This document shows, piece by piece, positions 1 to 64,000 of a stretch of DNA of 64,000 nt (the first letter of the stretch is position 1; each line of letters opens with the position of its first letter). Location: assembly GCA_021790195.1 (NCBI GenBank), contig JAJYIF010000002.1, forward strand, positions 62,001 through 126,000, given 5' to 3'. Origin of the DNA: Nitrospirota bacterium (GTDB taxonomy: Bacteria; Nitrospirota; Thermodesulfovibrionia; Thermodesulfovibrionales; UBA9159). The translations under genes and the position numbers were made by a program. The notes beneath the pieces were generated by a model. It saw only the letters and a list, made by a program, of their open reading frames with translations, was not told the DNA's origin and did no database searches.

Positions 1-121
1 GTTTGCTGTGTGGTCCCTGACCTCAGGCTGCCTTGCAATTTGAACAAACGGTCTGTTAGCATATGTTGTTCCCGGAGGGATGTGCCAAGAACCTTGGATG
101 CGGGGACCTCCGGATGAAGAT

Positions 122-577
122 ATGTTTTACCAGGTTAACTTACCTAAGATCGTTTATGAGATAATCGACGGACAGGTCATTATTATCAACTTTGATAATG
201 GCGCTTACTTTAGTCTGGACGGCACAGGTGCGGATGTGTGGCGCATGATAGAGGGAAGCGCCTCTGCTGAGGAGATCGTTGATTTGATATGCCGGCTATA
301 TGAGGGTTCGCGCGGAGAGATCGAGCGTTCTGTGAGCGCGTTCCTGTCAAGGCTGGGCGATGAAGGGCTTGTGTTAATGACTGGAGGGCGTTCATCCGGA
401 AGTCCTGCGGAAGACCTGACAATGTCCGGCGCTGAAAGACCTCTCTTCGAGGCACCGTTGCTGACAAAATATGAGGATATGAAGGACTTGCTCTTATTGG
501 ATCCTATCCACGAAGTAGACGAAAGCGGCTGGCCGGTTAGCAAGGGTAATTCCTCTGTTGAACGGAAAGTTTGTTGA
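122..577 (+). CDS. PqqD-family peptide-binding protein with leader-like C-terminal tail
   Basis: The first ~85 residues match the PqqD fold, a small winged-helix domain that binds leader peptides in RiPP pathways (family knowledge): a beta-strand pair around VIIINFDNGAYFSL, then GADVW and a helical stretch ending in DEGLVL. A low-complexity linker follows, then a conserved-looking tail at about 440-535 containing FEAPLLTKYEDM, LLLLDPIHEVD and GWP. I chose the ATG at 122 because the domain begins there. An in-frame ATG at 80 sits directly against a GGAGG and is an alternative. The gene overlaps the next one by 20 bases. No precursor peptide or maturation enzyme is visible on this side. What lies upstream is outside the window. 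Confidence 0.8.
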   Translation: MFYQVNLPKIVYEIIDGQVIIINFDNGAYFSLDGTGADVWRMIEGSASAEEIVDLICRLYEGSRGEIERSVSAFLSRLGDEGLVLMTGGRSSGSPAEDLTMSGAERPLFEAPLLTKYEDMKDLLLLDPIHEVDESGWPVSKGNSSVERKVC

Positions 578-1664
578 GCCCTCTCGCGCTGCTCGTGCGA
601 GTGATAGCGCGGCTGAAAATCAAAATAGCCCTCCGGTAACCTATTTCAATAACCTATCAGATTCATACCTGAGTGCGGCGGCTTCGGCGGGAGGGCAGGT
701 AGAGTATTTTCTCTCCGTTGCAGGCTATACGATCAAACTTTGTTTTGCCGGGCCGGCTCTTGTTCGGCACATCACGCGTGCACTTGAGCATCTCGCGTCG
801 GATTCGGTGACCAGGACAGACCTTACGGTATGTCTGTGGGACAGCGCCTCCACTTCAGTGAAGATGCTCCCCCCGGAGTGGGGGCCGGGAGATATCGCAG
901 CCCGGGGTGAGATTAAGGGCTATAACACCGCACGGATCCATACGGCCTATCACCTGGGGGCAGATACCCTGAACATGCTGGATGCCGATAGGAACCTCGC
1001 ACTTTTCTGGACCCGAGATGCCGGGCGTATCCCCTATTACGAGAAGGGCGCCCCTCTTCGGACTATCCTGAACTGGTGGGCGTGCGGGCATAGACTCCAG
1101 CTGGTGCACGCCGCAGCGGTGGGAACAACTGACGGGGGTGTCCTGATTGCGGGGAGGGGCGGTTCAGGCAAATCCACCATTGCGTTAACTTGCATAAATT
1201 CAGGTCTCATTTATGCTGGCGACGATTATGTTGTCATCGAGAACGGGCCTCGTCCCCATGCTTTCAGCCTGTATAGCACGGGAAAGGCTGATACGGAACA
1301 TCTTAAGGATAAACTGCCGGCAATGTTCTCTTGCGTGAGCAATGCCGGCGAGGCGGAGACCGAAAAGGGCCTTATCTTCCTTAATGAGCATTATCCGGAC
1401 AGGATAGCGAAGGGCTTTCCCATTAAGGCGATTTTGCTGCCGCACATAGCGGGCAGAGAGACCAGGCTGCAAAAAGCTTCGCCGGCTGAGGTATTGACGG
1501 CCCTTGCTCCAAGCACATTATTTCAGCTGGCCGGCGCGGATCATGAGGTCTTTAGAAGGCTGAGCGAGCTGGTCAGACAGGTGCCCGGCTACATTATGGA
1601 AATAGGTGCGGAACTGAACAGGATACCTGAAATGGTTTCAGGTCTGATTTCGCGGAAGCAGTGA
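558..1664 (+). CDS. HPr kinase/phosphorylase-like ATPase (HprK-like)
   Basis: The C-terminal half carries the HPrK-type P-loop GRGGSGKST (residues 199-207), preceded by LVHAAAVG and followed by GDDYV (221-225), the arrangement of HPr kinase catalytic cores. The N-terminal ~180 residues are unlike classical HprK, and no HPr or PTS gene is nearby. These HprK-like proteins commonly sit beside PqqD-like proteins and orphan nucleotidyltransferases in natural-product-like clusters (family knowledge), so a kinase or ATP-dependent modification role on a peptide or sugar substrate is more likely than sugar-uptake control. The start is TTG at 558 inside the PqqD gene. The gene ends in a TGATG overlap with the next. 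Confidence 0.78.
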   Translation: MNGKFVEPSRAARASDSAAENQNSPPVTYFNNLSDSYLSAAASAGGQVEYFLSVAGYTIKLCFAGPALVRHITRALEHLASDSVTRTDLTVCLWDSASTSVKMLPPEWGPGDIAARGEIKGYNTARIHTAYHLGADTLNMLDADRNLALFWTRDAGRIPYYEKGAPLRTILNWWACGHRLQLVHAAAVGTTDGGVLIAGRGGSGKSTIALTCINSGLIYAGDDYVVIENGPRPHAFSLYSTGKADTEHLKDKLPAMFSCVSNAGEAETEKGLIFLNEHYPDRIAKGFPIKAILLPHIAGRETRLQKASPAEVLTALAPSTLFQLAGADHEVFRRLSELVRQVPGYIMEIGAELNRIPEMVSGLISRKQ

Positions 1665-2371
1665 TGGGACCGGACCGACTTTTTGTCAGTGTCATAATGC
1701 CTGTTTACAACGGGGAGGCATTTCTGGCTGATGCGATCCGCAGTGTAATACGGCAGGATTATGGTCCCATGGAGATAATCGTTGTAGACGATGGATCAAC
1801 CGACGGAACGGCGAAGGTCGCAAGGGATTTCGGCGACACTGTGAGGTATTTCTATAAACCCAATGGAGGGCCTCCGACCGCCCGCAACAAGGGACTCGAC
1901 ATGTCGGGGGGAGACGTCATATGTTTTCTGGACGCCGATGACATATGGACCGGGAACAAACTCGAGATTCAACTTGCCCGTCTGGAGTCTGAGCCTTCTG
2001 TGGAGGTAGTGATCGGTCATATTCAGCCGATGCGGCAATTGACGGACGAAGAAGGAGAGCCACGAACCGAGATCTATCATGATTCGTGGCCTTCGCTCAG
2101 CCTGGGCGGCGCGGTTATCCGAAAATCAGCGTTTTCCAAAGTGGGCCGTTTCGACGAAACACTGCTCTTCAACGACGACGTGGACTGGTTTGTAAGGGCT
2201 AAGGAAAAAGGGGTAGCGATCCTGGTCCACAGAGAGATCGTGCAGCTTTGCCGGAGGCACGAGCGCAATCTTACAAACCAGAGAGACCTCGACAGAAGGT
2301 ATCTGATTATGGCGCTCAAGAAAACGCTCGACCGGCGGCGGGGCGATGGCGGAGGGAAGACCGGGGGATGA
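1664..2371 (+). CDS. Family 2 glycosyltransferase (first of three)
   Basis: This is a GT-A fold glycosyltransferase transferring a sugar from a nucleotide-sugar donor. It shows the usual order: SVIMPVYNGE at the N-terminus, VVDDGSTDGT, ARNKG, and the metal-binding DADD motif followed by W. At ~235 residues it consists of little more than the catalytic domain and has no membrane segment, so a soluble enzyme acting at the cytoplasmic face is expected. The ATG at 1664 overlaps the preceding stop as TGATG. A GTG at 1661 is also possible. It ends in an ATGA overlap with the methyltransferase. Its C-terminus (ALKKTLDRRR) resembles those of the two later GT2 genes, so the three are probably tandem paralogues. 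Confidence 0.85.
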   Translation: MGPDRLFVSVIMPVYNGEAFLADAIRSVIRQDYGPMEIIVVDDGSTDGTAKVARDFGDTVRYFYKPNGGPPTARNKGLDMSGGDVICFLDADDIWTGNKLEIQLARLESEPSVEVVIGHIQPMRQLTDEEGEPRTEIYHDSWPSLSLGGAVIRKSAFSKVGRFDETLLFNDDVDWFVRAKEKGVAILVHREIVQLCRRHERNLTNQRDLDRRYLIMALKKTLDRRRGDGGGKTGG

Positions 2372-3042
2372 ACGAAGTTCTTAAGGAGATTCTGGAAACC
2401 AATAGTGTCCGTTCTCCCGACGGCAAGACGTTTCCTTTGCATTCTCATATCCCGCGTGTAGAGGGTGAAGTTATCCGGAAGTGGATCGTTGAGCATCGAC
2501 CGCGAAAACTGCTGGAGATAGGCCTTGGTTATGGCGTATCGTCGTTGTTTATCTGCGATTCCATTTGCGACGTCAGTGACGCTTCCTATCATATCATTGA
2601 CGCGTTTCAGAGCAATGAATGGCAATCTATCGGGACGTACAATCTTAAGAGGGCAGGTTATGAGAAGGCTTATGTTCTGCATGAGGAGTTGTCCGAGATT
2701 TGCCTGCCCAGGATGCTCGCGGAGAAGTTTACCTTTGACTTTGCGCTTATAGACGGCTGGCACACATTTGACCACGTGCTGGTAGATTTCTATTATGTCA
2801 ATCGGATGCTTGAAGCGGGAGGTCTTGTGGTCTTTGATGACGTACATTTGCCGTCCATAAGGAAGGTCATGGCTCATGTGGCCACCTATGAATGCTATAA
2901 ACCTCTTTCCATCCCGGACGTCATTCGGCAAAGTGTCAGGTCAAAGGCCCGGAGGATCCTTAATCTTCCAGAAGTGCGGATAGGCGGGTTCGTGAAAATG
3001 ATCCCGGACAACAGAAACTGGGACTGGTACAGAGAATTCTGA
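2368..3042 (+). CDS. Class I SAM-dependent methyltransferase (Methyltransf_24-like)
   Basis: A Rossmann-fold methyltransferase of about 224 residues. Motif I is KLLEIGLGYGVSS, and the later FALIDGWHTFDHVLVD and GGLVVFDDVH stretches are typical of the Methyltransf_24 group found in polysaccharide and natural-product clusters. The start is the ATG at 2368, which overlaps the glycosyltransferase stop as ATGA. A longer reading frame begins at 2248 but would run 120 bases into the upstream gene. The substrate is not deducible. The position between glycosyltransferases suggests a sugar or glycosylated product (inference). Confidence 0.82.
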   Translation: MNEVLKEILETNSVRSPDGKTFPLHSHIPRVEGEVIRKWIVEHRPRKLLEIGLGYGVSSLFICDSICDVSDASYHIIDAFQSNEWQSIGTYNLKRAGYEKAYVLHEELSEICLPRMLAEKFTFDFALIDGWHTFDHVLVDFYYVNRMLEAGGLVVFDDVHLPSIRKVMAHVATYECYKPLSIPDVIRQSVRSKARRILNLPEVRIGGFVKMIPDNRNWDWYREF

Positions 3043-3133
3043 TTGTGAAAAGGGTGCGGACGGGCAGTAACAGAGTGTCTGGAAATGCTGTCGCTATTGT
3101 CGGAGTCCTCAGTACCGAAGGAACGGGAAGGAA

Positions 3134-3847
3134 GTGATCGTGGCACGGGATAGTCAGTTGGTGAGTGCGGTTATTCCGGTGTGCAACGGCGAGAAGTATC
3201 TGTCCGCCGCCATAGAAAGCGTTCTGGCTCAGACATTTCCGGACATAGAATTGATAATCGTCGATGACGGCTCGACAGACAGCAGCGCGAAGATTGCAGG
3301 AGGTTATGAAGGGGCGGGCTATATCTACCAGCCTAACAAGGGAGTGACTGCGGCGCGCAATACCGGTATCCTGTCTGCGAGGGGAGAATTTATCGCCTTT
3401 CTCGACCAGGACGATATGTGGACGCCGGACAAGCTGAAGGTCCAGGTCGGCTATCTCGTGGATAACCCCGGTGCGGGCTACAGCCTTGCGAGGCAGCGCT
3501 TGTTCCTTGAGCCGGGAACTACGGCTCCGTCCTGGCTGAAGAAAGAGTTTCTCTTTCATGATCAGGCAGGCTACCTGCCTGGAACGCTTGTTGCGCGGAG
3601 ATGGGCCTTCGGGCAGGTTGGTCTTTTTGATCCGGCCTACAGGATCGGCAGTGATACAGACTGGCTTGCCCGTGCAAGGGACCTCGGAATTCCGATGGTC
3701 ATCCTGCCGGAGGTCCTCCTTCTCAGGAGAATCCATCACGGCAATCAGTCCGCCCGTACGGATCTTATCCATACGGAGTTGGCGAAGATCCTCAAGGCTT
3801 CCATCGACCGGCGAACCCGTCCGAAGCCGGGGAGAGGAAGAGAGTAG
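3134..3847 (+). CDS. Family 2 glycosyltransferase (second of three)
   Basis: A GT-A catalytic domain with AVIPVCNGEKY, IVDDGSTDSS, AARNTG and the DQDD motif followed by MW. DQD replaces the DAD seen in its two neighbours. There is no membrane segment. It ends with ILKASIDRR, shared with the third glycosyltransferase. There are two possible GTG starts, 3134 and 3140. GGAAGGAA lies at better spacing for 3140. It follows the methyltransferase after about 90 bases, the only clear gap inside this cluster. Confidence 0.84.
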   Translation: MIVARDSQLVSAVIPVCNGEKYLSAAIESVLAQTFPDIELIIVDDGSTDSSAKIAGGYEGAGYIYQPNKGVTAARNTGILSARGEFIAFLDQDDMWTPDKLKVQVGYLVDNPGAGYSLARQRLFLEPGTTAPSWLKKEFLFHDQAGYLPGTLVARRWAFGQVGLFDPAYRIGSDTDWLARARDLGIPMVILPEVLLLRRIHHGNQSARTDLIHTELAKILKASIDRRTRPKPGRGRE

Positions 3848-3853
3848 AGGTCC

Positions 3854-4561
3854 ATGTCTCTGGTGAGCGTTATTATCCCTGTCTATAACTGCGAACGCTA
3901 CCTGTCCGAGGCTGTCGGGAGCGTGCTTGCGCAGACTTACGGCGACTTTGAGGCCATTGTGGTAGACGACGGCTCAACGGACGGCAGTCCGGGGATCGCC
4001 AAAGGCTTTTCCGGTGATGTGAGGTATGTTCATCAACCCAGGAGCGGCGCTGCCGCTGCCAGGAACAATGGTGCGGCGCTGGCTCGAGGGAGCTATATCG
4101 CTTTTCTCGACGCAGATGACCTATGGATGAGGGACAAACTGGCCCTTCAGATGTCTGTATTCAGGGATGATCCCGGGCTGGATATGGTATTCGGGCATAT
4201 CCAGCAGTTTCACAGCCCGGATCTGGATGAAGACATGAAGAGGAAGATCTGGTGCCCTCCTGAAAAAATGCCCGGATACATCGCCGGCGCAATGCTTGTC
4301 AGGAAGGCCTCTTTCCAGCGTGCCGGATATTTTGCGTCAGCCTGGAAGATGGGAGAGTTTATCGACTGGTATGCAAGGGCGGTAGAAGAGGGGCTCAGAA
4401 GTGTGATGCTGTCTGAGGTGGTAATGAAGAGGAGATTACATGCGGACAATATGGGTGTCCGGGAACGCGGCTCAAGGACCGAATTTTTGCGCATTCTGAA
4501 GGCGTCGCTTGAAAGACGAAACGCTTCCCGGAGGCCGAGGAACGATCCCTCTGATGGATAA
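3854..4561 (+). CDS. Family 2 glycosyltransferase (third of three)
   Basis: A GT-A catalytic domain with SVIIPVYNCERY, VVDDGSTDGS, AARNNG and DADD followed by LW, about 235 residues, soluble. The ATG at 3854 has a good ribosome-binding site (AGAGG). The C-terminal ILKASLERR nearly matches that of the second glycosyltransferase, supporting local duplication. The 3' end overlaps the start of the nucleotidyltransferase-like gene. The three enzymes could add successive sugars to one acceptor (inference). The acceptor is unknown. Confidence 0.85.
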   Translation: MSLVSVIIPVYNCERYLSEAVGSVLAQTYGDFEAIVVDDGSTDGSPGIAKGFSGDVRYVHQPRSGAAAARNNGAALARGSYIAFLDADDLWMRDKLALQMSVFRDDPGLDMVFGHIQQFHSPDLDEDMKRKIWCPPEKMPGYIAGAMLVRKASFQRAGYFASAWKMGEFIDWYARAVEEGLRSVMLSEVVMKRRLHADNMGVRERGSRTEFLRILKASLERRNASRRPRNDPSDG

Positions 4562-5717
4562 AGACGGCGGGCCGGCATATTCCGGGAGGTCTGAGAAGGG
4601 ATGCTTCCCTTCTCCGCAGCAGGAGCTGCTTCTTCAGGCCTCGCTCCTGAAAGGAGAAGAGGCCGTGGAGGCGTGGAGGCAGTGGAAATCCGATGTTGAC
4701 GTCGAAAAACTCGACCCCGCATCTCATCGAATGTTGCCTATGCTCTATCGTAATTTGCTGGCCCACGGGATCAAAGATCCTTCGATGGGACTATACAAGG
4801 GGGTCTACCGTCGGACATGGTACAAGAACCAGGTGTTGTTCCATGCGGTCGCTTCCCTCCTTCGCTCTTTGCATGACGCCGGCATCGAGACCCTTGTGCT
4901 TAAAGGGGCGGCGCTTACCGTACTCTATTACAGCGATTACGGTCTTCGCCCGATGAATGATTTTGACGTTCTGGTCCGTCCGGAACAGGCCCTGTACGTG
5001 ATTAATTTGATCGGAGAACTCGGATGGGCTCCGATGTATTTTGTGCCGACTGAAAGATACATCTCTGTAAGTTACTCTCACGGGTTCAGGAATGGAATGG
5101 GCCAGGAGTTTGATCTTCATTGGCATTTATTGTCCCAATGCCGGGAAGCGAGTGCGGACGATGATTTCTGGGAAGGGTCTCGGGAGACGGAATTCCATGG
5201 CGTGCCGACATATGTCCTGAATCCGACCGATCAGTTGTTACACGTATGCATCCACGGTGCAAGGTGGAACTATACTCCTCCGTTCAGATGGGTGGCGGAT
5301 GCCGCTATTATTCTGAATACCGCGCAGTCCGAAATTGACTGGGACCGGCTCATTGGCCAGGCGCGGAAGCGTCGCCTGGCCTTGCCTCTGAGAGAATCGC
5401 TGAATTACCTGAGCAGGTCGATGAATATTCCGGTTCCGCAGGAAATCCTGAAAAACCTTAACGGTCTGACTGTGTCCGGAACCGAGCGCATGGAGTATAA
5501 AGTCAATATAAGTCTGCCCACCCGTTGGACGGCAATGCTCGATCTCTGGTGCCAGCATTCGCGGCTCGTAAGAAATAACAGGTTGATATGCAGACTCGTG
5601 ACATTTCCATCGTTTCTGCAAAGGATATGGGGCCTGAGTTCTCTTTGGAACCTGCCTTTCTACGCATTGCTCAGGATTATGACCTGGAATTCACGTGGAC
5701 GGACTGCGCAAACATAG
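4554..5717 (+). CDS. Nucleotidyltransferase-fold protein (NTP_transf_5 type)
   Basis: About 387 residues. The core motif is LVLKGAALT followed by RPMNDFDVLV, the KG and DxD elements of the pol-beta-like nucleotidyltransferase family known as NTP_transf_5 (family knowledge). A W-rich helical C-terminal half follows. Such proteins recur with PqqD-like and HprK-like partners, but their reaction is not established. The ATG at 4554 overlaps the preceding stop. A TTG at 4509 would add 15 residues. It ends the cluster: a separate promoter for the next gene follows within 20 bases. Confidence 0.78.
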   Translation: MDKDGGPAYSGRSEKGCFPSPQQELLLQASLLKGEEAVEAWRQWKSDVDVEKLDPASHRMLPMLYRNLLAHGIKDPSMGLYKGVYRRTWYKNQVLFHAVASLLRSLHDAGIETLVLKGAALTVLYYSDYGLRPMNDFDVLVRPEQALYVINLIGELGWAPMYFVPTERYISVSYSHGFRNGMGQEFDLHWHLLSQCREASADDDFWEGSRETEFHGVPTYVLNPTDQLLHVCIHGARWNYTPPFRWVADAAIILNTAQSEIDWDRLIGQARKRRLALPLRESLNYLSRSMNIPVPQEILKNLNGLTVSGTERMEYKVNISLPTRWTAMLDLWCQHSRLVRNNRLICRLVTFPSFLQRIWGLSSLWNLPFYALLRIMTWNSRGRTAQT

Positions 5718-5730
5718 GGACCGGGGTTTG

Positions 5731-5759
5731 TTGCCTTAGGGGACCGGCTGTGAGATAAT
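5731..5759 (+). promoter_or_regulatory. Sigma-70-type promoter for the M16 protease gene
   Basis: TTGCCT at 5731-5736 and GATAAT at 5754-5759 are separated by 17 bases. Transcription would start near 5766, leaving a short leader with AAAAGGATGT before the ATG at 5822. It lies just after the previous cluster, so the protease gene is probably transcribed separately. Confidence 0.5.
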
Positions 5760-5821
5760 TCTAGTAATGGTCGGTCGAAGCTGATCCGAGGCCTAAAGAA
5801 GAAAACTGAAAAGGATGTGAC

Positions 5822-8500
5822 ATGGAACAGATGAAGATGAGGAGAAGCAAATCCGTAATTGTTGTCGGTTTGGTATTACTGCTGAACATAATAGCGGCGG
5901 GTCCCCTGTTCGGCGAAACAAATGGCGTAGTCCGTGAAACGCTGAAGAACGGTCTGAGGGTCGTGATCATTCAGAACAAGCTTGCGCCGGTAGTGACAAC
6001 GCGTTTGAACTACCTTGTGGGGGCGGACGAAGACCCCGCCGGTTTTCAGGGTATGGCACACGCTCAGGAGCACATGATGTTCCGCGGGAGCCCTGGACTT
6101 TCCGCCGCGCAGTTGTCGAGCATAATTGCGGCGATGGGCGGCGAGTTCAATGCAAACACGCAGCAGACGGTGACCCAGTATTTTCTCACGGTGCCGAAAG
6201 ACGCTCTTGACGTTGCCCTGCACCTCGAGGCAATTCGCATGAAAGGGATACTCGATTCCGAAAAGCTGTGGGGGCAGGAGAGGGGGGCCATCGAGCAGGA
6301 GGTGGCGCAGGATTTCTCAAGCCCTGAATATGTGTTCTACACGAAACTGCTCACGGCGATGTTTGCCGGAACGCCTTATTCTCACGATGCCCTCGGGACC
6401 AAGGAGTCCTTCGACAAGATGACCGGCAAGATGATGCGGAAGTTCCATGCCGAGTGGTACGCTCCCAATAACGCTATACTGGTGATAGCGGGCGACGTCG
6501 ATGCCGGAAAGACATTGAAGGAAGTGAGACGTCTGTTCGGGCCGATCAAGGCAAGCAAGGTCCCCTCCAGGCCTGCCGTTCAGCTGGAGCCGCTCAAGGC
6601 CTCGGAGATCAAGATCGAGAGCGACCTTCCGTACAAGCTGGCCGTACTCGCCTACCGGCTGCCCGGCTATGACAGTCCGGACTATGCCGCCGGCGAGATA
6701 CTTGCCGATGTCCTGGGAAGCAAGCGAGGAAATCTTTACGCCCTTGTGCCTGACGGCAAGGCGCTGTCCGTGGACTTCAATTTCAATCCTCTCCCCAGGT
6801 CGGCTATCGGCTACGTGACCGCCGCGCTTCCTGTCGGGGGCGACACTACGGCCCTTCTATCAGACCTCAGGGGCATCATCAGCGACTATGCAAAGAAGGG
6901 CTTTCCCGCGGACCTGGTTGAGGCCGCAAAGCGGCTTGAGATCGCAGGAGACGAATTCCAGAAGAACTCGGTTGACGGACTTGCGGCCCTCTGGTCTCAA
7001 GCCCTTGCGGTGGAGGGACGCAGCTCGCCGGACGAAGACACAAGGGCGATCAGCAAAGTGACTGTCGAGGACGTGAACCGGGTCGCACGCGAATACCTCA
7101 TCAACAACACGGCGATAACGGGAATCCTCGAACCGGGTCCTTCGGGCAAGGCGGTGTCGGCGCCTAGGTCAAGGGAGAAGGAGTCGTTTGCGCCCAAGCA
7201 GACGAGGCATGTTGCGCTTCCGGCGTGGGCAAAGAAGGCGGTCGCGCTGCCTGCCCTTCCAACTTCCACTGTGAAGCCCTTTGTGACGGACCTGCCGAAC
7301 GGACTGCGCCTGATAGTCCAGCCTGAGAGCGTGAGCAAGACTGTCAGCGTGTACGGGAGGATCAGGAACAACCCCGATCTTCAGGTACCGAAAGGACTCG
7401 AAGGGACCGGAGGGATTACGGACAAGCTTTTCGCTTACGGCGCAGCTACCCTGGACCGTCTTGCGTTTCAGAAGGCACTCGACGATATTGCCGCTCAGGA
7501 GTCGGCAGGTACGAGCTTCTCTTTGCAGGTGCTGACCGAGCACCTTGACAGGGGAGTGGAGCTTCTTGCCGACAATCTGCTTCATCCGGTATTCCCGGAG
7601 AAGGCCTTTGAGGTCGTGAGGCAGGAGACAAGCGGCGAGCTTGCAGGCCTTCTGGGGAGTCCTTCATACCTGTCCCAGCGGGCACTTCTTAGCGGACTGT
7701 ATCCCAAGGACGACCCGCTGCTTCGCGAGGCGACGCCCGAGACAGTGGCCCGTATCAATATCGGTGAAATCAAAGATTACTACAAAAAGGTTTTCCGGCC
7801 TGATATGACGACCATAGTGGTGATCGGACAGGTGACGCCGGACCAGGCAAAGGCGGTCATCGAGAAGTATTTCGGCGGCTGGAAGGCGGAAGGCCCGAAG
7901 CCGAAGACCGATCTGCCGCCTGTCCCTTTGAATAAGCCTTCTTCTTCTGTGGTGCCGGACAGGAGCAGGGTGCAGGACGAGGTGACGCTTTCCGAAACAG
8001 TCGGCATTACGCGCCGGGACCCTGATTACTACGCCTTGCAGGTCGGACGAAGCATACTGTCCGGCGCATTTTATGCGACGCGACTATATCAGGACCTGAG
8101 GGAGAAGACCGGGCTCGTTTATGCGGTGGAGGCTATGGTCAATGCCGGCAAGACCCGGTCGACTTTTTCGGTTTTTTACGCCTGCGACCCGCAGAACGTT
8201 GCTAAGGCGAGGGCGATCGTTGTGCAGAATCTTGTGGAGATGCAGAAGAAGCCGGTCAGCGATATGGAATTGCGTCAGGCCAAGACGCTTCTTATCCGTC
8301 AGATACCTCTTTCCGAGGCGAGCATGGAAGGTATCGCGGAGAGGCTTCTCTATTACTCGCTCGAAGACCTGCCCCTCGATGAGCCTATAGTGGCGGCAAA
8401 ACATTACAGGGAGATGACCGCATCTCAGTTGAAAACGGCCTTTGAGAAGTGGGTGCGCCCCGGGGATTTTGTCCAGGTCACACTCGGACCGAAACCGTAA
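5822..8500 (+). CDS. Exported M16 zinc metalloprotease, fused double-length form
   Basis: An 892-residue insulinase/pitrilysin-family protein. A hydrophobic signal segment (about residues 10-28) indicates export. The first half has the inverted zinc motif HAQEH (His80, Glu83, His84) and a downstream glutamate near 160 in GAIEQE. The second half repeats the M16 fold but has no HxxEH, the normal state for the inactive partner half in fused M16 enzymes. RLYQDLREKTGLVYAV in the C-terminal part is the conserved M16 RxxxG(Y) region. The likely role is degradation of small peptides in the envelope. The ATG at 5822 has an AAAAGGATGT ribosome-binding site. Confidence 0.9.
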   Translation: MEQMKMRRSKSVIVVGLVLLLNIIAAGPLFGETNGVVRETLKNGLRVVIIQNKLAPVVTTRLNYLVGADEDPAGFQGMAHAQEHMMFRGSPGLSAAQLSSIIAAMGGEFNANTQQTVTQYFLTVPKDALDVALHLEAIRMKGILDSEKLWGQERGAIEQEVAQDFSSPEYVFYTKLLTAMFAGTPYSHDALGTKESFDKMTGKMMRKFHAEWYAPNNAILVIAGDVDAGKTLKEVRRLFGPIKASKVPSRPAVQLEPLKASEIKIESDLPYKLAVLAYRLPGYDSPDYAAGEILADVLGSKRGNLYALVPDGKALSVDFNFNPLPRSAIGYVTAALPVGGDTTALLSDLRGIISDYAKKGFPADLVEAAKRLEIAGDEFQKNSVDGLAALWSQALAVEGRSSPDEDTRAISKVTVEDVNRVAREYLINNTAITGILEPGPSGKAVSAPRSREKESFAPKQTRHVALPAWAKKAVALPALPTSTVKPFVTDLPNGLRLIVQPESVSKTVSVYGRIRNNPDLQVPKGLEGTGGITDKLFAYGAATLDRLAFQKALDDIAAQESAGTSFSLQVLTEHLDRGVELLADNLLHPVFPEKAFEVVRQETSGELAGLLGSPSYLSQRALLSGLYPKDDPLLREATPETVARINIGEIKDYYKKVFRPDMTTIVVIGQVTPDQAKAVIEKYFGGWKAEGPKPKTDLPPVPLNKPSSSVVPDRSRVQDEVTLSETVGITRRDPDYYALQVGRSILSGAFYATRLYQDLREKTGLVYAVEAMVNAGKTRSTFSVFYACDPQNVAKARAIVVQNLVEMQKKPVSDMELRQAKTLLIRQIPLSEASMEGIAERLLYYSLEDLPLDEPIVAAKHYREMTASQLKTAFEKWVRPGDFVQVTLGPKP

Positions 8501-8505
8501 TGATA

Positions 8506-8536
8506 TAAAAAGACCGGGGGCCTTCAGCCCCCGGTC
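8506..8536 (-). terminator. Intrinsic terminator, GC-rich hairpin
   Basis: Nine-base stem GACCGGGGG (8512-8520) pairing with CCCCCGGTC (8528-8536) around a 7-base loop. On the - strand the stem is followed by five Ts, so it terminates the DUF1059 gene. It also sits directly after the M16 stop on the + strand but has no T run in that direction. Confidence 0.75.
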
Positions 8537-8560
8537 AAACAGATGTAAAAGCCTCCGGGG

Positions 8561-8725
8561 CTATACGGACTGCATCTTGCTTCTTATGTCCTTCTCCGGC
8601 ACATCCTTGTTATGCGCCTTCTTCGCATGCTGTCTGGCGAGCTCTATAACTTCTTTTTCATCGTGGCTCTTCACCTCAAACCCGCATGGGGGCTCACATG
8701 ATATCTTCTTGAAGGTCCCTGACAT
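8561..8725 (-). CDS. DUF1059 family small protein
   Basis: A 54-residue protein with CGFEVKSHDEKEV and LARQHAKKAHN, the signature of the DUF1059 family of small cytoplasmic proteins of unknown function. I chose the ATG at 8725 because AAAGGAG lies nine bases before it. Two upstream in-frame ATGs have poor spacing. It is followed by a strong hairpin terminator. It contains two cysteines (SCEPPC) that could bind a metal, but nothing shows this directly. Confidence 0.75.
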   Translation of the reverse strand: MSGTFKKISCEPPCGFEVKSHDEKEVIELARQHAKKAHNKDVPEKDIRSKMQSV

Positions 8726-8787
8726 AGTATTCATCTCCTTTCCGAAGGAAAGCAAGGGACCGCGCGGGCGGCCCCTTGCGGCTTAGA

Positions 8788-9453
8788 TTATCCGACGAAT
8801 TTTTTCGGGAATTGCTTCACTATCCCGCTGGACAAAACGCCGGCGATCATTTCGACATGCCCTTTCATGGCCTCCCATGTCTTCGCATCTGCCGAGTACT
8901 CCTTCTTTGCGATCTCATTTATGTCCGCCATGTGCTGGCCGACATGGGCCGTCAGGGCAGCCTCAAGGGTTGTCCTGGACCAATTCGGATTGGCGGAGCT
9001 AAGGAAAGCGGCTATCTCATCGGCGTTCTTCTTCAGCAGTTTCGATGCGGTTTCCTCTGCCATTTTGTTGCCTGAAAAGGCCGCATTCATATAGTCTTTG
9101 ATCGCAGCGTAATGACCGCCAAGGAGGGCGTAGAGCTTATCGGAAGCTGCCTTCCCGTAGTAGGGGGTTATCGCGCTTGCTATGTCTTTAGCATCTTGGA
9201 CAATCCGGTCCTCGGCCACCTTTGCGGCTGCCTGGTCCTTATACTCTGTAGCCAGAACCAGGTTTCTCACCCAAAAAACGTGGTCTGTCCAGAGGTTCCG
9301 GAATGAGAGCTTCAGGGCCTCTGCCTTTGAGGACTCCACGCAAGGCGCAACCTTTCCCCTGGGGAAGGCCGGCGCAGTGGCTGCCACAAGCGCAATGCCC
9401 GCCGCGACAAACAATGCTGCTATAAGGGATTTCTTTATCACTGTCTTAGCCAT
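8788..9453 (-). CDS. Exported all-helical protein of unknown function
   Basis: A clear signal peptide (KKSLIAALFVAAGIALVAA, cleavage near APAFP) followed by about 190 helix-rich residues. Two repeat-like units are visible: the first starts at LRFRNLWTDHVFWVRN-like sequence, the second contains HVGQHMADI. The NADEIAAFLSSANPNWS stretch and the C-terminal IVKQFPKKF resemble a widespread helical family, often vaguely or wrongly named in databases (from memory, not searched). Several conserved-looking His and Trp residues could bind a ligand. The start has an excellent AGGAGG site. No operon partner is evident. Confidence 0.6.
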   Translation of the reverse strand: MAKTVIKKSLIAALFVAAGIALVAATAPAFPRGKVAPCVESSKAEALKLSFRNLWTDHVFWVRNLVLATEYKDQAAAKVAEDRIVQDAKDIASAITPYYGKAASDKLYALLGGHYAAIKDYMNAAFSGNKMAEETASKLLKKNADEIAAFLSSANPNWSRTTLEAALTAHVGQHMADINEIAKKEYSADAKTWEAMKGHVEMIAGVLSSGIVKQFPKKFVG

Positions 9454-9985
9454 AGTCTGTACCTCCTAATGTTCTTTTTTTAGGGATGCCGTTCTCCCGT
9501 TCTTGCAGAGCGGTCCATCCCTTTTTCCTGTGAAGTTATTCAGTATATTAACTTCATAACTAAATATATACCCAAGGCTGAAGGTAAAAAAATCAGTCCA
9601 CATCCGAAATCTCTGTAAGAATTTGTCTTACCAGTGCGGAGCGTTCTTTATTCCTGGTTCTTCGTGTCTAACAGCTTGCTAAAAAAGTATTTTGGAGTCC
9701 CTTATCCGTCATTCCGGCGAAAGCCGGAATCTATGTATTTCAATAGATTGCATTCGCTCTGGATTCCCCGGTCAACCTGCCTGCCGGCAGGCAGGGCCGG
9801 GGAATGACGAATTTGGGACTTTTTCAGCGTCCTGCTAATCCTTCATTCCCAAGGGTGTTTCCCCGCTGCCGGGACAAGAACCTATAAAAGGAAGGGCAAA
9901 GAAGCCGGGTCTTGCCATATTGCGTGATTGTGCATTATTATTTGCCTGTTGCCAAAATGCACACAATGTGCTAACGTATCTTCAG
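9454..9985 (+). other. Intergenic region with a palindromic repeat
   Basis: 532 bases without a convincing gene. It holds the leader of the - strand helical protein gene, an interrupted hairpin at 9483-9521 (GGGATG/CATCCC with inner CCG/CGG, followed by five Ts on the + strand), an AT-rich patch near 9540-9575, and the dispersed-repeat element at 9678-9829. Nothing else was recognised. Confidence 0.6.
9678..9829. repeat. MITE-like palindromic dispersed repeat
   Basis: Nested inverted repeats: outer GCTAAAAAAGT (9678-9688) against ACTTTTTCAGC (9819-9829), then CGTCATTCC (9707-9715) against GGAATGACG (9801-9809). Inside are a perfect hairpin ATTCCGGC-GAAA-GCCGGAAT (9711-9730), and ATTCCCCGG/CCGGGGAAT (9763-9771, 9797-9805) flanking a perfect 20-base palindrome at 9776-9795. 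It has no coding capacity. This layout is typical of multicopy non-autonomous intergenic elements. Copy number cannot be judged from one window. Confidence 0.7.
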
Positions 9986-10264
9986 ATGAAGCATATCAAT
10001 TGGAATACAGAAAAGAGTCTGGAACTCAAAGAATCAAGAGGGATCTGCTTTGAAGATATTGTTTTTTACATTGATAAAGGCGACGTTTTGGATGATTATT
10101 CGCATCCGAATCAGAAAAGGTATCCGGAGCAGCGGATAATGGTAATCGGAATAAATAATTATGCATACCTCGTTCCTTACGTCGAGGACGCTGAAGAAAT
10201 ATTTCTGAAAACCATTATTCCCAGTAGAAAGGCGACAGATATTTATTTCGGAGGAGAAAGATGA
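9986..10264 (+). CDS. BrnT-like toxin of a type II toxin-antitoxin pair
   Basis: About 92 residues from the ATG at 9986, beginning MKHINWNTEK with RGICFEDIV, HPNQKRYPEQ, YLVPYVED and IIPSRKAT. This order matches the BrnT-like toxin group, ribonuclease-fold toxins that inhibit translation (family knowledge). A TTG at 9920 opens the frame earlier but adds 22 unrelated residues. The stop overlaps the antitoxin ATG as ATGA, so toxin precedes antitoxin. The gene is clearly more AT-rich than the surrounding core genes, suggesting acquisition by transfer. Confidence 0.75.
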   Translation: MKHINWNTEKSLELKESRGICFEDIVFYIDKGDVLDDYSHPNQKRYPEQRIMVIGINNYAYLVPYVEDAEEIFLKTIIPSRKATDIYFGGER

Positions 10265-10539
10265 AGACTAAACTGACTAAGGAAGAACAGGAAATATTGG
10301 ACAGCTATGAAAGAGGTGAATGGGTTCCAGTTAAGGACTTTTCAAAAAGAAGAGCTGAACTGATGAGCTATGCAAGAAATACGCTTAGGAAAGACAAAAG
10401 ACTGAACATAAGAATTTCCGAAAGAGACCTGACTGAATTGCAGAAAAGGGCCGTAGGTGAAGGACTGCCCTATCAGACGTATATTTCCAGTATAATTCAT
10501 AAATTTGTAAGTGGAAAATTGGTGGAGGCAAAGAAGTGA
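10261..10539 (+). CDS. Ribbon-helix-helix (CopG-like) antitoxin
   Basis: 92 residues. The C-terminal part, with LNIRISERDLTELQKRA, GLPYQTYISSIIHKF and then GKL, has the pattern of the CopG-type ribbon-helix-helix domain of COG5304-type antitoxins, which bind DNA and autoregulate. The N-terminal acidic/aromatic stretch (EEQEILDSYERGEW) is the part expected to contact the toxin. The ATGA overlap with the toxin and GGAGGAGAAAG just upstream indicate translational coupling. Confidence 0.78.
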   Translation: MKTKLTKEEQEILDSYERGEWVPVKDFSKRRAELMSYARNTLRKDKRLNIRISERDLTELQKRAVGEGLPYQTYISSIIHKFVSGKLVEAKK

Positions 10540-10932
10540 TCTGCTATAAGTTATAGACAGTTGGGAAGCGGATTCGAGATATTGCTTTTCTGACGAAGAA
10601 GTCATAATATACTGCAAGGCTGACTTAAAGCTTCAATGTAGGAGGGGGACCTGGTGGGAACAGGGGCATCAGAAAGCGGCAACTCAATGGCGGCCCGCCG
10701 CCGCGCATCTACACTTTCCGGACGAGCTGGGACAAATTGCCGGGGTTATACCAAGTTGGCATTTATTCCCCATTATCAGAAAAAACTAACTTCCTCTCTT
10801 GTCCCTGGTTGTTGTCAGGAGATTTTTTTTTCGAGCGGACTTGTAACCGTTCCGTGTTTAGCCTCGATATTCCGGAAAAAGGGAAGTTCATATAGTAATT
10901 GTTAGCTCTAAATAATAAATTGAGAGGTATAA
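10540..10932 (+). other. Intergenic region, no convincing gene
   Basis: 393 bases between the antitoxin and the Mrr gene. A strong AGGAGGGGG sequence at about 10641-10649 precedes a GTG-initiated frame (10654-10905), but the predicted protein has no recognisable features, and GC content changes sharply within the stretch (GC-rich to about 10745, AT-rich after). It may be a patchwork of remnants. Confidence 0.5.
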
Positions 10933-11826
10933 ATGACAAAACAAGGACAATCTGAATTCATAAAGTGGATGGGGCCAACTCTTGATGCTCTAAGACAACT
11001 TGGCGGGTCCGGTACACCGCATGAAGTGTCAGAGACAATTGCAAATCAATTTAACCTCTCGGACAAGAAAAGAGAAGAATTACTGCCATCCGGCCAGCCT
11101 CGTTTTCATAATCAGGTCTGTTGGGCGCGCCAGTATCTCGTTTGGGAGGGGTATCTTGAAAGCTCGAAACGCGGCGTATGGCAACTCAGCGCACAGGGCT
11201 CTAAGAAACATCTTACAGATGATGAGGCAAGAAAACTATTTCTAAAATGGGTAGATATTCACGCAAAAAAGAGAAAAGAAAAACAGAAGGAAATACCAGA
11301 GCAAGCCAAACTTCCTGAAGGTGACGAACCATATGGTGAAACTATTCACAAAACGGACAATTATAAAGAAGAACTCATATCCATATTGCGCGGGCTGACA
11401 CCGCGTGGCTTCGAGGAGCTTTGCTTGCTACTCTTACGAGAAAATGGATTTGAAAATCTTAAATTGACTAATCAAGGACGCGACGGTGGAATTGACGGCA
11501 TAAGCACATTAAGAATAAATCCATTTGTCAGTTTTAGAGTACTGTTTCAATGCAAGCGATACAATCACAAAAATCCAATAAAGCGCGAACAAATTGGGGA
11601 TTTCAGAAATGCCATGCTCGGTCGCGCGGACAAGGGTATTTTTATTACAACAGGATATTTCAGCGCCGAGGCTGAACGGGAAGCAAACCGCGATGGTGCT
11701 CCGCCGATCGAACTTGTTGACTGTGATAAGCTTATTGAAATGTTTGAAAAGACCGAACTCGGCCTCAAGGCAATAACAACATACGAAGTGGATCATAACT
11801 TCTTCAAGAAATATAAAGAGAGCTAA
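10933..11826 (+). CDS. mrr: Mrr-type restriction endonuclease
   Basis: 297 residues with the two-domain Mrr layout. The N-terminal ~90 residues form the Mrr_N winged helix (MGPTLDALRQLGG, WARQYLVWEGYL, GVWQLS). The C-terminal Mrr_cat domain has the PD-(D/E)XK-like motifs FEELC, GRDGGIDG and FQCKRY, the Asp and Gln-x-Lys active-site residues of this family. Mrr enzymes cut methylated DNA and need no partner methylase (family knowledge), and none is seen here. A charged linker (KKRKEKQKEI) joins the domains. GAGAGG precedes the ATG. It is AT-rich like the adjacent toxin pair, consistent with a defence island. Confidence 0.88.
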   Translation: MTKQGQSEFIKWMGPTLDALRQLGGSGTPHEVSETIANQFNLSDKKREELLPSGQPRFHNQVCWARQYLVWEGYLESSKRGVWQLSAQGSKKHLTDDEARKLFLKWVDIHAKKRKEKQKEIPEQAKLPEGDEPYGETIHKTDNYKEELISILRGLTPRGFEELCLLLLRENGFENLKLTNQGRDGGIDGISTLRINPFVSFRVLFQCKRYNHKNPIKREQIGDFRNAMLGRADKGIFITTGYFSAEAEREANRDGAPPIELVDCDKLIEMFEKTELGLKAITTYEVDHNFFKKYKES

Positions 11827-11908
11827 CACTTATAAGGCCCCGCGTTATCAAGAGGTCATAGGGTCATAATGCTGGACACATCGCACAAATCGTTATAAGG
11901 CAATAAGA

Positions 11909-11979
11909 ATATACGGGAAAACTGCAGAGCGAAGATGAAATGACAACGATCGATAAAATGTCTTGTCATCAGTGCTCGC
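11909..11979 (+). pseudogene. Decayed copy of the 5' end of the methyltransferase gene at 13463
   Basis: This stretch aligns with 13431-13501 at roughly three quarters identity. The shared part includes CTGCAGAGCGAAGATGAAAT against CTGCAAAGCGATGATGAAAT and the following ATGAC(A/G)AC(G/A)ATCG start codons. A one-base deletion then breaks the frame, and similarity ends near 11979. It therefore looks like a truncated duplicate of the leader and first ~15 codons of the methyltransferase. Confidence 0.5.
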
Positions 11980-12059
11980 TCATTATGTGACATTGAGGGC
12001 TTACTTTTCCTCGGGAAGAGAAAGAGGGTCGACAATCCTAAAGAAAGTTGGGAGGACTT

Positions 12060-12707
12060 ATGGGCATCGTTAAATCTATTAAGTTTTGTTGTTTCTTCAC
12101 AATGTTTATTCAAGCCTTGCTGCTTATCGGGTGCGCAAGCTATGCGCCCGCTGAGAAAGCAAATATGACGCCGACCGATATTCTGAATCGGAACGCTGCG
12201 GTCGTCAACTCAGCTCCCTGTGAGTTTCGAGTTGTCGTGCTAAAGGACAGAGAACTCGCAAAAAATTACGTCGGGATCGATCCCTTCAAGAGTTCAATGA
12301 TACCGGTTTTCTTGAAGGTCAATAACTACGGCAGTGACCTCATCAAAGTGGATATTCCGGACAGTTCACTGTCTTCAGATGGAGGCGAATCTTTTTCGTC
12401 TCTTACTATTGAGCAGGCAGTTGAAATAGCCCGAAGGAGCGATGCAGAGGTGGTTGGCTGGTATATAGCATTCGGCGTAATGGGCGCATTGGTCAGCGGA
12501 AGCAACACTGCTTCAGTCAACAAATCGCTGGAGGAAGATTATCACAGCAAGTCCTTCAAGCCGACCCTTATAAATACAAAGTCTTCGGCGGAAGGACTTA
12601 TTTTTTTTAGCGTACCGGCTGATAAGCAGAAGCTCCTCCATTCGGTGACCATACAGCTATTGGACCTTACATCACATAAGTCCAGGTCAGTTGTCGTAAG
12701 CTTCTAA
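12060..12707 (+). CDS. Predicted lipoprotein of unknown function
   Basis: About 215 residues. The signal sequence ends in a lipobox LLLIGC, so the mature protein is anchored by a lipidated cysteine. The body has a beta-rich stretch (FRVVVLKDRELAKNYVG, PVFLKVNNYG), a hydrophobic glycine-rich segment (GWYIAFGVMGALVSGS) that could insert in or touch the membrane, and an IFFSVPADKQ stretch. No family was recognised. The ATG at 12060 has GGGAGG nearby. A TTG at 12048 overlaps that site and is rejected. It is followed by a second lipoprotein gene in the same direction, probably co-transcribed. Confidence 0.7.
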   Translation: MGIVKSIKFCCFFTMFIQALLLIGCASYAPAEKANMTPTDILNRNAAVVNSAPCEFRVVVLKDRELAKNYVGIDPFKSSMIPVFLKVNNYGSDLIKVDIPDSSLSSDGGESFSSLTIEQAVEIARRSDAEVVGWYIAFGVMGALVSGSNTASVNKSLEEDYHSKSFKPTLINTKSSAEGLIFFSVPADKQKLLHSVTIQLLDLTSHKSRSVVVSF

Positions 12708-12776
12708 AAGCTTTGCTGGATGCATATGTGAATACAAAATGACTTTGTTTGAAGAAAACTTAAACGGGAGGCTATC

Positions 12777-13385
12777 GTGAACAATTTCAAATCCCTTTCT
12801 TATCTTCTCCAAATCTGCATCCTGCTTGTTGCTTCCGGTTGTGCCGGGACCATGAGAGCGGGCTCTATAAGTCCCGATTTGAATATCGATAAGACCGTCA
12901 ATTCGGCTGCTGCCACCAAGGTGGCCTTCGAGCCGTTCAGAATTACATCTAAGGATCAGACAGAAAACATAATCGGGGAGGCAAAGGTCGGTCTTGTCAA
13001 TTCCAAGGCTGATATCGTCTCAGATGAAAAAGTTAGCAGTATAGTAGCCGATGCAGTGAGAAAGGGGTTCCAGGATGCCGGGTTTAATATAGCGGACCCG
13101 AAAGAGGCAAACTTTATTGTTAGCGGTATGATCGAAAGATTCTGGGTGGATGAATATGCAACAGGCCTGAGCTTGGAATATTCAAAGGCGTCTGTCAGAT
13201 ACGACCTGATAATCAGGAATATGCAGGGCGCTACTGTTTGGGCAAATACGCTTGATGCATATAAGACGTCAGACAAGTCTATGGACACTACCCACAATGA
13301 CATACCGACACTATCGCTTGCATTAAAAGAGTCTGTCGAGGCAATCTTTAAGGACCAATCATTTTGGAAGGCAATATCCAAGTAA
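12777..13385 (+). CDS. Predicted lipoprotein, YajG-like
   Basis: 202 residues with a lipobox LVASGC. After cleavage the sequence resembles the YajG/Lipoprotein_16 group: KVAFEPF near the start, SSIVADAVRKGFQDAGF, then FIVSGMIERFWVDEY and YDLIIRN, an alpha/beta periplasmic fold. Function is unknown. Members of this group sit in the outer membrane. The start is GTG at 12777 with GGGAGG five bases before it. It lies 69 bases after the first lipoprotein gene. Confidence 0.7.
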   Translation: MNNFKSLSYLLQICILLVASGCAGTMRAGSISPDLNIDKTVNSAAATKVAFEPFRITSKDQTENIIGEAKVGLVNSKADIVSDEKVSSIVADAVRKGFQDAGFNIADPKEANFIVSGMIERFWVDEYATGLSLEYSKASVRYDLIIRNMQGATVWANTLDAYKTSDKSMDTTHNDIPTLSLALKESVEAIFKDQSFWKAISK

Positions 13386-13462
13386 GAGAAGAAAAAGTGG
13401 CTGTATAAAACGCAGGTATAGGGAACATTCTATATTCGGCATAGCTGCAAAGCGATGATGAA

Positions 13463-14191
13463 ATGACGACAATCGGCGAAAGGATCCTGTCCTCGGTGCT
13501 CGGCGGGAATGCGGGCATCAGATTAATTGAACCGCACATATATTCTGTTCTCCGGGATGTCCAGATGTCCAATGAGTATGACTCCCGGTTCGGATACGTA
13601 TATGACTGGGTGGCGTGCAATTCAATTTACAACCGCCTCATCTGGGGATATCCCGTCTCAAGATTCGCTGCTCTTGCCGCCGACGCCTTGAATTCATCAA
13701 AGCGCGGCAACATGCTTGACGTCGGCTGCGGTTCTTTAGCCTTTACCGCAGGGGAGTACATTCGGTATTCCGGGCGACCCGTTGTCCTTGTGGATCAATC
13801 TCTGAAAATGCTGAGGATCGCCAAATCCAGATTGATCAAGCTGAATAGGGAAGTTCCAGACAATATGGTCTTCCTTCACGCCGATGCCACTGATTTGCCT
13901 TTTGAGCAAGAAAGTTTCAATACAATTATTTCTCAGAACTTGCTGCATTGCGTAACTGACACAAAGAAGTTGCTGGCGGGATTGAGACGCATTTTAGCCG
14001 GAGACGGACGTATATATTTTACTACCCTCGTCAAAGTCAGCCGCTTCGCCGATAAATACCTTCAGGCACTTGCCGACGGTGGCAAGCTTGTTCCCAGGAA
14101 TATGGCGGACCATCAAAAGACTTTCGACGAGCTCGGCATGGACATGAAATACGAAATATCGGGCAACATGGCATTTATCTATTATGGCTGA
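13463..14191 (+). CDS. Class I SAM-dependent methyltransferase
   Basis: 242 residues with the Methyltransf_11 pattern: motif I MLDVGCGSLAF, acidic loop VLVDQSLKML, motif II ADATDLPFEQESFNTIIS, then LLHCV and the GLRRILAGDGRIYF post-motif. The N-terminal ~70 residues may form the substrate lid. The substrate is unknown. The ATG at 13463 has no strong ribosome-binding site. Its leader and first codons are duplicated in decayed form at 11909-11979. It converges on the UbiD gene, with six bases between them. Confidence 0.8.
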   Translation: MTTIGERILSSVLGGNAGIRLIEPHIYSVLRDVQMSNEYDSRFGYVYDWVACNSIYNRLIWGYPVSRFAALAADALNSSKRGNMLDVGCGSLAFTAGEYIRYSGRPVVLVDQSLKMLRIAKSRLIKLNREVPDNMVFLHADATDLPFEQESFNTIISQNLLHCVTDTKKLLAGLRRILAGDGRIYFTTLVKVSRFADKYLQALADGGKLVPRNMADHQKTFDELGMDMKYEISGNMAFIYYG

Positions 14192-14196
14192 AGATC

Positions 14197-15663
14197 CTAT
14201 TCAAACCCGTACTCTTTCCATCTTTGGTCCACGCGTCTCTTGATCTCTTCGGACATAAAGAGCTCATCCGGCCAGTCGCGGGTCATGCCTTCTTCGCGTG
14301 TCTTTCTCGTGGCGTCAACCCCCATCTTTGACCCATACCTCGGCCAGCTTGAAGCGTGGTCGAGATCATCGACAGGGCCCTCCGCGATTACAACGTCCCT
14401 TTTCCAGTCCACGTTGTTCAGGACCCTCCATGCGGTATAAGAAAGGTCTTGCACGTCTACGTCGTCGTCCACGACTATCAGGAGTTTCGCAAACATCATC
14501 TGGCCCTTGCCCCACAAACCGTGGATGATCTTCTTGGCATGGCCGGGATAGCTCTTCTTGATCGAGATAAGCGCGGCATTATGGAAAACGCCCTCCATGG
14601 GAAGGTTGATGTCTCTTATCTCCGGGAAGTCGAGCCTTATCAGGGGCAGGAAAATCCTCTCGGTCGCCTTTCCCATGTAGCAATCTTCCATCGGCGGCTT
14701 GCCGACTATAGTCGCCGGATATATCATGTCCTTCCTGTGGGTGATGCAGGTCACGTGGAAAACCGGATAGTTGTCCGCTGCGGAATAAAAACCGGTATGG
14801 TCGCCGAAGGGCCCTTCTATGCGCAGCTCTCCGGGGTCCACGTAGCCCTCGATTACCAGCTCGCTATTGGCGGGGACCTCGATGTCGGAAGTAATGCACT
14901 TCACCATCTCCACAGGTTCTCTGCGCAGAAAGCCGGCGAACATCATCTCATCGACCGATTCAGGAAGGGGGGCGGTTGCGGAGTAGATGACTGCGGGGTC
15001 GCTGCCGACCGCAATCGCAACGGGCATCCTTTTGTTCAGGGCAAAATATTTGTCGTAATGTCTCGCCCCGTCTTTGTGAATATGCCAGTGCATGCCTGTT
15101 GTGACCTTGTCGTAAACATGTATCCTGTACATGCCGCAGTTCTGCCGGCCCGATTGCGGGTCTCTTGTGAAGACCATTGGAAGAGTAATAAACCTGCCCT
15201 CGTCTGTCGGCTGGCCGTCACCGGGCCAACACTTGATGATGGGAAAGATGCTCATGTCCGGATGAGTCTTCTCAATCACTTCCTGACAGGGGGCGCTCTT
15301 TACGCTCTTTGGAAAGTACTTCGAGATTTCGAAGAGCTTCGGCAGCATCGCAAGCTTTTCTCCGAGGGTCCGCGGGGGCGCCTGGTTCAGCAACGCCTCT
15401 ATTCTCACGGCGACAGAATCAAGCTTGTCGGTCTCGAGTGCAAGGCCCATCCGTTCGAAAGATCCGAAAAGGTTCGTGACCACCGGATAAGCAAACCCCT
15501 TCGGCTTTTCAAAGTAGAGCGCCTTTCCTCCTCCGGGACTCTTGCACATCCGGTCCGTAATCTCGCTTATTTCGAGGATTGTGTCCACCTCGGAGGATAT
15601 CCTTTTAAGAAGCCCCTTCTGGTCGAGGAGCTTGATGAATTCTCGCAGGTCCTTATATGCCAT
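14197..15663 (-). CDS. UbiD-family decarboxylase
   Basis: 488 residues, full length for UbiD enzymes, which use prenylated FMN to decarboxylate aromatic or quinone precursors. Characteristic segments include GNRQNCGMYR-like SGRQNCGMYRIHV, the GMHWHIHKDGARH stretch, IEGPFGDHTGFYS (the conserved E-x-P-F-G-D-H segment that holds the active-site acid) and the C-terminal DATRKTREEGMTRDWP. In this kind of organism a role in menaquinone synthesis is plausible (inference). No UbiX flavin prenyltransferase or other quinone gene is adjacent. The ATG at 15663 starts the family-typical YKDLREFIK sequence. Confidence 0.85.
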   Translation of the reverse strand: MAYKDLREFIKLLDQKGLLKRISSEVDTILEISEITDRMCKSPGGGKALYFEKPKGFAYPVVTNLFGSFERMGLALETDKLDSVAVRIEALLNQAPPRTLGEKLAMLPKLFEISKYFPKSVKSAPCQEVIEKTHPDMSIFPIIKCWPGDGQPTDEGRFITLPMVFTRDPQSGRQNCGMYRIHVYDKVTTGMHWHIHKDGARHYDKYFALNKRMPVAIAVGSDPAVIYSATAPLPESVDEMMFAGFLRREPVEMVKCITSDIEVPANSELVIEGYVDPGELRIEGPFGDHTGFYSAADNYPVFHVTCITHRKDMIYPATIVGKPPMEDCYMGKATERIFLPLIRLDFPEIRDINLPMEGVFHNAALISIKKSYPGHAKKIIHGLWGKGQMMFAKLLIVVDDDVDVQDLSYTAWRVLNNVDWKRDVVIAEGPVDDLDHASSWPRYGSKMGVDATRKTREEGMTRDWPDELFMSEEIKRRVDQRWKEYGFE

Positions 15664-15711
15664 GAAGAGATGATAACACTTTTGCGGATCTTGATCAAAG
15701 CCGCCCGGGAG

Positions 15712-16524
15712 TCAGGGCGACGACGCTGTGCCAGGCGCGTATCCCCGGATCAATACTTTCGGCCCGTCCTTCAGGACATGGAATGCGTCGCCGTCCCCGG
15801 CGGGTGCGACGGCCCATTCAAAGAGGCGCCGGGCGTCTTCCAGCACCGGCTTTTTCGGATATTTGTAATACTTCTTCTGCATCTCCTCGTCGTAAAGTCC
15901 GATGCAGCCGTGAGAGGCGGGATAACCGGGGAGGTCCCTGCCGTGAATCCAATAAGAGACGTAGTCCTTGCTTATGTGAAACCGCAATGCATAGTGCATG
16001 GGATACAGCTCCGACGTGCCCTCGATAAAGTACAGGGACGACACATGCCGTCTGTCGAAGGCCGTTATGCGGAATTCACCGCGCGGCGTCTCGTTCCCCT
16101 TTTCCCCGGTCGCAACCGGCGAGGAGAATACCAGTCTTCCATGTTCGTAAGCCCCGAGGAACTGTTCTGAGAGGTCGACGAGGATAAACCTTGGCTCTGG
16201 TTCTGCCGGCTTGTAATAGAGGGGCATGGGCGTGAAATCCTTGATGTCATCGATCCGCTTCGGCACCTTCAGATAAACACCGGGACGCGCATGGCGCCTG
16301 TCGATCCGGTTGAACCTGGCCACATCAACCCATCGGTCGCCGAAGAGGCTCTCGATTGATTCACCCTTCTTGAGGCGTTTGCAATTCCACTCGATACTGG
16401 TGTCGCTCGGGTGCTTGATCTTGCATAAAGAGGGTATTGTCCTGGCTTCCGCAATTACAGGATAGACAAGCGCGAGAATCAGTAGAAAAGAGATGAAGAC
16501 GAAGCGGCCTCGTCTTAATCTCAC
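15712..16524 (-). CDS. L,D-transpeptidase (YkuD) with LysM-like domain
   Basis: 270 residues. The signal segment (residues 8-25) is followed by a LysM-like peptidoglycan-binding stretch (LKKGESIESLFG, VARFNRID, GVYLKVPKR), then the YkuD catalytic domain with HGRDLPG (His194) and SHGCIGL (Cys207 nucleophile). The enzyme forms 3-3 cross-links in peptidoglycan or attaches proteins to it in the periplasm. The start is a GTG overlapping the upstream M15-like gene by four bases (GTGA), so the two cell-wall enzymes are translationally coupled. Confidence 0.87.
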   Translation of the reverse strand: MRLRRGRFVFISFLLILALVYPVIAEARTIPSLCKIKHPSDTSIEWNCKRLKKGESIESLFGDRWVDVARFNRIDRRHARPGVYLKVPKRIDDIKDFTPMPLYYKPAEPEPRFILVDLSEQFLGAYEHGRLVFSSPVATGEKGNETPRGEFRITAFDRRHVSSLYFIEGTSELYPMHYALRFHISKDYVSYWIHGRDLPGYPASHGCIGLYDEEMQKKYYKYPKKPVLEDARRLFEWAVAPAGDGDAFHVLKDGPKVLIRGYAPGTASSP

Positions 16525-17075
16525 CAGGTCCTGAATCTCCCGGAATCGATGTGCACGAAGTCTCCCGGATAATAACCTACGCCGCCATATCGCAGGCTGA
16601 GGGCCGTCCGCCTCAGGAAGGCAAGTTCGACGCGTGGTATGTTGAAATCTATTGCCCTGCCCTTAAGATGCATGCTGTTCCTGGCCACATGGTGTCCCTC
16701 TCTTCTCAGAAGCTGGTTGTATTCGGGGGACCTATACCCGGATATTATGTGTATCTCATTGTCCGGGCCGGCCATTCTGCTTACGGTGTTCAGAAACTCG
16801 ATGACACGGACATCCATATCTACGGCCTTGCCGGAATAGTGGCACCGCATGATCCAGTTGAGGGCTGTGAGGGCCTGAGGGTCATACTCCCCGGAAGGCT
16901 TTCTGTAAGTTACGTCGAGTCTCTCATTGGTATGAATGTTGTAAAGGAGAAGCCTGCCCTCCGGCATGTCGTCCGCGAAAGCAGCGCCTGAAAAAGCGCC
17001 TCTCGAAAGGAGAAGAGAAGCTCCCACAAGTGAGGCCTTGAGAAAAGTCCGTCTGCTCAGAAAAGAATGAAACAA
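16521..17075 (-). CDS. Tat-exported M15-like peptidase (YcbK/DUF882)
   Basis: 184 residues. The twin-arginine signal SRRTFLK is followed by a hydrophobic core, so a folded protein is exported. The catalytic domain shows ISGYRSPEYN, SMHLKGRAIDF (the SxHxxGxAxD zinc-site motif) and DFVHIDSG, as in the DUF882/peptidase M15 family of murein endopeptidase-like proteins. It probably trims peptidoglycan cross-links alongside the L,D-transpeptidase it overlaps. The start appears to be TTG at 17075 with AAGG just upstream. Confidence 0.85.
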   Translation of the reverse strand: MFHSFLSRRTFLKASLVGASLLLSRGAFSGAAFADDMPEGRLLLYNIHTNERLDVTYRKPSGEYDPQALTALNWIMRCHYSGKAVDMDVRVIEFLNTVSRMAGPDNEIHIISGYRSPEYNQLLRREGHHVARNSMHLKGRAIDFNIPRVELAFLRRTALSLRYGGVGYYPGDFVHIDSGRFRTW

Positions 17076-17192
17076 CTTTGCCTTGATACCAGCGAATTAC
17101 AAAATGTGACGATCGAAAAGATCTGTTTAAGACTAACAGATGCCCGTAATTAATGTCAATGCGGTTTCCATACTCTGCTGGTAGGTGTTCCC

Positions 17193-17221
17193 TTATCAAC
17201 GCTCACACCCCGCGCTATAAT
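17193..17221 (+). promoter_or_regulatory. Sigma-70-type promoter for citrate synthase
   Basis: TTATCA at 17193-17198 and a perfect TATAAT at 17216-17221 are 17 bases apart. The predicted start near 17228 gives a 25-base leader containing AGGAGGAAGG before the ATG at 17253. Confidence 0.6.
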
Positions 17222-17252
17222 GGGATAAAAAGTACCTTTACAGGAGGAAGGC

Positions 17253-18434
17253 ATGGCAGAGTCGGTCCGCGTAAAAAATATCGGTCTGAGAGGCGTGACG
17301 GTCGCCGATACAAAGATCAGCTTCATAGACGGGGGGGAGGGAGTGCTCATTTACCGGGGCTACCGCATAGAGGAGCTGGCGGAGAGATCGTCGTTTGTCG
17401 AGACCGCGTATCTGCTTCTGAACGGGGCCCTCCCGGACCGGAAACAGATCGAGGCCTTCAACGGCGGGATTATGGCGGCGCGCCGAATCCCGGACTTCAT
17501 TTATGAGAGCATGAGACGTTGGCCAAGGCAGGCCCAGCCCATGGATGTGTTGCAGGCTGTCGTGCCTCTTCTCGCTATGGCCGACGCGGAGATATCCGAC
17601 GAGACAAGAGACGCAAATGTCGAAAAAGCGGTAAGGCTGATCTCCCGCATTCCTGTCCTGATCGCGGCGTGGCATAGAATTCGAAGCGGTCAGGATCCGC
17701 TGCCTCCGGATAATAGTCTGTCCCATGCAGGCAATTTCCTGTGGCAGCTCAAAGGCGTCAAACCGGATGAGGAACTCGCGCGTGATCTGGATGTCTGTTT
17801 CATTCTTCATGCTGACCACACTTTTAACGCCTCGACTTTTGCGTGTCGCGAAGTTGTTTCCACGCGGGCGCATATGTATGCGGGCGTGGCCGCAGGTATC
17901 GGCGCGCTCTCCGGCAGTCTCCACGGCGGCGCTAATGCCGAGGCAATGAAGATGTTCCTTGAAATAGAGCAGGAGAAGGACATAGCAGGCTGGGTCAGAA
18001 GCCGTCTCGATCGGGGCGAAAAGATCATGGGCATGGGACATGCCGTATATAAAACAACGGACCCGAGGGGCAGTATCCTGAAGGAGATGTCGGGCCGTCT
18101 GGGCAAGAAACTCGGCCAGGAAAAGTGGCATGACATCACATGTCGCGTTGAGGAGGCCGCCCTTAGGGAGTTCGAGAAGAGGGGCAAGACCACAATCAAA
18201 CCCAACTGCGATTTCTACAGCGCCTCGGTCTATCACATGATGGGCATCCCCATCGACCTTTTCACTCCTGTCTTTGCCGCCTCGCGGATATCCGGCTGGT
18301 GCGCGCATATCATTGAAGAGAAGTTTGCCGAAGCCCAGGAAAAACCCATGCTCTACAGGCCTTCGACTGAATATGTCGGCCAATACTGCGGCCTCATGGG
18401 CTGCACGTATGAGCCGCTGGAGAAGAGGGGGTAG
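17253..18434 (+). CDS. gltA: Citrate synthase
   Basis: 393 residues, the short (type I-like, Bacillus/archaeal length) form. It condenses oxaloacetate and acetyl-CoA at the entry to the TCA cycle. The catalytic residues are present: SLHGG (His224), GMGHAVY (His263) and NCDFYS (Asp320), plus the HADHTFNAST region. The substrate might instead be propionyl-CoA (2-methylcitrate synthase), but no methylcitrate pathway genes are nearby. It has its own promoter and a strong AGGAGGAAGG site, and is not in an operon with other TCA genes here. Confidence 0.88.
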   Translation: MAESVRVKNIGLRGVTVADTKISFIDGGEGVLIYRGYRIEELAERSSFVETAYLLLNGALPDRKQIEAFNGGIMAARRIPDFIYESMRRWPRQAQPMDVLQAVVPLLAMADAEISDETRDANVEKAVRLISRIPVLIAAWHRIRSGQDPLPPDNSLSHAGNFLWQLKGVKPDEELARDLDVCFILHADHTFNASTFACREVVSTRAHMYAGVAAGIGALSGSLHGGANAEAMKMFLEIEQEKDIAGWVRSRLDRGEKIMGMGHAVYKTTDPRGSILKEMSGRLGKKLGQEKWHDITCRVEEAALREFEKRGKTTIKPNCDFYSASVYHMMGIPIDLFTPVFAASRISGWCAHIIEEKFAEAQEKPMLYRPSTEYVGQYCGLMGCTYEPLEKRG

Positions 18435-18671
18435 GGCGGAAGAGGCGCCTTAACAGACATGAACACTGGCGGATGCACATTGACCAGATAGAGAAGATTT
18501 TGAAGTCATCAAGAAGCTCATCCCGCAGTTAAGGTACAAGCCGGCGTTTTGCTCAGGATCCAAGAAGACTTGATAAACTTCTTTGCGTTTGTGCAAAAAG
18601 AAATCCTTTCTTTTCTCAGTCCTGCAAAAACCTTGCTTGGAATTCCTCAGTTATTTCAATGGGCTGTTGCC

Positions 18672-18688
18672 TGGCATGGAATCTGCTT
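18672..18688 (+). promoter_or_regulatory. Putative sigma-54 (-24/-12) promoter
   Basis: TGGCATGG with GG at 18673-18674 and CTGCTT with GC at 18685-18686, exactly ten bases between GG and GC as sigma-54 promoters need. The expected start near 18698 lies about 36 bases before the ATG of the small membrane protein at 18734. The -12 element has C for T at one position. Confidence 0.45.
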
Positions 18689-18733
18689 TTACATTTCATA
18701 AATACAAAAAAACGAGAAAAGGAGGACAAAGAG

Positions 18734-19066
18734 ATGAAGAAGAGAGAGACAGCAAGACGGATGGCCTTCGTAGGAGTGGGAGCAGGTTTTGTCCTTTTTG
18801 CATTAGTCGGTTTTCTGCCTGGCTCGTTGCTTGGCGGTGTGATGGGTCTTAATATAGCGGGCGGCCTTTTCGGTTTCCCCGTCCATTCAGCCCTTTTGCC
18901 GAGACTGATCGTCGGCCTGTCTATGCTTGCCGGGATCTTTGTATCCGCGGCCATCTTCATTGCAGGCTCGACCTCCGCAGGCTGGCTCGTCGGCTGCGCA
19001 ATCGATTCCCTGAAGATGGAACCTGCCCTGGAAGCAGAGGTCCAGGCAATAAGACATAGAAAATAG
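18734..19066 (+). CDS. Small membrane protein of unknown function
   Basis: About 110 residues with two or three hydrophobic segments: FVGVGAGFVLFALVGFLPG, a middle glycine-rich LLGGVMGLNIAGGLFGF, and GLSMLAGIFVSAAIFIAG, with short charged ends (MKKRE, IRHRK). No family was recognised. The ATG at 18734 has AGGAGG nine bases before it. A sigma-54-like promoter lies just upstream and a GC-rich hairpin follows, so it seems to be a single-gene unit, possibly regulated by an NtrC-type activator. Confidence 0.7.
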   Translation: MKKRETARRMAFVGVGAGFVLFALVGFLPGSLLGGVMGLNIAGGLFGFPVHSALLPRLIVGLSMLAGIFVSAAIFIAGSTSAGWLVGCAIDSLKMEPALEAEVQAIRHRK

Positions 19067-19075
19067 CAGGAAGCG

Positions 19076-19110
19076 CCCCAGGGGATCTGGAGGCTTTCGG
19101 TCCCCTGGGG
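19076..19110 (+). terminator. Hairpin after the small membrane protein gene
   Basis: Perfect ten-base stem CCCCAGGGGA (19076-19085) with TCCCCTGGGG (19101-19110) around a 15-base loop, ten bases after the stop codon. There is no T run on either side, so it may be a weak or factor-assisted terminator, or an mRNA-stabilising 3' hairpin. Confidence 0.4.
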
Positions 19111-19181
19111 AAACGGAGCCCGACTTTTCCAAAATCCGCAAACGCGGAGTTTGTCGTCCGTCAGATCCAATCCTTATTTCC

Positions 19182-19210
19182 TTGTATGATTCCCCCGGGT
19201 TTTCTATAAT
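19182..19210 (+). promoter_or_regulatory. Sigma-70-type promoter for the CBS-tsaE-nadK operon
   Basis: TTGTAT at 19182-19187 and TATAAT at 19205-19210 with a 17-base spacer. The expected start near 19217 gives a leader of about 32 bases including AAAGGAG before the ATG at 19249. Confidence 0.6.
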
Positions 19211-19248
19211 AATTGTGACGCAAAAACATTGTAACCAAAGGAGCTTCA

Positions 19249-19707
19249 ATGCTGAAGGCCAGAGACATAATGACCAGGGACGTAGTGACCGTTTTGTCCG
19301 AGACAACAGTCGAGGAGCTGGGAAGGATTTTTTCCGAGAAGGCCGTCAGCGGGGCCCCCGTGGTGAACGCTGCCGGCAACATTGTGGGGATCGTCACCGA
19401 GAATGACCTGATCAGTAAGAACAGCCGGCTGCATATCCCGACCATCCTGAGACTTTTCGACGCCTTTATCCCTCTGGGGACGAGCAAACTCGAGCTCGAA
19501 ATCAAGAAGATGACGGCGTCTACCGTGGGAGAGGTTTGCACGAGGAAGGTGGTGACCATAGACGAGGAAACCGGCATAGATGAGATAGCGACTATAATGA
19601 GCGAAAAGAGGATTCATCTCCTCCCCGTCATAAGCCAGGGGAAGATCGTCGGGATCGTCGGAAAGAAGGACCTGATAAGGGGAATAGCGGGTGAGGCTCA
19701 GAAGTAA
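19249..19707 (+). CDS. CBS-domain pair protein
   Basis: 152 residues made of two CBS motifs: the first from ARDIMTRDVVTV with AVSGAPVVNAAGNIVGIVTENDL, the second with EVCTRKVVTI and RIHLLPVISQGKIVGIVGKKDL. CBS pairs bind adenine nucleotides and act as energy sensors. No catalytic domain is attached. AAAGGAG precedes the ATG. The end overlaps tsaE, and the gene leads a five-gene overlapping operon. Confidence 0.88.
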   Translation: MLKARDIMTRDVVTVLSETTVEELGRIFSEKAVSGAPVVNAAGNIVGIVTENDLISKNSRLHIPTILRLFDAFIPLGTSKLELEIKKMTASTVGEVCTRKVVTIDEETGIDEIATIMSEKRIHLLPVISQGKIVGIVGKKDLIRGIAGEAQK

Positions 19708-20140
19708 TGGGCCCGAGGAGACATTCCGGTACGGAGACAGACTCGGCAGGCTGCTTAAGGCCGGAAGCACAGTCTGTCTCTTCGGGGAGCTGGGCGCAGG
19801 AAAGACTGTTTTTGTAAAGGGGATCGCCTCGGCCCTGGGAATACCCGAACGGGAGATCACGAGCGCAAGCTTCACAATTATTGCGGAGTATGTCGGCATG
19901 TTGCGAAGCAGCCCGGTGCCGTTCTATCATGTTGACCTTTACAGGATCAGGGACCAGAATGAACTCGAATCGATCGGGATCGAAGAATACATAGGAAAAA
20001 GAGGCATTGCCGTCGTCGAATGGGCTGAAAAGCTCGGCGGTTTCGAAGGATGCATCTCGGTGCGGTTCGAGATCCTGGACGGAGAAGAAAGGGAAATAGA
20101 AATAGAGGGAATGGATGAAGCGGATTGGCATAATCAGTAA
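19691..20140 (+). CDS. tsaE: tRNA threonylcarbamoyladenosine biosynthesis ATPase TsaE
   Basis: 149 residues with the P-loop GELGAGKT (residues 32-39), ITSASFTII in place of the usual SPTF segment, HVDLYRI, and VVEWAEKLG near the C-terminus, all hallmarks of TsaE. It works with TsaB/TsaD/TsaC to make t6A37 in ANN-decoding tRNAs in the cytoplasm. The start is GTG at 19691, overlapping the CBS gene. It overlaps nadK at its 3' end. The other t6A genes are not in the window. Confidence 0.9.
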   Translation: MRLRSNGPEETFRYGDRLGRLLKAGSTVCLFGELGAGKTVFVKGIASALGIPEREITSASFTIIAEYVGMLRSSPVPFYHVDLYRIRDQNELESIGIEEYIGKRGIAVVEWAEKLGGFEGCISVRFEILDGEEREIEIEGMDEADWHNQ

Positions 20141-21005
20141 GACGGGGCGTACCGAGCCTGTAGAGCTGCTGAGGGCTCTCCTTCCATGGCTGAAAGAGAG
20201 AGGCGCGGAGGTCTTTGTCGATCTCGAAGTAGCTCCTTCTCTCGGTATTGAGGGACATCCCCGCTCGCAGATACCCGAGCTCTCGGAAATGGTGATCGTC
20301 CTCGGGGGGGACGGCACAATGCTTTCGGTCGCAAGGCTCGTATGCGAGAAAGGGGTCCCGATACTCGGCGTAAACCTGGGAGGTCTCGGCTTCATAACCG
20401 AGGTGCACGTAGCCGGCATTTATGAGGCGATGGAGGAGATATTTTCGGGTAAGTGCGTGGTGGAAGAGCGCCTTATGCTCTCTGCGTCCGTGCAAAGGCA
20501 CAGCGAGCAGATAGCGGAGTATACGGTGCTGAACGACGTGGTCATCAACAAGGGGGCATTGGCCAGGATCATCGACCTCGAAACTTATGTCGACAAGAAT
20601 TATGTCACAATTTTCAGGGCCGATGGGCTGATCGTTTCGACTCCCACAGGCTCCACGGCCTACTGTCTCTCGGCGGGTGGTCCCATACTTTTCCCGACTA
20701 CCGATTGTATTGCAATAACGCCGATCTGCCCTCACACGCTGACAAACAGGCCTATTGTTTTGCCGGACAACGTCCTTGTGGAGATCTCCCTCAAGTCGGG
20801 CGCCGAGGACGTCTTCCTGACCCTCGACGGTCAGGTCGGCTTCTCGCTCAGGCAGGACGATGTCGTCGTCATAACGAAGTCGCCTTTCAAAACTAGGCTC
20901 ATCATTCCGCATGAACGCGACTTTTTCCAGGTCCTGAGGACAAAGCTCGGGTGGGGCGAGAGGGCTGCAAGGAAGGGCAGGAAAAACCACAGGACGGGCG
21001 AATGA
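20115..21005 (+). CDS. nadK: NAD kinase
   Basis: 296 residues. The kinase signature LGGDGTML (GGDGT at 64-68), GVNLGGLGF, and DGLIVSTPTGSTAY with AGGP identify NAD kinase, which makes NADP from NAD with ATP or polyphosphate in the cytoplasm. The length is normal. The ATG lies inside the end of tsaE, and the stop overlaps the DNA glycosylase ATG, so the genes are translationally coupled. Confidence 0.94.
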   Translation: MKRIGIISKTGRTEPVELLRALLPWLKERGAEVFVDLEVAPSLGIEGHPRSQIPELSEMVIVLGGDGTMLSVARLVCEKGVPILGVNLGGLGFITEVHVAGIYEAMEEIFSGKCVVEERLMLSASVQRHSEQIAEYTVLNDVVINKGALARIIDLETYVDKNYVTIFRADGLIVSTPTGSTAYCLSAGGPILFPTTDCIAITPICPHTLTNRPIVLPDNVLVEISLKSGAEDVFLTLDGQVGFSLRQDDVVVITKSPFKTRLIIPHERDFFQVLRTKLGWGERAARKGRKNHRTGE

Positions 21006-21739
21006 ATATTGCGGAAGATATCAGGACGATACTCACTTTCTATCGGACTCTCGGGTTCGAGAGGCTGCCGCTAAAATTCAGTTCGAAGTTCGAAGTTCAA
21101 AGTTCAAAAGCGAAAGAAGATGAACATTCTGGGGCAAACCCATCAATCGTCACGCGTTGCTCATCAGAGGACAAGAAGGCTGCGATCGAGGAGCTTCGCA
21201 GGGAGATCGGGGATTGCGACAGATGCAGGTTGTCTGAAGGCCGAAAGAATATTGTCTTTGGCGAGGGGAATCCGGATGCGCGTTTAATGTTCATAGGAGA
21301 GGCCCCGGGAAGAGAAGAAGATATTCAGGCAAGGCCGTTTGTCGGGGACGCCGGCAAGCTCCTCACAAGATTGATCGAGAAGATGGGATTGAGCCGGGAA
21401 GAGGTATATATAGGCAACATTGTGAAATGCAGGCCCCCCCAGAACCGTGACCCTGAGGAAGACGAGATGGCGACCTGTTCAGTGTTCATCGACAGGCAGA
21501 TACGTATTATTTCTCCGAAGATCATAGTGTCGCTCGGCCGCATATCATCTCAGACCCTCATGAGCACGAAGGTCCCTATTAGCAAACTCAGGGGGAGATT
21601 TTTTGAATACAAGGACATACCTGTCATGCCTACGTTCCATCCTGCGTATCTGCTGAGAAACCCGAAGGACAAATGGCTCGTGTGGGAGGACGTCCAGAAG
21701 GTGATGGAAAGATTGAAGGAGAGCGGGGAACAGATATGA
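21002..21739 (+). CDS. udg: Family 4 uracil-DNA glycosylase (Fe-S type)
   Basis: 245 residues. Motif GEAPGREED and the C-terminal TFHPAYLLR, with four cysteines (about 72, 75, 143, 159) in CDRC, VKCRPP and ATCS, identify the [4Fe-4S] family 4 enzyme that removes uracil from DNA. The N-terminal linker contains a seven-base tandem repeat encoding KFSSKFEVQSSK-like residues. The ATG at 21002 overlaps the nadK stop as ATGA. A longer in-frame start at 20951 lies within nadK and is rejected. The stop overlaps the HIT gene ATG. Confidence 0.9.
   Translation: MNIAEDIRTILTFYRTLGFERLPLKFSSKFEVQSSKAKEDEHSGANPSIVTRCSSEDKKAAIEELRREIGDCDRCRLSEGRKNIVFGEGNPDARLMFIGEAPGREEDIQARPFVGDAGKLLTRLIEKMGLSREEVYIGNIVKCRPPQNRDPEEDEMATCSVFIDRQIRIISPKIIVSLGRISSQTLMSTKVPISKLRGRFFEYKDIPVMPTFHPAYLLRNPKDKWLVWEDVQKVMERLKESGEQI
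21080..21107 (+). repeat. Heptamer tandem repeat inside the uracil-DNA glycosylase gene
   Basis: Four tandem copies of AGTTCRA: AGTTCGA, AGTTCGA, AGTTCAA, AGTTCAA. It lies in the variable N-terminal linker of the glycosylase. Because the unit is not a multiple of three, loss or gain of one copy would shift the frame. Confidence 0.85.
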
Positions 21740-22221
21740 CTCAGCCGATGTGGGCGCCGTGGAGACTGCAGTACATACTCTCGAAGAAGGGACCGGAATG
21801 CATATTCTGCGATGAGCCTAAAGAGGACAGAGACAGGGACAATCTGATCCTGTACAGAAGCGGGAAGTGCTTCGTCATAATGAATCTCTATCCGTATAAT
21901 AACGGCCATCTCATGGTCGTGCCTTACAGGCACGTGTTTTCCATAACCGAGTTGAACGATGAGGAGCTGCTTGATGTCTCGAAGATGGTCCAGCGCTCGG
22001 TGAATTGCATGAAGGAGGCCTTCAGGCCCGAAGGATACAATGTGGGTTTCAATCTCGGCAGGGTCGCCGGGGCCGGGATCGAGGAGCATCTGCATTATCA
22101 CATAATCCCGAGATGGGTCGGAGATACTCACTTTATGGCGATACTGAGCGAGGTGAGAGTGATCCCGGAACACGTTAAGAGCACGTACGACAAGCTGTAT
22201 CCGCTGTTCAACAGAGGGTGA
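21736..22221 (+). CDS. HIT-family nucleotide hydrolase/transferase
   Basis: 161 residues of the histidine triad family. The triad is HLHYHIIPRW, and ECIFC near the N-terminus is the CxxC common to the HIT group related to Ap4A phosphorylases. VIMNLYPYNNGHLMVVPYRH is the typical core. It probably acts on dinucleoside polyphosphates or nucleotide adducts. The ATG at 21736 overlaps the glycosylase stop as ATGA, ending the CBS-tsaE-nadK-udg-HIT operon. MTQPMWAPWRLQYI is the usual start of the group. Confidence 0.88.
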   Translation: MTQPMWAPWRLQYILSKKGPECIFCDEPKEDRDRDNLILYRSGKCFVIMNLYPYNNGHLMVVPYRHVFSITELNDEELLDVSKMVQRSVNCMKEAFRPEGYNVGFNLGRVAGAGIEEHLHYHIIPRWVGDTHFMAILSEVRVIPEHVKSTYDKLYPLFNRG

Positions 22222-22338
22222 TAATCCGCTTATCCCCGCAGACTCTGCAAATCTGTGAGGAAAGGGACTCAGACGTATTGCATTCGCAGCGATTGACCTT
22301 GTTATCGGGCCGGTCCTTGACGTGGAGAGGTAATTATA

Positions 22339-22367
22339 TTGACAGTGCAACCGATTAATCCTATAAT
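22339..22367 (+). promoter_or_regulatory. Consensus sigma-70 promoter upstream of a universal stress protein gene
   Basis: TTGACA at 22339-22344 and TATAAT at 22362-22367, both perfect, with a 17-base spacer. The predicted start near 22374 gives a ~124-base leader that includes the possible tiny lipopeptide frame at 22404-22472. Confidence 0.75.
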
Positions 22368-22403
22368 CACCAAAACTGAATAGCGGCTCAATGTTAAATA
22401 TAA

Positions 22404-22472
22404 ATGAATACAAATAATAAGAACATAATAATCGTCTTGCTGCTCTACGGATGCGGCAGCTATTCCGGTTAG
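22404..22472 (+). CDS. Possible 22-residue lipopeptide
   Basis: The frame from ATG 22404 to TAG 22470-22472 encodes a short basic/polar start (MNTNNKN), a hydrophobic run IIIVLLLY and a lipobox-like LYGCGS, then ends four residues later. It lies in the leader downstream of a perfect promoter and 25 bases before the universal stress protein GTG. No strong ribosome-binding site is visible. It may be an entericidin-like mini-lipoprotein, a leader peptide that controls the next gene, or chance. Confidence 0.35.
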   Translation: MNTNNKNIIIVLLLYGCGSYSG

Positions 22473-22497
22473 GAAATCTTCAAGACGGGGGGAAGGC

Positions 22498-22932
22498 GTG
22501 ATTTCAAGGATTCTTGTACCGACAGACGGATCGAAGGTGGCCCAAAGGGCTGCTCAGTACGCGATCCATCTTGCAAAGAACTTGAATGCCACGGTGATTG
22601 TCCTGAGTGTTGCTGACAGACGCACGTTGTCTTCCATCGCGGAGACGGCCGTGCCGGTAATAGAGATCGAATGTCATTTAGAGGAGGTTGCCGAGGGGTA
22701 TGTTGAGGAACTAACGAAGCAGTGCTATGAAAACGGCGTCCAGTCAAAGGGATATGTGACGACCGGTTATCCTATAGATGAGATCGCAAGAGAGGCGGAA
22801 GACTTGAATGCGGACCTCATCGTAATGGGCTCCCGCGGAAGGAGCGCATTAACCGCAACTGTCCTCGGCAGCGTTGCATATGGAGTAATCCACAAAGATA
22901 TAAAGATCCCCGTCATGGTAGTGAAAGGGTGA
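22498..22932 (+). CDS. Universal stress protein (UspA family)
   Basis: 144 residues, a single Usp domain: ISRILVPTDGSKVAQRAAQYA at the start and the ATP-binding loop VMGSRGRSALTATVLGSVA near the end (GxRGxS...GSV), so an ATP-binding member is expected. The start is GTG at 22498 with GGGGGGAAGG before it. It is transcribed from a consensus promoter. It is one of four Usp-type genes in the window. Confidence 0.88.
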   Translation: MISRILVPTDGSKVAQRAAQYAIHLAKNLNATVIVLSVADRRTLSSIAETAVPVIEIECHLEEVAEGYVEELTKQCYENGVQSKGYVTTGYPIDEIAREAEDLNADLIVMGSRGRSALTATVLGSVAYGVIHKDIKIPVMVVKG

Positions 22933-23047
22933 CCACATTATAAACTGACGCACATCAGGGGGGATGGCTGAACACCCCCGGTCATTCTGACAAGCTGCCC
23001 GGTTGCAATCTTTGTTATTTGCCGGCGAAAATGGCGAGCAGAGCGGA

Positions 23048-24163
23048 TCAAAGCGTTCGCTTGAAGGACAGTATCGAAATGGTCATCATCAACGCCGTGA
23101 AAAGCCCGAGAAAGGCTATATCTCCGTAGATGCTCGACAGGCCGGCGTTCTTGAAGAGGATCGCTTTCAGCGCATCGACCGCATATGCCTCAGGGTTCAC
23201 TTTCGAAAAGGACTTGAGCCATCCGGGGAAACTCGCAACCGGATAGACCGCTCCGCTTGGGAAGAACATGATGACATTAAGGAACCCGCTGAGTACCCCC
23301 ACAATCCTCGGATGCCCGATCCTCCCCAAGATGACAAACATAAGGCTGAGAAGGCAGAGTGTTGTCAGGACCACGACGACAAAGAGCGGCAGACACTGCC
23401 CTGCTGCCCTGGGAAACGGGATCCCCGTTATAAAAATGCTCACCGCCAGGATCAGAATTGCGATGGCAGTTGTTATGGAGAGACCGCTTATGATAAGGCC
23501 GCTTACGATGTGCGATTTAGAAAGGGGGGTCAGGAGATAACTCTCGTCAATGCCGAGGAAACGGTCCATCACAAGATTAAATGCGCCTGTTGTCAGGGTG
23601 CCTAGAAAGATGGCCATGATCACTACGCCGGGCACGAGGGACTGGTAATAATCCACCTTGCCGTACAGATTGATGTCCCTCAGCAGCACCTGGTCCGTCC
23701 TTTCCCTTATAGGCACATACTCAGAGCGTATCGAAAGCAGAGCGGCGTTCAGAAGGTTCCTTATCGTCTCGGAAGAAATGCTGTCGGTGTTATCGAGGAA
23801 GAGACCGACCTCAGGTCTTCCTTCGAGCGAGACCCTCTTGCTGAAATCGGAAGGTATGATGAACGCTGCCTTATATCTTCCCGCCCTCACGCCGTTGACA
23901 GCTGCCTGTTCGTCGGCGACACTTATGAGTGAGAAAGTCTGCGGACCGGCCTGAATGGCCAGCAGGTCCTCCATGACCCGCTTTGCGTAAGGACCTGTGT
24001 CCTTATCGACAACCGCAACCGGCAGGCCTGTAAGTTTTCCCTGGAAGGAGTTCCCGAGAATCACGAGATAGATAAGCGGCATGAGGATGCTCATTCCTAG
24101 CACAACCGGGTTCCGCTTGAATTTCTTTAAGTCCCGTTCGATGACCGCAAAAAGTCTGATCAT
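23048..24163 (-). CDS. ABC-2 type transporter permease
   Basis: 371 residues: one N-terminal membrane segment (VVLGMSILMPLIYLVILG), a large extracytoplasmic domain with VAVVDKDTG, then five hydrophobic segments in the C-terminal half, the ABC-2 layout of YbhS/YbhR-type exporters. The ATG overlaps the ATPase stop (ATGA). Only one permease is present, where YbhFSR-like systems usually have two, so this one probably works as a homodimer. Confidence 0.88.
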   Translation of the reverse strand: MIRLFAVIERDLKKFKRNPVVLGMSILMPLIYLVILGNSFQGKLTGLPVAVVDKDTGPYAKRVMEDLLAIQAGPQTFSLISVADEQAAVNGVRAGRYKAAFIIPSDFSKRVSLEGRPEVGLFLDNTDSISSETIRNLLNAALLSIRSEYVPIRERTDQVLLRDINLYGKVDYYQSLVPGVVIMAIFLGTLTTGAFNLVMDRFLGIDESYLLTPLSKSHIVSGLIISGLSITTAIAILILAVSIFITGIPFPRAAGQCLPLFVVVVLTTLCLLSLMFVILGRIGHPRIVGVLSGFLNVIMFFPSGAVYPVASFPGWLKSFSKVNPEAYAVDALKAILFKNAGLSSIYGDIAFLGLFTALMMTISILSFKRTL

Positions 24164-25173
24164 CTTCCAAGTTTCTGCGGGATGCCGGCCCCGACAAGGA
24201 AGCTCACTTTTTTTGCCTCTTCCTCCCGTATCGATTTGCCCGTATAGTGGATAAAGACATCTTCGAGGGACTGCTCGTGGATAGTGGCCGAAAGAATGAC
24301 GCCTCCGGATGCCCTGACCTCATCGATCAGCGACGGCAGGTTCTTTGCTCCGCTGTCGACATAGACCCTCAGGGTCCCTTCATCCGCGTTTACTTTGTGC
24401 ACAAAAGACAGTTTGCCGATGGCCCCGATAAGCCCATCGGAAAGGTCCGCCACGGTGAGCGAGATGATGTCGTTACCGGGGATACTCGACTTTAGCTCTT
24501 CCGGACTTCCTATGGCGATAATCTTTCCGGCATCTATGATCGCAACCTTTCCGCACAGTGTCTCCGCCTCCTCCATGTAATGGGTCGTGAGAAAAATCGT
24601 CATCGAATCCCCCTCGATGAGCTTCCTGAGAAAGTCCCATACCACATGTCTTGACTGGGGGTCGAGCCCTATAGTGGGCTCGTCGAGGAAGAGCAGCGAA
24701 GGCCTGTGAACAAGGACCCGCGCTATCTCAAGCCTCCTCCTCATGCCTCCGGAATAGGTCGCGACCAGGTCATTCGCCCTAGAGGCGAGACCCACCGTGT
24801 CGAGAAGGTTTTTTATCCTCTCTTTTCTTTCCCTGGCATGTATGCCGTAAAAGCGCCCGTAGAGGTCCATATTCTCATAGCCCGTCAGGTCAAGGTCGCT
24901 CGTCATCGCCTGCGGGACTACGCCGATATGCCTTCTGACCTCACCTGGTTCCTCAGCAACGTCGCAACATGAAACAACGGCCTTGCCGCTTGTGGGTCTC
25001 ACAAGTGTGGTCAGCATCCTGATGAGAGTTGTCTTGCCGGCGCCGTTTGGTCCGAGGAAACCGAAGAACTCACCCTCGCCGACCTCGAAACTCACGTGGT
25101 CTACGGCCGCGAGGGGGCCGAATTTCTTGGTTATCTCAGATACTACAATAGCCTTCCTGTCTTCTATGACCAT
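24160..25173 (-). CDS. ABC transporter ATP-binding protein
   Basis: 337 residues with Walker A GPNGAGKTT, Q-loop VVPQAM, signature YSGGMRRRLE, Walker B LLFLDEPTIGLD and the H-loop TTHYMEEAE, as in drug/lipid exporter ATPases of the DrrA/YbhF kind. A C-terminal extension of about 100 residues (after GSPEELK) follows. It drives the ABC-2 permease it overlaps. The membrane fusion protein gene lies 14 bases upstream, so the three form one operon. Confidence 0.92.
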   Translation of the reverse strand: MVIEDRKAIVVSEITKKFGPLAAVDHVSFEVGEGEFFGFLGPNGAGKTTLIRMLTTLVRPTSGKAVVSCCDVAEEPGEVRRHIGVVPQAMTSDLDLTGYENMDLYGRFYGIHARERKERIKNLLDTVGLASRANDLVATYSGGMRRRLEIARVLVHRPSLLFLDEPTIGLDPQSRHVVWDFLRKLIEGDSMTIFLTTHYMEEAETLCGKVAIIDAGKIIAIGSPEELKSSIPGNDIISLTVADLSDGLIGAIGKLSFVHKVNADEGTLRVYVDSGAKNLPSLIDEVRASGGVILSATIHEQSLEDVFIHYTGKSIREEEAKKVSFLVGAGIPQKLGR

Positions 25174-25187
25174 CTGTCAGCGCCCTA

Positions 25188-26237
25188 TCAAGTCTTCCTG
25201 GGTATCTCGACTTCAACGGTCATGCCCGGTTTCAATATCCCGGAAGGATCATCGACTCTCACCTTCACCCGAAAGGTCTTTATGTCCTCCCTGCCCCGGA
25301 TCACATCCCTCTGGGTCGCAAACTCGGCGTACCGGCCTATCTCCGAAATCCTCCCCTTGAAGACCTTTCCCGGCACCCCGTCTACGGTCACGAAGGCCGG
25401 GCCGTTCAAAACAACTCCGCCTATCTTAGTTTCGTCTATGTCGACCCTTGCGTAGAGACTGTTGAGATCAACCACTGTCAGGATGGTGACGCCGGGGCTG
25501 ACCGTCTCGCCTCTTTCGAGGGCCTTGAATATGACGACGCCGTTAACAGGCGTCTTTATGAGCGTGTCCTCAAGTTTTGATCTGTAATAAGCGAGATTGG
25601 CCTCGGCCTCCTTTAGCCCGGCCTTCGCCGAGTCCGACTGGCTGAGCGCAACGCTCAACTGCGTGACCGCCGCGTCCTTTCTTGAGCGGGCCGCATTGAG
25701 TTTCTCCTTTGAAGAATCAAGGTCTGCGGTGTTTGCCTCGTAAGCGGTGACCGCCTGGTCACGGGATTCTCTCGATATGAAATTCTTCTTGTACAATTCC
25801 TTTGCCCGTTCAGCTTCTCTCCCGGATTCTTCCATCTGGGCGCGGGCCTTCTCTGCGTCAGCGGCAGCGCTCTTCATGTCCCCCTCTGCACTGAGGATAT
25901 TGGCCCTGGAGTTTTCGGCAGAGGCCTCTGCGGTCTTGATATCGGCCTTTGCCCGCTCAACTCCGGCAAGGGCCTGCTCCACCGACGCCTTTATGTCCTC
26001 GCTTTCAAGTGTGATGACAACCTGATCTTCTTTGACGGTCTCGCCCTCATTGCAGCAGACACTCGCAATCTTCCCTGCGACCTTGGGGGCAAGATTCACT
26101 TCTATCCCGTCGATGATGCCGGTCACACGGATAGAAGGGGACTCTTTTTTACCGGAGAAGAAGTAGACAAGTGAGACGGCCACCGCAATTACGATAACCG
26201 ATACTGCAACAATAATCCGCATTGATCGCTTCTTCAT
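25188..26237 (-). CDS. HlyD-family membrane fusion protein
   Basis: 349 residues. An N-terminal membrane anchor (MRIIVAVSVIVIAVAVSLVYFF), a biotinyl-lipoyl-like domain split by a long alanine/glutamate-rich coiled coil (about residues 70-215), and a beta-barrel domain ending in GMTVEVEIPRK. It links the inner-membrane ABC transporter to the outer membrane, probably through a TolC-like channel not found here. GAGGAATAAG precedes the ATG. It is first gene of the three-gene export operon, like ybhG. The exported substrate is unknown. Confidence 0.9.
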   Translation of the reverse strand: MKKRSMRIIVAVSVIVIAVAVSLVYFFSGKKESPSIRVTGIIDGIEVNLAPKVAGKIASVCCNEGETVKEDQVVITLESEDIKASVEQALAGVERAKADIKTAEASAENSRANILSAEGDMKSAAADAEKARAQMEESGREAERAKELYKKNFISRESRDQAVTAYEANTADLDSSKEKLNAARSRKDAAVTQLSVALSQSDSAKAGLKEAEANLAYYRSKLEDTLIKTPVNGVVIFKALERGETVSPGVTILTVVDLNSLYARVDIDETKIGGVVLNGPAFVTVDGVPGKVFKGRISEIGRYAEFATQRDVIRGREDIKTFRVKVRVDDPSGILKPGMTVEVEIPRKT

Positions 26238-26696
26238 TTATCTTATTCCTCTCGCACAGTGAAACTTAGGGATTCTCCCGCAGACCTCCCGTTTCCTTCC
26301 GCATGCCTCCGACGGGGCTACTCCCTTTTTTTCGGCCTTAAGCATAAAGACCTCCATAATTATACAGCTTTTCCCGGTAAACCCCACAAGAACCCCCAAA
26401 TCGGATCGCAGGTATACAGGTATATTGGTAGCGTGACATGTTTGGTGTTCGCTCTTGACGTCCGGGAAAACATTATTCTTCGCGAACTGCAAAAAAGGGA
26501 GCTCTTCAAGTTTGTCGATAACAAAGAAAATATTACCGATAGATTTCTCTGATCGAATTTCGGTCAGATGTCCGATTTTCGCACATTCTTTCCGTCATCT
26601 CATTCTTATTTCTAGTAACGCAGGCCGTACAAATAAGCGCCTCTAAGCTATTGTCATAATGCCATTATTAGGATTCATCAATTTACAAATTTAGAT

Positions 26697-26714
26697 TTGG
26701 TATTGCTTTTGCTT
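26697..26714 (+). promoter_or_regulatory. Putative sigma-54 promoter upstream of the chemoreceptor gene
   Basis: TTGGTAT with GG at 26699-26700, and TTTGCTT with GC at 26711-26712, ten bases between. The -12 element is good. The -24 element has T for C after GG. The start would be near 26724, about 260 bases before the chemoreceptor ATG. Confidence 0.4.
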
Positions 26715-26828
26715 CCAGTTTCTTGGACTAGGGTTCAACCTGAGGAGGGAGATTGTTCCTGGTGACCACATTTTGGCGGGCATGGGATTAGTCGAGGTCT
26801 CCTGACCGGAGAAAGGAGGGCCCGGAAG

Positions 26829-26924
26829 ATGTCCAGGTTAGTATCGTTGCCTTCGCGACTTGCCGGGGATACGGCCGCTCTAAAATTGCCCGGAGACAAC
26901 CTAAGTAAGACAGAGAAGCGATGT
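26829..26924 (+). CDS. Possible small protein upstream of the chemoreceptor
   Basis: A 31-codon frame starting ATG at 26829, nine bases after AGGAGG, beginning MSRLVSLPSRLAGD and ending SKTEKRC. The ribosome-binding site is the main support. No family was recognised. It would be co-transcribed with the chemoreceptor gene, which starts 57 bases later. Confidence 0.3.
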
Positions 26925-26981
26925 TGAGCGAGAAATGCCCGGATACGGAAAACTGTTTCCGACAACGAAAGGAGGACCAGA

Positions 26982-28499
26982 ATGTTTGGCTTTCTGAAAA
27001 AAGATGTCCTTGAACAAAATGCAAGGCAGAAGGAAACAATAAACGAACTGCAACGGCAGCTTTCTTCTATTGCCGCCCCTATGGTAGTAGTAGATAAAGA
27101 CCTGTTGATCACTTTTGTAAATGACGCGGCGTTGGATTTCATGGGTTACGGCCGTGAAGAGGTCGTCGGCAAGATGTCGTGTGCGCAATTTCAGAAGACG
27201 CTTCTCTGCGGCACGGCCAACTGCACGCTGAAAAACTGTATGCGCACCGGCGAGGTGATTCACGGCGAGACCATAGCGGAGACGAGGAGCGGCAAGAAGA
27301 TTCCGATAAAGGCAGCATGCTCCCGGCTCATGGACGAAGCAGGGAGGACATGCGGGGGCATGGAGGTGATTATCGACATATCCGAGATAAAACGGTTGCA
27401 GGACGAAGCAACCGGCCAGAAAGAGTATCTCGAAAGACAGGTAAGGATGCTGGTAGAAAACCTCGGAAAGTTTAGCGAGGGAGATCTCAACCTGAATATG
27501 AAGGCTGAACGCGACGATGAGATCGGGCAGGTCGTAAATGCCGTTAATAGGACCGTCACGATCTTGAAAGATATCGTAGGGGACGTCAAGACCGCTGCCG
27601 ACAACGTAGGCTCCGGAAGTCAGCAACTGAGTTCTGGTTCCGAAGAGATGTCCCAGGGCGCCTCGGAACAGGCAAGCTCAGTTGAAGAGGTCTCTTCCTC
27701 GATGGAGGAGATGGTCTCGAACATCCGTCAGAATGCAGACAACGCGCAGCAGACCGAAAGGATCGCCCTCAAGGCCGCCAATGACGCGAAAGACAGCGGC
27801 AGGGCGGTGACCGAGACCGTGGCCGCGATGAAGGACATCGCGGGTAAGATATCGATCATTGAAGAGATCGCGAGGCAGACTAACCTTCTCGCCTTGAATG
27901 CCGCAATCGAGGCCGCACGCGCGGGTGAACACGGCAGGGGTTTTGCCGTCGTTGCCTCCGAAGTGAGAAAGCTGGCCGAGAGGAGTCAGGCGGCCGCTGC
28001 TGAGATCAGCAAGCTCTCGGCTTCGAGTGTGCAGGTGGCTGAGACGGCGGGCCAGCTACTCGAAAAACTTGTGCCGGATATCCAGAAGACCGCGGAACTT
28101 GTACAGGAGATCAACGCGGCGAGCGGAGAGCAGAACAGCGGGGCCGAGCAGATCAATAAGGCAATCCAGCAACTCGATCAGGTCGTGCAGCAGAACGCAG
28201 GATCTGCCGAGGAAATATCGTCCACCGCAGAGGAGCTGGCGTCCCAGGCAGAGCACCTGCAGAGCACTATCGGGTTCTTTAAGGCGGGCGGCAACGACCG
28301 ATCGGGTAAGACCATGGCGCAGCGGGCCATCCCAAGAGTTTTCAAGAATACAGGGGTCACTTTTCCGGCGTCCGGAATAGTTAAGCGGCATAGAGGGCTC
28401 GATTATAGGCCTGAGACTGCTGCAAAGCATACAGGCTTTGCATTGGACATGGGTAACGGCGACAAGGACACCGAAGACGAGGAATTCGAAAAATTCTAA
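26982..28499 (+). CDS. Cytoplasmic methyl-accepting chemotaxis protein with cysteine-rich PAS domain
   Basis: 505 residues with no membrane segment. After a short coiled coil comes a PAS domain (about 28-140, [20 protein letters not shown]) containing an unusual cysteine cluster [17 protein letters not shown], then a HAMP-like stretch ([15 protein letters not shown]) and the receptor signalling domain with the hairpin tip [20 protein letters not shown]. The C-terminus ends in DEEFEKF, resembling tethering tails that bind CheR/CheB. The cysteines suggest metal, haem or redox sensing (inference). The ATG has a strong AAAGGAGG site. It is followed by a hybrid kinase gene. Confidence 0.9.
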
Positions 28500-28559
28500 A
28501 AGTGGGCCGAAATATGAACTTGGCAGAGGGGTCAGGGTTATTATGAGATTGATGTGGAA

Positions 28560-31211
28560 ATGACAGAGCATCCAGGAATCCTTGAGACGATCGTGGAGAC
28601 AGTACCCGCCTGTGTCAAACTGATAGCCGCAGACGGGACGCTGCAGATGATGAACCGTGCAGGGCTCGCCATGATTGAGGCCGATTCGCTTGATGAGGTA
28701 AAGGGGCAGAGTGTCTATTCTCTGATATCAGAAGAGTACCGTGAGGCGTTCATGGCCCTGACCCGGAACGTGTTCAAAGGTGAGTCCGGACAACTTGAGT
28801 TCAGAATGGTCGGTCTGAAAGGGCTGTCTCTCTGGTTATATACGCATGCTGTCCCTTTGCGAAATGAAGAAGGAAAGATCATTTCATCGCTTGCAGTGAC
28901 CATCGATATTACGGAACGTAAGAAAGCTGAGGAGACATCGCGGGAAGACGAAGAACGCCTGAAGAAGGCCCAGGAGATAGCCCATATCGGCGACTGGGAA
29001 TGGGAGATCGGCACAAACAGAGTGCACTGGTCAGATGAGCTTTTCCGTATATACGGATACGAGCCGCACGAAATCGCCCCCGATTATGCTCTCGTTGTAA
29101 AGGCCATGCACCCCGACAGCAGAGAAGAATTCCTTGAGGCCATCGATCTTGCACTGATGGGACAAAGGCCGTTTGAGATGGATTACACTTTCTTCCGGAA
29201 GGACGGCTCAGTTGCGGTGCTTCATACCATAGGAAAGGTCCTATTCGGCAAGAATGGCCTGCCTGAACGAATGGCGGGTACCGTTCAGGACATAACGGAG
29301 AGAAAGGGGGCGGAAGCCGCCTTAAGGGAATCAGAGGAAAAGTTCAGGACAATTTTCGAAAACGCAAATGATGGCTTGCTCATCGCCGATTCTTCAAGCA
29401 AGAGGTTCATCGCCGCTAATCAGAAGATGTGTTCAATGCTCGGATATTCGAAAAAGGAAATCCTCGGCCTGGGCATCGAAGATATCCACCCGAAGGACGC
29501 CCTCCCTCATGTCTTTGAGGAGTACAGAAGACAAATGAGGGGAGAGATAACGGTGGCCCCGGACCTGCCGGTAATGAGGAAAGACGGGACAGTCTTTTAT
29601 GCCGATATAGGCGCCACCTTTATAGTGCTCGGGAAAGTCCATTGCGCGGTAGGCATTTTCCGCGATGTCACGGACCGAAAGGAGGCCGGGGCGGCGATAC
29701 GGCGAAGCGAACGATTTGTCAAGAACATTCTGGATACTGTTGACGAGAGCTTCCTTGTGATAGAGCGCGATTTCAGGATAATGACCGCGAACCGGGCTTA
29801 CTGCAATTCTGCCGGTCTCGCTCTCCATGAGATAGTCGGAAGACATTGCTATGAATTAACGCACAGGGCGCTTAAGCCCTGCCACGAGGATGGCGAGGAA
29901 TGCGCAGTATGGCGCGCCTTCGAGACAGGAGAGCCCCACTCAGCTTTACACAGGCACTCCGACGAAAAAGGGGACATCATGTATGTTGAGACAAAGGCGT
30001 TCCCTCTGAGAAACGATTCCGGCGATGTTTCATCTGTTATTGAGACAGTGACTAATATGACGGAAAAACACCTTCTCGAAGAGGAGCGTCTTAAGACCCA
30101 GAAGCTCGAGGCCATCGGAACTCTGGCAGGCGGTATCGCACACGACTTCAACAATCTGCTGCAGGGCGTATTCGGATATATTTCGATGGCAAAGATGACG
30201 CTCGATCAGAAGGATAAATCTCTCTATTTGCTCGACCAGGCTGAGAAGGCGCTGCATATGTCGGTAAGCCTTACCACGCAGCTTCTGACATTCTCTAAAG
30301 GAGGGAAGCCGGTCAAGAAGAGGATAGAACTTCGGCCCATAATCGATAACGCTGCGAGATTTGCCCTTAGCGGGTCCCGTGTCGATTGCAGGATTGAAGT
30401 TGATGAGAAGCTCTGCATGATCGAGGGGGACGAAGGGCAGATCGGCCAGGTTATCCAGAATATAGTGCTGAATTCGGATCAGGCGATGCCGGTGGGCGGT
30501 ACGGTGGTAATTGCTGCCAGGAATGTCTGCGCCTCTCAAAAGGGCCTTCCCTCTCTCCTGAAGGCAGACAATTACGTCGAAATATCCATCAAGGACACCG
30601 GTATAGGCATACCTGAACAATATCTCTCAAAGATATTTGACCCATATTTCACAACAAAAGAAAAAGGCAGCGGCCTGGGCCTTGCCACATCGTATTCCAT
30701 CATAAAGAACCATGGAGGGTTGATCGACGTAAAATCCGAGCTCGGCAAGGGCAGCGCCTTTTCCATATATCTGCCGGCAATCGAGGCAGACAGGGAGAGA
30801 GAAGAGACTATTTCAACAAGAAATGAAACTGTTCGAAAGGGCAGGATTCTCGTGATGGATGATGAAGAGATTGTAAGGGATGTGGTCGGAAGACTGATAG
30901 GAGCTTTTGGCCATGAGGTGGAATTTGCCGTGGACGGCGAGGAGGCAATATTCAGGTATCGCGAAGCCATGTCGTCAGGCAAACGGTTTGATGTCGTAAT
31001 CCTGGATCTGACCATCCACGGAGGCATGGGCGGTGAGGAAGCCATACGGGAGCTTCTAAAGATTGATCCTGACATAAATGCCATTGTCTCAAGCGGTTAT
31101 ATCGACAATTCAACCATATCGGAACACAAAATACACGGGTTCAAGGCGTGTCTATCAAAACCCTATACGATCAATGGGTTGAAAGAGACATTGGATGGCC
31201 TTCTGCAATGA
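28560..31211 (+). CDS. Multi-PAS hybrid histidine kinase
   Basis: About 883 residues. Four PAS units, each ending in a D(I/V)T(E/D)RK-like or NMTEKH boundary (near 125, 255, 380 and 505). The fourth has a Cys/His-rich segment (CYELTHRALKPCHEDGEEC). Then come HisKA with GGIAHDFNNLL (phospho-His), HATPase (NIVLNSDQAM, DTGIGI, GSGLGLA) and a C-terminal receiver with VILDLTI as the phospho-acceptor. No membrane segment, so it senses cytoplasmic signals. The ATG at 28560 or GTG at 28554 may start it. It is 60 bases after the chemoreceptor gene. No output regulator is adjacent. Confidence 0.9.
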   Translation: MTEHPGILETIVETVPACVKLIAADGTLQMMNRAGLAMIEADSLDEVKGQSVYSLISEEYREAFMALTRNVFKGESGQLEFRMVGLKGLSLWLYTHAVPLRNEEGKIISSLAVTIDITERKKAEETSREDEERLKKAQEIAHIGDWEWEIGTNRVHWSDELFRIYGYEPHEIAPDYALVVKAMHPDSREEFLEAIDLALMGQRPFEMDYTFFRKDGSVAVLHTIGKVLFGKNGLPERMAGTVQDITERKGAEAALRESEEKFRTIFENANDGLLIADSSSKRFIAANQKMCSMLGYSKKEILGLGIEDIHPKDALPHVFEEYRRQMRGEITVAPDLPVMRKDGTVFYADIGATFIVLGKVHCAVGIFRDVTDRKEAGAAIRRSERFVKNILDTVDESFLVIERDFRIMTANRAYCNSAGLALHEIVGRHCYELTHRALKPCHEDGEECAVWRAFETGEPHSALHRHSDEKGDIMYVETKAFPLRNDSGDVSSVIETVTNMTEKHLLEEERLKTQKLEAIGTLAGGIAHDFNNLLQGVFGYISMAKMTLDQKDKSLYLLDQAEKALHMSVSLTTQLLTFSKGGKPVKKRIELRPIIDNAARFALSGSRVDCRIEVDEKLCMIEGDEGQIGQVIQNIVLNSDQAMPVGGTVVIAARNVCASQKGLPSLLKADNYVEISIKDTGIGIPEQYLSKIFDPYFTTKEKGSGLGLATSYSIIKNHGGLIDVKSELGKGSAFSIYLPAIEADREREETISTRNETVRKGRILVMDDEEIVRDVVGRLIGAFGHEVEFAVDGEEAIFRYREAMSSGKRFDVVILDLTIHGGMGGEEAIRELLKIDPDINAIVSSGYIDNSTISEHKIHGFKACLSKPYTINGLKETLDGLLQ

Positions 31212-31258
31212 CACGGGCAGCGCACCTTCTCGACAGGAAGTGCTCAGGGATATTATGC

Positions 31259-31648
31259 TTAAACGCTGTGGATAAGGTAGATCGCCAGGAATATCCCAAC
31301 TGCGATGACGGATATCGCAAGCAGTACGTCCAGTATTAAGGAAGGCTGGTAGGTATCTTTGTCGATCTGTTTTTCGACCTTCTTGTAACGTATGATGGCG
31401 AGCACCCCCATCAATGTGCCGAGCGCCACAAGGAATATGCCTAGGACTGAAGAATAACCATGCGCCGGCAGCGACGCCTCCTTCCCAAGCAGATACTGCA
31501 GCTGTTTGAGAAAGAGCCCGAACTTCTCGACTACGAAACCAAAGGCCATAATGCCTATGCTTGTCCGTATCCAGGACAGAAAGGTGCGCTCATTTGCCAT
31601 ATGGACGCGGCGATTACGGACCTTCTGAGACTTCTCCTCTTCCTTCAT
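31259..31648 (-). CDS. DUF202 (YidH-like) membrane protein
   Basis: 129 residues with the DUF202 signature MANERTFLSWIRTSIGIMAFGF, then membrane segments near SSVLGIFLVALGTLMGVLAII and LLAISVIAVGIFLAIYLI. The function of the family is unknown. It overlaps the PAP2 gene (31645-31648). It is the simple single-unit form of the domain that is multiplied in the proteins at 39850-42739. Confidence 0.85.
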   Translation of the reverse strand: MKEEEKSQKVRNRRVHMANERTFLSWIRTSIGIMAFGFVVEKFGLFLKQLQYLLGKEASLPAHGYSSVLGIFLVALGTLMGVLAIIRYKKVEKQIDKDTYQPSLILDVLLAISVIAVGIFLAIYLIHSV

Positions 31649-32277
31649 CCCGGGTATTCCGCAGTCGCCGCCTGCCCCGCCGTTTTTGAAAGGATCAGCT
31701 TAGCGACCGTGACTCCTACGACCGCACCAGCCAGGACATCAGACGGGAAGTGCGCAAGACAATCTATTCTATATAGCGCTACCGTAAGGGCAAACAGGTA
31801 AAAGGCGGCATTGTATCTAGGATAATATTTCGAGGCGACATAGGCCAGGCAGAACGCCAGAGTGCTGTGGCCCGACGGGAATGAATCATAACCGCTCTTC
31901 AGCGAAGGGCCGATGAAGATGACACTGTCGGTCAGTCTCGGTCTCGCCCTTCCAATGAGGTGTTTGAGGACCTGCACCGAAAGACCTGCCGACAAGAGAC
32001 CGATAAGAAGGGACTTGCCGAACGGGTAAAGAGATGGCTTTTTAAAGCGTCCGATCGCAAAAAGCAGGAACGCCGCTATTATGAGAGTCGCACCGTTGGA
32101 AGCGACATTCATGAAAGGGTTCACAATGTCGAGAAATGAATGGGCGGCCCCTGTCCGATGAAGGTCCCTTGTCCATAGTACAACGATGGTGTCTAAGCGC
32201 AGGAAAAACACCAGTTCCGTGACGGCCAGAGCCATAAGAGCTGAGACCACGATCTTATTGTCTTTCAAGAAGCGCAT
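31645..32277 (-). CDS. PAP2-family membrane phosphatase
   Basis: 210 residues with five or six membrane segments. The three PAP2 phosphatase motifs are present: KHLIGRARPR, FPSGHST and YRIDCLAHFPSDV. It probably dephosphorylates a lipid pyrophosphate such as undecaprenyl pyrophosphate, or a phosphatidyl lipid, at the outer face of the inner membrane. The start overlaps the GT39 gene end by 23 bases, suggesting joint work on lipid-linked sugars. Confidence 0.87.
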   Translation of the reverse strand: MRFLKDNKIVVSALMALAVTELVFFLRLDTIVVLWTRDLHRTGAAHSFLDIVNPFMNVASNGATLIIAAFLLFAIGRFKKPSLYPFGKSLLIGLLSAGLSVQVLKHLIGRARPRLTDSVIFIGPSLKSGYDSFPSGHSTLAFCLAYVASKYYPRYNAAFYLFALTVALYRIDCLAHFPSDVLAGAVVGVTVAKLILSKTAGQAATAEYPG

Positions 32278-33859
32278 ATTTGTCGTCCTTTTGCAATAAA
32301 GTAAAACCCAGTCCCTGTAACATCCCGATCTCCTTCGTTGTTGAAATGATAAGCACTCTCTTCTCCTGAGTCAAGAGGGGTGTCAGATCCCTTATGTTGC
32401 CGGCTCTAACTACCCTGTGGCCGGAATAGAAGACGATACTCGGGTTATTTATCCCGAGGGTGACTATCGCTTCACCGTCATTTAGCCGTTGCTTCGCGTA
32501 TAGACTGTATTGGTAAAGCGTCTTTTGCAGATAATCGCTTGCGAGCGGGGTAGCCTTCACGGAAAGAAGGAGGAGGAAGGCCAGCATTAATACGGACAGG
32601 ACTCCGTAAAACCTCTTTTGACTGGAAAAAGCAAAAAGAGCGACAGCCGTCATGCCGAAGAGGAACAGGGCTGCAGCGACCACCCATCCGGTCTCGAATA
32701 TCCCGATTTGATGGAGGTACTTAATCGAGATCAGGGAGGCTACTCCGGCCAATGCCGTCACGACAGCCATAGAAAGGTTCTCGAACCTGAGCCACTTCTC
32801 TTCTCCGGTCATACCGGAAGAAATAAGAAGAGAAAATGCAGGGACCGAAGGAAGGATATAATTGGGCAGCTTAGTGGTCGCAAGAGAAAAGAAGAGAAAA
32901 ATGAAGGAGGACCATATGAAAGTGAATAAGCCGAGCGGCGAGCGTGAAACCAGGGACGCTCTGCCGGCCGCAGCTTGCAGACCGCGCCTGAATACTCTTC
33001 TGACCCCTCCCGGCAGGAAAAAGATCCACGGCATCAGTCCGACTATCAAGACTGGGAAATAATAATATACAGGGCCGCTGTGGCCCGAGATCACATCCAT
33101 GTATCTTTTGAAGTGGTGTTTGATAATAAACTGCTCGAAAAACTCCCTGCCGTTTATCGCAAATTCTGCTATATACCACGGCGCAGAGATAACCGTAAAC
33201 AGTGCGAGGCCTTTCGGGTCAAAGACCTTCTTTATACCAGAAAGACCCTCCGCAACTGCCAAATAGATAATTGCGATCCCGAAAGGGAAGAGTATCCCTA
33301 TCAGACCTTTTGTGAGAAAGGCGAGTGCCGAGAAAGCGTAGAAGCCGTATATGTATCTATCCGGTTTTCTCAGCGGCGGGTGCGCAGAAGGCCTGCCTTT
33401 CTCGTCAGTCACCGAGATGTAGAAGCAAAATAGGGACAACGTCACGAGCAACGTGAGCGTCATATCAGTGACCGCGGCGTGGGAATAGACCAGAAAATAA
33501 GGAGAGAGGACAAGCGGGATAGTCGCGTAGAAGGCGCTCTGTTCGCCGAGAACGCGTTTAGTGAAAAGGTAAACGGCAAGAGAAAGCAGGAAGGCGGAAA
33601 CAGCGGAGGGGAACCTTGCGCCGAATTCGTTTATTCCGAATATTTTGTAAGAGGCGGCCATCAGCCAGTAAAAGAGGATCGGCTTGTCGTAGCGGTTTTC
33701 ACCGTCGTATGTAGGCGTTATCCAGTTGTTGCTCGCCACCATCTCTTTCGTGGCCTGAGCAAATACCGCCTCGTCCACATCGAAGAGGGTGACAGAGCCC
33801 AGTCTGAAAAAACAGAGGAACAAGGCTACGGCAAGGACGAAAAGGAGGGATTTTGACAT
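32255..33859 (-). CDS. Membrane glycosyltransferase of the GT39/ArnT (PMT_2) type
   Basis: 534 residues with around ten membrane segments. The first periplasmic loop has FDVDEAVFAQATKEM and RYDKPILFYWLMAAS, typical of dolichyl/undecaprenyl-phosphate sugar transferases such as ArnT (the Asp-Glu acts in catalysis). The C-terminal part forms a small periplasmic domain. It transfers a sugar from a polyprenyl-phosphate donor to lipid A, protein or another lipid. The acceptor is not deducible. It overlaps the PAP2 gene. Confidence 0.85.
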   Translation of the reverse strand: MSKSLLFVLAVALFLCFFRLGSVTLFDVDEAVFAQATKEMVASNNWITPTYDGENRYDKPILFYWLMAASYKIFGINEFGARFPSAVSAFLLSLAVYLFTKRVLGEQSAFYATIPLVLSPYFLVYSHAAVTDMTLTLLVTLSLFCFYISVTDEKGRPSAHPPLRKPDRYIYGFYAFSALAFLTKGLIGILFPFGIAIIYLAVAEGLSGIKKVFDPKGLALFTVISAPWYIAEFAINGREFFEQFIIKHHFKRYMDVISGHSGPVYYYFPVLIVGLMPWIFFLPGGVRRVFRRGLQAAAGRASLVSRSPLGLFTFIWSSFIFLFFSLATTKLPNYILPSVPAFSLLISSGMTGEEKWLRFENLSMAVVTALAGVASLISIKYLHQIGIFETGWVVAAALFLFGMTAVALFAFSSQKRFYGVLSVLMLAFLLLLSVKATPLASDYLQKTLYQYSLYAKQRLNDGEAIVTLGINNPSIVFYSGHRVVRAGNIRDLTPLLTQEKRVLIISTTKEIGMLQGLGFTLLQKDDKYALLERQ

Positions 33860-33972
33860 CGTTATTTCAAGTGACGATTTACGCTGCCGTTCAACCCGGC
33901 AGCAGGATCAGGACGTTTTCCTCCTCAAAAGAATGTATAGTCCCCAAAAACGAAATTTATCTATTATACACT

Positions 33973-35394
33973 TTACGAAATCTTTATTGATACATAGAAG
34001 GTCTGGCCGCCCCTCCTTAATAACAAGAGGATCGGATCCCCTCCTTTGGTTCTCCCCATGTATTCGCGATAGTCCTTCCCGTCCCTGATACGGTTTCTAT
34101 TGACCTCTCTTATCAAATCTCCCATCTTGATGCCCGCGTCGTCGGCGGGACTGCCCGGAGAAACGTCAGTCACAACGGCGCCGGTCCTCTCTTTCAGGTT
34201 GAACTCTTTCTGCCACTCCGGCTTTAAGTCGTCCACCGCCATACCAAGACCTCCTTCGGGCGCCGACATCCTGGAGGCCAGCCTTTCCGTTTCCATTTCT
34301 GCTATGGTAATCTTCAGATCGAGCTCTCTGCCTTCGCGCAGGATTTTGACTGCAACAGTCTTTCCCACAGGGGTCTCTGCAACCATAAGAGGGAGATCCG
34401 TGGCATCTTTAACGTCCCTGCCGTCAAAAGAGGTTATGACGTCGCCCCGCCTCATCCCGGCGGAAGCGGCCGGTCCTCCCGGCGCCACATCGCTGACCAG
34501 CGCGCCCTTTGAGCCCTTCAGCCCCATGGCCTGGGCAAGATCGGGAGTCAGATTTTGAATCGAGACCCCTATCCATCCGCGCGTGACCTTGCCTTTCTCC
34601 CTCAGCTGGGAGATGACCGACTTCGCCATATTGCTCGGGATTGCGAAACCGATGCCCTGTCCCGAGGCGATTATGGCGGTGTTAATGCCTATTACCTCGC
34701 CCTTCAGGTTTACAAGCGGTCCTCCGCTATTGCCGGGGTTGATAGGCGCGTCTGTCTGGAGGAAATTATCATATGGCCCCGAGCCGATCGCTCTGCCGGT
34801 TGCGCTTATGATCCCCTGCGTTACCGTATGCTCGAGTCCGAAGGGATTGCCTATCGCAAGGACCCAGTCGCCCGTCCTCATCGCGTTTGAATCTCCGAGT
34901 GTGAGGGTCGGCAGGCTTTTAAAGAGAGAAGATATCTTTATCAGGGCGAGATCGGTCTTCTTGTCCCTTCCAACAACTCTTGCCCTGAATTCCCTGCCGT
35001 CTGCGAGCTTCACCTTGATCTCATCAGCTCCTTCCACCACATGGTTGTTTGTGATGATAAAGCCGTCTTTGTCGACTATGAAGCCAGAGCCGAGGCTCTG
35101 CTGCTTCATCTCCCTGTCGGGCTGGTCGCCGAAGAAATGTTTGAAGAAATCTCCGAAGGGGCCTTCGTCCGGGCCGAAGAATTGCCTGAAAGGGCTGCCC
35201 GGTACCCTCACTGTGGTTGAGGTGCTTATATTAACGACCGCCGGCTTTACCTTTTCTGCAAGGTCGGCGAAGGACTGGGGAAAGCCTACAAACTCCGACG
35301 GCCCCTTCTTTCCGTCGCAGCCGCTTTGCAGTAAGAGAGCTGCAATCAAAACCAATAGGACAAAGGGCGACACCCTTAATGCTCTTTTGATCAT
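33973..35394 (-). CDS. degP: DegQ/HtrA-like serine protease, lipoprotein form
   Basis: 473 residues. A signal sequence ends in LLQSGC (lipobox, Cys26), so it is probably lipid-anchored, unlike most soluble Deg proteases. The catalytic triad is His118 (NNHVVEG), Asp148 (KTDLALIKI) and Ser223 (GNSGGP). The flexible LA loop carries PFRQFFGPDEGPFGDFFKHF, followed by two PDZ domains (about 265-355 and 375-465). It does protein quality control in the envelope. AGGAGG precedes the ATG. Confidence 0.92.
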   Translation of the reverse strand: MIKRALRVSPFVLLVLIAALLLQSGCDGKKGPSEFVGFPQSFADLAEKVKPAVVNISTSTTVRVPGSPFRQFFGPDEGPFGDFFKHFFGDQPDREMKQQSLGSGFIVDKDGFIITNNHVVEGADEIKVKLADGREFRARVVGRDKKTDLALIKISSLFKSLPTLTLGDSNAMRTGDWVLAIGNPFGLEHTVTQGIISATGRAIGSGPYDNFLQTDAPINPGNSGGPLVNLKGEVIGINTAIIASGQGIGFAIPSNMAKSVISQLREKGKVTRGWIGVSIQNLTPDLAQAMGLKGSKGALVSDVAPGGPAASAGMRRGDVITSFDGRDVKDATDLPLMVAETPVGKTVAVKILREGRELDLKITIAEMETERLASRMSAPEGGLGMAVDDLKPEWQKEFNLKERTGAVVTDVSPGSPADDAGIKMGDLIREVNRNRIRDGKDYREYMGRTKGGDPILLLLRRGGQTFYVSIKIS

Positions 35395-35493
35395 ATTTGC
35401 CTCCTGATGGACTTTGCGTAGTAGTTTGATCCGAATGTAGATCGTGTCTTCTATCTTATATCAAAAAGCCGCCTGCACTTCAACCACACCCAC

Positions 35494-38046
35494 TTACGCT
35501 TCGTAGGTGCCGTTAAGGAAATTCCTGGTATACCGCTCCACCGAGGCGTCGTCGTGCATAACCGCGTCCAGCTGCCTCGTGTACGCGATGAGTCTGCCAA
35601 GCGAGTCGAGGAGCTCCTGTATTTCTTCCTGCGGCAGGGCCGCAATCCTAGCGATGATAAGGTCTCCCTTTGTCTTAATCTTGAAACCGTATTCTTTCAG
35701 TACCGCCTCTATGAACTGGACCCGGCGCGTGCGTTTGGAGATATCGGTCGCTCCTCCCATAAAGCGGAAATAGATATGGTTGTTTCTCGTGTTCCCGCTG
35801 CAATAACAATCTATAAGGTTGAAGTGATATCCGAACCTCAGGCTGAGGTTCATGTATTCCCTGGAAACGACGGCCACGTTGTTTTCGATAAAACTGCGGC
35901 TGTCGGAGACGATGTCCGTTGCCCTGAGCATGCTCGTCAGAAAATCATTTGCTCGAAGGGAGACGGCCTCGGACCGCCAGACGCCCGGGTGCATCATGCC
36001 TCCGACAATCGCCTTGAGGGGAAGAGAAGAAATCCGCTCAAAGTCCGCGCTGTCCCGGCCCGGCGAAAGGTCGAGACCTCCCCCGATGTCGATGACCATA
36101 ATGCCGGTCGGTATCGGCAGCCTCAGTTTGATGGCTGCATGTTTCTTCAGGATCGCGCCGCCGTCCCTGGCGCTCTCCACCAGCTCGGCAACGGATTTCT
36201 CGTGGATGAACCTCAATACATCATGCGCTGTTTTGCACGCCTCAGCGGTGAAGTTGTCAAGCAGAGGGTCGACCAGGTTTAAGGGTATGATGTATCGGAG
36301 GATATATCTCTTCTTCCTGAACTCGTAGACGTTTTCCATCCTGCGGGAGTCGGCGCCGGCCTGTTCGAGTAGCTCCCTTGCGATGCCGTCGTAAACGGTC
36401 ATAGTGCCGTCGTCATCAGCATACACAGTGACATCCTGTCCGTGCCTCAAGACCTGTGTCGCCTTGCCCGCATTGACCAGTGTCGGCACCCTGAACTCCC
36501 TGCACAGGGCGGCCATATGGCTCGTGGGCGTTCCGGTGTCGGTGATGATGGCAGAGACGTAGGGCATAATACGTATAAAGTCCGAGGAGTCGTTTCTTGC
36601 CACTAGGATCGCGCCCCTGGGGAAGCTGTTGAGGTCATCCATTTGCCTGAGAATAAAGACCCTCCCGGCGCCGGCCCCTTTCTGCACGACAGTGCCTCCG
36701 ATCTTCGTCAGAACTCTTTCGCTTGTCGCGGCCGGCGCTTTCCCGGCAGCAGCCTCCTCATGTTCGGCAATCTTTAACGGCCTCGACTGGAGGATGAAAA
36801 CTCTTTCGTCACGGTCAATGGCCCACTCGATGTCCTGCGGCTTTCTGAAGTGTCTTTCGATGAGGATTGCCGTCAGCGCCAGCCCGATTGCCTGCTCGTC
36901 AGTCAGACTGAGTTCAGCGCTCAGGTCCCCAGGGGTGTCAATGCGCTTTGTCCCGCCTTCTCCGAGACGGGCGATCATCGATTTCTTGGCCCCGGTCCTC
37001 TTGTTCGCTATCTCCGGAAGCGCCGCTTTCTTGATTACGAAGAGGTCCGCGTCGGTCAGACCTTCCACTACAGATTCACCAAGTCCCCAGGCCGCGTTGA
37101 TCGTCAGCGTATCTTCTTCTCCGCCGGGATCGGCTGAATAAACGACTCCGCTTGAGGCGGCATCGATCATGACCATACAGCCGACCGCCATCTTCATCCT
37201 CTTCAAATCGACCCCTATCTTCCCCATATATGCGACGGATTTGCCCGAAAACATGCTCGCGAGGACGCGTCTGTAAGCGTCTTCAACGGCCCTCTCTTCG
37301 GAGGGCACGTTCAGCTCGGTCCTGAACTGCCCGGCGAAAGAGAAATCGCCGTCCTCCTCTTCGGCGCTGCTCCGTACGGCAAGGAAACAGGTATCTCCGC
37401 ATCTCGACCGTATCTTTTCGAGGGCCTCTCCAAGGGCGTCTCCGATGGGAGGGGGAATCTTCGCATTGCTGATGGATTCCCGCAATTCACCGAGTACGCC
37501 CTCATCTAGGGCTTCTCCGAGGGTCTGGAGTTTCTTGTCTATGCCGTTAAAGCGCAGAAGCTCATCGAAGGCAGAGGTCGTTATTACGAACGCCTCGGGA
37601 ACCTCTATGCCCAAATGGTTCTTCAATTCGGAAAGGTTCGCGTTCTTCCCGCCAACCTCGTGATACTTGTCCCAGGTGATATCTTCATACGGGACGACCA
37701 TCATGCCGGTTTCCCTTGTGTCGTACACGGTGCGTTTGATCTGGTCGTCGATCCTGCGGAGAACGCCGTGAAGCTGCGGATACCCGCCCCTTGTGAGGAG
37801 GTCGAAGCTCTGGAGGCAGTTCTGCAGGGCCACGGAAAGTTCGGAATAGGCCCGCTTCACATATGTAATGTCGAAGAGATAATCTCCCCCGAACTTCTCG
37901 CCCATGTCGGTGATGATCTCGATCGCCCTGTTATTATTGTCGAGGACGTCCCTGAAACGCTGAAACAGGAGCTCGAAAGACAGCCCCTCCTTCTCCCTCT
38001 TCGAAGGGGCGAAAATGCTCTTCAGATGTCCTGTCAATTTGCTCAT
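35494..38046 (-). CDS. PEP synthase-like protein without the PEP-binding barrel
   Basis: About 850 residues. After ~115 helical residues comes an ATP-grasp-like pyruvate/PPDK N-terminal domain (VGGKNANLSEL, AVRSSAEEEDGDFSFAG, EWAIDRDERVFILQSRP) and the phospho-His swivel domain TDTGTPTSHMAALC. The last ~280 residues, however, do not show the TIM-barrel motifs that bind PEP/pyruvate and form an unrecognised domain. It may transfer phosphate to an unknown acceptor. It is the last gene of a kinase-receiver set, 6 to 10 bases after the receiver gene. I chose the ATG at 38046 (AAGGAC site). GTG at 38049 is possible. Confidence 0.8.
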   Translation of the reverse strand: MSKLTGHLKSIFAPSKREKEGLSFELLFQRFRDVLDNNNRAIEIITDMGEKFGGDYLFDITYVKRAYSELSVALQNCLQSFDLLTRGGYPQLHGVLRRIDDQIKRTVYDTRETGMMVVPYEDITWDKYHEVGGKNANLSELKNHLGIEVPEAFVITTSAFDELLRFNGIDKKLQTLGEALDEGVLGELRESISNAKIPPPIGDALGEALEKIRSRCGDTCFLAVRSSAEEEDGDFSFAGQFRTELNVPSEERAVEDAYRRVLASMFSGKSVAYMGKIGVDLKRMKMAVGCMVMIDAASSGVVYSADPGGEEDTLTINAAWGLGESVVEGLTDADLFVIKKAALPEIANKRTGAKKSMIARLGEGGTKRIDTPGDLSAELSLTDEQAIGLALTAILIERHFRKPQDIEWAIDRDERVFILQSRPLKIAEHEEAAAGKAPAATSERVLTKIGGTVVQKGAGAGRVFILRQMDDLNSFPRGAILVARNDSSDFIRIMPYVSAIITDTGTPTSHMAALCREFRVPTLVNAGKATQVLRHGQDVTVYADDDGTMTVYDGIARELLEQAGADSRRMENVYEFRKKRYILRYIIPLNLVDPLLDNFTAEACKTAHDVLRFIHEKSVAELVESARDGGAILKKHAAIKLRLPIPTGIMVIDIGGGLDLSPGRDSADFERISSLPLKAIVGGMMHPGVWRSEAVSLRANDFLTSMLRATDIVSDSRSFIENNVAVVSREYMNLSLRFGYHFNLIDCYCSGNTRNNHIYFRFMGGATDISKRTRRVQFIEAVLKEYGFKIKTKGDLIIARIAALPQEEIQELLDSLGRLIAYTRQLDAVMHDDASVERYTRNFLNGTYEA

Positions 38047-38055
38047 CACGTCCTT

Positions 38056-38424
38056 TTATGCCTTGCTCAGTGCGCGGTTTATCGATTCCTTGAGCTCCTT
38101 GATCTTGACGGGCTTCGGGAAGAAGTCATGCACCTCGGCCCTTAACGCGGCTATGGCAGCGTCGAGATTGGCAAAGGCCGTTATCATAATGACTTTGGTG
38201 TCGGGATAGAGCTTTTTGACGGTCCTTAGGACTTCCATACCGTCAATTCCCTTCATCTTCAGGTCTGTCACAACTACGTCGAACTTTTCCTCCTTCAATC
38301 TTGACAGGGCCGGCTCGGCGTTCAGAAAAGTCTCGACGGAGTAGCCCTCCTGTTCCAGCGACAGCTTCGCCATGTCACCCACAATCTTTTCATCGTCAAT
38401 AACCATGATCCTGTAAGAGCTCAT
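38056..38424 (-). CDS. Single-domain response regulator
   Basis: 122 residues, only a CheY-like receiver: VIDDEKIVGD acidic pocket, VVVTDLKMKG (phospho-Asp), MITAFA and FPKPVK (conserved Lys). No output domain, so it must act through protein contacts, perhaps on the PEP-synthase-like protein downstream. It overlaps the kinase gene by four bases, and GGAGGAGAAGAAGG precedes the ATG. Confidence 0.9.
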   Translation of the reverse strand: MSSYRIMVIDDEKIVGDMAKLSLEQEGYSVETFLNAEPALSRLKEEKFDVVVTDLKMKGIDGMEVLRTVKKLYPDTKVIMITAFANLDAAIAALRAEVHDFFPKPVKIKELKESINRALSKA

Positions 38425-39833
38425 CCTTCTTCTCCTCCTCCTGTCTCTTTATAAATGGGCAATTCAATCGTAAAAGTGGTCCCGACCCCCGGTTTGCTGT
38501 CCACCCTGATATCTCCGCCATGGTTCTTTATTATCCCATAACTCACCGACAAGCCGAGCCCCGTGCCGCCCTCGCCCTTGGTGCTGAAGAAAGGGTCGAA
38601 TATGTGAGGGAGGAATTCAGGGGATATGCCCTTGCCCGAATCCATGACAGTGACCTTCACCGAGCTGACGTCCCTGCCGGGCCTAGAAGAGATAAACAGC
38701 TTGCCTCCGGAAGACATGGCCTGAACGGCGTTGGTGATCAGGTTCACGAGGACCTGCTGTATCTGGTGCTCGTCGACAAAGACGTGCGGCAAGGCATCTG
38801 CCAGGTTCAGTCTCGTATCGATGTTCGATATGTCAAGCATGTTCTGAACGAGTGTGATGGTCCTCTTGATGACCGAGTTGATGTCCGCCTCCTTGAGGTT
38901 CGCCTCTTTGGGTTTGGAAAAATCGAGGAGATTTCGTATGATTTCCTTTATCCGCTCAGTCTCTCCCTCGATCTTGTTCATGAATTCGATCCTGTCTTCC
39001 CTGCTCAGCTTATCATACACGTCCGCGTATGTCTGGGCGATCATCGAGATATTGTTAAGAGGATTCGTGAGTTCGTGGGCGACCCCTGCCGTCAGGATCC
39101 CCAGGGACGCGAGTTTCTTGGACTGAAGTATCTGCTCTTCCCGATGGCTGAGCTCCTCAGACATGCGGTTTATGGCCTTCATGAGCGAACCGAACTCGTC
39201 TCCGGATCTCACAACCTCCATCTTTCTGAAATTCCCCTCGGATATGGACTGCGCAAGGCTTTCGATCTTGCGGAGGGACTTCAGGATCCGCTGGGAGATA
39301 AAATGGCTGACCACAATGGCGGAAAAGAGGATCGCCCAGAAGGAATAGAACAGCACTTTCTTTGAACTCGTGATAATATCGTTCACGCGTTTTCTCTCGA
39401 GGACCGTGATTGTTTCCGAAAACTCCTTCAGTTTCTTTCCTTCGGTCCTGAGCGCGGTCTGCATCTGCTCGGTCCTCCCAGCCCTCCTCAGGGCCTCGAC
39501 CGCCTCCGAATATTTTGCGAGATAGGTCTTGAGCAACTTGAGATTTTCCTCCCCTATGGCCCTGGATATGTCAGGGCTCACGGCGTCTATGGACTCCATG
39601 GTCTTGTCGATCTTGTCCTTGATATCGAAGAGAGCGGATTCGTCGCTGTAAAGGAAATAGTTCTTTTCGGAAAGCCTCATTTCAAGGAAAGACGCGTTCA
39701 GGTCATCGGCTATCTCGACGAACCTCAGTTTTGTCAGCATAAGGTTAAGGTTCTGAATAGCGAAGAAACCTATGAGTACAATGAGAGCCACGTTAAACGC
39801 GCTCGAAAGAAAGATTTTTTGCCCCACCCTCAT
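38421..39833 (-). CDS. Membrane sensor histidine kinase
   Basis: 470 residues. Membrane segments at about 8-28 and 162-182 enclose a helical periplasmic sensor with the motif MRLSEKNYFLYSDE. Then HAMP (about 183-235), HisKA with GVAHELTNPLNNIS, and HATPase (NLITNAVQAM, DSGKGI, GGTGLGLS). It is followed by an overlapping receiver gene, so this is a cognate pair. The sensor motif closely resembles that of the kinase at 49559-51124, suggesting paralogues sensing similar signals. Confidence 0.92.
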   Translation of the reverse strand: MRVGQKIFLSSAFNVALIVLIGFFAIQNLNLMLTKLRFVEIADDLNASFLEMRLSEKNYFLYSDESALFDIKDKIDKTMESIDAVSPDISRAIGEENLKLLKTYLAKYSEAVEALRRAGRTEQMQTALRTEGKKLKEFSETITVLERKRVNDIITSSKKVLFYSFWAILFSAIVVSHFISQRILKSLRKIESLAQSISEGNFRKMEVVRSGDEFGSLMKAINRMSEELSHREEQILQSKKLASLGILTAGVAHELTNPLNNISMIAQTYADVYDKLSREDRIEFMNKIEGETERIKEIIRNLLDFSKPKEANLKEADINSVIKRTITLVQNMLDISNIDTRLNLADALPHVFVDEHQIQQVLVNLITNAVQAMSSGGKLFISSRPGRDVSSVKVTVMDSGKGISPEFLPHIFDPFFSTKGEGGTGLGLSVSYGIIKNHGGDIRVDSKPGVGTTFTIELPIYKETGGGEEG

Positions 39834-39849
39834 GCTTTATCCTATCATT

Positions 39850-41106
39850 TTATTGCGGGACCGGACATCTTGGGATCTCGGACTGCTCTTTTCTTACTGG
39901 CAGGTACCATAAGACGCCGTCGACGGTCATTAACAGCCCTGCGAGGATAAGGAGAGAGTCTACCATAGTCAGAATACTCAGTCCGAAATAGTGCATGAGT
40001 CCGAACCCAAGACTCAAAAAGGATATGCCGGAACGGATAAAGGCAAGCCCGGTCCTTGCGCGCGAATAAATCGTGCGATAACAAGCGGCGACGGTGCGCT
40101 GTCCCGCGAGAACGTTCCTCTCGCGGGCCAGGTGAGTGCGTTCCCTGCTTGCAGGCGAGGGGTAGAGAATAGTGCAGTGGTCGGCAAGGAAGTCGCCGAG
40201 CCGGCCGAGCATTGTCTTTTTCGTCTCGGAGTTCATGCCCGCCCCGTCGATGAAATGATAATTCTCAAGAAACTGCATGGTCGCAGCCGTCACCTCGACA
40301 AGGGTGTGATGTCCCGGGGGGGTCATGCGGGACTTTCTGACCTTCAGGTATAAGGACAGCCCGTAAATGCCGAGCGAAAAACCGCCCACCATTACAAGCC
40401 AGGGAAGAAGAAAGGCCTTGCGTGCGCGCATAAGGGTGTCCGCTATCGCAATCATGCCGAGCCCCCACCGGAAAAAAGCGAGACCAGTCCTCCCCTGGGC
40501 GAGGTCGTTCCTGTAGCAGGCGAGTCTTGTCCTCCACTGGGCCATTGTATTGCGCCAGAAGGCAAGGCCTGTCCTCTCCGTGCCTATGATAAATCCGGGT
40601 CGCGCATGCAGGAAATCCTGAATGAACCATTGTATGTCGTCTCCGAGCGCCACCCTGAATTCGTAGTCTCTTGCCGTGAAGATCGCCTCCACCTCTTCCC
40701 TTACGGCAGGATCGTCGGGATTGTTTGCCGCAATTATTATCTTATCGCCCTCTTTCATCACAGGGAACCATTGACTCATGAAGAGCCTGTCGCTGTTGAG
40801 ACCTGTGAGGAGCTCCGGCGGGACCGGTATCCTCTCATCATATTCCACTGCCGGGCAGCCGTAATGTCCTGAAAGAGCCTCAAGGAGAGACTGCCGGGGG
40901 ATTTTGTATTCCCTCAGGAGCAATTTTTCTGTATCGATCCCCCTGGCGACGGAGGCATCCGACGCCTCGTGAAGCTCCTCCGCGCTGATGATTCCGTGTT
41001 TTACCAGAAGGAGAAACCGCCCTGACCGTACCTCCCACGCCTCGGTCTTAGGAGCAATCCGGCCCGTCAAAACATCAATCATATCAGACATGTCAGAGTT
41101 CTTCAT
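39850..41106 (-). CDS. GspE/MshE N-terminal domain fused to two DUF202-like units
   Basis: About 418 residues. The first ~165 residues resemble the MshEN domain (AEELHEASDA, SLLEALSGHYGCPAVEYDE, FPVMKEGDKIIIAANNPDD) but lack the RLG c-di-GMP signature and any ATPase domain. Two DUF202-like units follow. Each is a helix with an arginine exactly every seven residues (six in each unit, with RTGLAF near the end), then two membrane segments and a short (Y)LxVRK tail. The function is unknown. I chose the ATG at 41106, overlapping the upstream paralogue's end by 14 bases. An ATG at 41148 is less likely. Confidence 0.75.
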   Translation of the reverse strand: MKNSDMSDMIDVLTGRIAPKTEAWEVRSGRFLLLVKHGIISAEELHEASDASVARGIDTEKLLLREYKIPRQSLLEALSGHYGCPAVEYDERIPVPPELLTGLNSDRLFMSQWFPVMKEGDKIIIAANNPDDPAVREEVEAIFTARDYEFRVALGDDIQWFIQDFLHARPGFIIGTERTGLAFWRNTMAQWRTRLACYRNDLAQGRTGLAFFRWGLGMIAIADTLMRARKAFLLPWLVMVGGFSLGIYGLSLYLKVRKSRMTPPGHHTLVEVTAATMQFLENYHFIDGAGMNSETKKTMLGRLGDFLADHCTILYPSPASRERTHLARERNVLAGQRTVAACYRTIYSRARTGLAFIRSGISFLSLGFGLMHYFGLSILTMVDSLLILAGLLMTVDGVLWYLPVRKEQSEIPRCPVPQ

Positions 41107-42739
41107 TGCTGAATATCGCCTTTCCCCAGTCACAAGTGGGCTTTCCATAATCCGGCACTACGATTTCCATATCTCCAAAACAATAAGGGAACTGCCGTCT
41201 TATCTTTTCCGCGGGGATGTGCCAGTAGAGGCCATCCGCAATAAGAACGAGTCCGAACACTAGCAGGACAAAATTGAATATGGCCCACCCCGTGTTCGCG
41301 AGACCGAAATAAACGAGGAGGCCGGCCCCGACGGCGGAGATGCTCATCCCGGTCCTGATGAAGGCCATACCGGTGCGTGAACGCGCCATTATTGTGCGAA
41401 GCCTTGCCATGACATTCCTCCTGTCGGCGAGCACCGTCCTTTCAAGTGCCAAACCGGTTGTCGCCCATATTCCGGGTGAGCACGTCTTTCTGAGGAACAG
41501 GGCAAAAGATACTTCCTCCCAGTTCGGTCTTTTGTGGCATGGAGGGAAGACAAGGTCCCAGATCGTCTCGTTGTTGCCCATTCTTATGACGGATTCGAAG
41601 CCGTCCTTCCCGGCGCGCCGTCCCGGCAGATACCAGTAGAAGCCTTCCGTCAGCATCAGCACACCCACTAGGATGAGCGAGACGTAGAAGATTGTCCAGG
41701 GACCCAGGTGGAACTGCCTGAGGAGCGCAATGCCGAAGCCTGCAAAGGCGATCCCGGTCCTTGTGAAGGCCAACCCCGTTCGGGCGCTGGCCATGATGGT
41801 CCTGTAACAAGCGAGGATAGTCCTCTCTTCGGCCAGGTCCGTCCTGTCGCTCGCGAGGAAGCGGCGTCTCATGACAGGCGAGAGACCGGCCCACCCGGCG
41901 CGCAGATTGTCGGCGTCCGCAACCGGCTCCGTTCTCGAAAAGGCAGGATCGCCTTCAGGGTTCGAGGCCTGAAGCACTGTTGTTCCCCAGGTCGGCTCTG
42001 TCGGGGAGCAGACCATCCTCTTTTTGCCGACTTTCCTTGCCGGCAGGTACCAGATTATGCCGTCTGCAGTCATGAGCGCGCCCGCCGCAAAAAGCAGGCC
42101 CTCGATTATGGTCAGATACCCAAGGCCGAAGATCTTAAATAGGACAAGGGCTATCGCCATAAAGGACACGCCGGTGCGGATAAAGGCAAGACCGGTCCTG
42201 CCCTTTGCGAGAGATGTCCTGTAGCTCGCCAGCAGGGACCGCCTCTCGGCAAGATATGTCCTGACCTTTGCAAGAGGGGTCCTGGCGCCCGAAAGAGGAA
42301 AATTGGGGTTTACGTCATAACTGTTTTCTATGACCCTGATGAGATCCTGGGGAAGGGCGACGATGAAGCTTATCCGCCCGATCCCGAGGGTCTCTTTCAC
42401 GTCCTCGATGACAGCGGCCTTATCCGGCTCATAGGCGATTACTTCCGCGCTTTCTTTCGTAATCGAAATGGGGAACCAGAGCGCCCGCTTCTGTCTTTCC
42501 ATGTCGAAGCGCCTTGCGACAAAATAGGAGGCGGCGACATTCTCATCATATTCTATAAAGGGAAGTCCGTAATTCTCGGAAAGGCAAAAGAGTATTTCAT
42601 GCTTCGGCACGCCTTTCTCGATAAGCAGCTCCTCGGGGTAGCGGCGGTAATCTTCCGCTTCTTTTATCGCTCCCCTGAGTTCCTCTTCGGTCAGGAGCTT
42701 CCTTCTAACGAGCCTTTCAAATTTCTTTTCCTCTATCAT
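41093..42739 (-). CDS. GspE/MshE N-terminal domain fused to three DUF202-like units
   Basis: 548 residues. MshEN-like domain at 1-145 (LLTEEELRGAIKEAE, LSENYGLPFIEYDEN, WFPISITKESAEVIAYEPD, DLIRVIENSYD), then DUF202-like units at about 152-236, 291-375 and 425-513. Arginines recur every seven residues: 153 to 188, 292 to 327 and 434 to 462. Each unit has two membrane helices and ends in a WYLPxRK or WHIPAEK tail. Linkers carry repeated P-x-W motifs. It is a paralogue of the next gene. No enzyme domain is present. I know of no named family with this architecture. Confidence 0.78.
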   Translation of the reverse strand: MIEEKKFERLVRRKLLTEEELRGAIKEAEDYRRYPEELLIEKGVPKHEILFCLSENYGLPFIEYDENVAASYFVARRFDMERQKRALWFPISITKESAEVIAYEPDKAAVIEDVKETLGIGRISFIVALPQDLIRVIENSYDVNPNFPLSGARTPLAKVRTYLAERRSLLASYRTSLAKGRTGLAFIRTGVSFMAIALVLFKIFGLGYLTIIEGLLFAAGALMTADGIIWYLPARKVGKKRMVCSPTEPTWGTTVLQASNPEGDPAFSRTEPVADADNLRAGWAGLSPVMRRRFLASDRTDLAEERTILACYRTIMASARTGLAFTRTGIAFAGFGIALLRQFHLGPWTIFYVSLILVGVLMLTEGFYWYLPGRRAGKDGFESVIRMGNNETIWDLVFPPCHKRPNWEEVSFALFLRKTCSPGIWATTGLALERTVLADRRNVMARLRTIMARSRTGMAFIRTGMSISAVGAGLLVYFGLANTGWAIFNFVLLVFGLVLIADGLYWHIPAEKIRRQFPYCFGDMEIVVPDYGKPTCDWGKAIFSNEEL

Positions 42740-42834
42740 AGCGTTCCGGATCTTCCAAAAAATCGGCGAATCAAAGAGGTGAGCAAAGAATCGGGCTTGA
42801 TATTATAAAACAAATATAACGTATTTGAAAGATC

Positions 42835-43254
42835 TCACGCCCCTAACACAAGTACGGGGCAGGGGGCATTGTTGATGACCTTTTCAACAACCCCTCCGCC
42901 CAAAAGCTTACCGAGCCAGCCCCTCTTGCGCGCGCCCATAATGATGAGGTCGCACCTCTCTTCTTCCGCCACCTCGATGATCTTCCTGGGCACGTCTCCC
43001 TCTTCAAGCCTCGTCTTGATCAGAGCGCCCTCACTGTCCGCTTGCTTCTTGAACTCCGAGATTGCCTTGGCTCCCTCGCTTTCCAGCACGTCCTCGATCT
43101 TCTGCACTCCAACAAGGTCGAGGTCACCCTCATAAGGAGGAAGGACCTTCACGACCGTGACCCAGCATCTTTCGTCGCTTGCAAGCTTCAGCCCCTGATC
43201 GAGCACTTCTCTGGAGCCGTTTACCGCTATGAGTACTTTTCTGTAGCCTTTCAT
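42835..43254 (-). CDS. Universal stress protein
   Basis: 139 residues, one Usp domain: YRKVLIAVNGSREVLDQGLKLA at the start and IIMGARKRGWLGKLLGGGVVEKV as the nucleotide loop (GxRxxG...GGVV), so ATP binding is likely though the second serine is missing. It lies five bases after the tandem Usp gene. Ninety-five bases then separate it from the MshEN-DUF202 genes. Confidence 0.88.
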   Translation of the reverse strand: MKGYRKVLIAVNGSREVLDQGLKLASDERCWVTVVKVLPPYEGDLDLVGVQKIEDVLESEGAKAISEFKKQADSEGALIKTRLEEGDVPRKIIEVAEEERCDLIIMGARKRGWLGKLLGGGVVEKVINNAPCPVLVLGA

Positions 43255-43258
43255 CTTC

Positions 43259-44170
43259 CTATCTCACTACGAGGACCGGACAGGACGCGTTCATTATTAC
43301 CCGCTCCGCCGTGCTCCCCATTATCGCCTTGTTCACGCCACGCCACCCGTAGCTTCCCATTATGATCAGGTCGTTACCGGCTTTACCGCAGGTCTCGACG
43401 ACCTTATCTCCTGCATGTCCCTCCTCTATAATTGTCTTCACCTGAATACTGTAATCGGCCGCGACGGCCTTAGCACCCTCTATGATCCTCTCTGCTTCCT
43501 GCCTCAGGCTTTTCCTTATCGACGAGGTCATCATGAAATCTATCATTTCTTCATAGCGCGGTATGGCATAAAGCACCGTGATACCCGAGCCGTCGAGCTT
43601 CGCCAGCTCGCAGGCCCGCCTGAGGGCCTTTTTGCTGAACTCCGAGCCGTCAAAGGGGACCAGGATCGACCTGTAGGTGCCGGCGCACTGAGTGCACTGC
43701 TTCTTGACCACGAGAACGTCGATGGATGAACTGACGATGACCTGAGAGGTAACGCTTCCCATAAGCAGTCTGTTGATCCCCCGCCTACCGTATGTCCCCA
43801 GCACTATGAGGTCCGCCTTCTTCTCCTCGGCGATGTCGACAATGACCTTGGGAGGGTCGCCTTCGCACAGAAAAGACTGCGCCTCTATGCCGAACTCCGA
43901 GGTTATCATTTCCTTTGTCTGGTAGCAGACTTTTTCCCCGAGTTTCAGGCGTTTCTCCAGCTGCTCAGGAGCGATCCCGAATTCCTCTTCATCGAAATAG
44001 ACTGCGTGGACGAGAACGATCTTGCCGCCGTGTTTCTTTATCCAGTTCGAGGCCTCAGTAAGCGCGGCCTTGCTCGGAATGGAGTCGTCGAATCCCACCA
44101 GGATCGTGCTGTATAGAGTGCTCACTGCTGCTTCTTTATTCAAGATGTTTTTCTCCTTGTCAAGAATCAT
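43259..44170 (-). CDS. Tandem universal stress protein
   Basis: Two Usp domains in one chain of about 300 residues. The first (STILVGFDDSIPSKAAL to VLGTYGRRGINRLLMGSVT) and the second (SILVPFDGSEFSKKAL to IMGSYGWRGVNKAIMGSTA) both have G-x-x-G(R/x)-G-type ATP loops. Tandem Usps are thought to sense ATP level. The start is uncertain: ATG at 44170 has a weak site, TTG at 44143 has AAGGAG nine bases before it, and TTG at 44191 opens the frame. It belongs to the sigma-54-led stress gene run. Confidence 0.87.
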   Translation of the reverse strand: MILDKEKNILNKEAAVSTLYSTILVGFDDSIPSKAALTEASNWIKKHGGKIVLVHAVYFDEEEFGIAPEQLEKRLKLGEKVCYQTKEMITSEFGIEAQSFLCEGDPPKVIVDIAEEKKADLIVLGTYGRRGINRLLMGSVTSQVIVSSSIDVLVVKKQCTQCAGTYRSILVPFDGSEFSKKALRRACELAKLDGSGITVLYAIPRYEEMIDFMMTSSIRKSLRQEAERIIEGAKAVAADYSIQVKTIIEEGHAGDKVVETCGKAGNDLIIMGSYGWRGVNKAIMGSTAERVIMNASCPVLVVR

Positions 44171-44219
44171 TTCTTTATATGGGCCATGCAAGGGGCCATG
44201 TAACCCCCCCGACGATCAA

Positions 44220-45002
44220 CTAATGCGCCCCCCCTCCTTTCCTGAATATCAGTCCTACTCCAAAGCCTGCTGCAAGGGCCGCGAGGATGGATATCGTTCC
44301 GTAAGCCGCGGCATTGTTCTTTGCCATGCCTGCAAGGGATTTCACGACCCCGACCTGCTCTACGATGACATTTGAGCTTGCCGTCTCGACCACTTTCCTG
44401 TCCCGGACGGCGTAAACCGTCACGGTGTAATTGCCGGGAGCGGCCTGATAAGGCCAGTCCATCTTGATGTAATAATTCTGCTTACCGTCCTTGTCGGTAA
44501 GAGAGACCCCTGCCGGGGAGACATTATAGAGCTTTCTGGACTCCTTGAATTTTATAAATTGCTCGAACCATTTTTCCTTCTCTTCAGCGGGAGCCGGCGT
44601 GTCGATCTTCACATGTCTCGACAGCGCCTGGTAGCCGATCACGTATTTGTCGGTCTCGTCCCGGTCCAGAAGGTCGGCTATGTTCTTCGTGCCCGCCAGG
44701 AGATAAAGCTTGGGCGTATCCTCAAAATTCAGAGATCCTACGTTCATCCACAAGACCCCTCCGACCTTACCCTTTTGCCGCAGGGACTCGTGGCCGTCGG
44801 ACGCGCTTATCTTGACGATAACGTCCGTGCCGGGATCCGATACCCCGCTGACGCTTACCGTGCTGCCGTGATAGAAGAAGTCTATCGTGATATGATCATG
44901 ATTGGCCCTGATTGTCAACTCGGCGGAGGCCTTGTTTACGAGCAAAAATATTCCCAGTAATCCTATCAGAAAGACGCTTGTTATTGTTTTGACCTGTTTC
45001 AT
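44220..45002 (-). CDS. TIGR02186-like membrane protein (Alph_Pro_TM)
   Basis: 260 residues. Signal segment (VFLIGLLGIFLLVNKASA), a beta-rich periplasmic domain (ITIDFFYHGSTVSVSGVSDPG, DVIVKISASDG) and a single C-terminal membrane segment near AAYGTISILAALAAGFGVGLIF. This matches the Alph_Pro_TM/TIGR02186 family, typically encoded next to TauE/SafE permeases as here (family knowledge). The start overlaps the permease stop (TGATG) and has AGGAGGAGG upstream. It probably assists the permease. The exact role is unknown. Confidence 0.82.
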   Translation of the reverse strand: MKQVKTITSVFLIGLLGIFLLVNKASAELTIRANHDHITIDFFYHGSTVSVSGVSDPGTDVIVKISASDGHESLRQKGKVGGVLWMNVGSLNFEDTPKLYLLAGTKNIADLLDRDETDKYVIGYQALSRHVKIDTPAPAEEKEKWFEQFIKFKESRKLYNVSPAGVSLTDKDGKQNYYIKMDWPYQAAPGNYTVTVYAVRDRKVVETASSNVIVEQVGVVKSLAGMAKNNAAAYGTISILAALAAGFGVGLIFRKGGGAH

Positions 45003-45919
45003 CAGTGTCCTCCTCCTTGTCCCAACAGAAGCGAAGGCGTTAAGGTGAGCTCAAGCACTATCTTTGCAGTAACTATAAGTACAATAACCGCCAGTATGAT
45101 CTTGAGCTGATCGCCTTTAAGCTTGCGTCCGAAGACCGTGCCGACCTGCGCACCGATCGTTGAACCGAGGAGCAATAGCACAGCAAGGATAAAGTCCACG
45201 TTGTGGTTTGTGTAAGCCTGAAGAAAAGTGACCTCGATACAGTTGAAGAGTATCTGAAAAAGACTCGTTCCCACTACGACATGCATCGGCATCCTCAGGA
45301 TATAGACCATGACCGGCACCATCAGGAATCCGCCTCCTACGCCCATTATCGCCGCCAGGACCCCGACGAAGCCCCCGAAGACAAGCGGCACAAGGGCGGA
45401 ATGCGTAACGCCGGATTTTTCGAAATGAGTCTGCATAGGGAGTGACTTCAGGAATTTGGCAACATTAGATTCCTTCTGCGGCTTCACTTCATCGGTCTTT
45501 TTCTTGTTCATGCTGGCGAGGCTTTCGAAGAACATATAAATGCCGACAATGCCGAGCATCAAAACATAAGTCATCTTTATTACGAAGTCGGCATTACCGG
45601 TCGCCCTGAGGATCTTGATCGCCTGGACGCCGAAGAGTCCGCCTATGAATCCGCCGATGAGCAGATAAAGCCCCATCTTGAAATCCACATTGCCGACCTT
45701 CCAGTGCGCATAAGTTCCGGAGGTCGAGGCCGCCACTATCTGGTTAGAATCCGTTGCGGCCGCCACTGTTGAGGGGATGCCGCACATAATCAGAAGCGGG
45801 GTCATCAGAAAACCGCCTCCGACACCGAAGAGACCCGAGAGCAGGCCGACAGCAAGGCCTAGCCCCACAGGGATAAGGATGTTGATACTCGTTAAGGCTA
45901 CGGGCAGATACAGATACAT
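45002..45919 (-). CDS. TauE/SafE-family (TSUP) permease
   Basis: 305 residues, eight or so membrane helices in two homologous halves, each with the GxxGGGFLMTP-like signature: FGVGGGFLMTPLLIMCGIP and MGVGGGFLMVPVMVYI. Family members export sulfite, sulfonates or related anions across the inner membrane. A cytoplasmic loop rich in lysine joins the halves. GGAGGG precedes the ATG. Paired with the TIGR02186-like protein. The substrate is probably a sulfur oxyanion (inference). Confidence 0.87.
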   Translation of the reverse strand: MYLYLPVALTSINILIPVGLGLAVGLLSGLFGVGGGFLMTPLLIMCGIPSTVAAATDSNQIVAASTSGTYAHWKVGNVDFKMGLYLLIGGFIGGLFGVQAIKILRATGNADFVIKMTYVLMLGIVGIYMFFESLASMNKKKTDEVKPQKESNVAKFLKSLPMQTHFEKSGVTHSALVPLVFGGFVGVLAAIMGVGGGFLMVPVMVYILRMPMHVVVGTSLFQILFNCIEVTFLQAYTNHNVDFILAVLLLLGSTIGAQVGTVFGRKLKGDQLKIILAVIVLIVTAKIVLELTLTPSLLLGQGGGH

Positions 45920-45943
45920 TAACTTCCCTCCTTCTTTTTTTTG

Positions 45944-46435
45944 TCAAGCAACCCTGGCGTTCTTGGCCATGGTTACTACCGGCCTCGACGCCGTCTTGAC
46001 GAGTTTGCTCAGCTCCTTTGAAGTTATGCGGCCGTCATCGGTTATGCTCGGGCTTAGAAGGATCATGTCTATGCCGGTTCTCTGTCTAAGCAGATTTTTT
46101 ACCGCAGATAACACGTCCGTCGCTGCCGCACTCACACCCACCGTTACGCCCAACTTCTTGCATCGTTCCACGAGCTGAGACATTTTCTTGTCGTAATCCT
46201 CGTTCTTCGTCTCGTAATACTCTTTGATCAGTTCCCGTGCGGTCTTGTTGTCGTCGGCCTCAGCAAAGGTAACTATAGTCATCATATCTTCGAATTTCTC
46301 CATAACTTTTCTCTTGTAGACCATTAATATCTCTATTCCATCGTTCATCATCTTCGCAAGATCGACGGCGTAGGAGAGTCCGTCTTCAAAGTTCTCGTCA
46401 TGGTAGGTGACGAACAAAAGCTGTCTGTTCCTCAT
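45944..46435 (-). CDS. Universal stress protein-like protein
   Basis: 163 residues with a Usp-like alpha/beta pattern: RQLLFVTYHDENFEDGLSYAVDLAKMMNDGIEIL-type opening and a final strand RPVVTMAKN, but without the G-x-G nucleotide loop, so probably not ATP-binding. A charged helical insertion (ETKNEDYDKKMSQLVERCKK) lies in the middle. It is the first gene after a near-consensus sigma-54 promoter and begins the stress-gene run that extends down to at least 42835. Confidence 0.65.
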   Translation of the reverse strand: MRNRQLLFVTYHDENFEDGLSYAVDLAKMMNDGIEILMVYKRKVMEKFEDMMTIVTFAEADDNKTARELIKEYYETKNEDYDKKMSQLVERCKKLGVTVGVSAAATDVLSAVKNLLRQRTGIDMILLSPSITDDGRITSKELSKLVKTASRPVVTMAKNARVA

Positions 46436-46467
46436 ATATTGGTCTCCATTTTTACCTGTCCATATTT

Positions 46468-46486
46468 AAAGCAAGTCAGATGCCAA
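46468..46486 (-). promoter_or_regulatory. Near-consensus sigma-54 promoter
   Basis: Read on the - strand: TTGGCAT, then five bases, then TTGCTTT. GG and GC are ten bases apart, matching the -24/-12 consensus at almost every position. The start would be near 46459, about 24 bases before the ATG of the Usp-like gene at 46435. Two NtrC-type activator genes lie nearby (48231 and 51198). Confidence 0.7.
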
Positions 46487-46717
46487 AATATAATACCTTG
46501 ATTTATAAGGGAAAAAGTAAGACCTCTCGAATTTATGCGTTCCAATCTGGAACAGGCCTGAACGGCGGGCGTATATCGAATATCTTCGGGAAGAAGAAAA
46601 GAAGACAAGGAAAGCCATGACAGATGGGGCTCAGCCAAGGGAAAGTTTAAACTATTCTATAACTTAAATATAGAAATGCAGACATAAAAATATGTTTCAA
46701 TTATGAACAAGCTTTCA

Positions 46718-46747
46718 TTGGCTATCAATAGCACAGCTTGATATAAT
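46718..46747 (+). promoter_or_regulatory. Sigma-70-type promoter for the amino acid permease gene
   Basis: TTGGCT at 46718-46723 and a perfect TATAAT at 46742-46747, 18-base spacer. Transcription from about 46754 excludes the upstream GTG (46750) as the start codon and supports the ATG at 46771. Confidence 0.6.
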
Positions 46748-46770
46748 GTGTGGGGAAGAAGGGATATGCG

Positions 46771-48213
46771 ATGAACAGACTTTTTCTTAAGAAGACACTT
46801 GCGGAGCTAACCACAGAGGCGTCAGAGGAGAAAAGGGGCCTGAAAAGGTCACTCGGCGCCGCAAACCTGATTCTCCTCGGAGTAGGGGTGATTATCGGCG
46901 CTGGAATATTTGTGTTGACAGGCCATGCTGCGGCCACTATGGCGGGGCCTGCGATAGTTCTTTCATTTATTATTGCGGGGGTCGCCTGCGGATTCGCCGG
47001 TCTTTGTTATGCCGAATTTGCCTCGATGATACCGGTTGCAGGGAGCGCCTATACATATGCCTATGCGACACTCGGGCAGTTCGTGGCATGGATAATAGGC
47101 TGGGACCTTATTCTCGAGTACACCCTAGGGGCGACAACCGTCGCCATCGGATGGTCCGGCTATGCGGTAAGTTTCTTGAAAGACCTTGGAATTCTTATTC
47201 CTCAATCTTTATCTTCGCCTCCCGTAAGCTACGATCCCGAACTGCATCGATGGGTCGCAACCGGCGCTATTTTGAATCTTCCGGCAGTTCTTGTTGTAGG
47301 TGTTATCACAATGGTCCTTATACTGGGCATAAAGGAATCGGCTACACTGAACGCGGTTATCGTCTTTATCAAGGTCGCGATAATACTCGTCTTCATAGCG
47401 GCAGGCGTATCGGCTATCAAGCCCGAACTGTGGCGGCCTTTTATCCCTCCGAACAGGGGGCAATTCGGCATCTTCGGGCTCAGCGGCGTGCTGCGGGGCG
47501 CGGGCGTTATCTTTTTCGCTTATATCGGGTTTGATGCTGTTTCCACACTCGCCCAGGAGGCGAAGAACCCGCAGAGGGATATGCCGATCGGAATTTTGGG
47601 AAGCCTGTTTATCTGCACTCTTCTATACGTAGTTGTCTCACTGGTTCTTACGGGGGTGGTCCCTTATACCGAACTCGGCGGGCCCGCTCCTTTTGCCGTT
47701 GCGTTGGATGCCATGCGGCTTCATATACTGGCGCCGCTTATCAAGATTGGAGCGATCGCCGGTCTGACCTCTGTGATTCTCGTGCTCTTGCTCGGTCAAT
47801 CAAGGATATTCTTTTCCATGGGCAGGGACAAGCTTCTTCCGCCCTTTGTCTCGCGGATACATTCCAGATTCAGGACACCTTACATTGTCACACTCATCAC
47901 AGGGGCGGTCACGGCTGTTATGGCTGCGCTTCTTCCAATCGGCATAGTAGGCGAGCTTGTGAGCATAGGAACTCTCCTTGCCTTCGTGATAGTTTGCGCC
48001 GGAGTCCTTGCGCTCAGATATACCAAGCCGGATGTGCCGAGAGTTTTCAAGGCCCCAGGTGGAGTTGCCACTCCCATTCTGGGCATCGTCACATGCCTTT
48101 ATCTTATGTCGGGATTGCCGAGGGACACCTGGATAAGGCTTTTTGTGTGGCTCATAATAGGTCTTGTTATCTATTTCAGCTACGGCATCAAGAAGACAAA
48201 AAGCATATCCTGA
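46771..48213 (+). CDS. APC-family amino acid permease (CAT-like)
   Basis: About 480 residues with twelve membrane segments. The first, [19 protein letters not shown], is the APC signature, and [28 protein letters not shown]-type sequence after helix 6 matches cationic amino acid transporters of the CAT/YfnA group. Uptake of amino acids by proton symport is likely. Which one is unknown. I chose the ATG at 46771, with AAGGGA upstream and downstream of the promoter. It converges on the NtrC-type regulator gene. Confidence 0.87.
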
Positions 48214-48230
48214 TCTGCCGAAGCGTATCT

Positions 48231-49562
48231 TTATTCTTCTCTCATTAATCTCCAGAGGCTGGTTCTCGATATGCCCAAAAGGGCCGCAGCCTTGGACTTG
48301 TTGCCTCCTACAAGGTCAAGTATCTTTTCGGCATATTCTTTGTTCAGCTCATCCATTGTCTTGATCTTGCTAGGTTCGATTGTCTCTATCTGGAACATTG
48401 TCAGAGTCTGGGGAAGACTGTCCGGAGTGATTACCGCATTGTTTTCGAGGATAATAGCCCTTTCCACGATATTTTCGAGCTCCCTCACATTTCCTGGGAA
48501 ACTATAGTGAGTCAGAATATCCATAGAAGCCCTGGAAAAACCGGTTATCTTCTTGTTCGATTTTGGGAGATGCTTCTGAAGGAAGAACATTGAAAGAGGC
48601 TCGATGTCGTCCCTGCGGTCCCTGAGCGGCGGAATAAAAATCTCCATAATGTTCAGCCGGTAGTATAGGTCTTCCCTGAAACGCCCCTCCGAAATAAGGC
48701 TCTTGACCAGCTGATTGGTCGCCGCGACGAACCTGACGTCCACTTTGATCGGCCTCGTTCCGCCTACCCTGAAGAACTCGCCTTCTTCGATCACCTTAAG
48801 CAACTTCGCCTGGAGACTCGGCGCCATCTCGGATATCTCGTCGAGGAAGAGTGTGCCGGCGTCTGCGATTTCGACCAACCCCTGCTTTGTTCTCACCGCT
48901 CCTGTAAACGCCCCCTTCTCATGTCCGAACAGCTCGCTTGCAAGGAGTTCCTCTGTGAGTGTTGCGCAGTTGATTGAAAGAAAGGGCATGTTCTGTCTTC
49001 TGCTTGTGAAGTGTATTATCTTGGCCAAAAGGCTCTTTCCCACTCCTGTTTCGCCCGAAAGCAGAACATTGCAGTCGGAGTCCTTTATGCCTTCGATCAC
49101 GTTCAGTATCTCCTGCATGCTGTTGCTTTTCGCGATGATGGAGATTTTCTTGTTCATCCCGAAATATGCCTTCAGCGCGACGTTCTCTTTTCTCAGAATC
49201 TTCCGCTCGTGAATGTTCTTCACCTTCAGGATCAGCTCGTCCAGGTCGAAAGGTTTTGTTATATATTCGTAAGCGCCTTTCTTCATTGCCTCCACGGCAG
49301 AGCCTATGCTGCCGAAGCCGGTTATGATGAGGACTTCAACCTCGGGATTTATCTCTTTGGTCTTTTCGAGAAGCTGGATTCCGTTCATCTCGGGCATTTT
49401 TATATCGGTAATAAGCACATCATAACGGTCCTGGGTGATGGCTTCGAGGGCCTCACGGCCGTTCCTCGCCCCCAAGACCTGGTATCCCTCTCGTTTCAGG
49501 GTATTGACGAGGTGCTTTAATGTTATCTCTTCGTCTTCAGCGACAAGAATCCTGAAATTCAT
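48231..49562 (-). CDS. NtrC-family sigma-54-dependent response regulator
   Basis: 443 residues: receiver (VAEDEEITLKHL, LITDIKMPEMN with the phospho-Asp), AAA+ domain (GETGVGKSLLAK, ELFGHEKGAFTGA loop that contacts sigma-54, GTLFLDEISEM) and a Fis-type helix-turn-helix (KSKAAALLGISRTSLWRLM). It activates sigma-54 promoters when phosphorylated. It overlaps the upstream kinase gene by four bases, so the pair is cognate. Targets may include the sigma-54 promoter at 46468-46486 (inference). Confidence 0.93.
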   Translation of the reverse strand: MNFRILVAEDEEITLKHLVNTLKREGYQVLGARNGREALEAITQDRYDVLITDIKMPEMNGIQLLEKTKEINPEVEVLIITGFGSIGSAVEAMKKGAYEYITKPFDLDELILKVKNIHERKILRKENVALKAYFGMNKKISIIAKSNSMQEILNVIEGIKDSDCNVLLSGETGVGKSLLAKIIHFTSRRQNMPFLSINCATLTEELLASELFGHEKGAFTGAVRTKQGLVEIADAGTLFLDEISEMAPSLQAKLLKVIEEGEFFRVGGTRPIKVDVRFVAATNQLVKSLISEGRFREDLYYRLNIMEIFIPPLRDRRDDIEPLSMFFLQKHLPKSNKKITGFSRASMDILTHYSFPGNVRELENIVERAIILENNAVITPDSLPQTLTMFQIETIEPSKIKTMDELNKEYAEKILDLVGGNKSKAAALLGISRTSLWRLMREE

Positions 49563-51124
49563 TCCCGATGTTTCCTGACAGGCAGGGTAATCGCAAATAC
49601 CGTGCCTTTCCCGACTTCGCTCTTAACTGAAATCTCTCCGCCGTGTTTCCTGACTATGTTAAAGATGATCGCAAGCCCGAGCCCGGTGCCTTCGTCCCTT
49701 GTAGTATAAAACGGCTCAAATATCTTTTCTACCTTGTCCGGCGGCATGCCTCTGCCCGTATCGGAGATCTCCGTTTCGACCGAATCCCCCTTTCTGCGAA
49801 CTCTGACACCCAGGTCTCCGGACCCTGACATGGCGTCAACGGCATTCTCGAAGAGATTGATGAAGACCCTCTCCATCTGCTCCGGGTCAGCTTGTATTGT
49901 GAGGTCGCGGGGCTCTATGTCGATAGTGATGCGTATGTTCGAGGTGTCGGCTGCAGTACTTACGAGTTTATATGCCCCCATGATGAGCTCAGCAATCTCC
50001 ACTTCTCTCAGAACCGGCTCTTTTCCCCTTGCGAATTCGAGGAGATCGCCGACGATTTGCTTCATTCTCCTCGTCTGCCCGGCAATGTCGTTCAAGATCT
50101 CCTTTACAGGGTCCGGGCAGTTGTCTCCCAGCTCCCTGTTCATTATCTGGGCGGAAATATGGATGTTGTTAAGGGGGTTGTTTAGCTCGTGGGCTACTCC
50201 TGAGGCCAGAATTCCTATGGAGGCGAGTTTCCTGCTGCTCAGCAGTTCCTCGCTCTTCTTTGTCAGTTCCCTGTCTCTTTCTGTCAGATCGTGCTCCATC
50301 TTGTTGAAGGCATTGACGAGCATGCCTATCTCATCGTGCCCCTGAGGGGCGGACAGGGAGGAAAAATCGCCTTTCCCGGTTTTTTCTATAGCGAGGGTCA
50401 GCGTTCTGAGCCGTCTGACGATACTCTGAATAATGACGAACTGGGCTATAAGACCGACCAGGAAGAAAAGAGGGAAGAGGATAAACGTCATGGTCTGCAG
50501 GGAAGTGATATGCTTTTCGGCCCTTTCCCTGGCTGTCGCGTCGAGGTTTTTTGAAACAATCAGGATGTCCTCGCCGGTTCTTCTAAGGGCGTTGATCTCC
50601 CCATCCAGTTCATGGAGGATTTTGACCAGCGGGTCATCGGCACGCAAAAGGGAGGCGGTTCTGAGCACCTCTGCGTTTACAAGGGGCCGTTCCAGCAGGG
50701 TCGATTCGATGAGCGGAAAGAAAGTGGAATATTGCTGGTGTGCGACCTTGATGCTGTCAAATCTCTTTTGGAAGTCCCTCACAAGGACTTGGATCCGTGC
50801 GAATCTTGTGCCATATTCATCTATCATCTTTCTGAAGCTGGCCAGTTCACCGGACCTGTCCGCAAGGTTGTTCCTGCGCAGTATCCCGCTCAGCTCACGC
50901 AGGTAGCTATAGACCGTCTCTATCTCTCTATCATCTCTGTAAAGAAAGAAGTTCTTTTCGTGCCGGCGGAGCTGGAGAGACTTGCTCCTTATCGTGTCTG
51001 AAAACTCAAGAGAACGGATTTCCTTTCTGATCTCCAGAAAGCTGGTATATCCAAATACGACAAGGACGGCAATGATCGAGGCGCTTATGAAAAAACCGAG
51101 GGCTATTTTTTTCTTAAGTGACAT
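49559..51124 (-). CDS. Membrane sensor histidine kinase, NtrB-like partner
   Basis: 521 residues. Membrane segments at about 8-28 and 225-248 flank a long helical periplasmic sensor with QLRRHEKNFFLYRDD. Then HAMP, HisKA (GVAHELNNPLNNIHIS, phospho-His) and HATPase (NLFENAVDAM, DTGRGM, GTGLGLA). It overlaps the NtrC-type gene by four bases. Its sensor motif is like that of the kinase at 38421-39833. No ribosome-binding site stands out before the ATG. Confidence 0.91.
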   Translation of the reverse strand: MSLKKKIALGFFISASIIAVLVVFGYTSFLEIRKEIRSLEFSDTIRSKSLQLRRHEKNFFLYRDDREIETVYSYLRELSGILRRNNLADRSGELASFRKMIDEYGTRFARIQVLVRDFQKRFDSIKVAHQQYSTFFPLIESTLLERPLVNAEVLRTASLLRADDPLVKILHELDGEINALRRTGEDILIVSKNLDATARERAEKHITSLQTMTFILFPLFFLVGLIAQFVIIQSIVRRLRTLTLAIEKTGKGDFSSLSAPQGHDEIGMLVNAFNKMEHDLTERDRELTKKSEELLSSRKLASIGILASGVAHELNNPLNNIHISAQIMNRELGDNCPDPVKEILNDIAGQTRRMKQIVGDLLEFARGKEPVLREVEIAELIMGAYKLVSTAADTSNIRITIDIEPRDLTIQADPEQMERVFINLFENAVDAMSGSGDLGVRVRRKGDSVETEISDTGRGMPPDKVEKIFEPFYTTRDEGTGLGLAIIFNIVRKHGGEISVKSEVGKGTVFAITLPVRKHRE

Positions 51125-51197
51125 CAGGAAAATATTTTAACATTAAAGGCGGAAAGTTTAGCCGAAATGTTCGTTCCGGAATTCCGGTAGTTCTGTT

Positions 51198-52562
51198 TTA
51201 TTTTATCCGGTATTTCTGAAGTCTGTGCCTGAAGGACCTGAATGAAAGTTCGAGCAGCTTCGCTGCGTCGGTCTTCACGCCGTTTGCTATCTTGAGCGCT
51301 TCAAGGAGATACTTTCTCTCGATATTTTCGACTATCGCATCGAGATTTACGCCGTCTTTTCCCATCTCCGGAAGGAGCTTGCTCTCGGGTCGTAAATCGC
51401 CGATTTCCAGCGGGATATCGGAAGCTGTTATCTCCTCTTTATCGGTCATGAGAAAGACGCGCTCCACAAGATTTTCGAGTTCCCGTATATTTCCCCTCCA
51501 GGAATAAGTCATCAGCAGTCTCAGGGCGTCGGGAGACAGCCGTCTGCTTGAGGCCGAAAACTTCTTCATAAAGTGCTCTATGAGCAGGGGGATGTCTTCT
51601 CTTCTCTCGCGAAGAGGCGGTATGTGGAGGGGTATAACGTTCAGCCTGTAATAGAGGTCCTCACGGAACCTGCCTGCCGAGATCTCTTCATTAAGGTTCT
51701 TGTTGGTCGCCGAGACGATCCTCACATCCACCGTTATGTCGTTGGTGCCGCCGACCCGCCTGAAGGTACCGTTTTCGAGCACCCTCAGGAGCTTTGCCTG
51801 AAGGTTGAACGACATCTCTCCTATCTCGTCGAGGAAGAGGGTGCCTCCATCGGCTATCTCGAAGAGGCCCTGTTTGTTGTAAACTGCCCCAGTGAACGCA
51901 CCTTTCATGTGACCGAAGATCTCACTTTCAAGCAGACCTTCCGGGAAGGTCGCACAGTTTATCGCTACAAGGTTTTTTTCTTTCCTCTGGCTGAGATTAT
52001 GGATCGCCGTTGCAACGAATTCTTTTCCCGTTCCGCTTTCTCCGGTGATAAGGACGTTCGAGCTGCTGCCTGCGATCTTCGGAAGAAGTCTAAGCAATTC
52101 CTGCATCTTCGCGCTCTTGTAAAAAATGTTGCCGAGCTCGTAAGTCGTCCGGATCTTATCTCTGAGAATGGAAACCTCTCCCCTCAGTTTATGTTTCTCG
52201 AGTGCGTTCTTGACCACGAGGCGGATCTCGTCGATCTTGAAAGGCTTGTGTATGTAATCGTAAGCGCCGAGCTTCATAGCCTCGACCGCAGATTCCGTAG
52301 TACCGAAGGCCGTTATTACGATAACCAGCGTTTCGGGCGAAGTCTCAACCGCCTTCTTCAGGATCTCTATGCCGTTTACCCCGGGCATCCTTATGTCGGT
52401 AATGACAAGATCGAAAATGTCGCTGTTGAGGCAGCTCAGACCTTCGGCGCCGTCCTGCGCGACGTGGACTTCGTATCCTTCACCGTCGAGGAGGATCTTC
52501 AGGATCTCCCGCATGTTTTTTTCGTCTTCAATGACCAGAATCTTATTTCTTGGTTTGTCCAT
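51198..52562 (-). CDS. pilR: PilR-like sigma-54-dependent response regulator
   Basis: About 454 residues: receiver (VIEDEKNMREIL, LVITDIRMPGVN), AAA+ (GESGTGKEFVA, EIFGHMKGAFTGA, GTLFLDEIGEM) and a C-terminal Fis-type helix-turn-helix (KTDAAKLLELSFRSFRHRL). Gene order directly after pilS and the pilus motor genes makes PilR the best name. It usually activates pilA from a sigma-54 promoter, but no pilA is in this window. I chose the ATG at 52562. A TTG at 52574 is possible. Confidence 0.9.
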   Translation of the reverse strand: MDKPRNKILVIEDEKNMREILKILLDGEGYEVHVAQDGAEGLSCLNSDIFDLVITDIRMPGVNGIEILKKAVETSPETLVIVITAFGTTESAVEAMKLGAYDYIHKPFKIDEIRLVVKNALEKHKLRGEVSILRDKIRTTYELGNIFYKSAKMQELLRLLPKIAGSSSNVLITGESGTGKEFVATAIHNLSQRKEKNLVAINCATFPEGLLESEIFGHMKGAFTGAVYNKQGLFEIADGGTLFLDEIGEMSFNLQAKLLRVLENGTFRRVGGTNDITVDVRIVSATNKNLNEEISAGRFREDLYYRLNVIPLHIPPLRERREDIPLLIEHFMKKFSASSRRLSPDALRLLMTYSWRGNIRELENLVERVFLMTDKEEITASDIPLEIGDLRPESKLLPEMGKDGVNLDAIVENIERKYLLEALKIANGVKTDAAKLLELSFRSFRHRLQKYRIK

Positions 52563-52587
52563 CGGCCTGTTCAAATTTGCGAAGCTT

Positions 52588-54231
52588 CTAAGGATTGCCC
52601 ACCTTGGATAAACCGGCCCAGGCCGCCCTGTCTTCCGGAGACGAACGCGGCGGAAAGACAGGGATTATTACATCGAAGGTTGTACCTTTGCCCGGCCGGC
52701 TGTTCACCCTTATTCTTCCGCCATGTTCCTCGACTATCCTGTAAGCTATGGAAAGACCGAGGCCCGTGCCCTTATCTTTAGTGGTATAAAACGGATAGAA
52801 AATCTCATTCAGGTTTTCGCGCGGAATCCCGACTCCGGAATCCTGAAAGGAAATTATAACATGATCATTCAGCCGTCTTGTTCCTATGGCCAGCTGACCC
52901 TGCTGGTGTAACGATTCTATGGCGTTCATGCCCAGATTCAAGAAAACCTGCCGGAGTTTCTGAGGATCCGCGGTTATTTCATTGCGGCCTTCGAAAGTCT
53001 TGCTAATGATTATACCGTCTCTATCAACAAGGGCGTTTTTAAGGAGGTCGATAGTCTCCTCGAGGACAGTGTGGAGGTCGAACTTGAAGAACTCCGGCTG
53101 CCTCGGCCTCGAATAGGTAAGAAAATCGGTTATGATCTTGTTGAGACGGTCCATTTCGCTTATGGCAATGTTCATCAGTTTATCTCCATGGTCCTTTGTC
53201 AGAGCGCCTTCCTTGAGGATCTCTATGGAGCCTTTTAGCGAGGCAAGAGGGTTTCTTATCTCATGGGCCATGTTTGCGGAAAGCTCACCTATGACTGCAA
53301 GGGTCTCCTTGTGCTTGAGGTCCTCTTCCATCTTCTTGAGCTCCGTAATGTCCTGGAAAATACAGATATATCCGTTCTTGTTGCCGGAAGCGTCCGTCGA
53401 TGCGGACAAGGAAAGGCCGATCATGCGGAGGGCGCCGTTGACCGCGATCTTGCCTTCTGCCCTTTCTGTTTTATCGGGACTCGTTATGAAAGGGAAAATG
53501 TCCGTTATGCGCCTTCCTGTTGCATTTGTCCGGTCGATGCCTGTTATATTCTCAGCGGCTTTATTAAAAATAAGGATTGCGCCGGAGAGGTCCATGGTAA
53601 AGAGTCCGCTCGGTAGACTCTCTATCAATTCCTTGTTGAAAAAGGCGAGGTCCTTGAGGTCCGAATCTTTTTCTTCGAGCCTCTTTGATGCCCTCTCCAG
53701 CCGGGAATAAAGGTATCCCATGAGGTAAGCTGTGAGGTAGAGGGCGGTGATGTGGGAGAAGATGTTATAGAGGAAGTCTTTTTGCTTTACCAGATAATCA
53801 TACGTAATAGGGATCACTCCGTAGAACTGAAGATCTATCAAAGAACCATAGAGCAGACTGCACAGGGTGGCCGTAATATAGCCGGCCCTCTTGTTCATGG
53901 TTATGACGGAGGCGATTACAGAAATAATCATTACGAAAGAAAACCAGCTCTCTATGCCGCCCGTCAGGAATATGAGCAATATCGTAGCTGCCGCGTCTAT
54001 TGTCAACTGGGCGTAGGCAAAGGCTGCGAGATTGCTTATGCGATAGAGCATGGCCGCATAAATGAAGGAAACGGCGTAGAGGGACACGATGAGATAGGGT
54101 ATTCCGTGGTGGTAGGGGAATTTGTAGTATCCTATCTTGAAGATGAGAAAGGTCCCGAGAAGGAAAGTAACAAAAAAGGCCCTGAATATTATCAGGGCCT
54201 TTAGTCTCTTAAGGAGAGCGTCGTTGGGCAT
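52588..54231 (-). CDS. pilS: PilS-like sensor histidine kinase
   Basis: 547 residues. About six membrane helices in the first 180 residues, the PilS layout, then a PAS domain (LIESLPSGLFTMDLSG, boundary DITELKKME), HisKA (NMAHEIRNPLASLKGS) and HATPase (NLGMNAIESL, DSGVGIP, GTGLGLS). In known systems PilS senses the pilin in the membrane and controls PilR. It is 13 to 26 bases upstream of pilR and directly after pilC. Confidence 0.9.
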   Translation of the reverse strand: MPNDALLKRLKALIIFRAFFVTFLLGTFLIFKIGYYKFPYHHGIPYLIVSLYAVSFIYAAMLYRISNLAAFAYAQLTIDAAATILLIFLTGGIESWFSFVMIISVIASVITMNKRAGYITATLCSLLYGSLIDLQFYGVIPITYDYLVKQKDFLYNIFSHITALYLTAYLMGYLYSRLERASKRLEEKDSDLKDLAFFNKELIESLPSGLFTMDLSGAILIFNKAAENITGIDRTNATGRRITDIFPFITSPDKTERAEGKIAVNGALRMIGLSLSASTDASGNKNGYICIFQDITELKKMEEDLKHKETLAVIGELSANMAHEIRNPLASLKGSIEILKEGALTKDHGDKLMNIAISEMDRLNKIITDFLTYSRPRQPEFFKFDLHTVLEETIDLLKNALVDRDGIIISKTFEGRNEITADPQKLRQVFLNLGMNAIESLHQQGQLAIGTRRLNDHVIISFQDSGVGIPRENLNEIFYPFYTTKDKGTGLGLSIAYRIVEEHGGRIRVNSRPGKGTTFDVIIPVFPPRSSPEDRAAWAGLSKVGNP

Positions 54232-54234
54232 AAA

Positions 54235-55446
54235 TTACTTGATGAGAGAGCCCATCTTGAATATGGGAAGATACAGCGATACTACTATGAAACCAACCGT
54301 TGTTCCGAGGAATACCATGAGCAGCGGCTCCAGCAGCGAAGTCAGGTTCGAAACGGCATTGTCCACTTCGTCGTCGTAGAAATCTGCTATTTTGCTCAGC
54401 ATGGCATCGAGGGCGCCGGTCGATTCGCCCACCGCAATCATATGAGTGACCATCGGAGGAAAGACCTTTGCCTTTGCAAGTGGTTCTTCCAGGGTCTTGC
54501 CTTCCGCCACCGCCTTTCTCACGTCCATAATCGCATACTCCAGGACTTTGTTGCCTGCAGTCTTTGCGGTGATCTCAAGTCCATCGAGAATCGGCACGCC
54601 GCTGCTCACGAGTGTCCCCAGCGTACGCGTGAATTTTGCCACCGCAACCTTCCTGAGAATCATGCCGAATACGGGCGACTTCAGAAAGACTCCGTCAATA
54701 ACCAGCTTCCCTTTCTCCGTCTTCCGCATCTGACCAATAAAGATAAAGAAACCTACAAGCAGACCGGCAATAATGAGACCGCCTATGCCGGCCACGAAAT
54801 TACTGACATTTATAAGTATCCGCGTCGGCAGCGGCAATGTCCCGCCCATGGAACCAAACATCTTGGCAAACACCGGCACGACGAAGATCATTATAATTGC
54901 CAAAACAGCCACAGCTACAAAAGTGATCACTGCGGGATAGATCATGGCGCCCTTGACCTTTTTCTTGAGTTTCATCGCCTTCTCAATATAGCCGGCGAGC
55001 CTGTTGAGAATAGTGTCAAGGATACCTCCGGCCTCTCCCGCCGCCACCATGTTGACGTACAGTTCCGAGAAGACCTTGGGGTGTTTTCTCAGGGCGTCGG
55101 CATAAGTGGAACCCGATTCCACGTCGGCTTTTATAGTCGCGAGGGTTTTTGCCAGCGCCTTATTCTCCACCTGGGTTGAAAGTATGTCGAGACCCTGCAC
55201 AAGCGGAAGTCCCGCATCGATCATCGTTGAAAACTGCCTCGTAAATACTACGATGTCTTTGTCATTGACCTTGCCGCCCATGCTGAATAATTTGGGCTTC
55301 GCAGCGGCCTTTTCGGTTACCACGGTGGGAGTTATCTTCTTCAGGCGCAGCTGCGCCATCACCTCTTCTTTTGAGGCCGCAACCATTTCTCCCGAAGCGA
55401 TCGTGCCCTTTATAGTCTTCCCTGACCATTGAAATGTCGTAGGCAT
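54235..55446 (-). CDS. pilC: Type IV pilus inner-membrane platform protein PilC
   Basis: 403 residues with two GspF/PilC domains (FTRQFSTMIDAGLPLVQGL and FTRTLGTLVSSGVPILDGL) and three membrane segments, the last near LLEPLLMVFLGTTVGFIVVSLYLPIF. It forms the platform through which the PilB/PilT motors act on the pilin. GGGAGGGGG precedes the ATG. Two bases separate it from pilT. Confidence 0.95.
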   Translation of the reverse strand: MPTTFQWSGKTIKGTIASGEMVAASKEEVMAQLRLKKITPTVVTEKAAAKPKLFSMGGKVNDKDIVVFTRQFSTMIDAGLPLVQGLDILSTQVENKALAKTLATIKADVESGSTYADALRKHPKVFSELYVNMVAAGEAGGILDTILNRLAGYIEKAMKLKKKVKGAMIYPAVITFVAVAVLAIIMIFVVPVFAKMFGSMGGTLPLPTRILINVSNFVAGIGGLIIAGLLVGFFIFIGQMRKTEKGKLVIDGVFLKSPVFGMILRKVAVAKFTRTLGTLVSSGVPILDGLEITAKTAGNKVLEYAIMDVRKAVAEGKTLEEPLAKAKVFPPMVTHMIAVGESTGALDAMLSKIADFYDDEVDNAVSNLTSLLEPLLMVFLGTTVGFIVVSLYLPIFKMGSLIK

Positions 55447-55448
55447 CT

Positions 55449-56537
55449 CTACCCCCTCCCTTTGGTCTGGCTTGACACCCGCTGAATCATGGTGATCAAC
55501 TCTTCCGGGACCTGCGAACGGCCCAGGGCCTCGTCGTACGAAATAAGGCCTTTAGTATAAAGCTCAAAAAGCGACTGGTTCATTGTCTGCATACCCGACC
55601 GAGACTGACCGGTCTGCATCTGCGAGTAGATCTGGTGTACCTTGTCCTCCCTGATAAGATTTCTGATAGCAGGGATCGGCACAAGTATCTCGACGGCCAT
55701 TACCCTTCCATGCCCCAATTTCTTAGGAAGCAACTGCTGCGAAAGAATCCCCTCCAGCACAAAAGAGAGCTGTACCCGTATCTGTTCCTGTTGGTGGGCC
55801 GGAAAGACGTCGATAATACGATTGATCGTCTGCACGGCCGAGTTTGTGTGCAGCGTTGCGAGGGTCAGGTGTCCTGTTTCAGAGACAGTCAACGCAGCCT
55901 CTATAGTTTCGAGGTCACGCATCTCTCCGATAAGGACGACGTCAGGGTCTTGTCTGAGGACATATTTCAATGCGGCCTTAAATGACATAGTATCAGCATT
56001 GACTTCTCTCTGATTAATAAGGCATTTCTTGTGTCCGTGCAGATATTCTATAGGGTCTTCGACGGTGATGATATGGTCGTATCTTTCTTCATTGATCCTG
56101 TCTATCATTGCAGCCAATGTCGTAGATTTACCGCTTCCGGTAGGGCCGGTGACCAGGATTAACCCCCTTGGCTTCTTCACAAGGTCATTGACGATTTCAG
56201 GAAGACCGAGTTCGCGGAACGTTCTGATGTTGAAGGGTATTGTCCTGAATGCTCCGGCCACGGCGCCGCGCTGCATAAATATGTTGGCCCTGAACCTGCT
56301 GAGAGCTTTTATCCCGAAAGAGAGATCGAGTTCATTGTTCTCCTCGAAGCGGTGCTTCTGGGCGTCGGTAAGCACGCTGTAACAAATGGTCTTCGTATCC
56401 GCAGGCCCGAGCGGAGGATGATCTATCACGACAAGCTTTCCGTCGATCCTAAGTCGAGGCGGTGTACCGGTAGTAATGTGCAGATCAGATGCTCCGTTGT
56501 CGATCATTTGCTTCAACAAGTCATATAATGTTGCCAT
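55449..56537 (-). CDS. pilT: Type IV pilus retraction ATPase PilT
   Basis: 362 residues with N-terminal PAS-like domain (ASDLHITTGTPPRLRIDG), Walker A GPTGSGKSTTL, the Asp box, Walker B VVLIGEMRD, His box and the C-terminal AIRNLIRE motif diagnostic of PilT. It powers pilus retraction for twitching movement. GGGAGTGG precedes the ATG. It lies between pilB and pilC. Confidence 0.96.
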   Translation of the reverse strand: MATLYDLLKQMIDNGASDLHITTGTPPRLRIDGKLVVIDHPPLGPADTKTICYSVLTDAQKHRFEENNELDLSFGIKALSRFRANIFMQRGAVAGAFRTIPFNIRTFRELGLPEIVNDLVKKPRGLILVTGPTGSGKSTTLAAMIDRINEERYDHIITVEDPIEYLHGHKKCLINQREVNADTMSFKAALKYVLRQDPDVVLIGEMRDLETIEAALTVSETGHLTLATLHTNSAVQTINRIIDVFPAHQQEQIRVQLSFVLEGILSQQLLPKKLGHGRVMAVEILVPIPAIRNLIREDKVHQIYSQMQTGQSRSGMQTMNQSLFELYTKGLISYDEALGRSQVPEELITMIQRVSSQTKGRG

Positions 56538-56581
56538 CGTCCACTCCCTTAGAATTCAAAATTGGAAGTCCAGAATTTCTC

Positions 56582-58393
56582 TCAATCGCCAAAGGTGACT
56601 CTCAGCACTTCTTCTATGGAAGTAACCCCTTCTTTGACTTTTCCGATACCGCTCATCCTGAGGCTTTTCATGCCCAGTCTGATGCCAGCCTTCTTGATTT
56701 CATTTGCCGACGCGCCTTCAAGGATCAGCTCTCTCACTTCATCCCCTATCGGCATCACTTCATAAAGCGCTATTCTGCCCCTGTACCCCGTGTTGTTGCA
56801 ATTCGGGCAGCCTTTCCCCCTGAAGCATTTTGCGGTCTGGGCCTCCTCTTCCGAAAACCCTACCTTTATCAGGGCCTGGGGGGGGACCTTCTCCTCTTCC
56901 TTGCATTGGGTGCAGATCTTTCTGGCGAGCCTTTGAGCGAGGATAAGAATCACAGAGGATGAAACTAGAAAGGGCTCTATGCCCATATTGAGCAGTCTGC
57001 TTATGGTGCTGGGCGCATCATTCGTGTGCAGGGTGCTTAGAACGAGGTGGCCGGTGAGAGCGGCCTTAACAGCGATTTCGGCCGTCTCAAAATCTCTGAT
57101 CTCCCCGACCATTATGATATCCGGGTCCTGCCTCAGGAAGGACCTCAGAGAGGACGCGAACGTGAGGCCAATTTCTTCCTTTACCTGGACCTGGTTGATG
57201 CCCATGAAATTATATTCGACGGGGTCCTCCGCGGTCATAATGTTTATGCCGGGTTTATTGAGATGATTCAGGGCGGAATAAAGCGTGGTGGTCTTGCCGC
57301 TTCCTGTCGGGCCTGTGACGAGCACCATACCGTAAGGTTTCTCGATCGCAATCATAAAGTCGTCAAGTTGTTTCTTCTCGAACCCTAGCTTTGCAAGGTC
57401 TACCTGAAGGTTGGACTTGTCGAGAAGCCTTAGGACCGTTTTTTCGCCGAAGAGCGTCGGAAGGGTCGAGACGCGGAAATCGATTTCCCTTTTTTTCCCG
57501 AGCTTCAGCTTTATCCTTCCATCCTGGGGCAGCCTTCTCTCGGCGATATCCAGTCTCGACATGATCTTTACCCTCGATGTCAGGGCGGCCTTTATTTTTG
57601 TGGGCAGAGTCATGACTGTATACATGACCCCGTCCACTCTGAATCTCACCCTGAGGGAGGCTTCGTAAGGTTCAAGGTGAATATCGCTCGCCCCGGCCTT
57701 TATCGCATTTACGAAGATTCCGTTGACAAGCTTTACGATCGGCGCCTCGACTTCCTTTACGACTTCTGCGTCGTCCTTTTCTTCCACTACATCGACGGTA
57801 TCGAGGGCGCTGCCGACGATCTTATCAAAGTCGCCGACGTCTACCGTAGGGCCTTCCTCGAAGGTAAGCGAGCCTTCACCGCCGCCTTCAAGTTCTTCAT
57901 CGGACAGGGTATAATCCTTTACCTGAATCGCCTGACCGGAGTTCTTTTGGGCGGTGACGAGGCCGTCGCCGCCTTTAGCGTAACTCTTGCCTATGGCATT
58001 GATAATAGCGGATTCCGCCGCAACGACCACCTCGACATTGTACCCGGTCATGAACTTTACATCGTCTATCGCAAACACATTCGACGGGTCTGCCATAGCG
58101 ATGGTAAGCGTGGCGCCAACCCTGGTGACCGGCATGATCAGGTATTTCCGGGCCATTTCGAGCGGAATAAGCTTTACGACCGCAGCGTCTATTGAGTACT
58201 CGGAGAGATTTATGGCCGGGACGCCGAACTGTTTGGAGAGGAAAGAAACAAGCTTGTCCTCGGTGATATATCCCAATTTGGCAAGGTTTGTACCGAGGCG
58301 TCCCCCCTCTTTTTTCTGAAGACTAAGTGCCTGTTTGAGCTGCTCCTCGGAGATGATGTTTGAGGTGATGAGTATTTGACCAAGCTTCGCCAT
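56582..58393 (-). CDS. pilB: Type IV pilus extension ATPase PilB
   Basis: 603 residues. The N-terminal MshEN domain has the full c-di-GMP-binding signature (GRLGTNLAKLG followed by LVSFLSKQ with the conserved spacing). The ATPase has Walker A GPTGSGKTTTL, Walker B IIMVGEIRD, and a zinc-type four-cysteine element (CTQC and GCPNC). It drives pilus assembly and is predicted to respond to c-di-GMP. No ribosome-binding site precedes the ATG, and the -10 element ends only eight bases before it, so the mRNA may be leaderless. Confidence 0.95.
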   Translation of the reverse strand: MAKLGQILITSNIISEEQLKQALSLQKKEGGRLGTNLAKLGYITEDKLVSFLSKQFGVPAINLSEYSIDAAVVKLIPLEMARKYLIMPVTRVGATLTIAMADPSNVFAIDDVKFMTGYNVEVVVAAESAIINAIGKSYAKGGDGLVTAQKNSGQAIQVKDYTLSDEELEGGGEGSLTFEEGPTVDVGDFDKIVGSALDTVDVVEEKDDAEVVKEVEAPIVKLVNGIFVNAIKAGASDIHLEPYEASLRVRFRVDGVMYTVMTLPTKIKAALTSRVKIMSRLDIAERRLPQDGRIKLKLGKKREIDFRVSTLPTLFGEKTVLRLLDKSNLQVDLAKLGFEKKQLDDFMIAIEKPYGMVLVTGPTGSGKTTTLYSALNHLNKPGINIMTAEDPVEYNFMGINQVQVKEEIGLTFASSLRSFLRQDPDIIMVGEIRDFETAEIAVKAALTGHLVLSTLHTNDAPSTISRLLNMGIEPFLVSSSVILILAQRLARKICTQCKEEEKVPPQALIKVGFSEEEAQTAKCFRGKGCPNCNNTGYRGRIALYEVMPIGDEVRELILEGASANEIKKAGIRLGMKSLRMSGIGKVKEGVTSIEEVLRVTFGD

Positions 58394-58401
58394 TTAGGTA
58401 C

Positions 58402-58428
58402 ATTATATCAAAAATGACCTAAAGTCAA
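58402..58428 (-). promoter_or_regulatory. Promoter of the pilB-T-C-S-R operon
   Basis: On the - strand: TTGACT (58423-58428) and a perfect TATAAT (58402-58407), with a short 15-base spacer. The -10 element ends eight bases before the pilB ATG, which would place the RNA start at or next to the start codon. Confidence 0.55.
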
Positions 58429-58463
58429 CAATTAATTGTCCCTGTTTTGGATGTTGGAATATC

Positions 58464-60059
58464 TCAATTCTTTGCCTCCCGGGCCATCGTCCTGTTAGTA
58501 TAAAACTGCTGCATAATGCTCAAGAGGTTGTTGGTAAGCCAGTAAACGACAAGACCGGATGCAAAGTTTAGAAACATAAACGTAAAAATGACCGGCATAA
58601 ACATCATCATCCTGTTTTGTTTCGGGTCCATGGAAGTGGGCGTCATCTTCTGCTGGACGATCATGGTAAGTCCCATCACTATCGGCAGGGGCCCGAGCGC
58701 GAACCCGCCGATCAGAGGAAACCACGAGGGAATGTGGCCGAAGAGCGTATCCGGCTCCGACAGGTCCGTGATCCACGATATGAACGGGGCGCCTCGTAAT
58801 TCAAATGCGATCAAGAGGACTTTGTAAAGGGCAAAGAAGACAGGTATCTGAAGAAGCATGGGCAGACAGCCCCCCAACGGGTTCACCTTGTATTTCTTGT
58901 ACATCTCCAGTGTTTCCTTTTGCAGTTTCTGAGGGTCTTTTTTATATTTTTCCCTCAGCTCGTTGAGTTTAGGCTGGAGTTCCTGCATCTTCCTCATCGA
59001 CTTCTGGCTCTTTGCGAGAAGCGGGAGAAAAGGTATTCGCACAATAACAGTGAGAAGGACTATGGCCCACCCATAATTTCCGAGGAAGCTGTAAAAGAAC
59101 TTCAGGATCCAGAAAAGAGGTCTTGCTAGGATGGAGAAAAAACCGAAGTCCACTATGTGTTCGAGACCTACATGCAGTTTCTGAAGGTCATCATATTCTT
59201 TGGGGCCGGCATAAATTATCATATTGTTGACGCCGGACTTCAACTTGAGCGCAATGAGCGCAGATCCCTGCGTCTGCCACGCTTTCGCTTCAATGACACC
59301 GCCGTTCGGGACGATTGAGGAGAAGAAGTATTTGTCCTCCTGCGCTACCCATCTCACGTCTTTATTGAAAATCCTCGGCTCCGTAAGCTTATTGGCCCTC
59401 AGTTCCTCCCTGTCGCTGTCCACTAGGACAACGGGACCTATGTGAGGGGTCGAAGTCTCCTTGGCGTTATGAATGCCGAAATCACTGCCGAGGGTTATCC
59501 AGTAGTCGGGAAGGCCGCTGACTTCGTCCTTGAGGTCTATCTTGTAACTGTTCGCATAAAATGTATAAGTTCTCTTGACCGAAAACTGAGGCGAGATATA
59601 GTCGAAGACTATACTCCCGGTCTGCGAATCTTTGAGAACTAGGTCACTGCCGGTTACGCCGAAATCGACGCTGGATAGATCAAAATTGTCCCTCTCTCCC
59701 AGGGCGAGCGCAGCGTAAGGCCCTGGTTTCTTCAGAAGCGAAACAGGCATCCCGTCTCTGTCTGTATAAGTCCTAAGGACATATGCGGATACCGTTCCGC
59801 CTTTTGACGAGAGCGTCAGGCTATAGAGTGGCGTCTCGACCTTCAATATCTTTGCTGGTTTCGCCGCAGCCTCGACGGGGACAGTAGGAGAAGGAACTGC
59901 TGAAGGCGCTTCCTTTCTCGGCTCTCCTGCTTTCGTCTGCGGTGTTTGAGGGACAGGAGGCTTTTGCGGAACCGGTTTTATAAACAGGTATTGGTATCCG
60001 ACAAGGACCGCAAGAGCGAGGACGACGGCAATAAGGGTTCTCTTGTCAAGGGGATCCAC
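58464..60059 (-). CDS. yidC: Membrane protein insertase YidC
   Basis: 531 residues. N-terminal membrane segment (TLIAVVLALAVLVGYQYLFI), a proline-rich linker, a large periplasmic beta domain (about 70-320), then the conserved C-terminal insertase core of five membrane helices (FFYSFLGNYGWAIVLLTVIVR, MLLQIPVFFALYKVLL, FMFLNFASGLVVYWLTNN). It inserts and folds inner-membrane proteins. The start is a GTG one base after the yidD stop, with no strong ribosome-binding site, suggesting coupling to yidD translation. Confidence 0.95.
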   Translation of the reverse strand: MDPLDKRTLIAVVLALAVLVGYQYLFIKPVPQKPPVPQTPQTKAGEPRKEAPSAVPSPTVPVEAAAKPAKILKVETPLYSLTLSSKGGTVSAYVLRTYTDRDGMPVSLLKKPGPYAALALGERDNFDLSSVDFGVTGSDLVLKDSQTGSIVFDYISPQFSVKRTYTFYANSYKIDLKDEVSGLPDYWITLGSDFGIHNAKETSTPHIGPVVLVDSDREELRANKLTEPRIFNKDVRWVAQEDKYFFSSIVPNGGVIEAKAWQTQGSALIALKLKSGVNNMIIYAGPKEYDDLQKLHVGLEHIVDFGFFSILARPLFWILKFFYSFLGNYGWAIVLLTVIVRIPFLPLLAKSQKSMRKMQELQPKLNELREKYKKDPQKLQKETLEMYKKYKVNPLGGCLPMLLQIPVFFALYKVLLIAFELRGAPFISWITDLSEPDTLFGHIPSWFPLIGGFALGPLPIVMGLTMIVQQKMTPTSMDPKQNRMMMFMPVIFTFMFLNFASGLVVYWLTNNLLSIMQQFYTNRTMAREAKN

Positions 60060-60060
60060 G

Positions 60061-60270
60061 CTATTTTACCGGGTCATACCCACCCGGATGAAAGGGGTGG
60101 CACCTGAGCAGCCTTCGAGCGGAGAGACAGAGCCCTTTCACGACGCCGTACTTCTCTATAGCGTTGATCGAGTAGGCCGAGCACGACGGCTCAAACCTGC
60201 AGCTTCCAAGGAAAAGCGGCGACAAGGCAAATTGATATCCCCTTATAACAAGGATGATGACTTTGGCCAT
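60061..60270 (-). CDS. yidD: Membrane protein insertion factor YidD
   Basis: 69 residues with the complete YidD signature: [24 protein letters not shown] and [18 protein letters not shown]-type sequence (here given in parts: [28 protein letters not shown]). It assists YidC-dependent insertion. It lies 32 bases after rpmH, where rnpA normally intervenes. Confidence 0.95.
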
Positions 60271-60302
60271 GAGATTATTATTTAAGAGGACCGGTAAGGA
60301 AC

Positions 60303-60443
60303 TTAAACGCTTAAGCGCTTGCGTCCCTTCGACCGCCGTCGCTGCAAGGTCTTACGGCCTCCATTTGAGTTCATCCTCTCTAGGAAACCGTGAGTCCTTT
60401 TCCTTTTTGTCTTGTGCGGGTGGAATGTTGTGTATGTTCCCAT
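60303..60443 (-). CDS. rpmH: 50S ribosomal protein L34
   Basis: 46 residues, beginning [20 protein letters not shown] and ending [12 protein letters not shown], the classic L34 pattern with [15 protein letters not shown] in the middle. An in-frame start at 60587 would add 48 unrelated residues. The ATG at 60443 is preferred because GAGGAAAAT and a strong promoter precede it. Here it is followed directly by yidD, with no rnpA. Confidence 0.95.
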
Positions 60444-60459
60444 ATTTTCCTCGTCAGAC

Positions 60460-60488
60460 AGTATAACTATTGAAAACAATAAAGTCAA
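60460..60488 (-). promoter_or_regulatory. Sigma-70-type promoter for rpmH
   Basis: On the - strand TTGACT (60483-60488) and TATACT (60460-60465) with a 17-base spacer. A start near 60453 gives a very short leader including GAGGAAAAT before the ATG. Confidence 0.75.
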
Positions 60489-60788
60489 GCATTCAATCGC
60501 AAAATTCTCTTGGAGCGTCTGGTCCGAAAAAAGAGTTGGTCTGTCCAGTGCCTTATCAGCTGATCTGGACAAAGAATTCGTGCGCATCCACTCATAATAG
60601 CGGGTTCTCGGACACGCTTGCTGGTGTCAATATCAGGTTCTAGAATGAATCTCAAGAAGTTAAGAATACTTGATGTGCGCTAAGGCATGGGAGACAGACT
60701 TCTTTGTGCCTTCCGCACTCCGCAAGCCATTTCGCAGCTTAATGATCCTATAAATAACATCTATAGAAATATCCGGTTCTTTTTCTTG

Positions 60789-60794
60789 TATAAT
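60789..60794 (+). promoter_or_regulatory. -10 element upstream of the multihaem cytochrome gene
   Basis: A perfect TATAAT with no convincing -35 hexamer at 16 to 18 bases. It may therefore need an activator. A start near 60801 lies before both candidate start codons (60813, 60855). Confidence 0.4.
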
Positions 60795-60854
60795 ATCGCA
60801 CGTGCATGATGCATGAGGTTTATTGAAAAGGTATCGGGAGGAGGATACGGTATT

Positions 60855-62186
60855 ATGAGAAGGTCTGTGGTTTTGGTTCTGATTCTCTTGTTTTCATTGG
60901 TCGGAGTTGCAGTTTATGAAGGAGGAGCCGTCGCACAGCAGAGGAAGAAAGATGCTGATTGCTTTGCCTCCAAGTGTCATGACAAGATGGGGACGGATAA
61001 ATTTGTGCATGGTCCGGTTGCCGTGGGCGACTGCAAGGCCTGCCATGTCCCCACTGATAAGCACAAGTTTGCAACCATAAAGAATGTGGGGCAGCTTTGT
61101 TACAAGTGTCACGACAAGGTGAACACAAAAAAGGACGTGCATAAACCGGTCAGGGACGGAAACTGCACTAAATGTCATGACCCTCACCAGTCGCCTTACA
61201 AGTACCAACTCCGGGCAGATGGTAAGAACCTCTGTTTCATGTGCCACGACAAGAAGATCGCTGAGGGTAAATTTGTCCACGGCCCTGTTGCCGTGGGCGG
61301 TTGCCCCATGTGTCACAACCCTCATCAGACCGATTATCCTAAACTCCTCAATGCGTCGGGAAATAATGTATGCTTCGCCTGTCATACCGACAAGGCCGAG
61401 GCATTCAAGGGAAAGAAATTCATCCATAAGCCTGTTGCCGACAATTGCGTCAACTGCCACAGCCCTCATGCCGCGGATTATAAGTATAATCTGAAGGCTG
61501 ATGGTAGAATGGATTTATGTCTGGGCTGTCACAAGGACAAGAAAGAGTGGATTGAGAAGGTCAAGGTCAAACACGGCGGTCTTTCTACGGACAAGAAATG
61601 CCTGGCCTGCCACGACCCGCACGTCTCGGATTATGCAAAACAGTTGATCAAGCCGCCGGTCGAGCTTTGTCTGTCATGCCATGACAAGCCCTTGGATACG
61701 CCGGACGGCAAGATCATGAACATGAAGGATTACCTTGCGAAGAACAAGTACAAGCATGGCCCGATAAAGCAGGGCGATTGCTCGAGCTGCCATAATACTC
61801 ACGGATCGGACAATTTCAGGATACTCAGGAAATATTTCCCTCCGCTCTTCTATGCGCCGTTCGACCCGAAGAACTACCAGCTGTGTTTCAGTTGCCATGA
61901 GAAGACGCTGGTGCTCGATCCAAGGACGACGACCCTGACCAACTTCAGGAACGGAGACGTCAACCTGCACTATCTGCATGTCAATAAACCCGATAAGGGA
62001 CGTACTTGCAGGGCCTGTCATGACGCTCATGCGACAAACAACCCGAAGCATATCCGCGACTCAGTCCCCTTCGGTGCGTGGGCGCTGCCTATTGGATATC
62101 AGAAGACCGATACCGGCGGTTCCTGCAGCCCTGGTTGTCATCAGACATTCAGGTATGACAGAAACAATCCGGTAAAGAACAGGTGA
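60855..62186 (+). CDS. Exported multihaem c-type cytochrome (paired CxxCH)
   Basis: About 443 residues. Signal peptide MRRSVVLVLILLFSLVGVAV, then 13 standard CxxCH motifs in roughly 20- and 40-residue repeats of the doubled-CxxCH type (H(G/K)PV..G.C..CH, then LC..CHDK), plus a first expanded motif CFASKCH (Cx4CH) and a last CSPGCH (Cx3CH), so 13 to 15 haems. It should carry electrons in the periplasm or at the cell surface. The ATG at 60855 follows GGAGGAGG. An ATG at 60813 is less fitting. It is co-oriented with two TPR-containing genes. Confidence 0.9.
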   Translation: MRRSVVLVLILLFSLVGVAVYEGGAVAQQRKKDADCFASKCHDKMGTDKFVHGPVAVGDCKACHVPTDKHKFATIKNVGQLCYKCHDKVNTKKDVHKPVRDGNCTKCHDPHQSPYKYQLRADGKNLCFMCHDKKIAEGKFVHGPVAVGGCPMCHNPHQTDYPKLLNASGNNVCFACHTDKAEAFKGKKFIHKPVADNCVNCHSPHAADYKYNLKADGRMDLCLGCHKDKKEWIEKVKVKHGGLSTDKKCLACHDPHVSDYAKQLIKPPVELCLSCHDKPLDTPDGKIMNMKDYLAKNKYKHGPIKQGDCSSCHNTHGSDNFRILRKYFPPLFYAPFDPKNYQLCFSCHEKTLVLDPRTTTLTNFRNGDVNLHYLHVNKPDKGRTCRACHDAHATNNPKHIRDSVPFGAWALPIGYQKTDTGGSCSPGCHQTFRYDRNNPVKNR

Positions 62187-62190
62187 GGCC

Positions 62191-62742
62191 ATGAGAAGCG
62201 GAAAGCTCGCAATAAGGACGGCGTCAGGAAGAGACCTTTCCCGGAGGATTTTGTTCTTGTTGCTCGGGGTCGCTCTTGTATTCGTCCCTATGAAGGCTTT
62301 GGCGCAGCAGGACTCCTCCGACAAGGCGGCTTCGCTTCTCAAAGACTCCATAAAGCTCTTTGATGAGGGAGATACGGACAAGGCGATAGAAGCCGCCAGG
62401 GAGTCGATCAAGGCCGATCCGAGTAATGCGGATGCCTATGACCGACTTGGCTATATGCTTCTGAAGAAAGATCAGGCCGACGAGGCCATGGGCGCCTTTG
62501 ATTCAGCACTTAAGATCAATCCCAGAATGCGTACGTCCAAGACAGGCAAGGGGCTTGTTCTCCTCAAAAAGGGCGATCTGAAGGGGGCTGAGGCCATCCT
62601 GAAGGAGGCGCTGGAACTAAACCCTTATCCATCTATGACGCACTATGCACTCGGGCTCGTTTACGAAAAAATGGGAGATTACGAAAAGTCCGTGGAACAG
62701 TTCAAGGATGGGATAAAAAAATATAAGAGCGGCAAGAGATGA
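62191..62742 (+). CDS. Exported TPR protein
   Basis: 183 residues. A signal segment (RILFLLLGVALVFVPMKALA) is followed by four tetratricopeptide repeats, e.g. AIEAARESIKADPSNADAY and AMGAFDSALKINPR. It is expected to act as a periplasmic scaffold, possibly for assembly of the cytochrome encoded four bases upstream (inference). GGTGAGG precedes the ATG. It overlaps the next gene by four bases. Confidence 0.85.
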   Translation: MRSGKLAIRTASGRDLSRRILFLLLGVALVFVPMKALAQQDSSDKAASLLKDSIKLFDEGDTDKAIEAARESIKADPSNADAYDRLGYMLLKKDQADEAMGAFDSALKINPRMRTSKTGKGLVLLKKGDLKGAEAILKEALELNPYPSMTHYALGLVYEKMGDYEKSVEQFKDGIKKYKSGKR

Positions 62743-63845
62743 GATACATCGGCGGAAGCAAGAAGTATGTGCGTTTACGGATGGCTGTCCTGACTATTGT
62801 GCTCTGCTTTTCTTTTGCCTTTTCTGCTACGGCGCAGGCCCTTCTCAATATCGGCGGTACTGCGCCCGATTTTTCGGTCAGGGACCTTGAAGGAAAGGAT
62901 GTAAGCCTTTCCCAGTTCACCGGGAAAAAGGCCGTGGTAATCCTGTTCTGGTCCACATGGAGCGCCAAGTCGACAAAGGCCTTCAAGAGGATGCAGGATT
63001 TCTATGAGAAATATAAGGACAGGGGCATTCAGGTCGTGGGGATCAACGCTGATAATGAAACCATTTCGCGCGAAGACGTGGAAAACATCAAGAAGTTCGT
63101 AAAGGAAACGGGCATTACTTTTCCGGTCCTTACGGATAAGGCCTTGAAGACCTTTCGGGCATACGAGATAATAGCGCTTCCATCGACCGTTATCGTTACA
63201 GAGGGCAAGATATCCTACGAACTTCCGGGGTTTCCCCTTGTAGGGACAGAAGATATGTTTGATTACCTGCTCGGCCTGGCTGGGGAGACGCCGAAGAAAA
63301 AGATGGAGGTCCGATACAAGCCGCAACATGACTCCATAGCGGACGCCAGCCTCGCCCGGAAGTTTATGGCCAAGGAGAAGTACGACATGGCGTATCCCCT
63401 GCTTCAGAAGGCGATTGAGAGAGACCCCAAGTATATGCTCGCCTACATAGAGCTGGCGAAGCTTTATGATCTTGAGGGCAAGGACCGGGAGGCGGAGGAG
63501 ACTTTCAAGAAGGCCCTTGCCTCCGATGCCGAAAGCGTTCCGGTGATGAGCGAGTTCGGCTATTTTCTGACGAAGAAGGGCAAGATAAAGGAGGCGGTCG
63601 AAATCCTCGACAAGGCCGCCAAAATGAACTCGTACACGCCCTCTCACTATTATCTTGCATATGCCCTTTCGAAAAACGGCCAGGCGAAAGAGGCCCTTAG
63701 CGCTTTCGACGCCGCCCTGGCTTTGAACCCATATGAGCCAATGATATACATTCTTCGTGGCGAACACTACGAAATGAATAAGATGCACAAAGAGGCTTCA
63801 GCAGACTACAGAAAGGCGCTTGAACTGACCTTGAAGATTAAATAG
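62739..63845 (+). CDS. Thioredoxin-fold/TPR fusion protein lacking active-site cysteines
   Basis: 368 residues. Signal segment (about 14-32), a TlpA/AhpC-TSA-like redoxin domain (GTAPDFSVRDLEGKDVSLSQF to VTEGKISYELPG) and four to five TPRs at about 200-365. The position of the redox motif reads WSTWSAKS (71-78): both cysteines of WCxxC are serine (75 and 78), so classical thiol exchange is impossible. A structural or binding role is more likely. ATGA overlap with the TPR gene. Part of the cytochrome gene set. Confidence 0.85.
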   Translation: MRYIGGSKKYVRLRMAVLTIVLCFSFAFSATAQALLNIGGTAPDFSVRDLEGKDVSLSQFTGKKAVVILFWSTWSAKSTKAFKRMQDFYEKYKDRGIQVVGINADNETISREDVENIKKFVKETGITFPVLTDKALKTFRAYEIIALPSTVIVTEGKISYELPGFPLVGTEDMFDYLLGLAGETPKKKMEVRYKPQHDSIADASLARKFMAKEKYDMAYPLLQKAIERDPKYMLAYIELAKLYDLEGKDREAEETFKKALASDAESVPVMSEFGYFLTKKGKIKEAVEILDKAAKMNSYTPSHYYLAYALSKNGQAKEALSAFDAALALNPYEPMIYILRGEHYEMNKMHKEASADYRKALELTLKIK

Positions 63846-63900
63846 ACGGGATTACGATTTCCCGGAACGAGAAGAACAAATCCAACTATGGGGAAGATTT

Positions 63901-64000
63901 ATGAAGAAGGTAACGAGGAGAAACATCGGTAGGGTTCTGTCCATTTCCCTTGCGGTTTTGGTATGTGCCGTTTTCTTGTGTTTATCCGCATATCCGACGA
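63901..64000 (+). CDS. Start of an exported protein, cut by the window edge
   Basis: The frame opens at ATG 63901, seven bases after GGGGAAG, and runs open to the window end. The visible 33 codons are a signal sequence: basic MKKVTRRN then hydrophobic VLSISLAVLVCAVFLCLSA. Its identity is unknown. It is in line with the cytochrome/TPR genes, 55 bases after the previous stop, and may belong to the same operon. Confidence 0.6.
   Translation, partial: MKKVTRRNIGRVLSISLAVLVCAVFLCLSAYPT

Follow-up and report, generated by a model that had tools for sequence, protein, structure and literature searches.

Adjacent MshEN-DUF202 proteins with arginine ladders in Nitrospirota and other bacteria: a conserved 3+2 pair and a possible VTC-like assembly

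What could two neighbouring membrane proteins do if each carries a pilus-ATPase-type head and a row of membrane units with arginine at every seventh residue? This question is raised by a gene pair, here called MD3 and MD2, in a 64,000-nucleotide stretch of Nitrospirota DNA (the window). To our knowledge, DUF202, the domain of the membrane units, is a common bacterial domain to which Pfam assigns no function. The first-pass annotation, made from the letters alone, had described two adjacent genes joining an MshEN-like domain to three or two DUF202 units, and the open reading frames and Pfam matches confirm this (Table 1). MshEN matched MD3 at 1.8e-6 (28.3 bits) and MD2 at 1.5e-11 (44.5 bits), the gathering score being 23.1. 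DUF202 (PF02656) matched MD3 in three stretches (9.8e-15, 55.2 bits; gathering score 23.4), and MD2 of the window scored 22.5 bits, slightly below the gathering score. The domain was matched in all 46 MD3 homologues and in 40 of 42 MD2 homologues (E<=1e-3). The probable start of MD2 is the ATG at 41106, which gives 418 aa and overlaps the MD3 stop by 14 nt. The annotation had allowed that the combination might already be a described family. The literature searched held no report of MshEN joined to DUF202, and MD3 and MD2 are a real and widespread protein pair, apparently undescribed, that combines known domains in a new architecture.

Table 1. Features of the MD3/MD2 locus, in window coordinates.
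Feature	Position	Strand	Description
MD3	41093..42739	-	548 aa; MshEN-like domain and three DUF202 units; ORF/translation, Pfam
MD3 MshEN-like head	42314..42739	-	Residues 1-142; degenerate c-di-GMP motif; AlphaFold2 and Foldseek
Unit A (MD3)	42026..42283	-	Ladder R153/160/167/174/181/188; helix 153-204 (ladder+TM1), helix 209-238 (TM2)
Unit B (MD3)	41573..41878	-	Ladder R292/299/306/313/320/327; helices 288-342, 349-389; Pfam DUF202 at 313-369
Unit C (MD3)	41192..41476	-	Ladder R434/441/448/455/462, conserved Thr as rung 1; helices 422-478, 483-516
MD2	39850..41148	-	432 aa ORF; MshEN-like domain and two DUF202 units; Pfam
MD2 MshEN-like head	40606..41043	-	Residues 36-181; motif lost; Foldseek best match 5htl MshE
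Unit D (MD2)	40327..40581	-	Ladder R192/199/206/213/220/227; helices 190-242, 247-274
Unit E (MD2)	39883..40146	-	Ladder R337/344/351/358/365/372; helices 335-388, 394-422
Histidine kinase	38421..39833	-	HAMP, HisKA, HATPase; directly downstream of MD2; Pfam
Single-domain response regulator	38056..38424	-	Pfam Response_reg 5.5e-29
Dikinase-like	35494..38049	-	PPDK_N and PEP-utilizers mobile domain; C-terminal ~300 aa without Pfam match
Two universal-stress-protein genes (single, tandem)	42835..44191	-	Upstream; Pfam Usp 2.6e-25, 1e-60
TIGR02186-like (Alph_Pro_TM), TauE/SafE permease, 163-aa small conserved protein	44220..46435	-	Upstream

The N-terminal regions do fold like MshEN in the predicted structures, as had been proposed. 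Foldseek matched the heads of both proteins to 5htl and 8pdk with probability 1.00 and a TM to target of 0.61-0.72, and also to 7lko. The MD3 head matched PilF GSPIIB and MshE; the best match of the MD2 head was MshE (5htl; TM to target 0.71). The heads share their fold and Pfam family (PF05157) with MshE, PilB/PilF and GspE, but they lack both c-di-GMP half-sites and are not followed by an AAA+ ATPase domain; no T2SSE match was found by Pfam in MD3 or MD2. An MshEN domain that binds c-di-GMP has two RLG...Q half-sites (PMC5013675), and we tested the motif as two copies of RLGxx..G....L...L..Q. The residues G11, Q32, G40 and Q61 are replaced in nearly all of the 46 MD3 and 42 MD2 homologues, and the NCBIfam model of the motif (NF053729), which has a cut-off of 38 bits, scores the two proteins at 13.6 and 14.7. 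The suspected loss of the c-di-GMP residues is thus a property of the whole family. A role of MD3/MD2 as a c-di-GMP receptor was rejected on this ground; from their sequences, the heads are not expected to bind c-di-GMP and are probably docking or sensing domains. Since MshEN has been reported in fusion with glycosyltransferases and other domains (PMC5013675), a head of this type on another module has precedent. The partner in MD3 and MD2 differs from that in the MshEN-membrane glycosyltransferases in being a tandem DUF202 array and no enzyme, and MshEN is apparently used here without c-di-GMP binding on a membrane protein that is not an ATPase.

Three further observations concern such heads. 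A type IV pilus-type cluster of the window (51198-58393, reverse strand), with PilB-, PilT- and PilC-like proteins, a kinase and a sigma-54-type regulator, encodes a PilB whose head, unlike those of MD3 and MD2, keeps most of the c-di-GMP motif residues. Proteins of ~755-785 aa in loci L022-L028 and L058-L060 have an MshEN-like head with 27-40% identity to the MD3/MD2 heads. In a subgroup of MD3 proteins of ~510 aa (L139, L147, L162 and similar), the first ~40 residues of the head are missing.

The membrane units have the heptad motif of DUF202, R..LA..RT.LA..RT, which in these YidH-like small membrane proteins runs into the first membrane helix. DUF202 proteins had been said to be single-unit as a rule, and this is borne out among 118 Nitrospirota genomes, in which the matches were short single-unit ORFs, MD3/MD2 or, in one case, part of a 696-aa frame. 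An ordinary member has one unit with three rungs, whereas MD3 and MD2 carry an MshEN-like head and two or three units, each with five to six rungs, an architecture that is unusual within the family. Arginine occupies rungs 4-6 (RRR) in 12 of the 13 ordinary proteins examined and rungs 1-3 in 0 of 13. Because ordinary members are without arginine at rungs 1-3, the ladder is the standard DUF202 motif lengthened N-terminally by two to three rungs. The window also contains an ordinary single-unit DUF202 gene at 31259-31648, in a reverse-strand row with PAP2 phosphatase-like and glycosyltransferase-like genes; at locus L085 the same trio comes after a dikinase gene.

Arginine recurs at i+7 in all five units, with 6, 6, 5, 6 and 6 rungs in units A to E. 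Even one run of six appeared in only 0.03% (MD3) and 0.015% (MD2) of shuffled sequences, with 20,000 shuffles per protein; because a single run is so rare, the five runs cannot be put down to chance. The ladder arginines are mostly invariant among 29 Nitrospirota pairs, and other phyla show the 6/6/5 plus 6/6 pattern again with minor variation (MD3 6/6/5 or close; MD2 6/6 in 65 of 72 proteins and 5/5 in five). The neighbouring positions conserved with them are Thr(+1), Leu/Met(+3) and Ala(+4). The earlier description of RTxLAxx repeated five to six times therefore stands as to the arginine spacing in every unit; it does not stand as to the RT, which is at times RN or RS, and three of the rungs belong to the ordinary DUF202 motif.

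The ladder stretches together hold 41 Arg/Lys and 11 Asp/Glu, a positive excess that calls for an anionic partner. In a purely structural bundle, the arginines would pair with acids of neighbouring helices or of partner proteins. Four of the five units do have a conserved acid near the cytoplasmic end of TM2 (MD3 D226, E365 and D502; MD2 D410), but with so few acids there is no matching acidic ladder, and no heptad position of the ladder is regularly acidic. We consider such self-neutralization improbable.

The geometry of the ladder was examined in AlphaFold2 models of the single chains, computed from alignments of 46 (MD3) and 42 (MD2) sequences. The mean pLDDT was 83.6 for MD3 and 79.7 for MD2, with pTM values of 0.79 and 0.64. 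In each modeled unit the ladder and TM1 form one unbroken helix of ~52-57 residues, which is followed by a second helix. AlphaFold2 and hydropathy agree on two membrane helices in each unit; in unit D the first of them is weakly hydrophobic. The hydrophobic moment, calculated without arginine, points to the arginine side (-27 to -44 degrees), which places the arginines on the apolar Leu/Ala face. The first-pass annotation had pictured an amphipathic helix with one arginine face ahead of the membrane helices. Both this moment and the continuity of the helix into TM1 speak against an amphipathic helix at the membrane surface, and the modeled geometry would suit a helix-helix interface or a lumen better. 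The same features bear on the idea that lipid phosphates of the inner leaflet are bound along the rows of arginine, so that the proteins would organize or sense membrane lipid composition. The large positive excess beside membrane helices is in keeping with lipid binding, and the ordinary DUF202 gene of the window adjoins genes for a PAP2 phosphatase-like and a glycosyltransferase-like protein (31259-33859). However, the arginines lie on the apolar face and not at a polar boundary, the models (calculated without a membrane) show a continuous helix and no kinked surface helix, and a straight helix would put rungs 1-3 tens of angstroms away from the bilayer. We therefore judge binding of anionic lipids to be quite unlikely as the function of the ladder.

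The only structurally known DUF202 members that we found are the subunits of the yeast VTC complex. Vtc1 (query sequence identical to PDB 8i6v chain A) matches PF02656 at 1.9e-17 (63.9 bits) with K24 at profile position 1, and unit B of MD3 matches from R313 at this same position. Rung 4 of the ladder therefore corresponds to K24 of Vtc1 and rung 5 to R31. VTC is a 3:1:1 pentamer in which five TM1 helices form the channel (Guan et al., PMC9911596). In Vtc1, K24 and R31 line the channel, as do their equivalents in Vtc3 and Vtc4, and mutation of these residues abolishes the vacuolar polyphosphate store (PMC9911596). A profile of the 13 ordinary DUF202 proteins scored the MD units at 8-33 bits and Vtc1/Vtc4 at 17 bits, with 7.8 bits for the best shuffled decoy. 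When one ordinary DUF202 protein was included in the alignment, all four matches of a PDB search were Vtc1. A profile of the MD units alone gave no Vtc1 match in the PDB, and hhalign of the MD units with Vtc1 returned a probability of 1.6%, though in register. Direct proof of kinship with Vtc1 from the MD units alone accordingly failed, and the direct link is weak; the kinship runs by way of DUF202. With the whole chains of MD3 and MD2, VTC was not among the best 50 Foldseek matches of each.

The likeness to VTC consists of the DUF202-type domain, which is found in Vtc1 and in the membrane domains of Vtc3 and Vtc4, and of the basic residues at rungs 4 and 5. VTC has five membrane domains, and MD3 and MD2 supply 3 + 2 = 5 as a count of units. 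The MD units differ from VTC in being fused 3+2, in having three additional arginine rungs and in occurring in organisms that mostly lack PPK1. They also have two transmembrane helices, in comparison to three in a VTC subunit. No SPX or VTC polymerase domain was found in MD3, MD2 or the neighbours scanned.

The unit count is nearly constant. Scanning GTDB contigs yielded 116 relatives, and 80 of them entered the locus analysis. Beyond the genome of the window, at least 80 genomes carry the pair, from Nitrospirota, Desulfobacterota/"Deltaproteobacteria" and a few Actinomycetota MAGs. The record titles name Nitrospirae, Deltaproteobacteria, the Desulfobacter, Desulfobulb and Syntrophobacter groups, Actinomycetes and Thermoleophilia. 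An architecture search across genomes had been proposed in the first-pass annotation, whose reader had missed this spread, the 3+2 pairing and the three standard rungs. MD2 comes directly after MD3 in 76 of the 77 loci that leave room for it; the exception (L124) has a fragment-like match only. The 76 apparent overlaps show abutting frames and not exact starts, as MD2 starts were chosen near the expected position. Nearly all homologous pairs have 3+2 = 5 units. In a tree of 98 units these group by position A-E and not by organism, with the minimum of five label changes; support is 99 for B, 99 for C, 97 for E and 78 for D, and the A units do not form a single clean clade. On this tree, the units diverged before the family spread and have kept their positions since, which fits fixed places in an asymmetric ring. 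At one locus (L103:9995-14647) two successive MD3 copies precede MD2, the first without the middle ladder and the second intact.

From the unit count, the kinship and the helix geometry, we infer that MD3 and MD2 may form a 1:1, VTC-like pseudo-pentamer, with the arginines facing a central conduit or receptor for an anionic ligand; we give this reading a probability of roughly 40%. The two proteins, as fixed partners, would assemble on the plan of the membrane part of yeast VTC, with five ladder+TM1 helices around a central axis and the five TM2 helices packed outside them. All 29 ladder arginines would point toward this axis in stacked rings; rungs 4-6 would lie at the membrane, and rungs 1-3 would prolong the arginine tube by ~30 Å into the cytoplasm. 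The MshEN-like heads would act as docking or sensing parts. The constant 3+2 units and the near-fixed arginine spacing offer a concrete way to test the role of DUF202 in bacteria, and the family could show whether an anion channel of the VTC type is older than the eukaryotic one or runs parallel to it.

The lumen of such a pseudo-pentamer would bind or pass a phosphate-rich or otherwise polyanionic ligand. Polyphosphate, which had been named as a candidate, was reasonable to propose, given that yeast Vtc1 belongs to DUF202. In the form made by polyphosphate kinases, it finds no support in the genomes that carry the pair. Neither PPK1 nor PPK2 was found in the genome of the window or in any of 26 sampled Nitrospirota carriers, and of 44 other carriers only 6 have PPK1 (38 do not), several of these genomes being incomplete MAGs. 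Within Nitrospirota, Fisher tests of carriers against PPK gave p = 0.004 (PPK1) and 2e-5 (PPK2), a contrast confounded by descent, for PPK1 because it is confined there to a few families. We rejected polyphosphate made by PPK as the obligatory ligand, and it is an unlikely ligand; the lumen would probably hold something other than the PPK1/PPK2 product. As most carriers have no PPK1, a channel of the VTC kind in these organisms would require a different anionic substrate. The fuller proposal, of a bacterial VTC-like conduit in which a 3+2 pseudo-pentamer with a 29-arginine tube through the membrane and ~30 Å into the cytoplasm carries or senses a non-PPK anionic ligand in organisms mostly lacking PPK1, is tentative and somewhat doubtful as a whole.

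The order of genes around the pair in the window is small protein, TauE, TIGR02186, Usp-Usp, Usp, MD3, MD2, histidine kinase, response regulator and dikinase-like. Among the 80 loci, a histidine kinase follows MD2 directly in 55 of the 71 with room, and a response regulator follows that kinase in 49 of 51 with room. The MD3/MD2 pair is the core of the locus and the two-component system is a frequent partner. In the proposed pseudo-pentamer, the state of the complex would often be passed to the adjacent kinase and response regulator. A different use of this arrangement is that MD3 and MD2 are accessory sensor subunits of the kinase, the arginine helices forming a rigid stalk through which the state of the membrane or binding at the heads is relayed, with no passage of a ligand. 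The kinase and the regulator usually next to it speak for such a scaffold, and the presence of Usp, TauE and dikinase genes hints at a regulon concerned with stress or redox. However, the pair persists in the 16 of 71 loci that have no kinase behind MD2, and a scaffold by itself leaves the invariance of the arginines and the fixed 3+2 count unexplained. We regard it as unlikely.

The other neighbours vary more between loci. Usp genes are linked to the pair in many Nitrospirota loci. In loci of at least 19 kb, TauE was present in 17 of 45 and a dikinase homologue in only 30 of 45, on which count the dikinase was rejected as an obligatory partner. The dikinase-like protein of the window has ATP-binding and mobile phosphohistidine domains ahead of its unmatched C-terminal part. 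Anti-phage defence and plasmid carriage were also considered and dropped, as there was no PADLOC match for the former and no match for the latter. In Deltaproteobacteria-type records (e.g. L138), several dikinase-like paralogues lie around the MD loci.
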